From: Siniperca chuatsi
Lineage: Eukaryota; Chordata; Actinopteri; Centrarchiformes; Sinipercidae
Direction: 5' to 3'
Assembly: GCF_020085105.1 (NCBI RefSeq)
Contig: NC_058063.1
Location: 308,501-372,500 of the forward strand
Length of the DNA: 64,000 bases
The position numbers and the translations under genes are program-made. Shown piece after piece: positions 1-64,000 of the stretch (its first letter is position 1; each line of letters begins with the position of its first letter). The notes under the pieces are model-generated. The model saw only the letters and a list, made by a program, of their open reading frames with translations. It was not told where the DNA came from and searched no databases.

Positions 1-364
1 TGGTTCAGCAGGAAGATGATGGCGTCCTCAACTCCCAGCCAGGGCTGGTAAGCGAACTGAAGGGGGTCCAGGTGTGTTGAATCTGTTAAAGAACAGATTA
101 AGTTTGCTGGCCCTGTCCAAGCTGCCTTCAACTCCTCTGCTGTCAGTCGGTCTGAAGCCAGTGATGCTCTTCATGCCGCTCCAGATCTCTCATGTTGTTC
201 TGCTGGAATTTCCACTCCAGCTTCCACCTGTACTTCTCCTTGGCCTCCCTGATCTTCACCTTCAGGTCAGCCTGGATTGCCCTCACCTCCTCCCTATTAC
301 CATCGTTGGAATAAGTAAGATGATGAGACGGAGCAACGGCAACAGGCAGCATGCACGTTTGCAC
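1..364 (-). mobile_element. LINE fragment, region upstream of the reverse transcriptase
   Basis: Read on the minus strand, 364-143 encodes a charged helical stretch (REAKEKYRWKLEWKFQQNN) of the type found just before the reverse transcriptase in fish L2/Rex-like LINEs. The remaining bases to position 1 continue as degraded LINE-like coding. It lies in opposite orientation to the LINE piece that follows. No intact reading frame; element family is inferred. Confidence 0.55.
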
Positions 365-845
365 GTTTGCACATGCGCACTAGCTGTTTGTGGATTTCAG
401 CTCTGCCTTCAACACCATTATCCCGGCCCAGCTACAGGGCAAGCTCTCCCAGCTGAGTGTGCCTGACTCCACTCCTGAAAGGCTGCAATCTACCTTCCAT
501 CCAGGACCTGTATGCCTCCAGGACCCTGAGGTGAGCAGGAAAGTTTGTGGCTGGCCCCTCTCACCCTGGACACAAACTGTTTCAGACACTCCCTGCGGTC
601 CATCCATTGGTCATATTGTACATATTCTTCATTATTTTCTTATTATTCTTAATATTTTTTAACATTCTTTAATATCTTATTGTCAGTCTTATATTTTATA
701 TTTATATTTCTTGACCTGCAGTACTCGCTTTATTTGTCTTTATATTTTTACTACGTTTACTGTTTTTGCACCAAAATACCAAAGCAAATTCCTTGTATGT
801 GTAAACCTTCTTGGCAATAAAGCTGATTCTGACTCTGATTTTTGA
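365..845 (+). mobile_element. LINE fragment: RT motif, C-terminus and 3' tail
   Basis: Plus strand. From 390 the frame gives [14 protein letters not shown], the reverse-transcriptase motif A region. It then jumps to a C-terminal segment (PSIQDLYASRTLR in another frame near 495), so most of the RT is deleted. The 3' end is typical of fish LINEs: AATAAA at 816-821 followed by GATTCTGACTCTGATT. Dead copy. Confidence 0.7.
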
Positions 846-1716
846 AACAGTTATTTGTAATGGTTTTGAAAGGCGCTGATAACATTGTCATCACGGTAAT
901 ACTGGTGCCGAATCACACCAAAATGGGTCATTGTTAAACAAAATAAGTTTTGAGGATGACGTAGTGAATTTCATTAAAAGTACTGTGTGTTATGAATATA
1001 TTATGAATACATCATATAACTAACTTGATTAACTTAACTATCATTACTATTCCTATCACTATAATTTCTATTTTTATTACTTTATTAATATTAATGTTAC
1101 CACTACCATGGAATTTGCATTGTGCACTTCTCTGTCTCTGCCGCCCTTTGGTCTTTGTTCCCAAGCCTAGTTCTAAAACTTCATAGTATAAATTAGCATC
1201 AAATATATAGTAATATACTGTATATACCTAAGTTATTTTCCACTGGAGACAGATATCTCGAAACTTGGACACAGCACTCATACCACCACACATCATCCAC
1301 ATCCTGTCCTCAAAGACCTCCACCTGGACCTCTTAGTGATGCGGTGTGGCGTTTACTTCTGGATATGTACCAATTATTGTACTCTTAATTTCAACCTTTC
1401 ATGCTGCCCTGCATGTTTAAACACCTTAATTTTATGGTGCTCTATTCTTCTGTCCTCCACCTGTTTTCTCTCCACACCCTCCTTAAAGACACTTGTAATG
1501 AGTGGGTAGACACCCAACACTAACACCAACATGCAGCAGTGTAGCAGGTACTGAACTTTGTGAGGTGACTCACTGCACTTGATTCCTAATTCAGAGTGCA
1601 GGTAATGACCAGCAAGTGGTGCTGCAGCTGCTCTCTGCTCTCCTATAGCCCTCCTTTAACAATTTCAAATTAAAATTTTAACTTTGTTGCACTCTGTGTG
1701 TATGCATGTTCTGTAA

Positions 1717-1717
<1 letters not shown>
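846..1717. other. Unassigned AT-rich DNA
   Basis: No open frame, RNA gene or recognisable repeat end was seen here. It is AT-rich intergenic sequence. Confidence 0.5.
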
Positions 1718-1769
<52 letters not shown>

Positions 1770-1770
1770 A
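1718..1770. repeat. (AC)n-(TA)n microsatellite
   Basis: About 40 bases of pure AC dinucleotides run directly into about 10 bases of TA. The 3' end of a minus-strand LINE fragment abuts it. Confidence 0.95.
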
Positions 1771-1955
1771 AACTTCGTCCTTCACCCTCCACGGGTGGTC
1801 TCATCCTTCGAGCTTGGGTCCTCTACCAGAGGCCTGGGAGCTTAAGGGTTCTGCGCAGTATCTTTGCTGTTCCTAGTACTGCACTTTTCTGGACGGAGAT
1901 GTCTGGTGTTCTTCCAGTGAAGAAGTTCTCCAGCTCTTCTCTGATCTATATGAAT
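1770..1955 (-). mobile_element. 3' fragment of a LINE, possibly R4/Dong (Rex6)-like
   Basis: The sequence closely matches the longer copy at 53170-53480, which encodes a C-terminal domain with [19 protein letters not shown]. Here only the 3' part remains, broken near 1920. Its 3' end on the minus strand joins the TA/AC microsatellite, as in the second copy. Assignment to the R4/Dong clade is tentative. Confidence 0.55.
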
Positions 1956-2044
1956 GTTCTAATTAGCTTTGCATAAATGACATTTAATGAGTGCATCAGT
2001 AAACAGTGTGGGTTGTTATAAAACAAAATGTGGGCAATTACAGT

Positions 2045-2440
2045 GGAAATGTAACTCAAAGTTTGGGCTTTCAACCATATGTCAGTCTTCATCAGTCACA
2101 TGATAACAGGTGGTTGTATATGCAGGGAGATGGTAAACTGTATCTGATGCTGTGAGAGGTTTTGGTATGGTGTTCACAGACAGCTGATGTTGTCTGTTTC
2201 TGGTGTTCATTCAGTCTCTTGTCCAGGGTCCTTCCTGTTTCACTGTAGTATGTGTTTCATGTAGTGTTCCCCACAGCTGCCACATGTAATGTCATAATGA
2301 TGGCATACACCACTCCAGTCTTCCTCTCAGGGGGGTCTTTAGGTCTTTAGGGTGTACCAGCAGAGCTTTTGATCACACGTTGGGTTCACATGATGATGCC
2401 TGAGCCACTTCCATTCACTGGTGAAGACTGTAAGATGTGG
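2045..2440 (-). mobile_element. Penelope-like element fragment with GIY-YIG region
   Basis: Minus-strand translation gives pieces of a GIY-YIG nuclease: VVYAI, then SETGRTLDKRLNEHQK, preceded by a KDPPERKTG-like lead-in. The order and spacing match the C-terminal endonuclease of Penelope-like retroelements. At least one in-frame stop and frame changes show that it is dead. Confidence 0.65.
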
Positions 2441-3430
2441 TTGAGATGCTCCAAAAAGCTAGTATGTGGATCTTGTATTGGGATTATTTTGTCACAAATA
2501 CACAAAGGTCAAAAATAAACTTACAAGCTCAAAAGTTATTATTGTCACATATTTATCTTTTGGCAGTGTTTTTTTTTTCATTTTTACTGTTTTTATTTGT
2601 GTTTGTTTATATCACAGAGGAAAAGGAAGCAAAAAGAGGAACACAAAGGAGAAATATTTAGAGACATTAAGAGACAAAACGATAAAAAGGAAGATGAAAA
2701 GGATAGATAAGATGGAAAAGAAGAGAATAAAAAGAAGAGGAAAATGTAAATATCTGGTGATATAAAGTATATAAACTTGGTAAAACAATCTCGCCACAAG
2801 ATCCATATAGCTATTCTGGGTTTTTTTTTTATCACATTACATGATCTTCCTAGACAGATGAAGTTGCCCAGTTGTCATGGAAATTTTACACATTTTCATT
2901 TTTTAGAGCACTCCAAGAACTTTTTATGCAGTAGTCAGGTTACATTTACATATTATGTTTCACTTTTTTCCTTCTTGAGCTTGAGAAAATACTGCTTCAG
3001 TATATAAACTGTATATCACGTTATATGTGATTGAATAAACAATGTGTAACACATAGGTGGTTCACTTCTGATAAGACAATCTCTTATATCTCTAATACTT
3101 CTTCTTCATGAGTGTGATTGGGTGAATTCATAATTAGCCCTAGGGCCCAACATGAATGAAGACAAAATTAGAAATTATTCTGGGATTATATTTAAGGAAT
3201 ATTTTGCCTATCTTTGCTTATTCCTCAAAAATAGATTAAATTTAATTGATATCATTCAGCCTATTCAGCTTGTATTATTATAATTTCTCATTATTGCATG
3301 CTGATCGAAATCATACACATTGTTTATCATCATTTTAAGTATTTAAATCATATCAATATGTGAGATTATTTTTGCATTTGTGCTTTGTATAAGAAAGAAA
3401 CTAGAGTGGCCCTGCTTTCAAATCAATATT
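2441..3430. other. Unassigned DNA upstream of the vgf promoter
   Basis: AT-rich, with purine runs near 2620-2750 that create short Lys/Arg-rich frames without other coding signs. No exon or repeat ends were recognised. Distal regulatory sequence for vgf could lie here, but nothing shows it. Confidence 0.45.
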
Positions 3431-3432
3431 TA

Positions 3433-3540
3433 GGGCGGGGGTGCAGAAAAATCTTATGAATGAAACCCAGTCTGGTGACGTCAATGGGGACAGCTTGACG
3501 CATGAATCACGTGGACCGGGAGGGTGGTAGTATAAGACAG
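3433..3540 (+). promoter_or_regulatory. vgf: vgf core promoter
   Basis: A compact set of promoter motifs precedes exon 1: an Sp1-type GC box GGGCGGGG at 3433-3440, a perfect CRE at 3476-3483, a CRE half-site TGACG at 3496-3500, an E-box CACGTG at 3508-3513 and a TATA box (TATAAG) at 3531-3536. Transcription should start near 3560. Mammalian VGF is known to be driven through a CRE close to its TATA box, so the arrangement fits a conserved activity- and growth-factor-responsive promoter. The start site is inferred from TATA spacing only. Confidence 0.75.
3476..3483 (+). promoter_or_regulatory. vgf: Palindromic cAMP response element (TGACGTCA)
   Basis: A perfect 8-bp CRE consensus 48 bases upstream of the TATA box. 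It is the expected CREB/ATF site of vgf genes. Confidence 0.8.
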
Positions 3541-3559
3541 CCGCAGCCGCTGTTCTTGG

Positions 3560-3807
3560 TCCTGAAAACAGACGAGCCAAGCACAGGAATCCCCGGAGAG
3601 GAGCGCAGGAGGAGGCTGCAACTCAGCAACAACAACAGTGACGACTCTTAACATTAGACATCAACAACAACAACTCACACACAACAACAGCAACCACACA
3701 GTGCAGGCAGTGGGGTCTGTGCATGTCAGCAGTATTCTGGCAGCTTTGAGTGTGACGTGACGAGGAGGGGAAACTGGAATCCCCCCGCTGCTCCAACAGA
3801 ACTGCGA
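3560..3807 (+). other. vgf: vgf exon 1, 5' UTR
   Basis: GC-richer exon following the TATA box, with CAACAA runs and no long open frame. It ends at a strong splice donor: the exon closes with ACTGCGA and the intron begins GTAAGTG at 3808. The matching acceptor is a pyrimidine tract and TAG at 10501-10503, giving a 6.7 kb intron. A non-coding first exon followed by a single coding exon is the known vgf arrangement. The 5' boundary is estimated from the TATA box. Confidence 0.7.
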
Positions 3808-4017
3808 GTAAGTGTCAACGTATTTGGCATTACTTTACCTTCTCTTGTGAAAACGAAAATCTTAACAGTCAATGGTTTATAGACATATGAGCGATTTTTA
3901 AATGAGACTTTGTATTATGTTGTGGTGAATTGCAGCCCATGTGGGAGCTGAATTTATTGTTACTTGGACTGGCCATATTTCTTTGTTTATGGCTAACAAA
4001 GAGGTGGCTGTATTGTC

Positions 4018-4078
4018 CTCCTCCTCTTCTTCCACTTCTTCTTCTTCCTCATCATCATCATCATCATCATCATCATCA
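4018..4078. repeat. Trinucleotide microsatellite (CTT/CCT then CAT)
   Basis: A run of CTC/CTT triplets followed by at least nine CAT triplets, inside the vgf intron. It yields His-, Ser- and Asp/Glu-rich frames that have no coding value. Confidence 0.9.
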
Positions 4079-4935
4079 CAATTATTGTCATTTCCAGCCA
4101 TCATCACCATGACTCGCTTTGCCAAAAAAAACAGGCTGAAAAATAAAGTAGAATGAAGCTGCTTCAAACTGTTGCCTTCACGTGCATTAAGGTGCAGTGA
4201 TGTTCAAAGTAAAAAGATTATGATAACAGAGAGACAGTGACCATGACAGTCCTTTGTCATGTCTAAAATGTCTGCATAACACTGACGTCCATGTTTGTTT
4301 GGGGTTTGGAGGTTTACAGTTAGTGTGCAGGCTGTGGGGAAGTTACTCATGTTGACAGAAGTCTGGAGGTGGCTTTATGCTATATTCTTTGATTCTTGCC
4401 TACAGTTTATACCAGCAAAGATGCTGGTATAAATTGTATTGTAACCTGCTCAGGTCAGAAGCCTACTTTCTGCAGGAGAGAACATGACATGTGCAAGCAA
4501 GCTGATTTGTTTGGTTTATATATGGAGGGTGAGATCAGTCATATTAGATCCTATTTATCTTAATCCTTCGTTGTGTGTTTGCACATCATGCATCATACAT
4601 CCCCTGCAATCCAGCCACCCCCACTCCCTTCACTGCAGAATATGCCTGGCTCAACCACTCATTTGGTCTGTTATTGTGTCTTGAAATTTCAACGTTTCTA
4701 TCACAAATAACTTGTTTAAGAGATTTTCTTGAAAAAGAATGTCTTGAAACATCTCTGCACCAGTATAAAAAATGATTTGTAAAATTCTTTAACCATGTAG
4801 ATTGTATTACTATTTTTAAGGTGGCGAGATAATCTCACCGTATGGCAGATTTTTGTTACTTGTCTTGATAAAAGAAGATTTTTAGATGCTATAATAGACA
4901 AAATTACTGCAGATATTGGTCGCACTTTATTTTGT

Positions 4936-5147
4936 TGCTCTCTCTCTCTCAACCCAACACGGCAGCAGCCGCCCCCCCCTGAGTCTGGTTCTGCTTGAGG
5001 TTTCTGCCTCTTAAAGGACTTTTTTCCTTGCGACTGTTGCCAAAGTGCTTGCTCTTGGTAGGAATTGTTGGGTCTCTGTAAATAATATCAACAGCACGGT
5101 CTAGACCTGCTCTATAGGAAAAGTGCAATGATATAACTTCTGTTAGA
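4936..5147 (+). mobile_element. LINE 3'-end fragment nested in the left arm of the foldback
   Basis: The right arm of the foldback has no counterpart to this segment, so it is an insertion. It contains GAGTCTGGTTCTGCTTGAGG, TTTTTTCCTTGCGACTG and GGGTCTCTGTAAATAATAT, the 3' region of a common fish LINE/SINE family. The same family appears in reverse at 19612-19925. The usual tail is missing. Confidence 0.65.
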
Positions 5148-6413
5148 CTAATAAGACTTAATAAGCCGTACTTTGTATCAAATTAGACTGAAACTAGAAA
5201 TGTTTTTTATTAGACAGTAAACGAACACCTAAATTATGCTGTAATAATAAACCCAACTTATTAGACCCAACATATATTATACTTAGACACTATTATTCCA
5301 AATTATACTCTAATTAGAAACCAAATATAAGATCCTAATACACAATTAGACATCATTTTACAAGATTATAGTCTAATTAAATCAAATACAATAATATATC
5401 AGATCCAAAATATGCTACAGTTAAACGGTATTCTATCCTTACCAAATTATGCTATATTAGACACCACATTTAATGCTGCCAACATGGGCCTACGACAGCT
5501 TAATTACACAACACATGCTGTAATTAGACGAATTTAATGCCATATTATAACGGACATAGCCTTTATAATAGTCAGACAAAACACAGAGAGCTCAGAGGAC
5601 AGTACATTTATTTGGCCTTTATATAACACAGTTTCACTTTCTTAAAGGGTAATTTGCTCATAAGTTGAAAACTGCACCGTATATTAAAGTCAAACCACAT
5701 TGGGTCACATCTGGTCGCTACTTCACATGTCCCTCTAGCCTGGATGTTCTCCAGAGTCCTTTGGAGTTTGTAAGTAGTAACTAATACATAGTAATAGGCC
5801 TACATCCTTCCGCTACGGACGCTCTACTCCCATACCAGTTAAGACAACAGACCATTTAATGCCATGTCACTATCTAACCCCAGTAATATTATGGAAGCTG
5901 CCAGGACATTGCATCTTTATTTTACACTGTTAGATCTTATTAGACTTTCTTAGAGGCTAATATGCAACACATTACAACAGAACTGTACTGTGAACTAAAG
6001 TGAAAAAGTGAAACAATATATCTAACCCTAACCACACATTAAAGTTGTATAGGTGTAATGACTGGTCGCTGTTACTAGTTAATAGTTGCCTAAATAGTAT
6101 TACTAGACGAACATGGATAATTTATGCACAGATTTGCATATTAGTACACAGGTTAAATAAAAACGGATGGTATTTTAACAAATGTATTCATTGATTGATT
6201 ACTTGCATATTGCAGTTCGAATGAGTCTGGTGCTTCACAGCGGAAGCTGGGCTGTTCCACATGGCGCTGGCCTGTGAACAAGCAAATAATGTTCAATGAT
6301 TTTTGACTATCGAAATATTTGTTAATTGTGGAGTATAATGTTGGACTCATGCTAAGCTAATTGTAATAGTAAATTGAAATCTGTCTGAGTCGTGCACAAA
6401 CTTACCGCTGCCT

Positions 6414-7900
6414 GTTCTTCTTCTTCTTCTTCTTCTTCTTCTTCTTCTTCTTCTACTTCTGTTGAGTTTTATGGCGGTTGGCATCCATAATTGTGCATTA
6501 CCGCCAACTACTGGATTGTAACAGCTTCACAGTGTAATCTATTTACAGTGTCCACCCAAAGTGCTCCCATGCCATAGTCCATTCTATAACCCAGACCCAA
6601 TTGTCTGAGTTGGTGCAACTCCTTCCCTCAATGTAACATCTAGATCCTCTCCAGATACGTCCACAACATCCAAGAACCTTCTTGCAGCGTCCAGCACCAT
6701 CTTAATCCTTTCCGACTTCCCCTTTATTTCAGCAGCAAAATTTATAACCATGGCAATGAATGCCAGAAATCGTTTCTTGTCCAAACTGATGCTCTGATCA
6801 TCTCCATTCCCTTTCTGCTCCTTTTCCTTTTGCACTGCCACCATTTCATCGTTTCTCTCCATACTCTTAGCAGCTTCAGCATATGATTATCCCTTTTCTG
6901 CTCTGATTTTATTCACTTTTACTTCCTTAATTCTTTTTGGACACTGTGCTGATCCCATATGGTGATTTTCCTTGCAGTGCAGGCTCTTTGCTTGCTCTTT
7001 CTCCACTTTGCACTCCTCCACATTACAGTTATCCTTTCCAAATCTCCCACATCTTCTGCCTCCTCTACATACTGCACCAACATGTCCATATTCCTGACAA
7101 CATAAACATGGGCGAGGAGCTCTCTCATATGGCCTCACCCTGTAACACACATAATCTAGATACAATCTTTCCAGCAATTCCCCCTCAAACGTCAAACACA
7201 CCGAGCTACTGTCCTCCTTCTCCCCTTTTCAGAATCCTGTCAGCCTTCTTGCCTCACACACTTCTTTGACCTCCCGAAATGACTCGGCCTCTATTGTCGG
7301 TGGCACGCCGCTTACTATTCCCTTATTCTTCACTTCTGATCCAAGTAGGAAGCAGTTCACACTGCTATGAGCTCTAAATGCACAAATCTTCAGGGCTCTA
7401 TCTCTCTGACGCTTTGATACCCAGTCAACGATAACCATCCCACTTCTTGTTATCCTGACCGATCTTACATCTCCAAGCTTTCCTCTTACAAACTTTCCGA
7501 CTGTGGATCCTTGAAAATGCCGTCTGTTTGTGTCACAGCTACCATCCCGACAAGATACTTCTCTTCTTTCTTCATTGTCTGACTGGAATCACTTGCATTA
7601 CTCTTCTTCCTTTTCTTTTTATTTTCAAATCCTCTCGAGTCCGTGTTTCCAATTTCACGCTCCGATTCCTCCTCTGATTCCATTTCCGCCATCCGGGTAT
7701 GCTCAGACTCTGTCCCGAGTTGTCTCTCCTTCTCGGTGTCGCCTGTTCTCCTTCTCCCAGGGTGTTCGGACAAAAGAATTCCCTGGGGGCTTGCACACAG
7801 ACTATTAGTTCCGGGACAGAACAACAAGCGGGAAGTGGGTAGAAGGGAGCTTACCCAAATATACACCTGACAAATACCAATAAATATCATATATAATAAA
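6414..7900 (-). mobile_element. ORF1-only LINE relic (Nimb/I-clade type)
   Basis: Minus strand. Frames at 7926-7486, 7438-7229, 7201-6887 and 6862-6584 form one broken ORF1: an acidic/Lys-rich N-terminus, a middle domain, a CCHC zinc knuckle (CLCCQEYGHVGAVC, near 7108-7067) and a further Cys/His cluster, then a helical C-terminus ending at a stop at 6584. The 3' UTR follows at once, ending in a (GAA)n tail (CTT on the plus strand, 6416-6455). No reverse transcriptase follows ORF1. A second copy at 31843-32418 has the same ORF1-to-tail structure. Clade name is by resemblance. Confidence 0.65.
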
Positions 7901-8293
7901 TAAATACATTCATACATACAATACAACCGAACTCCCCTCTACATACGTCCCCTTGTTGTTACCCTCCCGGAACTATTAATGGTGTGCAACTAAATGTTAT
8001 GTCTGATATAATATGGCATTAAATTCATCAATTACAGCATGTGTTGTCTAATTAAGCTGTCATAGGCCCATCTTGGCAGCATTAAATGTGGTGTCTAATA
8101 TAGCGTAATTTCATAGTAACGGAAGAATAGCATCTAACTGTAGCATATTTTGGATCTGATATGGTATTGTATTTGATTTAATTAGACTATGATCTTGTAA
8201 AATAGTGTCTAATTGTGTATAGGATCTCCTATTTGGTTTATGGCTTATTACGTCTTATTAGTGTACCGTAAAATAAAGTGTGACCCAGATATT

Positions 8294-9770
8294 TTTTTGC
8301 AGTGTCTAACTAACTGCCTTAGACCATAACCTGCTCCGGAGCAGGTTAAATGCAGTTATCATGGCGATCTCCCCGGTAAGAAGTGAACCATTGTCATAAC
8401 CCTGAAAACCTAGAGTTAAATCTGAAGTTTCCTTGATAACCTCAAATCCTGCTTTATAGTGCAGGCCCCTGGAACCACACAGTTACCTTTCAGACCCATA
8501 TGTGCACTTTCCACAAATCCTAGACTGGAGAGTAGACAAATATGTAGACGTGTTGCCTGTTGAAAAGAAGGAATGGCAATACATGTGCTGTTATGTTTGG
8601 CTGCTGTAATATTTTGGACTAATGAGTCAACGTCACTGCATTTGTTGCACTTCAGAATGCTGTGTTGAAGATGTCAGCACCAAGGACAACAGCGGGTCCC
8701 TCCCCGCCAGCAGCATCAGGAGCTGTCCTTTGTGATGAGCTGAAATGAGTAGTCTAGCATTACTCTATCAGCAAAATAGTTGCAGTTGTGCTTACTCCTG
8801 CTCCTGGAGAGCCACACCATTACATATTTTCATCTGTCCCTACTATGCCTACACTTGATTTAGAGAAAGTATGGTCTTTTAGTGGATCAAGAGTTGGTTC
8901 CTTCCAGCTCCTCACTGGCTGAACACACCTGATCCAGCTAATCGGGTGTGGGTATTAGAAAAACCATGTGAAATATGACATTTGACAAGTTAAACAATAC
9001 ACCTGTATCAGTGTAATGTGAATTCTTTCACATGTAATACTATGCAAACGTGTTGTTTTCGCATGTCACATCTCACATTTCACAACAATGACAATCTATT
9101 ACATGTGAAATTTCTGAAAATCAAATGTGCCCATATGTGAATTTTGTGAATAAGTGAAATGGTGTGCCACATGTGGTAAATGCATGTGCCTCCCTGGGAC
9201 TAGGTGCGAGTACCAGTGTTATATTGTGTAACTATCCCTGTATTTTGTCAGGCTGAGCAAGATTTTCCGTATGCTGACTGTGTAGTGTAATCGTAATAAC
9301 TAAAATAACTGTGAAGCATCATTCTTAACCTCCTAAAATGAAATCAATTATGTATGGATTAAATTTTTTCAGTCTTGGTGCCAACAGAATGAGTTTTGGC
9401 AAACCTTATTGTAAGATTATAAACCTGTTTTTCTCCAAAACCCTTTTTTGATTGAACAAAAGAAAAATGTTGTTAAATATTAAGCAGCCGCATGATAACT
9501 TTTACTGAAAAAAATACTAAACTGCCAAATCTGATCAAAGAATAAGTAAAAAAGATTATGAATGATGAACATTCAATGCTAGCTTTTTAGTACTTGGTTC
9601 TATGGATGCATTTTGTTCGGTTCAAAAAAGAATTTATTCAGTACCCATCGCTAAATGATAATAAAAATGTGTGCTGACTTATTGCAATTTATACTATTCT
9701 CCAACAGAGGTCAATAAAAGTAACAGATTTAAACTGATTAATTCAAAACTACAGTACAGCCTGGTACAGT
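8294..9770. other. vgf intron, unassigned
   Basis: Intron sequence with no recognised exon, repeat end or RNA gene. Short self-similar patches around CACATGTGAAAT near 8960-9190 look like local duplication. Confidence 0.45.
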
Positions 9771-10123
9771 GTGGCACGGTGGTTCAGTGGTTAACATTGT
9801 CACCTCACAGCAAGAAGGTCCTGGGTTCCAGCCTCCAGTTGGCTGGGGCCTTACTGTATGAGGTTTGCATGTTCTCGCCATGTCTGTGTGGGTTTTCTTC
9901 AGGTGCTTCGGTTTTCTCCCACAGTCCTACACATATAGGTTAGGTTAACTGGAGATTTTAAATTACCTTTAGGTGTGAATGGTTGCCTGTCTATATATCA
10001 ATCCTGTAGTAGACTGATGACCTGTCCAGGCGTACCCTGTCTCTCAGCGTGACCTGGAATTGGTTCCTGCCCCCTGTGACCCTGGACGAGATAAGCAGGT
10101 ATAGATAATGGATGGATGGATGG
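9771..10123 (+). mobile_element. tRNA-derived SINE-like element
   Basis: The 5' end (GTGGCACGGTGGTTCAGTGG) resembles a pol III A box, and GGGTTCCAGCC at 9823 a B box about 40 bases later. The body matches a very common fish repeat (GAGGTTTGCATGTTCTCGCC, TTCTCCCACAGTCC). It ends in (GGAT)n at 10110-10123. It lies in the vgf intron in the same direction as the gene. Confidence 0.65.
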
Positions 10124-10553
10124 ACTAGAGCAACTGTGATTCTGTTTATAACACCAACTCAGGTGTGATTCATGATCATTAACACAGAATAAGTTCTAAA
10201 TAGCTTGCCAAAACACCAAAATGTAACTGATGTCAACTTTTATCTTACCTCTCTTTTGTTATGTCCTTGTATTGTGTAGCTTTTTCCTTTGGCTTTTCTT
10301 TCATCTCCTTATGATGTCCGTAAGGTGCCCCCAGACCTAAACCAGACCCAACCACATTTTCCATTGCCATTTAAAGCTTTTCCATTGAAATGAATTGAAT
10401 GGGATCATCTCCTCCGAAATTTCTCTGATACTGTGCTGTGATTTTGTGCTACATGGCAAGAAAAAACTGAAGATGTGCTCCTGTGTTTTTCTCTCTTCTC
10501 TAGGCATTTTGGATCCCCCTCACTGCTCACAGCAGGCCCTGTTCTGAGTGGCC

Positions 10554-12638
10554 ATGATTGGGTACCACGATGCCTCAAGTGCCCTTACCCTCCTGGTCCT
10601 CCTGACAGGGGCTTCCTTCCTCCATCGGTCTACCCCCAACCCAATCAACACCCCTGGAGATGTCAATAACCCACACAAAGATACTCCTCCTGGACTGACG
10701 GTGTCGGGAGACAGGCAAAGAAAGGATGAGGAGAGACGATTAATACAGAAAGAAGAGGCAGAGAAAGAAGAGGAGCTCTTTAAAGATGTGGATCCCAAAA
10801 CACTAGCAGCGGTTTTACTGGAGGCTCTGAATCGCTCACAAGTAGAGAGAGGAAGGGAGGGAGAGGAGCGCGATGGGATAGAAGAAAAGCTGTGGCTGAA
10901 TGCTGAGATGGGGGAGGTGAAAAAAGAAGAGTCATACAGAGACGTGAAAACGATGAAAGAAGCAGACCGAGTCAGAGATGGACGACAGGAGTTAGACCTG
11001 CTGATGGCTGCACAGGAGACAGCGCAGGAAAGAGAGGAGGAAGAGGAGAGGAAGAAAGCTCAGGAAGAAGAGGAGAAGATGACAGAGAAGGTGACCAGTC
11101 ATACCACAAGCCAGACAGTCCAGGTCCAAACAGAGCAGCAGCTAGTCAGTCCAGATGGAAGAGGGGAGAATGGGCAGCCCCAGCAGGGACCAAACAGCCC
11201 AGAACAAGGCAGCAATGAGGAGGAGCAGCTCAGCCCAGAGGAGCTGAAGAACCTTGAGGCCATGATGAAGGAGTTTCCTCGTTTGAACACAGCCGAGAGG
11301 GAGAGAGATTCAGAGCAAAACCAGAGAGAGAGCAGAGGCTACAGTAGCTACAATGACATCATACCAATCAACAAAGGTGGCGACCTCACCATGTCTAAGA
11401 AAAAACTGAAATGGCAAGAGGAGACACAGAAAGCTCTGAACTTCCCAATATTCAGGGGGGGCAATTTTATGGATGACTTTGAAGACAGTAATTATGCTGG
11501 TAGTAATGCAGCACAGTCCCAGCTTCCAGCAGAGCAAAAGGTGATGGAAGATAATGAACCAGAAGAGGAGGAGGAAGATGAAGAGATGTTGAGCCCAGAG
11601 GAGGAGGAGGCTCAGGCTAAAGCAGAGCAGGAGGAGATGAGGAGGCAGGCGGCTGAGGCACAGAGAGCCAAGATGGAGGAGGAGAAGTTAGCTGACATCG
11701 CCTCAGACATGCTGCTGCGCTACATGGTCAAACAGAATAACGGGAACAAGAAGTACAGCTCATTTCTGTCCAATGCCGCAGAGGACAAGAGGTCTGATGA
11801 GGAACAGGAAGTGACAGAGGAGGACGATATTGATCCCCAGACCATCGACAAGCTGATTGAGATCTCCAGCAAGCTCCATCTACCTGCCGATGATGTGGTG
11901 GATATCATCAGTGATGTGGAGAAGAAGAAGAAGAAAGACGTGCCGCCTGAGATGACATCTCGTTGGCAAAAACCTCTAACTCCGATGTCGTCTTCATTCT
12001 CATCTACCAGTGGTTTCTCAGCATCGCCGATTTCAACCAATCAAAATAGCTTCCCCGTCTCTAAACAACCATCTTCAGTTGTCAATCTCCTCAAAACATG
12101 GTTCCAGGAGAAATCGCCAACAAAATCACAGGATTTCTGGAGCAAACCTGCAAAGCTTCTGCTAACCAATCAAAATCTTTGGCCCACACCTCAGAAGCCT
12201 CTGTCAGTCAAACAAGAACTCTGGCTCAAATCACCCAAGTCTGTTTGGGCTGGCTATCCTTTATACACCTACACATACCCATCCTACTACCAGCGGAAGC
12301 CATACCCAGACTACTACCCCATCTATTTTCCTCCCCCACATAGACCCAAACCCCGTTATTACGTCCCCAAACCCAACTTCCTGGGAAATTCCGCCTACCC
12401 CCTCCCACTGCACCCTTGGACATTTCAGCCAATACCCATCCCCAAACCACGTTCCCCTCCCCGAATGCCTGTGATCTATCCTCAACAGAAGCAGTTTTAT
12501 TACTCAGCCCCGGCACCTGCAGTGACGAGAAATGAAGATTATTATGTAGCTGGAAAGCAGCCACACAGCAGCAACCGTGATGATCTGGAGAAATACATAC
12601 AGCAGATACTTATGAAGAGACTTCAAATATTGGACTAA
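10554..12638 (+). CDS. vgf: VGF-like neurosecretory precursor (vgf)
   Basis: A 694-residue secreted precursor. VGF proteins are granin-like: routed to dense-core vesicles of neurons and endocrine cells and cut at basic pairs into bioactive peptides. The protein opens with a signal peptide (MIGYHDASSALTLLVLLTGA, about residues 1-22), then long Glu/Lys-rich stretches. Landmarks match known VGF: ASDMLLRYM near residue 384; DPQTIDKLIEIS then LHLPADDVVDII near 427-450, followed by a Lys run as a processing site; a Pro/Tyr-rich segment from about 560; and a C-terminus LEKYIQQILMKR matching mammalian LENYIEHVLL. All coding lies in one exon whose acceptor is at 10501-10503. I chose ATG 10554 (context GTGGCCATGA); an upstream in-frame GTG at 10548 is not a plausible start. 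Frame intact. High confidence. Confidence 0.93.
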   Translation: MIGYHDASSALTLLVLLTGASFLHRSTPNPINTPGDVNNPHKDTPPGLTVSGDRQRKDEERRLIQKEEAEKEEELFKDVDPKTLAAVLLEALNRSQVERGREGEERDGIEEKLWLNAEMGEVKKEESYRDVKTMKEADRVRDGRQELDLLMAAQETAQEREEEEERKKAQEEEEKMTEKVTSHTTSQTVQVQTEQQLVSPDGRGENGQPQQGPNSPEQGSNEEEQLSPEELKNLEAMMKEFPRLNTAERERDSEQNQRESRGYSSYNDIIPINKGGDLTMSKKKLKWQEETQKALNFPIFRGGNFMDDFEDSNYAGSNAAQSQLPAEQKVMEDNEPEEEEEDEEMLSPEEEEAQAKAEQEEMRRQAAEAQRAKMEEEKLADIASDMLLRYMVKQNNGNKKYSSFLSNAAEDKRSDEEQEVTEEDDIDPQTIDKLIEISSKLHLPADDVVDIISDVEKKKKKDVPPEMTSRWQKPLTPMSSSFSSTSGFSASPISTNQNSFPVSKQPSSVVNLLKTWFQEKSPTKSQDFWSKPAKLLLTNQNLWPTPQKPLSVKQELWLKSPKSVWAGYPLYTYTYPSYYQRKPYPDYYPIYFPPPHRPKPRYYVPKPNFLGNSAYPLPLHPWTFQPIPIPKPRSPPRMPVIYPQQKQFYYSAPAPAVTRNEDYYVAGKQPHSSNRDDLEKYIQQILMKRLQILD

Positions 12639-13204
12639 AAGGGGATGAGAGGAGAGCGAGAATAGGGAAAATTAGCAGAAAAGAGTGTATTGTGATTTTG
12701 TTTTGATGGTATTTGGTTTTGTTTTACATATGTAACAAGTTTCTTTCACCTATTTTGATTGGTTGTGATTTGGACAAGGACTTTGGACTTTTTTCCAGTG
12801 GTAGATAAAATGGAACTTTAGTAGGAAAATGAAAGGAAAGATACACATCTACACTCCTCTGTGAAAGAGGGGAAACAGGAGGAATGTGGTCTGTTGTAAA
12901 GCATGATGCTGCAAGGATTTGTATCATGCTAGAACTTTTCATCTAAACTCTAGGCATGACAGCATTCTCCATTTGGACATTTTACAGTGCCAACAAAGGA
13001 GGACGGTTAAATATGTTGTTACCTGTACCTTTTTAAAAATCTGTTTCAGAGTCAGAGAATGAGAGTCAGATGAATTGTAGACAGGTGCCAGAAAATGTTT
13101 GATGGCTGATGGCTGAATTTTACTGTCTAAACACAAAAAGAACATTTGTGTAATTATCTCAGACAGGAAATTTGAAAAATATTTCATAAACATACTCTCA
13201 TAGA

Positions 13205-13640
13205 AATTACATGCACTACGTGGCCAAAAGCATGTGGATGCCAAACATTCCAGCCATATGTGATAGTTGAACATGTGATTCCCAAACTATGGACATGAAT
13301 GTGCTGCTATAAAAGCCTTCATTCTCCACTGGTTTCAGACTTTCCACCAGATGTTGGAACCTGGCTGCAGGAATTTTCTTCCATTCAGCCACACATTTCT
13401 TTACAGAGCTGGCTTTGTGCACATGGGAATTGGGAAACTACTGAGGCAAAGTTGGAATCCCACTATATAAATATCATTATATGCATATTCACGGTGTTGC
13501 ACTGAAATATCATTGTATGCTGGAAGCTTAAGATTTCCTTTCATTGGAACAAAGGGGCCTGGCCCAAACCAGGAAAAACAACCCCAGACCACAGGGCGTC
13601 CACATAGTTGACTACATAGTGTGTCAACTGACACACCTAT
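13205..13640 (-). mobile_element. Tc1/mariner-like transposon remnant
   Basis: Minus-strand pieces encode the C-terminal half of a Tc1-type transposase: VVWGCFSWFGPGPFVP near 13590, and EWKKIPAARFQHLVESL near 13390-13340, in different frames. The left end begins CACTACGTGGCCAAAAGCAT, a Tc1-like terminal repeat. Catalytic core lost. It lies downstream of vgf, perhaps inside its 3' UTR. Confidence 0.7.
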
Positions 13641-13649
13641 CATCTCTTA

Positions 13650-16050
13650 GAGATGAAATCAAGCTCATACATAATCTGGGAATCAGATTATGTATGAGCT
13701 TGAGTCATTTGCAAAGCCAGCAAAGTCATTTGCAATACTTATATCATCTTTTAAAATGGATACATTTTTATGCAAATGTATCATTTTTGTGTTATTTGTA
13801 AAAAAAAAAATGCAGCAAAGATTTTTCAGCAGAACAGCACCTTTCCATTATGTATACTCACACATACATACGCATATCTTTATAAAGAAAGTGAATGCAC
13901 CAAAAAGCATATTTCATAAAACAGCTGTAGAAGCCACTGTAATGGCTTGGATGACTCATCCTTTTGCATAACCTCAATTACCTTGTTGCTATGGTGCCAA
14001 ACCCTGGGCAAACTCTATATGGCATTATTTTACAGTTGATGCCTTCAGAGGATGCAGTGGTGGAGGTATACTGTTCTCTTACTAAACATATGCATTTTAA
14101 AGGACAAGGCTGGTGTTATTCTATATTTTTCTTATTGTTAACTCCCATGAAAAGACCAAACCAAATGTGTTAGTCTCTCAATACTTTCTGACAACCCTAC
14201 CCTGTTCGTAGCACTCAGCTCGAAGTCCATTGGTTCCTACTGAAGACATAAATATTTAAAAATGGCTCACAAATATATAGTTTCTTTAAAAAAAAAAAGC
14301 TAAATCATTTCCTTAAACAGTTGGCCACTGTAGTTTTTATCAAACGTTACTCAAACAGGAGGAAAGGCCGCAGTTGTCCTGCAGTTGAATGGCCCTGCTG
14401 TCATAGCCGCCTCCTGGCTGCATCCCACTGCCTCCCTGTCTTTTGCGTGATTTTGGAAACCTCAACGCGATAAATTCTACCAGTGGGGATAACAGAGCGC
14501 ACTTTCAGACAGTATTTCCTCCAAGGTATTCATGGTGTTGCACTCAGTTGTGTGAATAATTCAAAAAGAGAGCTTAAGAGAGAAGTTTAAACCCTGCTTA
14601 CTTTCACATCTCATTTCACATTTCATGTACAATGTACAATGGTGCATTTGTTGGGGACTATTTTCAGCGGAGGATTAATCCACATTTAGTGCTCTGGTAA
14701 GTATGTGGGGCAGCAGGAGGGTGTTTGTGAAATTGAGTCAAAATAAACTACAGTGTGTGTGTTCATGGTATTGAACCCAGTAACCCAGAGTAACAATGTG
14801 GCTCATTGATATGTTTTTAAAACTTTTTGGACAACAACAGAGCTCTATGGCACAGAGGAATATATATATATAAGATATATCAGGTTTTGGATACATGCAC
14901 AATACTTGTTAGTAGGATACATTCATGGTTAGTTTGGCTCTGCACATGAGATATGTATATGTATGATACCTTATCCTTTAAAGATACTCTCCATGGTTTT
15001 GTTATAGCACCCCAAAGTGCCCCTAAATCCCAAAGTTCCCTTCAGCTCATTTAGTGTGATTTTAGTATTAATTTATCATTATCAACTCAAAGTCTATTTT
15101 AAAAGTTTTTCTTGTTATCTAAATGTTGCACAACCATTGATCATACATTGTATATATTTGTAGGTGGGAGGTTGTTTGCCAACTCTGAGCAGAAATCTGC
15201 TGCCTTATATGTCACTGTGACATCCCTCCCATTACGCTTTATGTTTTTTTTTTCTTTTGTATAATTTGATATTATCGATGAGATCAAGGCTTCTGTAATG
15301 GAAGTAGATGGAATAATGTAAATGACTCTGGGACTGATTCCAGTGGAGATGGAAACAGTTTGCTCATATTCAGGAGAATCTAAAGTTTAATTTACACTTT
15401 TAAAAACATGATGATGGGATTTTTCACTGCTCGGATTGGATGACAGTGCTATAAAAATGATTGTAAAAAAAAAAAAAGGTTTTTTTTAACATGAAAAAAG
15501 GATTGTTTTGCTGAGATTTCCTTTCTTTACTTAAATGGCTACTGATAATCAGTAATCAATAAACACTTCATTTTCTCCCTTTTCCCTCTTTTTCAAATAC
15601 GTCACTGGGTACAAGAGTATTTGTTGCTCTTTGGTTTGTCTGTATTATGGCCGAACAGAATCATGTTATCGAAATCTCATAATGAAAAAAAATGTCAACA
15701 TGAGGCCATTAGTCAAAAAATAGAGTGAACTGAATGGAGGCTTTTTGTAATTTTTAATGATTTGTTGTTTTTTATGAGATTAAGAAGGAAGTTAAAGATT
15801 AAGAATGGAGAGACAGAGAGAAAAAATGAGCTGAGATATGAGGCGACAGACCAGAGATGAGGGTACAATGTCTGCATGTTTATGTACACTTGCATCAAAA
15901 AATTGACGTACAAGCATCAATTTAAAAAGTATTAAAAAAATTTAAGATGACAGAAACAATGACGTCGATGTACCTAAAAATCATTGTTTGAGTCATGTAT
16001 GCGGCCAGTATTGTCCATGGTCCTTCTAGATGTACCTTGTTGTAACCACT
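13650..16050. other. Possible long vgf 3' UTR / downstream region
   Basis: No genes seen. AATAAA hexamers on the plus strand occur at 14742, 15558, 16053 and 16101, so the vgf transcript could end at any of these. No earlier AATAAA was seen after the vgf stop codon. Poly(A)/poly(T) runs and short TA repeats are present. Confidence 0.35.
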
Positions 16051-16052
16051 GT

Positions 16053-16106
16053 AATAAACATGCATTTGCTGGATGTAAATATGTGCATGTCAATGACAAA
16101 AATAAA
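16053..16106 (+). terminator. vgf: Candidate vgf polyadenylation signals (two AATAAA)
   Basis: AATAAA at 16053-16058 and again at 16101-16106. This is the last pair before unrelated sequence. If used, the 3' UTR would be about 3.4 kb, longer than in mammals, so nearer sites or non-canonical signals remain possible. Confidence 0.3.
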
Positions 16107-17527
16107 GTCAATTATTTTTATTACGAAAATGCTTCATTGTGGACAGAGAGAATTTTTATGTGAGTGTGAGAGGGGACACTAAAGGCCCTAGATAGCCATC
16201 AAACTGAACCTAGACATTTCAGTCGCTCAGGTGTTCATAAAATTTGTTACAGGAAGTGTGCTTGGTGCTGCCACTGTTGGCTGGGAAGATATATTACAGC
16301 AATACTAGCTATTAAAATGATTATATGCCGCCGCCAGTGGGAGCACTGAACGTATTTTCAACAGTGTTTCTGTATTGCATTTCATTAACACCTGAGTGAC
16401 TAGTTATACAGGACTGTGACATCTACTATGATGGTCCTGGACAAGGTAGTTGGCATGTAAGAAGGGATGGATGGGCAGATGGATGGTTTTTGAAGCACTC
16501 ACAATGAGAGTGAAAGAGAAAGGCATTAGCAATCATCATGAGGACCATGAATATCAACAGCAAATCTCATTAAAATCAAGTCAATAATTCTTGAGAGAGT
16601 TTGTCATGGAACAAAATGTTGGTTGGGGAGAATTTTTAACTTCTTAAGTGTTTGGTTTAACAAATTTATGAAAACATATTTTCTTGTTCTACTTAGATCT
16701 AGTCGTATCTCTCCAGGTTTTGAGATATCTATCTCTGATATTTCTGCCTCCTCTCTTTGAAAAATTACATTTTATGAATTCAACAGCAGAACAGTGTCCT
16801 TCGGAATTACTTTCTACCGAAGAAATAGACCCCATGAAAACTGTTGACAAGTGGGTTTGTGTACTATTCAGAGTAACAGGGACACTGATCATCATAAAGA
16901 CGTAGTAGTCTAAGAGTGTGTTAACAATGACATTAGCACTGCATAAATAAATGGAACCATCTCATTAATTTCAGTCAGATCACTGTGTTGGCACAATGGA
17001 GGTGCTGATCTCGCAATCAAAGGCAGGGTCAGATATATGAAAACTTTAACAATTTACCATGGACAGACACCAGCAGAGGGAAGTGAGAAAATATGTTTTT
17101 TGTAATTTGCATTAGTTACCCCTTAAATGGACAAACATGCTAGCACTGTCAACGTCACTGTCACTAGATTGAGGCCATTAATTGCATCAGTGATGGTCTG
17201 GTACATTTTGAAAACTATATTCTCCTTCTAATAAATACATCATGATAAAGAAATTAAATCTAGGGTTAAGAATGTTAATCCCCTGTGATCACTATGTAGT
17301 CCTTCGGGCTGATTACAGCACAGACAGTACCTAATTAAAGGTGGGAGGGAACAGAAGACAGAAGAGATTTGGCTTGCTTTGATACGTTGTGTTGCTCAGC
17401 GGTGGGGGTGTTCAGCAGCATGATTAGGGGTTAGAGGAGTCATTAGCGGAGATGCTGATTGTGAGCTGCAGGGATGTGCTAACACCCACACAGACCAGTA
17501 ACCACAAATGCATGTCTCTGTCAAGGT
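16107..17527. other. Unassigned intergenic DNA
   Basis: No supported gene. Contains a short GGAT-rich stretch at 16465-16490 and otherwise unique-looking sequence. Confidence 0.4.
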
Positions 17528-17551
17528 TTGAGAAGCACTGAAACTTGGAGG

Positions 17552-17695
17552 TGTGTTAGAGTGAGCCTTATGATGCCTACTGACAAGGACTTCCACAAGC
17601 TGTCCAATGATATTCAGAGATGCACAGAGATAAAAGACAGACAGGATGAGATGGGACTTGCATTAGTAAATGAGACAGCCAAAGCAGCACTGGAG
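17552..17695 (+). other. Possible isolated coding exon of unknown identity
   Basis: An open frame running from a possible acceptor (GTTAG at 17547-17551) encodes a hydrophilic, helix-prone peptide including KDFHKLSNDIQRCTEIKDRQ and ends at a good donor, CTGGAG|GTAAGG at 17696. The composition looks more protein-like than neighbouring random frames. No partner exon was found and I do not recognise the family. It may be chance. Confidence 0.2.
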
Positions 17696-17729
17696 GTAAG
17701 GCTGAGACACAAGGTTAAAATTATTTAGT

Positions 17730-18620
17730 TTTAGGCTACACTGAACTAGAATCAAATGAAAGGCTGCTGGTAAAAATAAAAGAGAAGAGAAAGTGGAGGA
17801 ACAGAGAAGACAGCGAGCATGCCAGATGATGGGGTGATGAAAAGTAACACATGGCTGGGCAGAGGCAGGGAGGAGGGAGGGAGGAGGGAGTGAGGTATGA
17901 GATAGGGGAGGAGTGAAGTGGTTGATGGTTGGAGCTCTGCCCATGAAGAGGTGCAGTGATTCATGATGTCACGTGAAGACTGGGTGACTCATCCACCAAC
18001 ATCATCATGCAGCAACTGCAGAGTACCCAAACACACACACACAAAAGTGCACACATTAGACATATGTATGCATGATTGCTCATGCACACAAAACTACAAG
18101 CTGATCAAACATATTCATGAGCATATAAATTCTCAAAAGTAAAGATGAAGCAACATGCTCATTAAAATACGTAGACCCACACATACTAATAAGAAACATA
18201 CAATAGCTGCTGGCAACAATTAACAGAAATGCTTACATATATAAAACCCATGGTTATCGCTCTCTCACATATATACACACACACCAAGACACACATAATA
18301 TACCCCATCTCCACCTGGTATTAACATATGATCTGGATATTGAGTTCTTATCATATAAATCACTTTGCATTTACACCTGCGGTTAATAAGAATTTATTTC
18401 CATTCAGCCCACATTGTGATCAGATTTTAATATGCAAATTAAGCAGGCGGAGCTGGCAAGTTTTTAACAAACATGATGCATCTCAGGTGAAGGAAAGCAA
18501 AGGGGACCTCTTCAACAACTGACTGTTCGGTAAACCCCTCATTCAAATGGCGACTGTCCAACCATAGCAAACGTAACTAGGCAATGACGACGCCATCGCC
18601 CTAGCCCTCCAAATTGCCCT
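17730..18620. other. Unassigned intergenic DNA
   Basis: Purine-rich GGAGG repeats near 17865-17895 and short CA runs near 18025 and 18275. No gene seen. Confidence 0.4.
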
Positions 18621-18629
18621 CTCCCACCA

Positions 18630-18930
18630 GGACACATGTGAGAATGCTGTTCATTGACTATGGTTCAGCATTCAGTACCATTGTGCCCTCAAAGCTCATC
18701 ATCGAGCTCAGAGGGACTCAACACTGCCCCTATGTTACTGGATCCTGAACTTCATGATGGGCAGACCACAGATTGTGTGGATAGGCTCCACCACATCCTC
18801 CAACCTGACTCTCAACACTGGCGCCTCTCAGGGCTGTATGCTCAGCCCTCTCCTGTACTCCCTGTTGACACATGACTGCGTGGCCACCCACAGCTCCAAC
18901 ATCATCATTACACCATTGTGTAACTGCATA
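18630..18930 (+). mobile_element. LINE reverse-transcriptase fragment
   Basis: Plus-strand frames give FIDYGSAFSTIVPSKL (RT motif A region), then LNTGASQGCMLSPLLYSL (the G.PQG...SPLL motif, with Pro changed) and a start of the following block. Frameshifts and truncation at both ends. L2-like clade by motif resemblance. Confidence 0.7.
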
Positions 18931-19610
18931 CCCAGATTCTGCTAGCTCTCTCCCTCCCAGAATATTTAAAAAATTCAAAAGTGAACAGGACAAGCACTGT
19001 AGGGGGTGTGCTTAGTGTGTGCCGTGGGAGGTAAGGAGACACCAACCAGACAGCTAACCAGCCATGCGCAGCTGCTGTCAGACTCTGTGTGTCACGTGTC
19101 CGTGCTGGAAACACAGAGCCCACTAGAGCTTTGACAGTCACTAGAAGCACATTCATGGCCCTTGGTAAAAGTTTCTGTTTAGTACTTGTGTTGTAGCTGA
19201 GCTAATGTTAGCGGCTCTGAGAGGCTTAGAGGTTCTCCGGTGAGTGTGTGTGTCTGTGGGCGAGTGTCAGTACGTAGCCATAGCCCTGCTGTTTATCATG
19301 GGATCATCATCAAGGAAAAGAATGCAGTCCGGTGGAGCTTCTACAGCTGTCAAAACCACATATTTGAAAATGAGCACTATTTCACAGACTCCCACTCAAG
19401 GCAGGGGCTGGGGGAGGTTGGCCAGCCACATCTGATTAGAGGACGTTAACACTCTTTTTTTATATCAATTTCATGACTTCAATTAGTCCCAAACAGTTGA
19501 CTCCATGTCAGCATTGGCCTTGCAAGGTTCAGAGTGAACAGTAGATGGCGTATTGAGCCATCTTTAAACTAATGGAATGCAGATTTTCATAAATTTGGTA
19601 AGAATGTCAA
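18931..19610. other. Unassigned DNA
   Basis: No supported gene. Several short frames only. Confidence 0.35.
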
Positions 19611-19611
19611 T

Positions 19612-19925
19612 ATTCAATTCAATGCAAGTCAATTTTATTTATATAGCACCAATTCATAACAGAAGGTATGTCAATGCACTTTTCCTATAGAGCAGGTCTA
19701 GACTGTACTCTTTTTATTATTATTTATAGAGACCCAACAATTCCCACCATGACCAAGCACTTGGTGACAGTAGCAAGGAAAAACTTACTTTTAACAGGCC
19801 GAAACCTCGAGCAGAACCAGACTCAAGGTGGGCAGCCATCTGCTGCTGCCGGTTGGGTTGAGAGAGAGAGAAGGAGAGAGAGACCAGGAGGTAAGAGAGC
19901 ATGCAGTAGCACAATGCAAATTTCA
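19612..19925 (-). mobile_element. LINE/SINE 3'-end fragment
   Basis: Reverse orientation of the family seen at 4936-5147. The (TTGAAT)n-type tail appears as ATTCAATTCAATGCAAGTCA at 19612, followed by TTTATTTATATAGC, the GACCCAACAATTCCCACC block and GGTTGGGTTGAGAGAGAG. Confidence 0.65.
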
Positions 19926-20905
19926 CATAGAATTTTAAAATAATAATAATGTAATGGTTGTGGTAATATTAATATTAATAAAATAATAATTGTAATAATA
20001 GTCCTCTGGGGCACCACTCATCTTAAAGAAGAGAAATGATGCCAATTAATTGATTGAGTCTCTTAAAATACACTAAACTATCAATTTGGAACTCAGTAAT
20101 AATTAAATTAATTACTATAACCAAAATTACCATTGATAGTTCAACATAGAAGAGGTTGGCAAATGACTCACTCTTGTGCAACATTAAAGAAGCCAGAATA
20201 ATTATACACAAGCATTTATTTAAAGATAAACAAAGCAAAAACACACAATGTGAAGTCTAACTCTAAATACACTAAACTACAGAACAAAGGGTGTTTGTAT
20301 GTATGTGCTTCTGTGTGCGCAGGTCTGGGTGCGCGCCAAAAGGAATGCGTGTATGTTTCTTTGTTCTGCCTCCGTAGTGTCGCATGCACGAGCATGAAAT
20401 CACGAGGTCAGAAACAAAGGAACATGTGAAGCTTTGAAGTTACTCTCCGCCGTGTGTGTGGTTGTGTTCAAGTTAAATTAGAGGTGTATATGTATAATCT
20501 GTTTAGGATAACGGTGCCAAGTTAAAAGGAGTTAGTTAGCATGCAAAGACTGTGTGGAGCATAACATAACATCAACTTAACATGTGGCTACCATATTAAC
20601 ATATAAACACTTCACAACAACAAACAACCTCAGAAAAACACATCAGTACATGTACATCATTAACTAAACAGTCCTGTGCTTAGCCAAGTACACTCTATGC
20701 TACGCCCAGTTGTTACGTAACCCATCCCTGGGAGGGAAAGAGAGGTGGCTTTGGTGCTGCTGTTAGCTGCCAGTCAGTCTGTTGTAGACCAGCCAAGCTG
20801 GGAAGAAATTTTGTTCCGCTGTGGAAGTGTCTTTTGCTGTGCAGTGTCCGCTTGTAGAGATTGAGCCACATCTGTTTGGAACATTTTATTCTTGTTTCAC
20901 TAGTC
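19926..20905. other. Unassigned, AT-rich start
   Basis: 19926-20005 repeats the AATAATAATGTAATGG-type sequence also seen at 24960-25020, so it belongs to the same dispersed repeat. The rest, to the first ACT block, holds nothing I recognise. Confidence 0.4.
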
Positions 20906-21053
20906 TTTACTACTACTACTACTATTGTAGTCTTTACTACTACTACTACTGCTACTACTACTACAATCATTAATACTGCTGGTACTACTACCACTACTAC
21001 TATTGTAGTCTTTACTACTATTACTACTGCCACTACTACAGTCTTTACCATAG
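20906..21053. repeat. Composite ACT array, block 1
   Basis: First patch of ACT triplets with interspersed TAGTCTTTA/CAGTCTTTA 9-mers. Short, with variant triplets (GCT, ATT). Confidence 0.9.
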
Positions 21054-21626
21054 GACAAGCAGTTTTTGAATTATCTGTCTGAAAGCATCAAGAGAGCCCT
21101 TCAACTGTCTCATTCACTGTAATTTTATTTTACCACTCAGTCTCAGACAAAAACACAAATGTGCGACTTTTGAAACAATGATTTCTCAGTTATTTTTTGA
21201 CCTACAGTGTAAGCTTCATTGTGTCTTCTTTGGAGGGAAGTTTTACAAGGCTCTCTCTGTCTCTGTGCACCCTCAGGCTACACAGATACAGTTACAAACA
21301 GGTGTTGTTGATTGGCTGATTACACATCAAAGGAGTTATTTTTGGCAGTTTAGACCTTTCTGTCTGTCAGAGAGACAGATAGAGTAAGAGACTGACATAC
21401 AGACAGACAGACAGACAGACTGGAATAATTTACGACATTATGGAATTATTGTTTTTCAGGTTTTGTTCACAATGTACAAAAAATTAATTAAAAAATTATA
21501 GGGCATTCAGTTTTCCTAAAATGTTTTGTCTGTACTGTAGCCTATCCATGTCACTTGTACAGCAAAAAAATAACAGTCACTTAATCTCTGTCAGTCTGTC
21601 AGTCACTTACTCTCTATCTGTCTGTC

Positions 21627-22053
21627 TGTTGCAGTGGTAATTCTGCAGAATAAAGAAACACTCAAGGCAACCACTTGTGTTTCTGTAGGTTTACTTCAAA
21701 TGTCTGCAGATGGACTCACAGCAGCAAAACATACATCAGTATAATCTGCTCTAAATGAGTACAGACGGAAAGGAGCATCAGTTATTTATCCAGTCTTCAG
21801 GGTCGGGCTCCTCAGCCTGGGGAGTCCTAGTGTCCCTGAAGTTTGGATACAAAAGTTAATAGCATGTTTTGTAGTTCCATATCATCATTATCAATGAACT
21901 GTTCTCATCACACAGTCCAAAACAATCATATACAGATCAAGTATTGACATCAAACTTGATGTGCCTGGTACACAAAAGAGCCATAGATATATGTTATATC
22001 AGAGTCATGTCTATGTTACACAATCATTCAGTATGTTTATTCTTGCCATTACA
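21627..22053 (-). mobile_element. Retrovirus-like LTR
   Basis: Read on the minus strand this 427-base segment starts TGTAATGGCAAG and ends ACCACTGCAACA, the TG...CA ends of an LTR. Immediately upstream on that strand is a polypurine tract (AAAAAGGGAGGAAT, 22067-22054). No second LTR is seen. The plus-strand left flank is a TCTG-rich microsatellite. Confidence 0.5.
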
Positions 22054-22765
22054 ATTCCTCCCTTTTTAGCATGAAAATCATTAAAGAAAATATGCTAATC
22101 AAAACAATTAAGAACAAAGGTTAAAAGAAGGAAAGGAAAAATCAAACAATCAAACAAGTGGGAAAAAACTCAAGTGTCAGAGGGAAAAAACCCACATGTA
22201 CTTATCATTAGCTTATCAAGCAAACTTCAATATCATTAGCAGTCGTTATATCATTATAACTGGACGCAATAGAAATGAACTCAAAAAATGTAATGAGAGA
22301 CTAAATCAAAGAACTAAGTCATAAAGCATGAATCAACAGAAATGTAATCATTAGGTAAATAGCTCCAGCAGTAATATATGATTTCATGAGCATTTTATTC
22401 TAAATTCGCATCATACTTCAAAATCCATGTAATCCAATTATATGCAATTTTAGAGAGTAAAGTTCTACGGCCAGGTGATCTATCTTGTGTGCATTATTCA
22501 CAAGTGGTCTCTGGATTGGTGGTTATAGTTGTGGTTATTTGGCTCATGTTCCAAAACCTTGCTTTGGAGCCATTGTGATGCTGATGTGACATAGCTCGAG
22601 TGCAGCGCTGGTTAGTTACTTTTCTGGCAGTAGTCATTATAGTTGTATACCATGTGTTGTCTTCCAGCTGAGCTGGGATGTTGGAAAAGATGGATTACAC
22701 CTCCTTTTTGACCCCTCCTTCTTCTAGGATTAGTTGTGATTCGAATGTTTCCATTAGTGAGACTG
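22054..22765 (-). mobile_element. 3' internal fragment of an endogenous retrovirus-like element
   Basis: Follows the polypurine tract. Minus-strand sequence near 22740-22500 holds a degraded open stretch that could be the end of an env-like gene, but I cannot assign it firmly. The fragment ends at 22765, where the same TCACTTACTCTCT sequence seen before the LTR (21602) returns with TCTG repeats. Confidence 0.35.
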
Positions 22766-22782
22766 ATGACAGGATGTCACTT

Positions 22783-22815
22783 ACTCTCTCTGTCTGTCTG
22801 TCTGTCTGTCTGTCT
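22783..22815. repeat. (TCTG)n microsatellite
   Basis: About eight TCTG units. Related GACA/TCTG runs lie at 21397-21420 and 21615-21628. Confidence 0.9.
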
Positions 22816-22894
22816 CCTCTTCAACAAACTCAATATCTACTATGATTCAGCTATTTACTACCTTTTAAACTTTTTAAAATATTAAGTGTGTCTT

Positions 22895-23178
22895 TAGAAC
22901 TACGACTACTACTACTAAGTCTTTACTACTACAACAGTATTTACTACTACTGCTACTGCTACAGTCTTTACTACTACTACTACACTATTTACTACTACTG
23001 ATACTGCTACTACTACTACAGTCATTAATACTGCTGGTACTACTACCACTTCTGCAGTCTTTACTACTACTACTACTACTGCTACTACTAATACTACTAG
23101 TCTTTACTACTACTACTACTGCTGCTACTACTAATACTACTAGTCTTTACTACTCCAATTATTACTACTACAGTCTAT
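22895..23178. repeat. Composite ACT array, block 2
   Basis: ACT triplets punctuated by CAGTCTTTA and TAGTCTTTA. Ends at a Penelope-type terminal sequence. Confidence 0.9.
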
Positions 23179-23184
23179 ATAAGA

Positions 23185-23970
23185 CGGTGTAGTCCCTCAT
23201 TCGTCCAGGAATGTTCTATCGTAGAAAAGGTTTCAGTCGTAGTCATCTGGACACTGTTTTCAGAATCAAGACGTTTCGGCTCCCATCCGGAAGTCATTCT
23301 CAATTGTGAAAAAATTGGACGGGAACTGGAAATTTAAGATAATCTGAGTTACATAAGCCCTGCCCTCAGGAGGGAATCTGCCTGAGTATCTGTTAATAGC
23401 TAGTTTCACCTGAAACTGACCTAATAGTTTCAAGATGGCCCAGTGATCGGTAATCAGGCCTATTGTTCTCTGGCTGCATCTACTTCATCACTGTTAAGTG
23501 CCTGATTAGCATGTGATAGGCGTGACCAAGGTGATAATACACTCTGATAGACTTTGGGCAGATTAAATCTCAGACCACCATTTCTGTTCAAAGAGGGGTT
23601 CTCTTTCTTCACAAAAATGGCTTCCTTGACGCCCCGTTCAAACCAACTCTTCTCTCTACTAAGAATCTTCACCTCGCTGTCTTCAAATGTGTGGTTTGTA
23701 GCTTTTAAATGCAAATGCACAGCGCTCTGTAATCCTGAGTTAGAGTGTCGTCTGTGCTGATAAAGTCTTTTGTGAAGTGGCTGTTTGGTTTCGCCTATGT
23801 ACCGTTCTTTGCAGTTTTCCTCACTGCACTGAATGGAGTAGACAACATTGCTCTGTTTTTGTGTGGGTAACTTGTCCTTAGGGTGAACGAATTTCTGTCT
23901 ATGGGAGCCGAAACGTCTTGATTCTAAAAACAGTGTCCAGATGACTACGACTGGAACCTTTTCTACGACT
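23185..23970 (-). mobile_element. Penelope-like element with an open GIY-YIG domain and inverted flanks
   Basis: On the minus strand, 23903-23460 stays open for about 147 codons. It contains NVVYSIQC...ERYIGET (GIY-YIG core), LYQHRRHSNSGLQ, the FEDSEVKIL...WFERGVKEA segment and GGLRFNLPKVY, which together are the C-terminal endonuclease of a Penelope-like retroelement. The reverse transcriptase is missing. Sequences of about 70 bases (23207-23280 and 23905-23970) are inverted copies of each other and flank the coding part. The element sits between ACT array blocks. Confidence 0.75.
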
Positions 23971-24330
23971 ACAGTCTATACTTCTACTACTACTGCTACT
24001 ACTAATACTACTAGTCTTTACTACTCCAATTATTACTACTACAGTCTATACTACGACTACTACTACTATTACTACTACTACTACTACAGTCTTTAATACT
24101 CCTACACTCATTACAACTACTACTACAGTCTTTACTACTACTTCTACGACAGACTTTAATACTACTACTACTCCTATACTTATTACAACTACGACTACTA
24201 CAGTCTTTACTACTACTACTGCCACTATTACAGTCTTTACTATTACTACTACTACTACAGTCTTTACTACAACAACTAATACTACTCCTACAGTTTTTAT
24301 TACTACTACTACTACTACAGTACTGCAGTG
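23966..24330. repeat. Composite ACT array, block 3
   Basis: ACT/CAGTCTTTA array. Three nearly regular ACTCCTACA...TTACAACTAC variants occur inside it. Confidence 0.9.
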
Positions 24331-24334
24331 TTTA

Positions 24335-24900
24335 GTAGTAGTATTTGCAATGCAATGCATTTGAGCTTTAAGATTTTACAGTCATTTCATTTCAGACTTC
24401 TTTTCAGCAGTGTTTTGCAAAATCATTTCAACTTTCAGCATTCCCACGCATTTTCAGCAGGAAATGCAATTTTTCTAGTTTTTCTTATTCTTCCATAGGT
24501 TTTTTGCAACATTTCAACTCCTGCATACTTTCAGCTACAAAAACCATTCAACTATCAAAATGTACAGCTCTTTAAGGACATTTACGTTTGTAATTTTATT
24601 TTATATACCTTTAATACTTAAAGTATTAAATAAATATTAAGCTTTTTTTAACACATTTTTAGAATGTAAATCAATGGAGCAATCCTCAAATCCGCTTCAA
24701 ACATACTCCTACTTGGAAATGCTACTACTTTTGCATACTTTCACCTACAGACGTCACTTGAACTTTAAACTGGTCACAAGACTTTCAACAACTTGTATTC
24801 AGCTTTTTGATATGTTTTACAGTTTTTAAATGATCACAGTTTAAGTTGTATGCTTTTTTCAGTCCTTTTCTGAGTTTATAATGGGTGTGTATTGGGTTAG
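24335..24900. repeat. Dispersed repeat of unknown class
   Basis: The stretch with TGCATACTTTCAGCTACA and CAGCTCTTTAAGGACATTTA near 24525-24590 recurs, diverged, at 42195-42262 beside the other end of the array. Ends and class were not determined. Confidence 0.5.
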
Positions 24901-24929
24901 CTAGAGTGGATGACATCATCGCTGGGGGG

Positions 24930-25166
24930 GGGCACAATGCAAATTCCAGAATAGAATTTTAAAATAATAAAATGTAATGGTAGTGGTAATATTAATATCA
25001 ATAAAGTAATAATAATAGGAATGATACTGATCGGAATAATTTATTTATTACTAATAATAGTAATAAGACTAATAATTACAATTGTAGTAGCAGTTGTCAA
25101 GCAGGAACACAGGGGCAGCAGTTTGCCCACAATAACAGATCCAGACTCTGCAGCTCCAGAGGCAGC
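24930..25166. mobile_element. Fragment of a dispersed fish repeat (LINE-associated)
   Basis: The AATAATAATAGGAATGATA...ACAATTGTAGTAG...GAGCAGGAACAC...CAGACTCTGCAGCTCC block recurs at 49505-49665, and its first part at 19926-20005. The end merges into the ACT array. Confidence 0.55.
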
Positions 25167-28100
25167 AACAACTAACACTACTACAGCTACTACTATTACT
25201 AGTAAAGTATTTACTACAACTACTGCTGCTAATGCTAACACTTCTACTACTACAACTACTACTAAAGTATATATTACTACTACTGCTGCTACTACTACAT
25301 TCTTTAGTACTACTACTGCTGCAGTCTTTACTGGTACTACTATTACTACTACTACTACAAACTTTACTACTACTTCTAAATTCTTTACTACTACTACTAC
25401 TACTACTGCTACTACTAACACTACTACTACTTCTACTACTACTACTGTCTTTACTGCTACTACTACTACCACAGTCTTTACTTCTACCACTACTACAACA
25501 GTATTTACTACTACTACTACTGCTACTACTAACAAAACTACTACTACAACTACTATAGCCTTTAATACTACTACTACTACTACAGTCTTTCCTAATACTA
25601 CTACTACTGCTACTACAAACACTACCACTACTACTACTACAACTACTGCTACTACAGTCTTTACTACTACTACTACTACTTCTACTACAGTATTTTTTAT
25701 TATTATTGTTGCAACTATTAAAACTACTACTGTTACTACTATTACTACTATAGTATTTACTACTACTACCTCTGCTACTACTAATACTACTACCACTACT
25801 ACTACAGTGTATACTACTACCACTACTACTACTACTACTGTAGTCTTTACAACAACAACTACTACTACTTTAGTCTTTACAACAACAATAACAACAACAA
25901 CAACTACTACTGCTACTACTACTACTACAGTATTTACTACTACCACTACTGCTACCACTACAACTACTGCAGGCTTTACAACAGCAACAAATACTACTAC
26001 TACTACAGTCTTTACTACTACTAACACAATTTTTACTAACACTACGGCTACAGTCTTTACCGCTACTACTACTACTATAAACTTTACTACTACTGCTGCA
26101 GTCGTTACTACTACTACTACTACTACTATTGCAACTACTACTACTACTACAGTCTTTACTATTAGTACTATCATCAAAACTACTACAACTATTGCTACAA
26201 TTACTACAATGTTTAGTACTGCGACTACTGCTGCTAAAACTACTACTACTACTATTACTATTAGAGTCTTTACTACAACTACTACAGTCTTAACGACTAC
26301 TGCTACAACTACTACAGTCTTTACAACTACTACAACTACTACAGTGTTTAGTACTGCAACTACTGCTACTATTACTACTACTACTACTACAGTCTTTACT
26401 ACTACTACTGCTACTACTACTACTACGACTACTACTAAAGTCTTTACTTATTCTGCTACTACTACTACTAGAGTCTTTACTATTACTACTACTACTACAA
26501 TCTTTACTGCAACTACTACAGTCTTTACTGCATCTGCTACTACTATTACTACTACTACTACAGTCTTTACTACAACTACTACCGTCTTTACGACTACTGC
26601 TACAACTACTACAGTCTTTACTACAACTACTATAGTCTTTATGACTACTGCTACAACTACTACAGTCTTTACTACTACCACTGCTACTACTAATACTACT
26701 ATAGTCTTTCCTAGTACCACTGCAGTCTTTAATACTACTGCTATTACTACTACTGCTACTTTTTACTACTACTACTACTACTACTGTCCTTACTACTACT
26801 ACGACTACTACAGTCTTTACTACTACAACTGCTACTACTACAAATACTACTACTACTACAACTAGTGCTACAGTCTTTAATATTACTACTACTGCTAATA
26901 CTAACAAAACTACTACTACTACAACTACTTTAGCCTTTACTACTACTACTACAGTCTTTCCTACTACTACTACTACTGCTACTACAAACACTACTACTAC
27001 TAATACTACTACTACTACAGTTTTTACTACTATTATTGTTGCAACTAATAAAACTACTACTGCTACTACTATTATTACTATAGTATTTACTACTAATACA
27101 CTGCTACTACTAACACTTCTACTACTACAACTGCTTCTACAGTTGTTACTACTACTACTACTGCTACTACTAACACTACTGCTACTACTAACATTACTAC
27201 TGCTGTATATACTACTACTACTACTACTACCACTACTACAGTAGTCTTTACAACAACAACTACTACTACTGTATTCTTTCAACAACGACAACAACAACTA
27301 TTACTACTACTGCTACTAGTAACACTACTACTACTACTACCACTACTACTGCTGTATATACTACTACTACTACTACCACTACTACTACAGTAGTCTTTAA
27401 AACAACAACTACTACAACTACTGTATTCTTTCAACAACGACAACAACAACTATTACTACTACTGCTACTACTACTACAGTGTTTACTACTAATACTACTA
27501 CTGTTACCACTACTACTACTCTAATCGTTGCAACAACACCAAATACTACTACTACTTCTACTACTACTACAGTCTTTACCACTACTAATACAATCTTTAC
27601 TACTACTAGGGCTAAATAATTTTCTGCTACTACTACTAGTATAACCTTTACTACTACTACTGCAGTCTTTACTACTACTACTATTGCAACTACCACTACT
27701 ACTACCACAACTGTCATTACTACCACTACAGTCTTTACAACTACTGCTACAATTACTACAATGTTTAGTACTGCGACTACTTCTACTAAAACTACTGCTA
27801 CTACTACTACTACAGTCTTTACTATGACTACTACAGTCTTTACTACTACTACTACTACTAATACAGTCTTTACTGTTACTACTACAGTCTTTACTGCTTC
27901 TGCTACAACTACATCCACTACTACTACTGCAGTCTTTACAACAACTGTTACTACTTCTTCTAGTTCTACTACTTCTACAGTATTTACTACTATTACTATA
28001 GTCTACTCTACTACTACTACTACTGCAGTCTCTGCTGATACTACTACTACAGTCTTTACTTCTACTAATACAGTCTTTACTGCTACTACTACTAGTATAA

Positions 28101-28345
28101 TCTTTACTATTACTGCTGCAGTCTTTACTACTACTAATATTGCAACTACTACTACTACTACTGCAGTCTTTACCACTACTACTATTACTACTACTGCTAC
28201 AATATTTACTACTACTACTACCACTACTGTCATTACTACTATCACAATCTTTACAACTACTGCTACAATTACTTTGTAGCAGTAATTACAATGTTTAATG
28301 CTGCGACTACGGCTACTAAAACTACTGCTACTACTACTAGGAAAG
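25167..28345. repeat. Composite ACT array, block 4 (largest uninterrupted early block)
   Basis: More than 3 kb of ACT triplets with CAGTCTTTA inserted roughly every 20-60 bases, plus variant triplets (GCT, ATT, TCT, AAT) and ACA/ACAACA patches. The 9-mer keeps triplet phase. Local duplications are visible, for example a TTTCAACAACGACAACAACA segment at about 27277 and 27428. Long Thr-rich and Val-rich frames here arise because GTC TTT plus ACT, or GTA on the other strand, never makes a stop. Confidence 0.95.
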
Positions 28346-30005
28346 AGGAAAGTCTTAAGCCTACTCTTAAATATGGAGATGGTGTCTGCCTCCCAAACCT
28401 AAATTGGGACTTGATTCCACAGAAGAGAAGCTTGATAATTGAAGGCTCTGGCTCCCATTCTGCTTTTGGAGACTCTAGGAACCACAAGTAACCCTGCATC
28501 CTGGGAGCTTAGTGTTCTAGTCGGGTAATATGGTATTATGAGATCTTTAAGATATGATGATGCCTGACCATTAAGTGCTTTGAAGGTGAGGAGAAGGATT
28601 CTAAATTCTATTCTAAATTTTACAGGGAGCCAGTGCAGAGAAGCTAATATTGGAGAGATATGATCTCTTTTCCTAGTTTTTGTCAGTACACGAGCCGCAG
28701 CATTCTGGATCAACTGGAGAGTCTTAAGGGACTTATTCGGGCAACCGGATAATGAGGAATTGCAGTAGTCCAGCCTAGAAGTAATAAATGCATGGACTAA
28801 TTTTTCGGCATCATTTTGAGACACGATGTGCCTGATTTTTTAAATATTAAGTAGGTGAAAAAAGGCAGTCCTTGAAGTTTGTTTCATGTGGGAGTTAAAG
28901 GATAAATCCTTATCAAAGATAACTCCGAGGTGCCTTACAGTGCTGCTGGAGGCCAGGGCAATGCCATTTAGAGTAACTATATCTTTAGATAATTTGTCTC
29001 AGAGGTGTTTGGGACCAAGTACAATAACTTCAGTTTTGTCAGAGTTTAACATCAGAAAGTTGCAGGTCATCCAGGTCTCTAACTGGTTAGTTTCATCTGG
29101 CTTGATCAATAGATATAATTGGGTATCATCTGCATACCAATGAAAGTTTATGGAGTGCTTCCTAATAATACTGCCTAGAGGAAGCATATATAAGGTGAAT
29201 AGAATTGGTCCAAGCACAGAACCTTATGGAACTCCGTGACTAACTTTGGTATGCACGGAGGACTCACCGTTAACATGTACAAACTGATCTGATAGATAGG
29301 ATTTAAACCAGCTGAGTGCGGTTCCTTTAATGCCAATTACATGTTCCAGTCTCTGTAATAGGATGTGATGGTCAATGGTGTTGAATGCAGCACTAAGATC
29401 TAACAAGACAAGTACAGAGACAAGTCCATTGTCTGATGCAATTAAAAGGTCATTTGTAATTTTCACCATTGCTATCTCTGTGAGATGATGCACTCTAAAC
29501 CCTGACTGAAAATCCTCAAATAAACTATTGTTATTTAGAAAGTCACACAACTGATTGGCGACTGCTTTCTCAAGGATCTTAGAAAGAAAGGGAAGGTTAG
29601 ATATAGGTCTATAGTTGGCTAAAACCCCAGGATCAAAAGTGGGCTTTTTAAGAAGCGGTTTTATTACAGCTACTTTAAAGGATTGTGGTACATAGCCTGT
29701 TAATAAAGACAGATTGATCATATCCAGTAAAGAAGTGCTAATTAAGGGTAAAACGTCTTTAAGCAGCCTGGTTGGAATGGGGTCTAAGAGACAGGTTGAT
29801 GGCTTAGATGAATTAATCGTCGAAGTCAGCTGAAGAAGGTTGACAGGAGCAAAGCAGCCAAAACACTCATCAGGCTCTACAGCTGTTTCCAATGTTCCTG
29901 TGTTTGAAGACAAGTCGGCACCGGTTAAAGGCAGTATTTGATGATTTTTTTCTCTAATAGTTAAAATTTTATCATTAAAGAAGCTCATGAAGTCGTTGCT
30001 ACTGA
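28346..30005 (-). mobile_element. 5'-truncated LINE (L2/Rex1-like) with most of its RT
   Basis: Minus strand. Pieces at 30174-29224, 29217-28999 and 28824-28399 follow one another through the reverse transcriptase: [43 protein letters not shown] then [14 protein letters not shown], and the catalytic YADD box ([12 protein letters not shown] near 29130). A C-terminal region with SRLDYCNSSLSG follows. Frameshifts separate the pieces. The 5' end is cut at about 30005, where a gypsy gag begins in the opposite direction. It lies inside the ACT region. Confidence 0.85.
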
Positions 30006-31602
30006 GAGCTATCTGGCCACAATGGACCCAGCAGACACAAACCCGGAAGTAGCGCCATTCCACCAAGCGCTCACCATCCAAGGGATTCTCCTCGGGCAAC
30101 ACAAACAGGTTATCCGGGCACTCTCTGACAGCAACCAGGTCCTGGTTACCCAGATCACACAACTCACACACCAAGTTTCCAGGCTAACCACCCAGCTCTC
30201 AGCTCCGGTCCTTCTCGCCGACCATTCCTGCTAACACACCGTCATCGACAGCACTGCGAGACTCCTACACTTCGGATCCGGACCCCTCACAGGGGACGTT
30301 TCAAGGTGAAGGGGTTTTCTGCTGCATTGTTCCCTCGTTTTTTGCCAGCGTCCAGTGACATTCGCCTCCGACCAATCCAAGGTAAACTATATTGTGGGGT
30401 TACTCCGGGGAAGAGCGTTGGCCTGGGCTGAGGCTATGCACGCTAGCCAACTCCTTTCATCATTTTCCTTGCCGGAGTTTCTAGAAAAGATGAGGAGCGT
30501 CTTTGATCACCCAGACGGCACTGGAAATGCCAGAGGGTGACTGTTACGGATCAGCCAGGGAACCGGGAGCGTGGCAGATTACGCGGTGGAATTCCATACA
30601 CTAGCAGCCGACTCGGGATGGAATGAGAAAGCATTGATCAGTGCTTTTCAACCAGGACTCAGTGAGCAAATGAAGGAGCGCACCAGCCGTTCCCTCACTC
30701 AGCAGTCACGCAACCCGGCTTCTCTTCCTCACGCAAGACCGGGGACCCAAGCCCAGACTACGAGGTCACGTCGCAACCTCCGGCACTTCCTGAAGCCGAG
30801 CCTATGCAGCTCGCCCTGCCGTTGCCACCACACCATCCCTATGACTGCGCCATAGACCTCATCCCTGACTCCACCCTTCGATCACCTGTGCACCTGTCAT
30901 CAATTATCATCAGTCTCCACAGCATAAAGACCAGGCTCTTCCTCATCTCCAGTGCCAGATCGTCTCAGCATACCTGTACGAGCATACGTAACGGCTCCAC
31001 GCTCGACACAGCTAAGTACTGTTGTAGCTCTGTCTAGTAATCTTGTTTTTTGTGAACTCTGGTTTGCTTCTGCCGCAGACATCCCTCTCGCCGGTGATCA
31101 CAGCCACATCACCTCACGGATTTCTGCCAAACTGTTCGCCCGTCTTGTTCCGGCTCTGCCAGCAAACCAGCAGTCTCCTTGTTCTGCCAGCTAACCCGCA
31201 GTCTCTCTGCTCTTCCAGCTAACCAGCGTTCCCCCTGCTCTGCTAGCTAACCAGCGGTCCCCCTGCTCTGCTAGCTAACCAGCAGTTCCCTGCTCTGCCA
31301 GCTAACCAGCGGTCTCCACGCTCTGCCCGCTAACCAGCGGTCTCCTCGGCTCCACCTGCGACACCCCCAGTGCCACTCGGAGCCAGCTCACGCCGCTCTA
31401 CGGATCTGTTGCCGGCCTCACATCACCACCCTCCGCTCTTGGTTCTGTGCAGTCCGTCCAGGATTGGGATCACGGCTTCCTCAAGAGCTGTAGTGGACAG
31501 CTCTGGTTACTCCCTCAAGAAAAGACTGTTTGAATAAATACTGACTTATCTCCTTACTCCTGGTATTCTGCATTTGTGGGTTCTGGTTTGTACATTACGA
31601 CA
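30006..31602 (+). mobile_element. Internally deleted Ty3/gypsy element: gag, pol stub, 3' LTR
   Basis: Plus strand. A gag starts at 30022 (MDPADTNPE) with a heptad-rich segment, then, in other frames, LRGRALAWAEAMHASQLLS and SVADYAVEFHTLAADSGWNE, which are gypsy gag landmarks. Near 30805-30855 the frame reads PPHHPYDCAIDLIPD, the segment before the RT in pol, so protease and gag end are mostly deleted. The RT core and everything after it are missing too. An LTR follows, with AATAAA at 31533 and an end near ACGACA at 31602. No 5' LTR is present. Confidence 0.75.
31165..31345 (+). repeat. Minisatellite within the gypsy LTR
   Basis: About six imperfect copies of a 28-29 base unit (CTCTGCCAGCTAACCAGCGG-type core). 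Expanded repeats inside the LTR suggest slippage after insertion or a subfamily feature. Confidence 0.75.
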
Positions 31603-31840
31603 CTACTACTACTACTACATTCTTTACTACTACTACTACTACTTCTGCTATTAGAGTCTTTACTACTAATACTATTACTACTACAGTCATTACTGCTACT
31701 ACTACTGCTACCACTACTACAACTGCATTCTTTAAAGCAACAACAACTACTACTACTAATACTAATAATACTACTACTACAATCTTTAGTACTACAACTG
31801 CAGTATTTAATAATTCTATTGCTACAACACTCTTTACTAC
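31603..31840. repeat. Composite ACT array, block 5
   Basis: ACT triplets with CAGTCATTA and GTCTTTA variants between the gypsy LTR and an ORF1-only LINE copy. Confidence 0.9.
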
Positions 31841-31842
31841 TT

Positions 31843-32418
31843 CTTCTTCTTCTGTTGAGTTTTATGGCAGTTGGCATCCATAATTGTGCATTACCACCAC
31901 CTACTGGATTTTAACAGCTTCACAGTGTAAACTATTTACAGTGTCCACCCAAAGTGATCCCATGCCATAATCCATTCTATAACCCAGACCCAATTGGCTG
32001 AGTTGGTGCAAATCCTTCCCTCAATGTAACATCTAGATCTTCTCCAGATATGTCCACAACATTCAAGAATCTTCTTGCAGCGTCCAGCACCATATTAATC
32101 CTTTCCGACTTCCCCTTTATTTCAGCCACACAATTTATAACCATGGCAATAAATGCCAGAAATCGTTTCTTGTCCATACTGATGCTCTGATCATCTCCAT
32201 TTCCTTTCATCTCCTTTTCCTTTTGCATTGACACATTTCACCATTTCTCTCCATACTCTTAGCAGCTTCAGCATATGACAATCCCTTTTCTGCTCTGATC
32301 CTATTCATTTTTAGTTCCTTAATTCTTTTTGGACACTGTGCTGATCCTGTATGGTGATTTCCTTCACAGTGCAGGCACTTTGCTTGCTCTTTCTCCATTT
32401 TGCACTTCTCCACATTAC
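31843..32418 (-). mobile_element. Second ORF1-only LINE relic (Nimb/I-clade type), 5'-truncated
   Basis: Nearly the same sequence as the 3' half of the copy at 6414-7900. ORF1 C-terminus is in frames 32413-32207 and 32234-31977, ending in PIGSGL and stop, then the 3' UTR and a (GAA)n tail at 31843-31855. Upstream it breaks off at 32418 in the middle of the Cys-rich region, directly into ACT repeats. Confidence 0.7.
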
Positions 32419-32798
32419 AGTAGTTTTTACTACTGTTGCTACTACAATGTATACTACTACTTCTACTACCACTACTACTACTGCAGTCTTTACATAAACA
32501 ACTACTACTGCAGTAATAACATCAAAAACAACAACTACTACTACTGCTACTAATACTACTACTATTGCTTCAGTCTTTACTACTACTACAGCCTTTACTA
32601 CTTTTTCTACTGTCTTTACCACTATTACTACTGTCTTGTAGGCAAATACTACTACTACTACTGCTGCTACAAATAACACAACTATTACTAATGCTACTAC
32701 AATCATTACAACAACTACTACTACAGTGTTTAGTACTAATGCTACTCCTGCAGTCTATACTACTACTAATACAGTCTTGATTACTACTACTACTGACA
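32418..32798. repeat. Composite ACT array, block 6
   Basis: ACT array with ACAACA patches. A segment including GTCTTGTAGGCAAATAC (32632) recurs at 34526 in block 7. Confidence 0.9.
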
Positions 32799-32804
32799 TT
32801 AAGA

Positions 32805-32982
32805 GGGTGTAGTCCCTCATTCGTCCAGGAGTGTTCTATAGTAGAAAAGGTTTCAGTTGTAGTCATCTGGACAGTGTTTTCAGAATCAAGACGTTTCAGC
32901 TCCCATCCGGAAGGGAGCCAAAACGTCTTGATTCTAAAAACAGTGTCCAGATGACTACGACTGAAACCTTTTCTACGATACT
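32805..32982. mobile_element. Empty foldback made of two Penelope-type end sequences
   Basis: Two inverted copies, 32832-32903 and 32912-32981, of the sequence that flanks the Penelope-like element at 23185-23970 (AGAAAAGGTTTCAG...CAAGACGTTT). They are separated by only a few bases, so the whole thing folds on itself and has no coding part. It is flanked by ACT arrays on both sides. Confidence 0.8.
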
Positions 32983-35900
32983 ACTGACATTGTTACTACT
33001 AAAATCTATATTACTACTAATACTACTTCTACTACACTATTTACAACTAATACTTCAGTCTTTACTAATGCTACTACTATTACTTCTACTACCAGTACAG
33101 TCCTTACTACAACAACTTCATTCTTCTCTACTTCTACTACTAAGTATTTACTACTACTACTGTTGCTGCTTCTTACACTATGACTACTACTACTACTGCA
33201 GTGTTTAGTAATGCTGCTACTACTACTACTACCACTAGTACTGGTAATACTGCAGTCTTTAATACTACTACTACTGCTGCAGTCATTACCACTACTACTA
33301 TAGCTACTCCTAGTTTTTACTACTAAAACTACAATCTTTACTACTACTACTACTACAGTCTTTATTACTACGACTACTGAAATCATTACTACTAAAATCT
33401 TTATTACTACTTCTAGGTTTTACTACTACTACTACAATCTTTACTAATCTTTAGTCTACAAAACTTATTACAGTATTGACTACCACTAGTACTACAGTCT
33501 TTACTACAACAACTGCAGTCTTCTCTACTTCTACTAATACTACAGTATTTACTACTACTACTGTTACTTTTTCTTACACTACCACCACTACTTCTACTAC
33601 TACTACAGTTTTAACTAATGCTACAACTACTACTACTAATACCACTACTACTACTGCTACTGCTGCTGTCTTTAATACCACTACTACTACTACTAATACA
33701 GTCTTTACCACTACTACTACATTCTTTATTACTACTGCTACTTAAATCATTACTACTACAATCTTTATTACTACTTGTAGGTTTTACTACTACTACTACA
33801 ATATTTACTACTACTACTACTACAGTAATTACTACCACTACTACTACAGTCTTTACTGAAACTACTACTACAGTGTTTAGTACTGCTACTACTACCAGTA
33901 CTACAGTCTTCACTTCTACTACTACTACTACTCCTACTACAGTCATAACTGCTACTACTACTGCTACCACTGCTAAAACTGAAGTCTTTACAATGACCAC
34001 TACTACTACTACAGTCTTCATTACTATTACTACTACTACTATTACTACTACTACAATATTTAGTATTACTACTGCAGTATTTAATAATTCCATTGCTACT
34101 ACAGTCTTTACTACTGTTGCTACTACTATTACTAATACTACCACTAACAGTGTATACTACTACTTCTACTACCACTACTCCTACTGCAGTCTTTACAACA
34201 ACAACAACTACTACTACTGCAGTCTTTACAACTACTACAACTACTACTGCAGTCAATACATCAATAACAACAACGACTACTGCAGTCTTTACAACTACTA
34301 CAACTACTACTGCAGTCATTACATCAATAACAACAACTACTACTGCTACATAATTAACTACTACTTCTGCTGCTACTACTAACACTACTACTACTAGTAC
34401 TACTACAGTCTTTACAACTACTACTACTACTACAGAATTTAATACTGCTATCACTGCTACTAAAACAACTACTATTGCTTCAGTTTTTACTACAACTTCT
34501 ACAGTCTTTACTACTATTACTGCTGTCTTGTAGGCAAATACTACTACTATTACTACTACCACAGTATTTACTACTACTACTGCTACTACTACTAACACCA
34601 CTAATACTAATACTACTACAGTCATTACTACTACTGCTACTACAGTGTTTATTACTGCTACAATTGCTACTAATACTACTACTATTACTACTAGTACTAT
34701 TGCTGCAGTCTTTACCACTACTACTAATACTACTTCTAGTTTTACTACTACCACAATCTTTACTACTATTACTTCTACTACGACTACTACAGTCTTTACT
34801 GCTACTACTACAGTCTTTACTACTACTACTGTCTTTCATATTACTATCAAAGTCTGTACTACTATTACTGTCTTTACTACTGCTATTGAGCAACAACTAC
34901 TGTCTTTACTACTACTACTGCTACTAGTAACACTACTACGACTACTACTTCTACTACTACTACAGTACTTACTACTACAGTACTTACTACTACGTCTGCT
35001 TCTACTGCAGTCTTTACAACAAAAAATATGACTACTACTACTACTGTATTTACTACTACTACTGCAGTTACTGCACTCACTTACAGCAACAACTACTACT
35101 ACTACTCATACTTCTACGTTCTTTGCTACTACTACAATCTTTACTACCACTGTTTAGTACTACTACTACTACTGCTACTACCAATTCTAGTACTGCAGTC
35201 CTACTACTACTACAGTATTTGCTACTACTACTTTTACTACTTCTAACATTACTACTACTACTACTACTGCTACAAAAGTGTTTAGTAATGCTACTACTAC
35301 TACTACTACCACTGTTACTGCTAGTGCTGCATTCTTTACTACTAATACTGTTACTACCTCTACTATTACTACTACTAGTCTTCACTGCTATTACTATACT
35401 CTTTACTACTACTACTACTACTACTACAGTCTTTACAAATGTTACTAAAGTCTTTACTGCTATTACTACTGCTACTACTACTACTACAGTCATTACTACT
35501 ACTACCACAGTCTTTACTACTATGACTGTCTTTACTTCTACTACTACTACTACTACAGTCTTTACTATTACTACTACCACTGTCTTTACTTCAACTACTA
35601 CACCTATTATTACTACTACTACTACTACAGTCTAAACTACAACTACTCCTACAGTCTTTACTACTACTACTAGTACTCCTCATACTACCACTACTACTTC
35701 AATCTTTCATACTACTACTACAGCTTCAATAGCTACAGTCTTTCCTTCTATTACTGTCCTTACTACTACTACTACTACTTCTATTACTACTGCTACTACT
35801 ACAGTCTTAGCTGCTACCACCGCAGTCTTTACTACTGGTACTATTGTCTTTAAAACTACTACTACTACTATTACTACCACTATTACAAAAGTTTTTACTA

Positions 35901-36430
35901 CTACTACTACTACTACAGACTTTACTACTACTACTACTACTGTCTTTACTACTTCTACTACAATCTTTACTACTACTACTACTACTAACACTACTACTAC
36001 TACAGTATTTACTACTTCTACTGCTGCTACTGCAGTCTTTAAAATAACTACATCTTCTTCTACTACTGCAGACTTTACTATTTTTACTGCTACTACAATC
36101 TTTACTACTGTTGCTACTGCTACTACTACAGCTACAATCTTTACTACTACTTAAGTGTTTACTACTACTACCTACTGCTACTACTATTACTTCTACTGCA
36201 GTCTTTACTACTGTTGCAACTACTACTACTAGTGCTACAATCTTTACTACTACTAAAGTGTTTCATACTACTACTACCACTGCTACTACAATCACTACTA
36301 CTACACTCTTTACTACTACAGCTAATATGACTACTACTTCTGCAGTCTTTGCAACAACAAGTACTACTACTACTACTACAACAGTCTTTTATAAAATACC
36401 ACTTCTACTACTACCACACGCACTACTACT
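32983..36430. repeat. Composite ACT array, block 7 (longest block)
   Basis: About 3.4 kb of ACT triplets with CAGTCTTTA. An internal duplication with ACATCAATAACAACAAC occurs twice at about 34258 and 34321. Every long open frame here (Ser, Val, Leu, Thr or Tyr rich) is low complexity. Confidence 0.95.
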
Positions 36431-36928
36431 ACTACTTTACCCTTAATTAGCACTTCTTCAGTGGATATGATCAATCTGACTTTTTTAACAGGCTATGTAC
36501 CACAATCCTTTAAAGTAGCTGTAATAAAACCGCTTCTTAAAAAGCCCACTCTTGATCCTGGGGTTTTAGCCAACTATAGACCTATATCTAACCTTCCCTT
36601 TCTTTCTAAGATCCTTGAGAAAGCAGTCGCCAATCAGTTGTGTGACTTTCTAAATAACAATAGTTTATTTGAGGATTTTCAGTCAGGGTTTAGAGTGCAT
36701 CATAGCAGAGACAGCACTGGTGAAAATTACAAATGACCGTTTAATTGCATCAGACAATGGACTTGTCTCTGTACTTGTCTTGTTAGATCTTAGTGCTGCG
36801 TTCAACACCATTGACCATCACATCCTATTACAGAGACTAGAACATGTAAATGGCATTAAAGGAACCACACTAAGCTGGTTTAAATCCTATCTATCAGATC
36901 GATCTCAGTTTGTACATGTTAACTATAC
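36431..36928 (+). mobile_element. LINE RT fragment island inside the ACT array
   Basis: Plus-strand sequence nearly identical to the minus-strand LINE at 28346-30005 but covering only the first RT blocks: TGYVPQSFKVAVIKPLLKK, NYRPISNLPFLSKILEKAV, then, after a frame change near 36710, [16 protein letters not shown]. Both ends pass straight into ACT repeats. Confidence 0.85.
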
Positions 36929-38050
36929 TTACTAGGACTATTACAACTACTACTTCTAGTCTTTACTACTAATACTACTACCGACACTACTACTACAACT
37001 ACTACAGTTGTTACTACTACCACTACTACAGTCTTTACTACTACTACTACTACTACTACCATGACAACAGTCTACTACTACTACTGCTACTACCACTAAC
37101 ACTACTACTTCTACTACTACTACTGCTACAGTATTTTAAACTACTGCTTTGACTACAGTCTTTACAACAACAACTACTACTACTACTAGGCCCTATTACT
37201 ACCACTACTACTAGGCCCTATTACTAAACTCAATCTTTACTACTCCTACTATTGCTGCTACTATTACTACTACTACTACTACTAACGCTCCTACTGCTAT
37301 TACTACAACAATGTTTAGTACATCTACTCCTTCTACTACTACCACTACTACTGCTACTGCTGCAATCTTAACTACTAATACTTCTACTACTACAGACTTT
37401 ACAACTACTGCCAGTCTTTACTACTACTACTGTCTTTACTACTACTACTCTAGTCTTTATTACTTCTACTACAGTCTGTACTACTACTACTTCTACTACT
37501 CCCACAGTCTTTACTAGTACTACTACTACTAGTCTTTAGACTACTACTACAGTCTTTATAACTAATACTAATGATAATAATAATACAGTCTTTACTACTA
37601 CTACTACTACAGTCTGTACAACTACTACTACTACGACTACAGTCTTTACTTCTTCAATCTTTACTACTCCTACTACTGCTGCTACTATTACTACTACTAC
37701 TACTACTACAGTCTTCACGACTACAACTACAGTCTTTACTACTTCTACTACTACTACAGTATTTACTACTACTACTGTGGCTTCAACTAACACTACTACT
37801 GCTATTACCACAACAGTGTTTAGTACATCTACTACTTCTACTACTACCACTACTACTGCTACTTCTGCAGTCTTTACTACTAATACTACTACTACTACAG
37901 ACTTTACAACTATTACCACAGTCTTTACTACTACTACTGTCTTTGCCACTACTATTACAGTCTTTACAACTACTACTACTAAAACTACTACTACTACTAA
38001 AGACTTTTCTACTGCCACTACTACAGTCTTTACTACTACTACTACAGTCT
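36929..38050. repeat. Composite ACT array, block 8
   Basis: ACT/CAGTCTTTA array. Two related segments of roughly 110-130 bases (about 37305-37395 and 37812-37905, AGTACATCTACT...) suggest internal duplication. Confidence 0.95.
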
Positions 38051-38510
38051 TTCAGAATCAGAATCAGAATCAGAAATACTTTATCGATCCCCAAGGGTAA
38101 ACTTTTTCGTTACAGCTGCTCACTATCACGTCAATGCACACTTGAGAATAGACGGAATAGAAGTACTAAGCAAATCAAAATATAATACACTATAATACAG
38201 GTAAGATAAATTAAATACAAAGTGGATAGTATAAACTATTACTAATAGTATAAAAGCTAAAATAAGTACAAAGTAGATTTAGAGGTTGATTAGTATGTAT
38301 GGTATAATACAATATTATAATATAAGTAATAAGTAATAGTGCAATAATGAGTACTGTCTACACGTAATGTTACGTGTAGCTGATAAACCAGATTATTAGA
38401 CGGTGTATACTGCTCAGCAGTAATATAAGTATTAATAAGTATCAATAAATAGGGAATATTAAACTGAAAACAGAGTATATTACACAGGAGTATTAAACAG
38501 AGAATATTGC
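38051..38510 (-). mobile_element. 3' end of an L2-like LINE
   Basis: Begins CAGAATCAGAATCAGAAATA then CTTTATCGATCCCCAAGGG, the inverse of a LINE 3' end with (GATTCT)n tail. The same 3' end occurs at 54058. Only untranslated sequence and a few hundred bases remain. It sits between ACT blocks. Confidence 0.75.
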
Positions 38511-39384
38511 ACAATACACTACTACTACTACTACTGCAGAGTGTACAACTACTACTTATACTACTACCTCTGCAGTGTGAACAGCTACTACTACTACTAC
38601 TACCACTGAAGTCTTTACAACTACTACTATTACTACTACTACTACTGCTGCTACTGTTACTACTACTACTACAACACAACTACAACTATAATCTTTACTA
38701 CGCCTACTACTATTACAGTTTTAACTACTACTACTGTTGCTTCTACTAACACTACTACTAGTACTTCTACTACTAAAGTGTTTATTTCTGCTACTACTAC
38801 CACTACTACTACTACTGCTGCAGTCTTTACTACTACTACTGTTGCTTCTACTAACACTACTACTAGTACTTCTACTACTAAAGTGTTTATTTCTGCTACT
38901 ACTACCACTACTACTACTACTGCTGCAGTCTTTACTACTAATACTACTACTACTACAGTCTTTACCACTACTATTACTACTACCACTACTACTGCTGTAG
39001 TCTTTACTGCTAATACTACTACTACTACAGCCTTTACTACTACTACTACTACTACAGTCTTTACTTCTAACAATACTACGACTATACTACTAATGCAGTC
39101 TTTACTACTACTACTACTACTACAGTCTTTACTTCTAACAATACTACGACTATACTACTAATGCAGTCTTTACTACTACTACTACTACTACTGCAGGGTG
39201 GTCAACTACTACTTCTACTACTACAGCAGTGTGGTCAACTACTACTTCTAATGCAGTCTGTACAACTACTACTACTACAGTCTGTAGGAGTACTACTATG
39301 GTGTTTACTAATTTTACAGTTTTTACTACTACTTCTAGTACAACTACAATCTTTACTACTACTACTACAATCTGTAGTACTGTT
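38511..39384. repeat. Composite ACT array, block 9
   Basis: Contains a near-perfect tandem duplication of about 107 bases (38730-38838 and 38838-38940, with GTGTTTATTTCTGCTACTAC) and a second of about 80 bases (39060-39095 and 39130-39165, TCTAACAATACTACGACTA). Ends into unrelated DNA at 39384. Confidence 0.95.
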
Positions 39385-39604
39385 CTTTTCTGGCAGCACA
39401 TTTGTAGGAACCTCCTTTTACAAATATCTCTGTCTCTCTTTCTCCCTCTCTAACATGGCCATGCAATGATTCCTTTGAACTGGGGCGGGCATTTCCCAAA
39501 TTTTATGGCCATCCACTCTTCGAAATGTCATTATTTCTTGTTTTTCAAGCTTAGTGACATGGATTCAGACTTTCCGAGTTCGACTTCCAGCACTGACAGT
39601 ATTA

Positions 39605-42079
39605 CAGTTTAGGCTAACATTTACAATAAGGTACACAAGATTTAGAGTAGTTACTAGGAAACTAATGAGGAACGAATGGGGAACTAACTATTAGTTAAAG
39701 GTCAGTTGTTGAGTAACTCCTAATCAAATGTCAGAGTAGCTAATCAGTAGTTAATGATTAGTTAATTAAGAAATGAGTGAGGAATATATATAGGAATATA
39801 TTGTAGATAATGATGAATTACTAGAGAACAGACTGGGAGATCCCATATTAATGAATCATAAGGTAATGATTAGTTCATGAATATCTGTGAATCGATCATA
39901 CTGACCACTTCCTTCATGACTCGTTCCTGAATAACTCTGAACTAGCCGGTGAACAGCACAAAACTAGTAACGCCTCATTCATAACCAATTACTTAAACAT
40001 TAGTTACTGTGTTTGTGTCTCCCAAAGTAAAGTGGAGCATCATACTGAGTAGTTACTAAGCCCAGTATGATTTTTACTTTACTTTAGGGGAGACAAAAAG
40101 GGTAAGTAATCATAAGATAATGATAAAGTAATGAGGAACTGCTAAGTAACTACTCAGTATGATTAGATTAGATTAGATTAGATTCAACTTTATTGTCATA
40201 ACACATGTACATGTACAAGGCAACGAAATGCAGTTTAGATCTAACCAGAAGTGCAATAAGCAAGTGCAGGATATAAAATATGTGCATAAATGCAGGATAG
40301 GGCAGTATTATGAAAATATTTTACAAGTGGTACTATGGACGGTAGTGCAAATTATGGACAGAAATAGTTAACAGTGCAGTAGATTATTATTATTGCAGTA
40401 TTCGGTACATAGTATTGGAGTGCAAATGATGCAGCATATGTATAAATAAATAGTCTGATAGTGCAAATGAACATGTGGTACATGTAGCAACAAAATTAGC
40501 AGCAGCAGAAACAATATAGCAGCATTTAAGGTTAAGGTATATGAGGGGACAGTTGAATCAGCGGGGGCAGAGTTCAGTGGGAAGACAGCTCTGGGAAAAA
40601 AACTGTTTCTCAGTCTGCTGGTCCTTGTCCGGAGGCACCTGCAGCGCCTGCCAGAAGGCAGAGGAGAAAACAGTCTCTGGTCGGGGTGAGAGGAGTCCTT
40701 AAGAATGCTGTGGGATCGACACAGACAGCGTTTCTTCTGGATGTCCTCAATAGCTGGAAGTGGAGTCCCTGTGATGCACTGGGCAGTTTTTACCACCCGC
40801 TCCAGTGCCAGTTCCCATACCAGACTGTGACACAGTAGGCTCTCTACTGTGCAGCGATAGAAGTTCACCAGGATAGCTGAGGACAGTTGGTTCTTCTTCA
40901 GTGTCCTCAGGAAGAAGAGGCGCTGGTGAGCCTTCTTGACCAGAGAGAAGGTGTTGGTGGTCCAGGACAGGTTCTCCGAAATATGGGTCCCCAGGAACTT
41001 GAAGCTGGAGACACGCTCAACAGCCATTCCATTAATGTGGATGGGGTTATGTGTGCCTCCTCTCTCCTTCCAGAAGTCCACGATAAGCTCTTTTGTCTTG
41101 GAGGTGTTAAGGAGTAAGTTAGTCTGAGCACCATGTGGCCAGGTGCTGGACCTCCTCCCTGCAGGCAGTCTCATCGTTGTTGCTGATGAGATCAATCACG
41201 GTAGTATCATCTGCAAACTTGATGATGGCGTTAGATCCATGCATAGGGCCTGCAGTTGAGTGTGAAGAGGGAGTAAAGGAAGGGGCTCAGCACACAGCCT
41301 TGTGGTACGCCAGTGTTGAGTGTGATGGTGGTGGAGCAGTTGTGGCCGGACCTAACAAGCTGAGGTCTGTTTGTCAGGAAGTCCATAATCCAATTGCAAA
41401 TGGAGGTGTTAATGCCCAGGTTTCCAAGTTTGGTGAATAACTTGGAAGGGATGACAGTGTTGAATGCAGAGCTGAAGTCAACAGACAGCATTCGTGCATA
41501 AGTGTTCTTATTGTCCAAGTGTGTGAGTACAGAGTGCAGTGCCATGTAGACTGCATCCTCTGTGCTCCTATTGCTGCGGTAGGCAAACTGGTATGGGTCC
41601 AGTGTGGATGGGAGGAAGTGCCAGGACCAGCCGCTCAAAGCACTTCATAATAATGGGTGTGAGTGCTACACGGCGGTAGTCGTTCAAGCACATTGGACTA
41701 GAGTGTTTCGGCACTGGCACAATGGAGGTGGATTTAAAGCATGCTGGCACAGCTGCTTGGGCAAGGGACAGGTTGAAAATATCCGTAAAGACCCCAGCGA
41801 GCTGCTCTGCACATGCCTTGAGTACGTGACCGGGGATGCCATCTGGTCCAGCAGCCTTGCGGGCATTGATCCGGCTGAGATATGATGCTCTACTTTACTT
41901 TAGGGGACACAAAAACAGTAAGTAATTGGTGAATAATGAGTCTACTCTATGACATTTGATTAGGAGTTACTCAAGAACTAACCATTAACTAATAGTTAGT
42001 TCCGCATTCGTTTCTCATTCGTTCCCTAGTAACTACTCTAAATCTTGTGTACCTTATTGTAAAGTGTTACCCCGTTTAG
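39605..42079. mobile_element. Second hAT-like foldback element, split by a LINE
   Basis: Outer arms pair: 39613 onward (TTTACAATAAGGTACACAAG) matches the inverse of the sequence ending at 42071 (CTTGTGTACCTTATTGTAAA). Near-matching 8-bp repeats flank it: CAGTTTAG at 39605-39612 and CCGTTTAG at 42072-42079. A smaller palindrome (40021-40094) is internal. No coding sequence of its own. Ends resemble those of the element at 4918-8285 (CACTTTA...GGTACAC). A LINE occupies 40164-41880. Confidence 0.75.
40164..41880 (-). mobile_element. 5'-truncated L2-like LINE nested in the foldback
   Basis: Minus strand. Order from the 5' side: a start at [13 protein letters not shown] near 41860, then [66 protein letters not shown] near 41215, and a C-terminal region (LLCHSLVWELALERVVK). 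It ends in a (TAATC)n tail (GATTA repeats at 40161-40184). Several frameshifts. The exact 6-bp repeat TATGAT lies at 40158-40163 and 41881-41886, as target duplication. Confidence 0.9.
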
Positions 42080-42194
42080 CTTCCAGCTTTTTAGCAATGT
42101 ATTTCAGATCTTAGCTTCTTTAGCTAATGTAGTTCAGCTTTAAGGTTGTTCAGCATTGCATTGTCTTCTTCCGTACACTTATCGGTGGACCACT

Positions 42195-42262
42195 ACTTCT
42201 GCATATTTTCAGGTACAGGAACCATTCAATTGTCAAAATGTTCAGCTCTTTAAGGACATTTA
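42195..42262. repeat. Dispersed repeat shared with 24525-24590
   Basis: CTGCATATTTTCAGGTACAG...CAGCTCTTTAAGGACATTTA, a diverged copy of the segment beside ACT block 3. Confidence 0.5.
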
Positions 42263-42289
42263 TTCTACTTTTTTCTACCATTTATGCTT

Positions 42290-43040
42290 TTGTTAGTTTA
42301 GTTTCACATATATAATCATATTTTCATAACCAGATTTTCTAAAATCCAAATTCTCTGTATCAGATGCTATATTTTCATTTTGACTGTCCTTATTTGAAAT
42401 GTGTTTCATTTGTGGAAAACAAGTTACATAAGCTAATGATGACTTATGTAACACAATAAAAATGGAAGGCTTTCAAGAAACATTGGAGTCTGATTTTGGC
42501 CAAAACATGAAAGATTAATGATAGTGTTTTTATTCTGATATTCTGTCTACTGGAATTGTGATAAGAAAAAAACACATACATACCAGTGTTTAAGGAAATC
42601 AAGAAACATCAGGAATTTTAGATTATCTATCTGTTGGGGTCAAGTTGAAACACTGTTTGATACTTGGCTTTTGTTATCTATTTTAACAAAAGTGTATTGA
42701 AGAATTCCTGTATCTCTGCTGATTTCTCTGCCACTACATAATTGGCATCAAGATACCAGGATTGGATTGAGCAAGTTGCCACGGCAAGGAGTTGAGGCTC
42801 CGGGGCACTATCTTCACACGGAAAAAGAGAAACTGATATTGTACAGCATTCTGATAATGTTATGATTTTTGTCTTTAGTGTAAATAAAACAGCCTACCTA
42901 CACTGTCATATTAAGAGTTTATTTTTGACTCTTCATACCTAAGGTTAAAGTGAAATAGTAAATGAAGAAAGGAGAAGTGGAAATAAAAAATGTAAAAATA
43001 GACCAAAAATAGGAGTTGCAGTGTTTTTGGTGTTTATGGG
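42290..43040. other. Unassigned AT-rich DNA
   Basis: No gene or repeat ends recognised. Confidence 0.4.
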
Positions 43041-45343
43041 AATGTCACGGACACGCCAGGCTCCACAACCCCACAACCACAACGCACTCCCTCACCAGAA
43101 TTCTAATCAGAACACCTGTTGCCAATCACACACCTGATCTCCATCTGCATCACTCCAGCCCCAGTACAAAAACACACCACTCACCTCAGTCAGTGTCCGG
43201 TCTTGTTTCAACAAGGACACTACTCTCTATCCTGCATGACAGCGTTTCGGACTCCAACCTTGGAAAAGAGTGCTTTCTCCTCTCCTGAGCTCCCGCCTCC
43301 TGCCTTGTGTTTCTCCTGTCTCCCGTGTGTGTGTTTCTAGCCTCTGATCTCCAACCCTGCTAAGCTAAGGACAGTATCAGTAGCCATTATCCATAATTCT
43401 ATTCACTGCTTGTATCCATCTTGTACAAGAAACCATCTGTGTCTCCATCTTGGTGTCTCTGGCCTACTCTGTCCATAATAGAAAACTGGACCTCATGCGA
43501 CGACAGCATGCGTGCCACAGACCCGTTCCAGGAGCTGGTGGATATCGTGCACCGTGGCCTCATCGCACCACCATCAGTCGCCACATCACCCACCACTTCC
43601 GCATCCGCCTCTGTCATGCCGCCATCTCCGGCATGTGCCAGTCCCATGGCCAAACCAACGGCCTTCTCTGACTTGGCAGAGGATTGCAACGGCTTCATTC
43701 TGCAGTGTTCACCAGTCCTGGAGATGCAGTCTTCCCTATACCCGACCGAACGCTCCAAGGTAGCCTTCATCATTTCCCAGCTCCAGGGGCGAGCGCTACA
43801 GTGGGCTGAATCCATCTGGGCCCAAGATGGACCGTGACCCAATCCCTGACCAACTTCCTATCCCATTTTAAGGAGGTGTTTGGGAGAACAGCGGGGGATA
43901 CATCCACCGGCGAACATCTCTACCACCTCAAGCAAGGTCACTGCTCCGTCAATGACTACGCCCTGAAGTTTCAAACCCTCGCCGCTGCTAGCAGCTGGAA
44001 TGAACAATCCCTCATCACCACTTTTCTTCAGGGATTGGAGTCCAGGGTAAGACTGCATCTCACCGCATATGAAGACACCATTGGCCTCGAGAGGTTCATC
44101 CAGCTAGCCATCCGAGTAGCTACCCGTATGCAGGCGTGTTTGGTTGAACACCAGGACCAGCAATTTTCCATCCCATCCCTCCGCCAGCCAGAGAGTCACC
44201 GCTCTCCAGAACCAGACCAAGAGCCCATGCAGCTAGAATCCAGCAGGCTGACTCCAGCTGAGCGGCAGAGACAGCTGACCCGGGGTTTGTGCTTGTACTG
44301 CGGAACCACAGTATCTCATCCTGTCCAGTAAGACTGCTCCGACCCATGGTGAGTGCCATCCTTCCTTCCATTAAGAATGTGAAACCGCTAGCGACCAAGA
44401 TAACCTTGATCACCCCTGACTTGTCCCTCCCAGTACAAGCCCTCAGCGACTCCAGGTCAGCTGGCAACTTCATCTCCAGCACCCTCTGCCGCCAGCTCCA
44501 CCTTAAGACCATACCCACACCCAAAATCTACCAGATCCATGCAGTAACCGGAAGACCCCTCAGCCGAGCCTGTGTCCGAAAGGCCGCCGGCCCTGCCACC
44601 ATCAGGGTTGGTGTGCTGCATGAGGAGCAACAACATCTGCTGGTTCTGGAGGGCTCGACCACGGAGGTGATCTTAGGGCGCCCCTGGCTCGAACAACACA
44701 ACTCCATCATTTCCTGAACCACCGGTGAGGTGTTGCAGTGGGGTCATTCCTGTTTCCCAGACTGTTTCCCTTGCTTGCCCTCACCATCTCCTCCTCGCCC
44801 GAAGAAACTTCCAGTCTTCACCACATCCGTCGAGAGTCCGCGAGAGAAACAGTCTGTGGATATTCCTACCTGTTACGCCACCTTCCGAGATGTATTCTGC
44901 CCTAAGAGAGCTGCCCAGTTGCCTCCACACCGGCCATGGGACTGTGCCATCAACCTCATACTGGGTGAACCAGTGCCCCGTGGGAAAATATACCCCCTCT
45001 CTATTCCCAAACAGAAAGCCATGGGGGAGTACATCAAGGAGGCCTTGGCCCAAGGATACATCAGACCCTCTACATCTCCGGCAGCATCCAGTTTCTTCTT
45101 TGTGGCCAAAAAGGACGGAAACTCTCGGAAACTCAGCCTGGTGGAGAGAAATTATGACATCGGCAACCGCGAACTGCTTGCCATCAAGCTGGCCCTGGAG
45201 GAATGGAGGCATTGGTTGGAGGGTGCCAAACACCCTTTCAAAGTACTCACTGATCACAAAAACCTAGAGTACCTCCAAAACGCCAAACGGCTAAACCCCC
45301 GCACTCTTCTTCACTCGGTTTCATTTCAACATCTCCTACCGTC

Positions 45344-46652
45344 TGTCACGCACTAACAGGCAGAGGACACCGAGATAGAAGGGAATGTCTTTATTGATGA
45401 TGACAGCCAGCAGTGGAGAGTGTGGAGATAGGTAGAGTGGATCTGGGGAAGTTACCGGAGGGAAGCCACAGGAGACCGGAGAGACCAAGGAGGAATGGAG
45501 AAGCCACTGAGGACTGGCGATGACACGGAGGCCTGGAGAACACACGGGGAACTGGAGAGACACAGGAACGATATGGTGCATGGAGTCCTATCCACAAACG
45601 AGGTTGGACACTGAGTGTGGAGAGTGGAGTGATTTTATCCTGGGTGTGATTGGGGCTGATTAAGGGCAGGAGTGTAATTAGGAGCAGGTGTGGGTGATTA
45701 TGGGCTGGTGAGGACATGACAGGCTGTGACAGTACCCCCTCCTCCACGGCCAGCTCCCGAGGGCCGAAACCCCCCTCCCTCCCCCCGACGCGGTGGCCCG
45801 TAACCCAGGGAGCACGCTGACCGGAGTCCGGTCTCGCCGGGTGGACGACCCAGAGCTTGGAGACGGGGGGAGATCGTCGCGGACTCTGGCGGATGACCAG
45901 GGGCTTGGAGACAGGGGGAAAACGTCGCGGACTCTGGCGGACGACCAGGGGCTTGGAGACGGGGGGAGACCGTCGCGGACTCTGGCGGACGACCAGGGGC
46001 TTGGAGACGGCAGGAGACCGTCGCGGACTCTGGCGGACGACCAGGGGCTTGAAGACGGCGGGAGGCCGTCGCGGACTCTGGCAGACGGCTGGAGACCGGA
46101 GAGGAGACTGGAGAGGAGACCTCCGGGCTGGAGACCGGAGAGGAGACTGGAGAGGAGACCTCCGGGCTGGAAGCCGGAGAGGAAACTGGAGAGGAGACCT
46201 CCGGGCTGGAAGCCGGAGAGGACACTGGCTAACTGCGGACCTCCGGGCTGGAAACCGGAGAGGAGACTGGCTGACTGCGGACCTCCGGGCTGGAAGCCGG
46301 AGAGGAGACAGGCTGACTGCGGACCTCCGGGCTAGAAGCCGGAGCGGAGACTGGCTGACTGCGGACCTCCGGGCTGGAAGCCGGAGCGGACTCTGGCTGG
46401 CTGTCATCTTAGCGGTTTCGGTCCAACCTTCTGTCACGCACTAACAGGCAGAGGACACTGAGATGGAAGGGAATGGAGAGACACAGGAACGGTATGGTGC
46501 ATGGAGTCCTATCCACAAACGAGGTTGGACACTGAGTGTGGAGAGTGGAGTGATTTTATCCTGGGTGTGATTGGGGCTGATTAAGGGCAGGAGTGTAATT
46601 AGGAGCAGGTGTGGGTGATTATGGGCTGGTGAGGACATGACAGGCTGTGACA
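45344..46652 (-). mobile_element. Non-autonomous LTR retrotransposon nested in gypsy pol
   Basis: Two direct repeats bound it: 45344-45731 and a shortened 46432-46652, both starting TGTCACGCACTAACAG and ending GGCTGTGACA on the plus strand. The 5-bp target duplication CCGTC is exact (45339-45343 and 46653-46657). A purine tract read on the minus strand (GGAGGAGGGGGTAC) abuts the repeat at 45731, so the element is in minus orientation. The body is tandem repeats of 48 and 39-42 bases. A 348-codon minus-strand frame (46437-45391) of Ser/Pro/Arg-rich repeats covers it. No gag or pol motifs. Confidence 0.85.
45840..46400 (-). repeat. Tandem repeats forming the body of the nested LTR element
   Basis: 45885-46085: about four copies of a 48-base unit (GACCAGGGGCTTGGAGACGG core). 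46090-46400: units of 39 then 42 bases (GACCTCCGGGCTGGAAGCCG core). All are multiples of three, so frames are kept through the repeats. Confidence 0.9.
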
Positions 46653-46964
46653 CCGTCCTGGTGCCCAAAACATCAAAGCAGACGCCTTGTCCCGGTTGTA
46701 CACACCCGAAGAATCCATAGAAGAACCCGAAACCATTCTCCCCAAACAACTCTTCGTAAACCCCATCCAGTGATTTCCAGTGGAAACAGCAGAATGTATG
46801 TTCAACCACATCTTCCGGTATTAAATAAAATAAAAATAAAAAATTAGGACGAAATTTAAAATCAAGTTACAAGGGGGTTTTTAATTTTTTTTCTTTCATT
46901 TTTGCTGTGTGCCAGATATCTGCTCCCTGAAGCAAAAATATGGTTGTAGAAAAGAACTAAAGAC

Positions 46965-47470
46965 ATGATTACACAGTGGCCAGTGGTCGGCTGGGGGTGT
47001 GGGAGACCTGGACATTTAAGAAGAAACGGCCATGAGCGACATTGGGGCCAAAAGGGTCCTCAAACAAGAACCAAGTGTTCCAACATCACCCCCAACAATC
47101 ACCAGAAAATGGACCGTCCAGCATATACATGGGCTCTGAGCAGAGTTACTAGGGGTGCCCAGGTGGTCTGCGGGTCAGCTGCCTATGATTTCCAAGGGGG
47201 GTGATAAAGAGTCGATGCTGTTGGTTCAAACAAAGGCAAAACATCTTCAGTGATGGAGGATTCAGGTGCAACATACATCTCCCCCGGTCTGGACAATTTG
47301 TCAAGACGCAAAATGCAGCTGATTCCCACCACAGAGCCATTAACTCTAAACATAGATAAATAACAGACACAAATATTAATATTACTCATAGCAGACACTC
47401 CTGTTAGATTATTGGGTAGAAACGCCCTATGAAAATTAAAAGTATGGTGTAGTCCGGATGGCATTTAACA
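46965..47470 (-). other. Coding-like relic of unknown identity
   Basis: A 93-codon minus-strand frame (47464-47183) with CVCYLSMFRVNGSVVGISC and a Pro/Ser-rich end, followed by a more degraded stretch to 46965 with RFFLNVQVSHTPSRPLATV. Composition is protein-like, but I recognise no family. It may be mobile-element coding or a dead gene. Confidence 0.25.
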
Positions 47471-47945
47471 GACACTTCAGATGCCTCTTAGGGCATCACA
47501 ACAATCCAAAATGAGATTGACACCTTTCAACCTTGCACAGATTATTTATTATGTTTTTTATAGAAGTGCAACACAAAGCAGGTTTAGTTTGATCTATCTG
47601 TTAATGACCTGGATTGCCTTACAGTATGACCGTGATGGATTTTCATCTGGATACCCAGCAATGGTGGCACACTGATAGAAACCAAATAAGTGTTGTTTCT
47701 GAATGTTAGTTTTATTTGTTTTATAGTGGGTGTATTGTTTAATACCTTAATTTATTTGCAAAAATAATTGTTATGAGTTGTAAGAGCTTCGTCTCCCTTA
47801 TGTCCTTGTGTGTCTCATACAAAGTCCCTAAAGAAATTTTGTTTTGGTTGGGAAACTATGCAAGACAGCATGAAACAATGGCTGCCTTTGTTAAAGCACA
47901 GATACCAAAAGCAAAGCCTCCATCATTAAATTATCACTGCAACAT

Positions 47946-49322
47946 TGTTACAACACAGACAGGCAGGGGACACTGAGATGGACCAGAATGTTCTTTATTG
48001 AATGACAGCCCGAGATAGAGGGTATGGAGAGATCACTGGAGACAGGCTGGGGGATCACTGGAGACAGGGAGATTGAAGAAACAGGTAATATGCCGAGTGA
48101 CATAGAGAGTCCTATATTCCAACGAGGTCGGACATATACTGAGGTGAGTGCAGGTCTTTTGTACTGGCTGTGATTGTGACTAATGGGGAGCAGGAGTGTA
48201 ATTGGGAGCAGGTGTAGGTGATTGGTGGATGGTGGAGCCTGGCATATCTGTGACAGTACCATCCTCTCCACGGCCAGCTCCCGAGGGCCGGAACCCCCCC
48301 CACGATGTGGTGGCCGTCCTCCACCACGGGGAGCAGGCTGATCCGGGCGACCGGCCAGAGCCTGGGCAGGTGTGGAGCTGGGAGGCCTCGGATGGACGAC
48401 CAGGAGCTTGGACCAGGGTGGAGCTGGGGACCCCAGGCGGACGACCAGGAGCTTGGACCATGGTGGAGCTGGGGACCTCGGGCGGACGGCCCGGAGCTTG
48501 GACCAGGGTGGAGCTGGGGACCTCGGGCAGACGGCCCGGGGCTGGCCAGGCGAGGAGCTGGGGACCTCAGGTGAACGGCCCGGGGACTGGACGGGCGAGG
48601 TGCAGGGTACCCCGGGTGGATGGCCCAGGGGCTTGATAGGGTCGGAGCTGCAATCCTGCGCCTTGCGATTAAGTTCACTCCCTTCTGGAGGTCTGGTGGA
48701 ATGCCTGTGGTACAGATGGGAGGTTACCGGAGGTCGGCGGCGAAGACGAAGGCTGGGACCCTCCGGAGGTCTGCTGACCGGACAGGGGTCCGGCGACGGG
48801 ACGTCAGGACCGGAGCCCAGCGGCTGGGCCTCAGGGCTGGGAGCCGGCGTCTGGGCATCCGGGCTGGGAGCCGGCGTCTGGGCCTCTGGGCCTCTGGGCT
48901 GGAGACTGCCGTCTGGACAGCAGAGCTGGAGACCGGCGTCTGGACAGTAGGGCTGGAAGCGGGGAGCTGCTGCCATCCCGCAGGAAGTGATAACTGCTGC
49001 GATCCAACAGGGACTGGAGAAGACTGCTGCCATCCCATAGGAAGTGATGACTGCTGCAATCCGGCAGGGACTGGAGGAGGCTGCTGCAATCCAGCAGGGA
49101 CTGGAGGAGGCTGCTGCGATCCCGCAGGAAGTGATGACTGCTGCGATCCACCAGGGACTGGATGAGGCTGCTGCGATCCAGCAGGGACTGGAGGCGGCAG
49201 CTGAGATCCAGCAGGAACTGGAGGCGGCGGCGGAGCAGGCGAGCAGCTGGGAGGCGGAGCAGGCGAGCAGCCGGGAGGCGGAGCAGGCGAGCAGCCGGGA
49301 GGCGGAGAAGGCGAGCAGCCTG
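47946..49322 (-). mobile_element. Second non-autonomous LTR element of the same type
   Basis: An LTR-like segment (TGTTACAACACAGACAGGCAG to ATCTGTGACA, 47946-48255) is followed by the same purine-tract/GC block (CCACGGCCAGCTCCCGAGGG) as in 45344-46652. The body is again tandem repeats. A 464-codon minus-strand frame (49342-47948) runs through them, Pro/Ser/Ala-rich. The distal LTR is missing: at 49322 the sequence switches to a LINE fragment. Related in design but diverged in sequence from the element at 45344. Confidence 0.7.
48365..49315 (-). repeat. Tandem-repeat body of the second element
   Basis: 48365-48600: a unit of about 60 bases (GAGCTGGGGACCTCGGGCGG core). 48980-49200: units with GACTGCTGCGATCCAGCAGG core. 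49225-49320: a 27-base GCAGGCGAGCAGCCGGGAGG-type unit repeated about four times. Confidence 0.85.
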
Positions 49323-49500
49323 TCTCTTAGACCCCATTCCAACTAGGCTGCTTAAAGATGTTTTACCCTTAGTTAACCCTTCTGTATATCTAACCTTCTC
49401 TTTCTCTCTAAGTTCCTTGAGAAAGCAGTCGCCAATCAGTTGTGTGACTTTCTAAATACCATTAGTTTATTTGGGAATTTTCAGTCAGGATTTAAAGTAA
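49322..49500 (+). mobile_element. Short LINE fragment
   Basis: Plus strand: LLDPIPTRLLKDVLPLV, then a broken piece of the LEKAVANQLCDF region (from about 49415), matching the LINE at 28346-30005 with an internal deletion. Confidence 0.7.
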
Positions 49501-49680
49501 TAATAAATAAAATAATAATAAAATAAAGTCATAATAGTAGGAATGATAATAATAGTGAAAAGACTAATAATGACAATTGTAGTAGTAGTTATCGAGCAGG
49601 AACACGGGGGCAGCAGGTTTCGCATAATCACCGACCCAGACTGCAGCTCTGGAAGCAGAAATAACTACTGAAAGCGACAC
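49501..49680. mobile_element. Dispersed repeat fragment
   Basis: AAATAATAATAAAATAAAGTC to GCAGCTCTGGAAGCAG, matching 24990-25160 closely. Confidence 0.55.
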
Positions 49681-50560
49681 ATGAGAAAGGAGAGAGATGA
49701 GAAACCACAAATCTAAGGGAGAGCTTGCCCATTTGTGACAGTGGTGGTGGACATGCCTGGTTTTCATGCTCAAAAAACTCCAGATTTCCATCACATATCT
49801 GCGATGCGATGTACAGCCAAGAGAACAGGAAACAGTCATTCTTCTTCTTCTTCGGGGATGAGAGCTGTTGTTGGGACCTGGACTTCTCTCTGACTAGAGG
49901 CTGACTGAATAGAGGGAGGTTGTTCCTCTTGATGGGATCTTTGATGGGCTTCATCTGGTTTTCCAGGTGCTTGCTGACATAGGTGTCCTACTGGCTCTGT
50001 CCAAGTTTCTCTGTCTGGTTCATAGTGTCAATGACTGATCTGTGTCTCTGGTATCCAGTATGGGAATTCTGCTCTTTTCACAGAATGGATTGCCCATGTC
50101 TTCTATAGCACCAGTTATTGCTTTAACATCTCATACAAATGCCATCTGTGCATGTTTGACCTGCTCATGGTGCCGGGTGTCAGTCTCTCCCTTCTCAGTG
50201 GAAGCCTGAAACTCTCCAACCACACGTGCCATCTTGGGACCAGACACCATCCAGTGTTGCAGAGCTGCAGGGTTCTCTGTCAGGCCCACAACACCACCAT
50301 TACCTTTCACAGAGGCATTGTTCTGCTAGTATCTGTTCCTACCAATTATTCAACTACTAAACTAAGTATTATAAAGGAAGCATTGGGAACTGAATTGTAC
50401 TCTCACATGTCACAGTTCGAAAACATGTATAATTCCACCAAAATTAAATATATTGATGGTTTTACTATTATATAGTACCATGAATGCCAGATATATGTAG
50501 TTCGGTAGTTGCTAACATGTTGTAAATAGTACCACTGCATTCCTCATCCAAAGTGATGTA
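49681..50560. other. Unassigned, with two coding-like relics
   Basis: A minus-strand frame at 49954-49628 contains SQICDGNLEFFEHENQACPP, which looks like a fragment of a real protein. A plus-strand frame at 50152-50475 has no recognisable motif. I cannot name either; both could be mobile-element coding relics. Confidence 0.25.
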
Positions 50561-50565
50561 AATGG

Positions 50566-51170
50566 GGAGGGTTTTAAGGGCCAAAACTAAATATATAAAT
50601 ACATAAATAATTATATAATTAAATGCTTAAATAAATGAATGATTGATGAATGAACAGTATTACAGACCCAGCATGCTCAACCAGTTGATCAAGCTCTCTT
50701 TGACCGAGCTATGAGTTTGCACTATCAAAAGAAGGACAGCCAGGTCGACCAGCGTTGCTGTTGCAGCCCTCCATCACCCCTGCAGGGGGTGATCCTCTGT
50801 GAGGATTGTGAATACAGCTTCATAATTTCTGTGTCAGTCAGGACCAATATCATTCCAATTTGTTCAGCGAAGCCCTCAAACTGATCTAAAAGCATAGGAA
50901 ATGGCATTTGCCTCTATCTGTTCAGCTACAGCCAACATATCCATCATTGTAACATGCAAGATTTCCAAATGTATGTAAATATAAATATATATAAATTAAT
51001 AAATAAATATAGTATTTATATATTTAATGTCTCATTTAATTTGTTATTTATTTATTTATTGACAATTAAGCATTAAATTACATAATTGTTTATTTATTCA
51101 TTTATTTAAGCATTTAATTATATAATTATTTATGTATTTATATATTTAGTTTCGGCCCTTAAAACCCTCC
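50566..51170. mobile_element. AT-rich MITE-like element with long inverted repeats
   Basis: 50566-50640 (GGAGGGTTTTAAGGGCC then AAATATATAAATACATAAAT) is the near-exact inverse of about 51093-51170 (ending TTAAAACCCTCC). Arms are about 75 bases. The centre holds unrelated sequence with no gene. Target duplication not identified. Confidence 0.75.
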
Positions 51171-51525
51171 ACAGGGGTGCACTCCAAGTCAGTCATAAAT
51201 GAATAATACATTATTTAAATAGTGTTTAAATTAAGCTCTTCTTTTAAGGAAATTTCCTATTTTCCCTCTAATTAGTATGAAATTATATAGTTCTTTCAGG
51301 AAACAAAAATTAGTAGTAATTATACAATTACAGACTAATAAAATAAGGTGTTATCAACTTTTTAACTTTTTTTTCTTGGGTCAACATTTTTTGTAATTTT
51401 AGACCAAGTCTAAGACAGATTAAGTCTTGTGCAAACCGAAGACTTGACAAGTTGTTTTCTAGCTTAGAAGGAATTGAGAAGAGGTAAGGCAAAGTTTTCA
51501 CACTACTGACTGTATTTGTATGAGG

Positions 51526-51531
51526 TTTATT
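51526..51531 (-). terminator. Candidate chemokine polyadenylation signal
   Basis: TTTATT on the plus strand is AATAAA on the minus strand, 216 bases beyond the chemokine stop codon. Confidence 0.5.
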
Positions 51532-51746
51532 CTGTATTATATTGTGGGTAATACAAAGCATCCAAAAGACATTACAAAAAAAGGATAAGTTGGTCAATGT
51601 GCCAATGCAGGCTCACAATGTAACACCAGAGATAACAGATTTGCACATTAATACCAAAATCATGACCACATTGTAAAATGCATTTCATAGTGCGATTTGA
51701 TAAAGCAACCGCAGTAACTTGAAAGAAGGATGAGCAGGCAGCTGGT

Positions 51747-52387
51747 TTAAAAGGAGCTTTCGTCCACACTTTTCATGATGTTCTCAACCCAGGAGAGATT
51801 TGGATCCGCACAGATGTGACGAGACTTTTGTGTGACCAGACTGAAAGAAAGAAGTTTGACTTTTTTTTAAAGAATAACAAATACAAAGTAGGAAACAAAT
51901 ACAAAGTAGAAAATTAAGATTTACATATTAGAATTAAGATTCTAATATGTAGTGTGCAGGATGTGTGAAATGTTGAAATGTGCACTTTATTTTTTTTTTT
52001 TAAATGTCCATGAATTGTGATTGATTTACGAAATAATTGTCACACTGAATAATACTTGTTATACTTTAGGTCATTGTATTAAAATAAACTCAGTTTTCAG
52101 CACTTACATGGCTCCAGTCTTTGGGCACCGGTAATCAGTCATGTAATATGAGTGGATGAGGTTTTTCTTCACTCTTCTGGGGTAGAATTTGAAGCAGCAG
52201 TCGTCAGGACCAACTTCATCTGAAGAAAAGACCATAAATGTATTATCAATGGTGTTCTGAGAAGTAACACCTCTAACACAGAATATGTTAAAATTAGAAA
52301 ATCTAAGGTTATCTTACTGCTGCAGATCACTGAGTAAAGCAGTGCAGCTCCCAAGATGCAGAGAAGAAAGATGTGACTGGTCTTCAT
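51747..52387 (-). CDS. CC chemokine, three exons
   Basis: Secreted chemotactic cytokine acting on leukocyte G-protein-coupled receptors. Coding exons on the minus strand: 52387-52318, 52219-52108 and 51840-51747, joined at GTAAGAT/CAG and GTAAGTG/CAG junctions in phases 1 and 2. The result is 91 residues: a signal peptide of about 23 residues (MKTSHIFLLCILGAALLYSV), then a mature chain with adjacent cysteines in GPDDCCFKFYPRRV (Cys31, Cys32), Cys55 in YRCPK and Cys71 in HICADP, then WVENIMKSV. This is the four-cysteine CC pattern with the family's usual exon layout. Frame is intact. I cannot say which CCL subgroup it belongs to; no other chemokine gene is in the window. Confidence 0.93.
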
Positions 52388-52399
52388 GATGACTCGATA

Positions 52400-52910
52400 T
52401 TCGGTGTGGTGTTACCTTTATCAAGATCAAAAATGTTTAAAGAAAAAATGGTGTCACTGTTGTGGAAAGGGGAGGGCAGTTGTGATTTCAAGGGGACTGA
52501 AGTTGCCTGTGGCAGAAACTTTCCACTCGGTTTTTGAAAAGGTTGAGTGGTAGATTGCAGAGGAAATGCAATTGTGGTTAGCCATGTAGCTCAAAGCATG
52601 ACAGTGAAATACAGCTAAACCAATTGCTGCAATATTTCTACAGCCCCCTCTTAAGTCATATTAAAATAAAAGGAAAGACCTAATACCACACTGAAAATAG
52701 GTATTGGTGATGTTTTTTGCATTCAGGGTCCATTTTTTGTTTAGTTTTCACTTTTCTTACGCTAGTAGATGCTAGTAACTGGCCACATGAGTGGTCAAGT
52801 TTGCTCAGTTGAACAAAAATGAACTTGAATTTCAGCTTTTAAGCCAAAATGGATGAAAGGTTCTTTAAGTGCAGAAGTGCTTAAGCAACTTGCTATTTAA
52901 TTCTGCCTGA
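52400..52910. other. Upstream region of the chemokine gene
   Basis: No clear TATA box or CpG island seen. Unassigned otherwise. Confidence 0.35.
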
Positions 52911-52919
52911 CATCATGCT

Positions 52920-52982
52920 TGTGTGTGTACATATATATATACACATATACAGTACATATATATATATATATATATATATACA

Positions 52983-53028
<46 letters not shown>

Positions 53029-53160
53029 TACATACATACATATACACATATACATATACACATATACATATATATACATATGTACATATATACATACATA
53101 TATACACATATATACATATATATACACATATATACATATATATATATACATATATATATA
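52920..53160. repeat. TA/CATA microsatellite cluster
   Basis: Alternating (TA)n and (CATA)n runs with CAGTACATA spacers. Tyr/Ile-rich frames here are artefacts. Confidence 0.95.
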
Positions 53161-53169
53161 AAAAAAAAA

Positions 53170-53481
53170 ACTTTGTCCTTCACCCTCCGCGGGTGGTCTC
53201 GTCCTTCGAGCTCGGGTCCTCTACCAGAGGCCTGGGAGCTTGAGGGTTCTGCGCAGTATCTTTGCTGTTCCCAGTACTGCACTCTTCTGGACCGAGATGT
53301 CTGCTGTTCTTCCAAGGATCTGCTGTAGCCACTCCTCCAGTTTGGGGGTCACTGCCCCGAGTGCTCCGATGACCACGGGTACCACTGTTGTCTTCACCTT
53401 CCAGGCCTTCTCCAGCTCTTCTCTGAGCCCTTGGTACTTCTCTAGTTTCTCATGACCACTGACAGGTGAAGTGAATAACAC
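53170..53481 (-). mobile_element. LINE 3' fragment, possibly R4/Dong (Rex6)-like
   Basis: Minus-strand frame 53481-53221 stays open for 86 codons and encodes the C-terminal part of a LINE polyprotein: [50 protein letters not shown] and a stop. The 3' UTR abuts an A-run and the TA microsatellite at 53160. Same family and same arrangement as 1770-1955. Clade is tentative. Confidence 0.65.
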
Positions 53482-53499
53482 TGATAATCACGTTATCAT

Positions 53500-53955
53500 G
53501 GCACCTGTCAGTGGGTGGGAACATTCTCAGTTCTCATTTTAGTGTTAGAAGCAGGAAAAAGGGGCAAGTGTAAGGATTTGAGCAACTTTGACCAAGGGCC
53601 AAATTGTGATGGCTAGACGACTGCGTCAAAGCATCTCCAAAACTGCAGCTCTTGTGGGGTGTTCCCGGTCTGCAATGGTCAGTAAATGGTCGAAAGTGGT
53701 CCAAGGAAGGAAATGCAGTGAACCGGCGACAGGGTCATGGGCGGCCAGGGCTCATTAATGCATGTGGGGAACCAAGGCTGGCCCGTGTGGTCCGATCCAA
53801 CAGGCGAGCTACTGTAGCTCAGATTGCTGAAAAAATTAATGCTGGTTCTGATAAAAAGGTGTCAGAACACACAGTGCATCGCAGTTTGTTGCGTGTGGGG
53901 CTACATAGCCGCAGACCAGTCAGGGTGCCCATGCTGACCCCTGTCCACTAATATA
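53500..53955 (+). mobile_element. Tc1-like transposon, N-terminal transposase fragment
   Basis: Plus strand: a frame from 53611 ([17 protein letters not shown]) shifts to one at 53652-53951 with RSNRRATVAQIAEKINAGSD and VSEHTVHRSLLRVGLHSRRP, the paired helix-turn-helix DNA-binding region of Tc1 transposases. The catalytic part is absent and there is a frameshift, so it is dead. Confidence 0.8.
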
Positions 53956-54057
53956 GGGATCTGTATACATATAGGCCTACTGTGTATATAGGGACATATG
54001 TGTGTATTGGCATAATAACAAAGGTAACATGATGCCATTTCTGCAATTAAGTGGATA

Positions 54058-55190
54058 ATCAGAATCAGAATCAGAAATACTTCATTGATCCCCGAAGGGA
54101 AACTCTTTGTTACAGCAGCTCGCCTTCACGTCAGTGAACACAGGAGAAAGTACTAGTAAAAAATATAATACAATACACTATAAAAACACTATAAAAACAG
54201 GTAAGAAAATAAATTAACTACCAGGTGGGTATAAGTATAAGATAAAGTAAGTGTGAGGTACCAAGTGGGTTTACCGGTTGATGATGATACTACAGTAAAA
54301 TTATACAATGTAATAATATAAGTAATACGTAGTGGTGCATGTACTGTCGAGTTAAGTGTAGCTTATTGAGATTATTAAGATATTGCACAGCAGTAATGGA
54401 GGTATATAATATCAATATTTATAAATAGGAAAAACTAACATAGAAAAACTAAATATTGCACGGGAGCAATACACAGAATATTGCACAATTATTCAAGTAT
54501 TGCAGAGATGTAATGATCTATGTCCAGTTTCGTGACCTAGGGTCATACAGACTAACCCTTAGAGGGAGGAGTTAAAGAGTTTGATGGCCACAAGCAGGAA
54601 TGACTTCCTGTGGCGCTCTGTGGTGCTTTTTGGTGGGATGAGTCTTCCGCTGAAGGTACTCCTTTGCTTGACCAGCATGTTATGGAGCGGGTGGGAGACA
54701 CTGTTCAAGATGGCGTGTAGTTTGGCCAGCATCCTCCTCTCTGACACCACCGCCAGAAAGTCCAGCTCCACCCCCACAATGTCACTGGCCTTATGGATCA
54801 GTTTGTTGAGTCTGTTGGCGTCCGCTACCTTCAACCTGCTGCCCCAGCATGCAACAGCATACAGGATAACACTGGCCACCACAGACTCAAACATCTTCAG
54901 CATTGTCCGGCAGATGTTGAAGGACCTCAGCCTCCTCAGAAAATAGAGGCGGCTCTGACCCTTCCTGTAAACAGCTTGTTCTTGGTCCAGTCCAGTTTAT
55001 TATCCAAGTGTACTCCCAGGTACTTGTAATCCTCCACAATGTCCACACTGACCCCCTGGATGGAAACCGGGGTCACTGGTGCCTTGGCACTCCGTAGGTC
55101 TACAACCAGCTCTTTAGACTTTGTCGCATTGAGCTGCAGATGGTTCTGCTCACACCATGAGACAAAGTTACCCACCACAGCCCTGTATTC
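54058..55190 (-). mobile_element. 5'-truncated L2-like LINE
   Basis: Minus strand. Frame 55178-54936 has NHLQLNATKSKELVVDLR and YKYLGVHLDNKLDW, the end of the RT domain. Frame 54903-54559 continues (VILYAVACWGS, then KSFLLVAIKLFNSS). The 3' end at 54058 is the (GATTCT)n-type tail preceded by CGGGGATCAATGAAGTATTT (on the minus strand, with one or two changes). 38051-38510 is from the same family. Confidence 0.8.
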
Positions 55191-55856
55191 AGTAATAATA
55201 TCCTGTTATTCATGTAATATGTGTTTAGTGTCTTTCAGCAACTGATGATTAATCAAAATAATCTGTCCAGGCATGATTTAACAGCAACATGCTCCTACTG
55301 GCTAGCTGGAGTTGGCAAAAGGCCGTCAGGGGCATTCATTTGCAAGTTTAAGTTGATAAGGCAGGTTGAGAGTAGTTTCATGTCATTTTCCATTAAACAT
55401 GAACAAAGGGACACTGAACTGCTCCTGGTTGAATATGTATAGTTCTTTATTTTAATTAAAAAACTGTTTATACACACTTTAAGTGAGATACAGCTGCATG
55501 GTAACCCTCTGTCTCCATGTATGTCTATCAGTCCTCTACAGCACACAGGTCTCTTGAGGGGAAAAAAACAGACAATGCAAAACAACCCAAGAAATTACAG
55601 ATATCCTGCAAATCAAACAGATCATTAGGCAACAGCATATTACCCTTTTTATTCAAATTTAGTTTAAATGAATTTAGTTTCTGACCATTGTGGAAGTAGG
55701 TAGTGTTAGTAGAGCTGGGAGGGTCAATTCATACACAGGCCAGCCTTTAATGTAACAACTAACTTGCAACTAACAGATCTGATACTGGAAATACCACTTA
55801 ACTATGTATACACGCAAAACACACACACTTCAGTTATATTTTCAGCTGGTCACTCC
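55191..55856. other. Unassigned DNA
   Basis: No supported gene or repeat ends seen. Confidence 0.35.
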
Positions 55857-56218
55857 TTAAAGGTCCAATGTGTAGAATTTAGTGGCATCTAGCAGTGAAA
55901 TTGCAGTTTGCAACCATTTGAATAATGCTTGCCTCAAACTCCCCTTCCGAGCGTGTAGGAGAAACTACGGTGGCTGTGAAACTCACGAAAAACGCGAACA
56001 GCCCTATCTAGAGCCAGTGTTTGTCCGTTCTGGGCTACTGTAAAAAATGGTGGTGCAACATGGTGACCTCTGTAGAAAAAAAATGGCTTATTCTAAAAGG
56101 TAATGAAAACAACTATTCTTATTTTCAGGTGATTATACACTAATTAAAACATACTTATAAATATTATATTCCATTTCTGCCAATAGCTCCTCCTAAATGT
56201 TACACACTGGACCTTTAA
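55857..56218. mobile_element. MITE with TTAA-bounded inverted repeats
   Basis: Starts TTAAAGGTCCAATGTGTA and ends TTACACACTGGACCTTTAA, about 25-base terminal inverted repeats enclosing 362 bases with no coding sequence. TTAA at both ends suggests a piggyBac-like target site, but this is inferred. Confidence 0.7.
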
Positions 56219-57018
56219 GCACAAAAAAAACTTAAACAAAAAAATAAAGGATGGAAAACCGACAAGTGATGACATAAAGTGATAATGCTAGACACAATTC
56301 AAAGGCGTCCATGAATGTGCAAAAAGCTTTATTGCAGCCCTGCAGTGTGTCACCACACTGGGGAGAGTGGGAGGGAGGAGTGCATCAAGAAGAGTGATCA
56401 GAAAGTCTGCTGCATGGTGCTGAGCTGATGCAGACACTGAAACACTGACAGTGTGTCTGTTAGCAGCCATGAACCAGCTGACATGATGATTTATAAATGA
56501 AAGGTGCTTTCTGTTTTTAAACCCAGAGTATGTGTTATACTTCAGTAGTCTAGACAGATACGCCAAATGTCATGCCAATAAAGCCTATTGAATTGAAACT
56601 GAGGCCAAATAGAGACGTCACTAATATTACAGGGCACAAAAGGAAGTAAACTCCATCACACACACAAAATCAGTAGCACAACACATCGGATAAAGCAGCT
56701 TCATAACCAATAACAGGACAGTTACTGTGTTCGCACTGAGAAATGCCATCAGCAGTTTCTTTTTTTTCTTTTCAAGATTGTTGGCTGAGAAAATCTGACA
56801 ACTGAACTCTTCAACAGACATCAACAGCTAAGGAGATTCCTGCACTTCTCAACTTTTATTTCATTTGATGAACAGGTCTGTGCAAAATGGGCAAAAAGAC
56901 ATTTAACAAACTGCTGCATTCCAGTATGGGATCAAAAGTCAGATGGTACTTCACTTTTTTTTAATCTGATTATCAAGAAATGCTGTGTATTAACTGTCTC
57001 GCCTACTGTATGTTAACT
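56219..57018. other. Region upstream of the tandem duplication; possible end of the Rab-GAP 3' UTR
   Basis: Contains TTTATT at 56330 (AATAAA on the minus strand) and a LINE-tail-like ATGCCAATAAAGCCTATTGA at 56571 on the plus strand. Whether the minus-strand gene's transcript reaches here is not known. Confidence 0.3.
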
Positions 57019-59676
57019 CATCAAAACAATGCTGGTAATGAAACTTCCCTCAACAGTGATGTAAATACTGGCCCCGCCCACTGCTGGTCACAAGGCCTGA
57101 TAGATGATACAGCTACACCAGAGGGCCAGGTGACCACTGACATACACATATGTTCTGCAGGACAGGAAATAAGAATCTGTAATTCAAACATCACTTTGGA
57201 ATGAACAACAAAACAAACTACCCAACTATCTTCATGCCACTGTGAATCTGTGAAACAGTCTCCTCACAAGTTTTGCTTTGTTTGGACTGGTGTTGGGTCT
57301 TGGGTCTGTTGCTTGTATTAATGGCAGACAAAAAGGGATGAGAAACTGTACTTAATGGGTGAAATCATTGATTTGCAAGGCTGAACAACCAGTCGGACAG
57401 ATGCTGTTAAAGGACAGACACGCCACAGAACTAGAAGTAACGGTTTGCCACAGACACAAAGGCCGTGCAGTGCCCCATAGCTGATTGTCAAGTTGCTGTG
57501 TGGGGCCCTTAGATAACAGTATATATTTACTTTTAACACGCTTGTGTGGATATGCTGACTTCTCTGTGTAGGGCTGCAACTAACAATTACTTAATTTGAC
57601 TGGATTGATAAATATTAAATAAATACAAAATTTAAAGACATCATACTCACACCAAGACATCAGGAAGCAAAACACTAACAAGCTGAAATGTACCTCAAAC
57701 TTATTTAGAGCATGTCCATGTCTGACACTATATGTTCTGTGTGTCTAACAGCAACACATTACCTCATTATTAACTCCAGTTTCATTGACATAAATACACA
57801 GTAAAATGCATTTTACAGGCAGCTTATGACCTCTTTTTTAGAGGGTAAAAAAATTCATTAAATGTAACAATGTGGTGCTCTCAGAGACACCAAATTTGTC
57901 TTCAGATGTTTAACCTACAGCATGAAGGATATGTGCATTTTCATGGATTTTAACTGACAAAACACGCTTCAAGACTGAGAGTTGACTTCATGGAATGGTT
58001 CATGAAACAAATCTGTACCAACTGGAAAATGAAAAGCACACTGAGGTCAAAAGACAAAATCAACTCAGAGGACATGAAGGAAGATTGAGACACACAGAGA
58101 CACTAGCTGAGGTTCACATCATTTCAGGACATTACTATTACTAATCTCTGTCTTTTTAGAGATTGGGGAGTCATATGTAGACTTTTGTTTTGTCATTAAA
58201 AATAGCCAACGTAAGAAAAGACTAGCTCAACTGTAGCTAAAAAGAGCGGTGACAGCAGAGAATTTAAATCTAAGTGGAGGATTTGAGTAGTAACTGGTAT
58301 CGTTATGGTTTCCTCTGGTCTGTGGAGACCTCAATCAGCATGGTAGGTAAGAGTGTATGTGGGAGTGTGTGATACATTCTTCAGCCTCTGCCAGTTACAC
58401 TTTCCAGTCCCCTGCTGGGTCTCTGAGCAGAGGAGGGGTGGTGAGAGATAAATAAGGCCTCGTTTTCCTTTTCACACCTCTCCCTCATCTCTGACAGACC
58501 CCTCCAGGGTCCTGGTTCCAGTTAGAGCAGTGACATGGCTCTGGAGAAGAGGTTTATTACAGCGGCTACAACCAGATATGTCCCTTTGAAGTTGAACAAA
58601 GGTCTCGCGCAGGTCCTTCCAGCCTGCTACGAGTCCAGTTATTCTGGTTGAGTCCGTTAGTGTATGGTGGTTTTCCTCTGATCATAGCTCAGTGCTTCAG
58701 CACCGGGCTGCCTCGCCTCCTGATTTTTCTGTAACGCCTGCAGGACCTGAGGAGATGGAGGGAGGTACAGTTAAAAAAATGTAAGAAACGAAATACCCTA
58801 AAATGTAAAGCTATAACACCCTACCTGTGCCCACTTCCTGTTGCGACTGGTCATGTGAATAGAGGCGATGTGCTGGAAGAGCTGCTCCGGGGATGAGGTC
58901 AGGCAGGCGGGTGAGGAACTGAGCCATGTGGATGAAGTCCATGCAGGTCAGGGCGTCCTGGTAGAGACGCACAATAGGCCCATTGCCGTGCGGAACAAGA
59001 ACTCCTCGCCGTCTCTGCAGAACACATCCCACACCCGACATGCCAGGTCCAACGGCAGCGACTTACTGTACAGAGTGAAGATCCTGGAGGGACAGGTGGA
59101 GGCAGGGAGAGGAGTGCACTTAATATAGTAATACAATTCAAACAGAAGCACATAACATATTTGAATTTTTGAGATACACTTGCAACCTTATATTTTCTGT
59201 ACAATAAAACATTAATAAGCATTTAAAAGTTGGTTACCTCTGTAGTTGTACCTAATATAACTAATATATAATGATAATAATAATGAGTCTCACACAGCTT
59301 TAAAAAAAGTTCTCCTGCAACATCAAATTGGGGTTTGTTATCATATAAGAAGACGGCATGTGGTTGAATCCTCACTCTACTTTGACAAACTCTACACATT
59401 TGAATGCTCAGAGGTTCACAAAACCATTTTAAGATCCCAATATCACTACATCAACAGTTTCTTAATTTTGAGTACATACAGTCAATTTCCCCCAGGTTGT
59501 GGGGTCAAAGTTCAGCTAAACTGAATTTTGACTCAATAAAGCTGATTTTTTAAATAGTTTTGATGACTTCAATTGTACTGTAGACAAGAATGCTTGAATA
59601 GTTGAACAGTTTTTATATACTCTATTTCATTCATGGCATTACGTTTTAGTCTGTAGCATTTAGTTTGCCGCTTTGT
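57019..59676. repeat. Tandem duplication, copy 1 (2658 bp)
   Basis: Starts CATCAAAACAATGCTGG and ends GTTTGCCGCTTTGT. The next base begins copy 2. Nearly identical throughout to 59677-62339. Most differences I see are one- or two-base indels in homopolymers or short repeats. Confidence 0.95.
58657..59083 (-). pseudogene. Disrupted copy of the last two TBC1D14/12-like coding exons
   Basis: Exons at 59083-58825 and 58746-58657 on the minus strand, with intact splice sites. Compared with copy 2: a 2-base insertion near 58971 shifts the frame and soon gives a stop; a 2-base deletion near 58890 would restore it; and one extra base in the last exon changes the C-terminus to a longer tail ending YDQRKTTIH. 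Either a recently disabled duplicate or sequencing/assembly error; the indel-only pattern fits both. Confidence 0.75.
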
Positions 59677-62339
59677 CATCAAAACAATGCTGGTAATGAA
59701 ACTTCCCTCAACAGTGATGTAAATACTGGCCCCGCCCACTGCTGGTCACAAGGCCTGATAGATGATACAGCTACACCAGAGGGCCAGGTGACCACTGACA
59801 TACACATATGTTCTGCAGGACAGGAAATAAGAATCTGTAATTCAAACATCACTTTGGAATGAACAACAAAACAAACTACCCAACTATCTTCATGCCACTG
59901 TGAATCTGTGAAACAGTCTCCTCACAAGTTTTGCTTTGTTTGGACTGGTGTTGGGTCTTGGGTCTGTTGCTTGTATTAATGGCAGACAAAAAGGGATGAG
60001 AAACTGTACTTAATGGGTGAAATCATTGATTTGCAAGGCTGAACAACCAGTCGGACAGATGCTGTTAAAGGACAGACACGCCACAGAACTAGAAGTAACG
60101 GTTTGCCACAGACACAAAGGCCGTGCAGTGCCCCATAGCTGATTGTCAAGTTGCTGTGTCGGGGCCCTTAGATAACAGTATATATTTACTTTTAACACGC
60201 TTGTGTGGATATGCTGACTTCTCTGTGTAGGGCTGCAACTAACAATTACTTAATTTGACTGGATTGATAAATATTAAATAAATACAAAATTTAAAGACAT
60301 CATACTCACACCAAGACATCAGGAAGCAAAACACTAACAAGCTGAAATGTACCTCAAACTTATTTAGAGCATGTCCATGTCTGACACTATATGTTCTGTG
60401 TGTCTAACAGCAACACATTACCTCATTATTAACTCCAGTTTCATTGACATAAATACACAGTAAAATGCATTTTACAGGCAGCTTATGACCTCTTTTTAGA
60501 GGGTAAAAAAAATTCATTAAATGTAACAATGTGGTGCTCTCAGAGACACCAAATTTGTCTTCAGATGTTTAACCTACAGCATGAAGGATATGTGCATTTT
60601 CATGGATTTTAACTGACAAAACACGCTTCAAGACTGAGAGTTGACTTCATGGAATGGTTCATGAAACAAATCTGTACCAACTGGAAAATGAAAAGCACAC
60701 TGAGGTCAAAAGACAAAATCAACTCAGAGGACATGAAGGAAGATTGAGACACACAGAGACACTAGCTGAGGTTCACATCATTTCAGGACATTACTATTAC
60801 TAATCTCTGTCTTTTTAGAGATTGGGGAGTCATATGTAGACTTTTGTTTTTGTCATTAAAAATAGCCAACGTAAGAAAAGACTAGCTCAACTGTAGCTAA
60901 AAAGAGCGGTGACAGCAGAGAATTTAAATCTAAGTGGAGGATTTGAGTAGTAACTGGTATCGTTATGGTTTCCTCTGGTCTGTGGAGACCTCAATCAGCA
61001 TGGTAGGTAAGAGTGTATGTGGGAGTGTGTGATACATTCTTCAGCCTCTGCCAGTTACACTTTCCAGTCCCCTGCTGGGTCTCTGAGCAGAGGAGGGGTG
61101 GTGAGAGATAAATAAGGCCTCGTTTTCCTTTTCACACCTCTCCCTCATCTCTGACAGACCCCCTCCAGGGTCCTGGTTCCAGTTAGAGCAGTGACATGGC
61201 TCTGGAGAAGAGGTTTATTACAGCGGCTACAACCAGATATGTCCCTTTGAAGTTGAACAAAGGTCTCGCGCAGGTCCTTCCAGCCTGCTACGAGTCCAGT
61301 TATTCTGGTTGAGTCCGTTAGTGTATGGTGGTTTTCCTCTGATCATAGCTCAGTGCTTCAGCACCGGGCTGCCTCGCTCCTGATTTTTCTGTAACGCCTG
61401 CAGGACCTGAGGAGATGGAGGGAGGTACAGTTAAAAAATGTAAGAAACGAAATACCCTAAAATGTAAAGCTATAACACCCTACCTGTGCCCACTTCCTGT
61501 TGCGACTGGTCATGTGAATAGAGGCGATGTGCTGGAAGAGCTGCTCCGGGGGGATGAGGTCAGGCAGGCGGGTGAGGAACTGAGCCATGTGGATGAAGTC
61601 CATGCAGGTCAGGACGTCCTGGTAGAGACGCAATAGGCCCATTGCCGTGCGGAACAAGAACTCCTCGCCGTCTCTGCAGAACACATCCCACACCCGACAT
61701 GCCAGGTCCAACGGCAGCGACTTACTGTACAGAGTGAAGATCCTGGAGGGACAGGTGGAGGCAGGGAGAGGAGTGCACTTAATATAGTAATACAATTCAA
61801 ACAGAAGCACATAACATATTTGAATTTTTGAGATACACTTGCAACCTTATATTTTCTGTACAATAAAACATTAATAAGCATTTAAAAGTTGGTTACCTCT
61901 GTAGTTGTACCTAATATAACTAATATATAATGATAATAATAATGAGTCTCACACAGCTTTAAAAAAAGTTCTCCTGCAACATCAAATTGGGGTTTGTTAT
62001 CATATAAGAAGACGGCATGTGGTTGAATCCTCACTCTACTTTGACAAACTCTACACATTTGAATGCTCAGAGGTTCACAAAACCATTTTAAGATCCCAAT
62101 ATCACTACATCAACAGTTTCTTAATTTTGAGTACATACAGTCAATTTCCCCCAGGTTGTGGGGTCAAAGTTCAGCTAAACTGAATTTTGACTCCAATAAA
62201 GCTGATTTTTTTAAATAGTTTTGATGACTTCAATTGTACTGTAGACAAGAATGCTTGAATAGTTGAACAGTTTTTTTATATACTCTATTTCATTCATGGC
62301 ATTACGTTTTAGTCTGTAGCATTTAGTTTGCCGCTTTGT
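59677..62339. repeat. Tandem duplication, copy 2 (2663 bp)
   Basis: Follows copy 1 without spacer and ends in the same GTTTGCCGCTTTGT before unique sequence at 62340. It holds the exons whose frames are intact. Confidence 0.95.
61350..61742 (-). CDS. TBC1D14/TBC1D12-like Rab-GAP, last two coding exons (partial)
   Basis: TBC proteins stimulate GTP hydrolysis by Rab GTPases; TBC1D14 acts on recycling endosomes and in autophagy. Minus-strand exons 61742-61484 (86 codons plus one base) and 61406-61350 (19 codons with stop) join in phase 0 across CAG|GTAGGG and CTCAG|GTC. The first encodes the end of the TBC domain: [49 protein letters not shown] and SRNRKWAQ. The last encodes [18 protein letters not shown], close to the TBC1D14 C-terminus as I remember it; TBC1D12 is the alternative. 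Upstream exons should lie beyond the right edge. The frame here is intact. Confidence 0.82.
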
Positions 62340-62578
62340 GCAGCTCTTTATTCTGTGCACGACCTTGTACAAACTATTCTCTTTTGTTTATTTGATCTGA
62401 AACTGCCATTAGACTAAATCTGACTTTAATATAGTAAACTTTGTAACTGAGAACTGATTTTTTGGGCCACTTGGGGGCATTAGAAAGAAGTTGTAAACAC
62501 AACAATGACATATCATCACCTTTTAAGTTGATTTGGTGAACTTGTTAGCAAACAATTGCTTATTTACACATCTAGAAG
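62340..62578. other. Unique sequence after the duplication
   Basis: Probably intron of the minus-strand Rab-GAP gene. No exon seen. Confidence 0.35.
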
Positions 62579-63112
62579 TTAAAGGTGGGGTATGCGATTT
62601 TGGAGAAATCCAATACCATGAAAAATACCATAATATAGAGCGAACAACGACACAGCAAGTAATGTAACATTAATGTAACATTAGCTACGTTGTGGGTTAG
62701 CTTAGCTTAGCTAGGTTGCGGTTACAGTTGCTGCTGGAAAGCTAACAGCCAAAGAGGACGAGACGGTTTCCCAGAGCCAGCACACCAGCTCTAGACAGTG
62801 ATACTCACAACTCTCCTGCTGCTATAGCAAACAACACAACAACAGCATATCTTGGCAAACTAGAAAGTAAGCTGAATGTCTGTGGGCAAGTAATTTAATG
62901 TTACACACAAATCATGGCTGGAATTGCTGGAATAGTGTTGTGTTGCTTGGTCTGAGCCACTTTGTTTCCCATTTATAGAGCCAGGACTGTGTATAAACCA
63001 GATTATTTTTCAGCGCACACACAGAACGGACAGCTAGCGGACCGTGAGAAGATATTGGCTGAATTTGACAAAAAGATGTGTATTGGTTTGGAATAGCGAA
63101 CTCCACCTTTAA
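62579..63112. mobile_element. Second MITE with TTAA-bounded inverted repeats
   Basis: Begins TTAAAGGTGGGGTATGCGAT and ends AATAGCGAACTCCACCTTTAA, imperfect inverted ends, 534 bases, non-coding. TTAA at 62579-62582 and 63109-63112. Different interior from the element at 55857. Confidence 0.6.
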
Positions 63113-63339
63113 AGAGCAACATTACCATTAATTTACAGTCATTTTTCTGTGCACTTGATAAATGTAAGTCCAACATTCACTCTCTGTTAGCTCAGTTTTT
63201 GGTCTCTACCAACTCATGAGGGAAATATCCGGCTCTTTAGCTGCTAAATGCTCCACTATGTTCAGCAGCGAGTTGCTAACTGTGTCTGTCTGCTGTTTAG
63301 TGTTGAGCAGGTAGAGTACAGTGGGTTTTTAAGAATTTT

Positions 63340-63810
63340 CACCATACTGCATAAAAAAATGGACGTAGTGTCCGTGACATCACCCATAGGTTTCTGAAGA
63401 GCCGCTGTGAAGGCACGGTGGCTCCAGCCATCGCCATTTTGGCAGTCCCTGACTCTGGTTAATCCAAAAATGGGCAAAGAGGTGGAGCTGAGGTGGGCCA
63501 AATGAAGCCTGGTTGATGAAACCACCTAGCGACAAGCCACCTGATAGGGCAACCACCTGTCACTCAAAGCGGCCACGTCCTTAATTATACGTAACTTTAA
63601 GCGTTAATGTAATTTAAATGGGTGAGATATAAAAATTCACCCCAGTACAGTTGTCATGAACGGGGAAATTAACTATACAGACCAAAACAGTTAGGCATTT
63701 TAACATGGGGGTTTAATGGGGACTGACTCGAATTTAGGGCCAGCCTCAAATTCGAGGAACTGTAGTTTTTGGCTGGCACTCCGGCGTTGGCTTAATTTTT
63801 CAGCCCTGGA
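63340..63810. repeat. Likely dispersed fish repeat
   Basis: Includes GTCCGTGACATCACCCATAG, CCATTTTGGCAGTCCC and CAAATTCGAGGAACTGTAG, phrases I associate with repeats common in fish genomes. Ends not defined, no coding. Confidence 0.35.
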
Positions 63811-64000
63811 GGTTGCCGCTTGGTTTTCACTGAAAACAGCTGCCTGCTACGATCAAAAAAGATGCTATGAGAGCTGTGAGAGTGAACCAAAATAGTAATT
63901 GTGGGCCGGACAGCTAAACAGTGAACTGAAACTCGCTCTAAATTCCGTAAAACAGAGAGGAGCTGTAGATTCAGGTGATAATTCTCTGTAGATGAGACAC

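Follow-up and report, generated by a model that had tools for sequence, protein, structure and literature searches.

The window, by which we mean the whole 64-kb stretch of DNA analysed, contains nine blocks of ACT triplets that sum to 10,036 bp (15.7% of its length) and span positions 20908-39381. The ACT array of about 10 kb in nine blocks over 18.5 kb that an earlier note had described is therefore real. In the blocks, short in-register ACT runs are separated by a 9-bp spacer, CAGTCTTTA. Two Penelope-like insertions are located at gaps between blocks. Gene-like frames are present on either side of the array, at 10.5-12.6 kb and at 61.5 kb. The array features are as follows.

20908..21039, plus strand: array block 1, 132 bp (phase HMM and TRF)
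22899..23171, plus strand: array block 2, 273 bp
23180..23967, minus strand: Penelope-like insertion, copy 1 (13-mer junctions, Pfam and self-comparison)
23944..24318, plus strand: array block 3, 375 bp as called, the first 24 bp being the end of a Penelope-like insertion
25166..28339, plus strand: array block 4, 3,174 bp, including a diverged larger tandem duplication
31602..31853, plus strand: array block 5, 252 bp
32428..32794, plus strand: array block 6, 367 bp
32801..32978, no strand assigned: Penelope-like insertion, copy 2, short (13-mer junctions and self-comparison)
32954..36436, plus strand: array block 7, 3,483 bp as called, the first 25 bp being Penelope-like insertion
36930..38045, plus strand: array block 8, 1,116 bp, including a tandem duplication
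38518..39381, plus strand: array block 9, 864 bp, including tandem units of 105 and 68 bp

The exact 9-mer CAGTCTTTA occurs 79 times in the window, always on the plus strand and never on the reverse strand, compared with a chance expectation of 1.15 and a maximum of 4 over 100 shuffles. All 79 copies start within blocks; 78 are complete inside them, and the other begins on the final base of block 1. When the triplets of the array were shuffled, 0.96 exact copies were obtained on average, whereas the same script counted 77 in the phase segments. Two of the nine blocks (20908-21039 and 31602-31853) contain no complete exact copy. The longest pure ACT run has seven triplets, and the longest perfect period-3 stretch is 24 bp. 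Runs of at least eight ACT triplets are absent, whereas 7.2 were expected by shuffling (P = 0.001; P = 0.0005 when shuffled within stretches). The long uninterrupted motif runs of a pure trinucleotide microsatellite are thus lacking, and because no pure ACT run exceeds seven triplets, the array is not a long pure microsatellite at present. An exact 24-mer, TACTACTACAGTCTTTACTACTAC, had no match in viral and prokaryotic contig collections, a result without bearing on fish.

Spacing was analysed on 240 in-register copies of CAGTCTTTA with at most two mismatches. The intervals between them range from 15 to 153 bp, with a mode of 21 bp (36/231) and a median of 33 bp; only two are shorter than 18 bp, and 211 of the 231 are divisible by 3. 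For exact copies separated by under 400 bp, the same is true of 57 of 69 intervals. Random spacing would have contradicted the view of an organised array, and the test came out for organisation: the coefficient of variation was 0.54, below all of 2000 random placements (mean 0.80, sd 0.05, minimum 0.63). The proposal that the array keeps phase for thousands of bases was not confirmed, however, and is overstated. Phase changes 33 times within blocks, and the longest single-phase stretch is 1,598 bp (25166-26763), followed by stretches of 851, 788, 744, and 627 bp. The spacer had also been called conserved. Its per-position identity is indeed 78-95%, as calculated among copies preselected at two mismatches or fewer, but selection is not required for this, since copying of whole units accounts for it. 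Neighbouring spacers were not significantly more similar than shuffled ones (lag-1 distance 1.65 vs 1.69, p = 0.10).

Duplication within the array is evident at two scales. Of 637 array windows of 60 bp, 286 have a best match with at most nine mismatches, and 18.2% of these close matches lie 60-200 bp away, compared with 2.6% for random positions. On the larger scale, six of the self-matches listed score above 113, the highest value reached by 20 unit-shuffled nulls, and each of these six is internal to a block; no match between blocks is above the null. Block 4 contains the pairs 25777-26633/27324-28185 (score 217) and 25416-25837/26730-27172 (also above the null), and block 8 contains the tandem duplication 37259-37491/37764-37998. 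These larger tandem duplications align over approximately 0.2-0.9 kb with about 85% identity (global alignment). They are single diverged pairs, unlike a satellite higher-order structure, in which a block of several units recurs multiple times with high identity. Together with the non-random unit spacing, local copying and larger duplications make the array more organised than a simple microsatellite, as first suggested. Gaps that are not multiples of 3 make up 6 of 23 in the duplicated array segments versus 15 of 23 in other repeats (Fisher p = 0.017), or 6 per 218 substitutions versus 15 per 156 (p = 0.011). This control is small: it comprises six repeat pairs from elsewhere in the window, two of which have a stretch in common, and a single pair supplies 11 of the 15 non-triplet gaps. 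A tandem duplication at 57-62 kb, in which 12 of 12 gaps are non-triplet, was omitted because these gaps resemble sequencing errors.

Both Penelope-like copies are bounded by perfect 13-bp target-site duplications of array sequence. Copy 1 is flanked by ACTACAGTCTATA at 23167-23179 and 23968-23980, and copy 2 by TACTACTGACATT at 32788-32800 and 32979-32991, the sole two occurrences of that sequence in the window. Two positions drawn at random from the array would have a 13-mer in common with a probability of 0.0016. Copy 1 bears inverted end sequences in self-comparison and carries a GIY-YIG endonuclease reading frame on the minus strand at 23463-23975 (Pfam GIY-YIG, E = 1.9e-6). Both inserts are short pieces, and the Pfam scan covered one frame. 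Their assignment to the Penelope-like group is based on the GIY-YIG domain in copy 1, copy 2 being too short, and on the short target-site duplication in both. Because the inserts are flanked by perfect 13-bp array duplications, the array is older than both of them, and at these two breaks it was clearly split by mobile-element insertion. A bold reading would be that the Penelope-like element prefers ACT arrays: both copies in the window sit in the array, a placement with a chance of approximately 0.025. No statement of a Penelope preference for microsatellites was found among the literature matches listed.

The earlier note had taken the blocks as a single unit. All nine blocks share the same orientation and two of the eight gaps are insertions into the array, so the blocks probably formed one array originally. 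Alternatively, the blocks may have been seeded separately, for example by a repeat-carrying mobile element, and never have been one array. The remaining six gaps show no trusted junction duplication, the above-null self-matches are confined to blocks, and all gaps, except perhaps one or two, hold repeated or mobile-element-like sequence. Such seeding is nevertheless unlikely in our judgement, given the uniform orientation, the spacer and triplets common to the blocks, and the two gaps that are insertions into a pre-existing array.

We consider it likely that the locus is a non-coding, unit-based tandem array, a minisatellite of the form CAGTCTTTA(CTA)n that was amplified, aged, and interrupted by mobile elements. 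A founder unit of about 21 bp, consisting of CAGTCTTTA and approximately four CTA triplets, would have been multiplied into a head-to-tail series. Slippage may then have added whole triplets to the (CTA)n part and removed them from it, and tandem duplication or unequal exchange would have added copies of one to many units, from tens of bp to about 1.2-1.5 kb. Because slippage and duplication would each change the length by whole units or by a number of bases divisible by three, the frame would mostly be kept without selection. Later, the array would have aged by point substitution and been interrupted by mobile elements, two Penelope-like ones among them. It looks like an old repeat of an ordinary type, enlarged by unit copying and later split into nine blocks.

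We infer that the array is functionless; sequence analysis of the 64-kb window found no functional signal for it. It has been reported that short CUA and UAG repeats are unstructured in melting and that 17-repeat transcripts form hairpins (PMC9144543, as excerpted). None of 4227 Rfam families matched the window at gathering score, which bears on RNA only. Three sub-threshold RNA-family matches in 22800-24400 (E = 0.31 to 2.2) were dismissed as chance. The 9-mer could instead bind a protein or position nucleosomes and be under selection for its spacing, as the non-random spacing, the few short intervals, and the seven-triplet limit on ACT runs might suggest. This is highly unlikely, since the intervals are variable, the spacers drift freely, and the residual unit structure of decayed spacers could produce the same run cap. 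A somewhat less improbable reading, still a speculative one, is that the 9-mer serves as a built-in register and brake: the unit-copied spacer would limit pure ACT runs to about seven triplets, and the array would grow by whole units only, not as an expandable microsatellite, and persist for long enough to collect mobile elements. Interruptions are reported to reduce slippage (PMC4102424, as excerpted).

The ACT frame might also be taken for a threonine-rich coding repeat, mucin-like or antifreeze-glycoprotein-like, reading TTTTVFTTT..., with long open stretches (636 codons at 24955-26865) and with the preference for multiples of 3 in the gaps between array duplicates. Open frames come free here, however, because ACT is three changes from every stop. 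Single substitutions outside the spacers are even across triplet positions (273/242/255), with no silent third-position excess; ACT-frame stops exceed the column-shuffle expectation (13 vs 6.1; 9 vs 1.3 without spacer triplets); and the frame changes 33 times within blocks. With spacers included, stops are below expectation in the CTA frame (48 vs 103, column shuffle) and in the reverse AGT frame (29 vs 57), and in the latter the depletion is gone without spacer triplets (13 vs 11.6). The array lacks the silent-site excess and the ACT-frame stop depletion that a protein-coding repeat would show, and we reject this extremely improbable reading on the even substitutions and the undepleted ACT-frame stops.

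Open reading frames across arrays of this sort are meaningless and call for caution. If the run cap is general, such arrays would offer a natural setting in which to see how far interruptions restrain the expansion of triplets across kilobases, and would bear on why some long triplet arrays persist without runaway. At present, the locus is mainly of value as a clear and dated case of a compound repeat, in which the succession of unit structure, larger duplications, and insertions is legible.

Minisatellites are tandem repeats with a unit of roughly 10-60 bp. The present array consists of head-to-tail units of such length in one orientation (240 spacers at a median distance of 33 bp and a modal distance of 21 bp), and it is a further example of an already known repeat type, the minisatellite or compound trinucleotide repeat. 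Minisatellites and interrupted (compound) trinucleotide microsatellites share with it head-to-tail units of tens of bp, a variable internal triplet run, local duplications, and base-substitution variants. It differs from them in its length of about 10 kb, its 9-bp spacer (three triplets of register), its duplications of about 1.2-1.5 kb, its decay, and its splitting by insertions. A text search for strings of the repeat unit found no paper, and the triplet and compound repeat literature contained no such array among the matches listed, which is no proof of its absence from print.

In the excerpted text, rotifer Penelope-like elements have inverted pLTRs and 8-10 bp duplications (PMC3846280). 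The insertions described here resemble Penelope-like elements in the GIY-YIG frame (copy 1), the inverted ends, and the short target-site duplications, and differ in that the duplications are 13 bp long and both copies lie in an ACT array. Codfish genomes carry a high tandem-repeat load, indicating that extreme short-tandem-repeat loads are possible in teleosts, whereas ACT/AGT goes unmentioned in the available text of that paper (no whole-word match; PMC5894186). The antifreeze glycoprotein exon of Atlantic cod likewise contains an extended series of 9-nt units that can be reduced to triplets, but, according to the excerpt, it encodes tripeptides (PMC3441883), and the present array lacks a coding signature. 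CHeX-Sat of Xiphophorus is also a fish array termed composite and associated with mobile elements, with a monomer of approximately 2 kb that is assembled from mobile-element pieces, as described in the excerpted part of the report (PMC13277934). In contrast, the unit of the present array is, as far as seen, not element-derived, and the elements interrupt the array.

A phase model applied to the whole window found ACT-register sequence in nine blocks, which sum to 10,036 bp within 20908-39381. The earlier note's description of about 10 kb of ACT triplets interrupted by a 9-mer is thereby borne out. This spacer, CAGTCTTTA, is three triplets long and occurs in 79 exact copies, all on the + strand and starting inside the blocks, with none on the opposite strand (chance expectation, 1.15). 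A 58-bp TTC stretch (6403-6460) that the model likewise picked up is no part of the array and was left out. Tandem Repeats Finder reported period-3 arrays overlain by periods of ~18 to 149 bp in the same region, and pure (ACT)n or (AGT)n runs in the rest of the window reach at most 9 bp.

Measurement of the spacing between 9-mers, as the earlier note had proposed, revealed a non-random arrangement. Among 240 in-register spacers with at most two mismatches to CAGTCTTTA, 211 of 231 intervals are multiples of three, and their coefficient of variation is 0.54 vs 0.80 under random placement. Intervals of 18-30 bp number 107, compared with 64 under random placement (sd 6.5; maximum 85 in 2000 trials). 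The commonest interval is 21 bp (n = 36) and the commonest number of intervening triplets is four; therefore, the array unit is CAGTCTTTA(CTA)n. The consensus letter at each spacer position is kept in 78-95% of the 240 copies, which were chosen by similarity. The spacer types of adjacent copies show no significant excess of similarity over shuffled ones (p = 0.10).

Of the 2,532 triplets that lie outside spacers, 1,545 are ACT and 770 are one base away. These single-base variants are spread over the three triplet positions (273/242/255), and therefore show no silent-site excess. Stops in the ACT frame number 13 vs 6.1 expected, or 9 vs 1.3 with spacer triplets excluded. They are rarer than in spacer-inclusive shuffles in the CTA frame (48 vs 103) and in the reverse AGT frame (29 vs 57), where the deficit disappears once spacers are excluded (13 vs 11.6). 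A coding reading of the 636-codon open frame was rejected: with no silent-site excess and no depletion of ACT-frame stops, the frame is a by-product of the ACT motif.

Contrary to the earlier note, the triplet phase does not persist over thousands of bases; it changes 33 times within blocks, and the longest one-phase stretch is 1,598 bp. Several breaks fall at shortened spacers (e.g., ACTACTAGTCTTTACT at 23105, 23148, 24019, and 36964). Some may be assembly errors, because near-identical copies at 57-62 kb differ mainly by small gaps. By self-comparison, 57018-59676 and 59676-62339 are adjoining copies of a 2.65-kb stretch. One substitution and 12 gaps (1-2 bp each) distinguish them, and 8 of the gaps lie in homopolymers of at least 4, as read from the listed contexts. 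This pair, which carries an exon-like frame with a TBC domain (second copy: Pfam RabGAP-TBC, E = 1.7e-7), reflects either a tandem duplication of very recent date or an artefactual one introduced during assembly.

Larger duplications are also present. Six of the listed self-matches, each confined to one block, score above 113, the best of 20 unit-shuffled nulls, including the following (identities from global alignment):

25777-26633 with 27324-28185: score 217, 84.8% identical
25416-25837 with 26730-27172: score 132, 85.3% identical
37259-37491 with 37764-37998: score 128, 86.3% identical

The first two pairs jointly outline a tandem duplication of ~1.2-1.5 kb. A close match (at most 9 mismatches) exists for 286 of 637 sixty-base array windows, and the best one lies 60-200 bp away in 18.2% vs 2.6% for random positions, a sevenfold difference. 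Gaps between duplicated array segments are multiples of three in 17 of 23 cases vs 8 of 23 in the control (p = 0.017), a small set of six other repeat pairs of the window that leans on one pair.

The blocks are separated by the following sequences:

21040-22898: no match elsewhere in the window (self-comparison)
23180-23967: Penelope-like copy 1, GIY-YIG frame, ACTACAGTCTATA at either flank
24319-25165: three short matches to other parts of the window (self-comparison)
28340-31601: reverse-transcriptase piece (Pfam RVT_1, E = 4.4e-15)
31854-32427: 92.6% match to 6461-7029 (self-comparison)
32801-32978: Penelope-like copy 2, TACTACTGACATT at either flank
36437-36929: reverse-transcriptase piece (Pfam RVT_1, E = 3.2e-6, under the curated cut-off)
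38046-38517: 68.5% match to 54057-54489 (self-comparison)

The Penelope-like copies are pieces of one element, and begin and finish at matching element sequence. A third ACTACAGTCTATA lies at 24038 within a local duplication, and TACTACTGACATT occurs in the window only at the copy 2 flanks. The chance of a common 13-mer at two random array positions is 0.0016; hence, the array is older than both insertions. Window self-comparison found these two copies, both in the array, which occupies 15.7% of the window (chance ~0.025); with n = 2, the association is weak. None of the six other gaps has a junction duplication that can be trusted, given that short words of the array turn up repeatedly by chance. 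The two reverse-transcriptase pieces are related (95.3% match), and the retroelement-like stretch separating blocks 4 and 5 holds a 28-bp minisatellite of ~7 copies (31153-31345). Two copies of another element (6403-7029 and 31842-32427, 92.6%) adjoin (TTC)15 and, inside the ACT array, (TTC)4, respectively; we presume a likeness to TTC-associated non-LTR elements.

Elsewhere in the window, a 696-codon open frame (10548-12638, + strand) matched 0 Pfam families and presumably resembles vertebrate VGF. The stretch 45391-49342 contains long open frames and GC-rich minisatellites (unit length 24-126 bp), with related halves at 45583-46049 and 48107-48543 (68.7% match). The gene-like frames and mobile elements would be consistent with the fish origin that the earlier note assumed.

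The best reading of the array is that CAGTCTTTA(CTA)n units were amplified, triplet slippage changed the unit length, and a larger tandem duplication arose now and then; decay and mobile-element insertion would have followed. No array function emerged from the analyses of the window.

The longest pure ACT run in the array is seven triplets. Shuffles that kept the inter-spacer stretches gave 7.2 expected runs of at least eight triplets (P(maximum ≤7) = 0.001), and shuffling within stretches gave 5.4 (P = 0.0005). Among variants in long stretches, correlation is positive at lag 1 but negative at lags 4-6, as undetected decayed spacers would produce, so the unit structure accounts for at least part of the cap. 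Slippage is reported to be lower with interruptions (PMC4102424), and by analogy, such lowered slippage may be a cause of the cap in the array.
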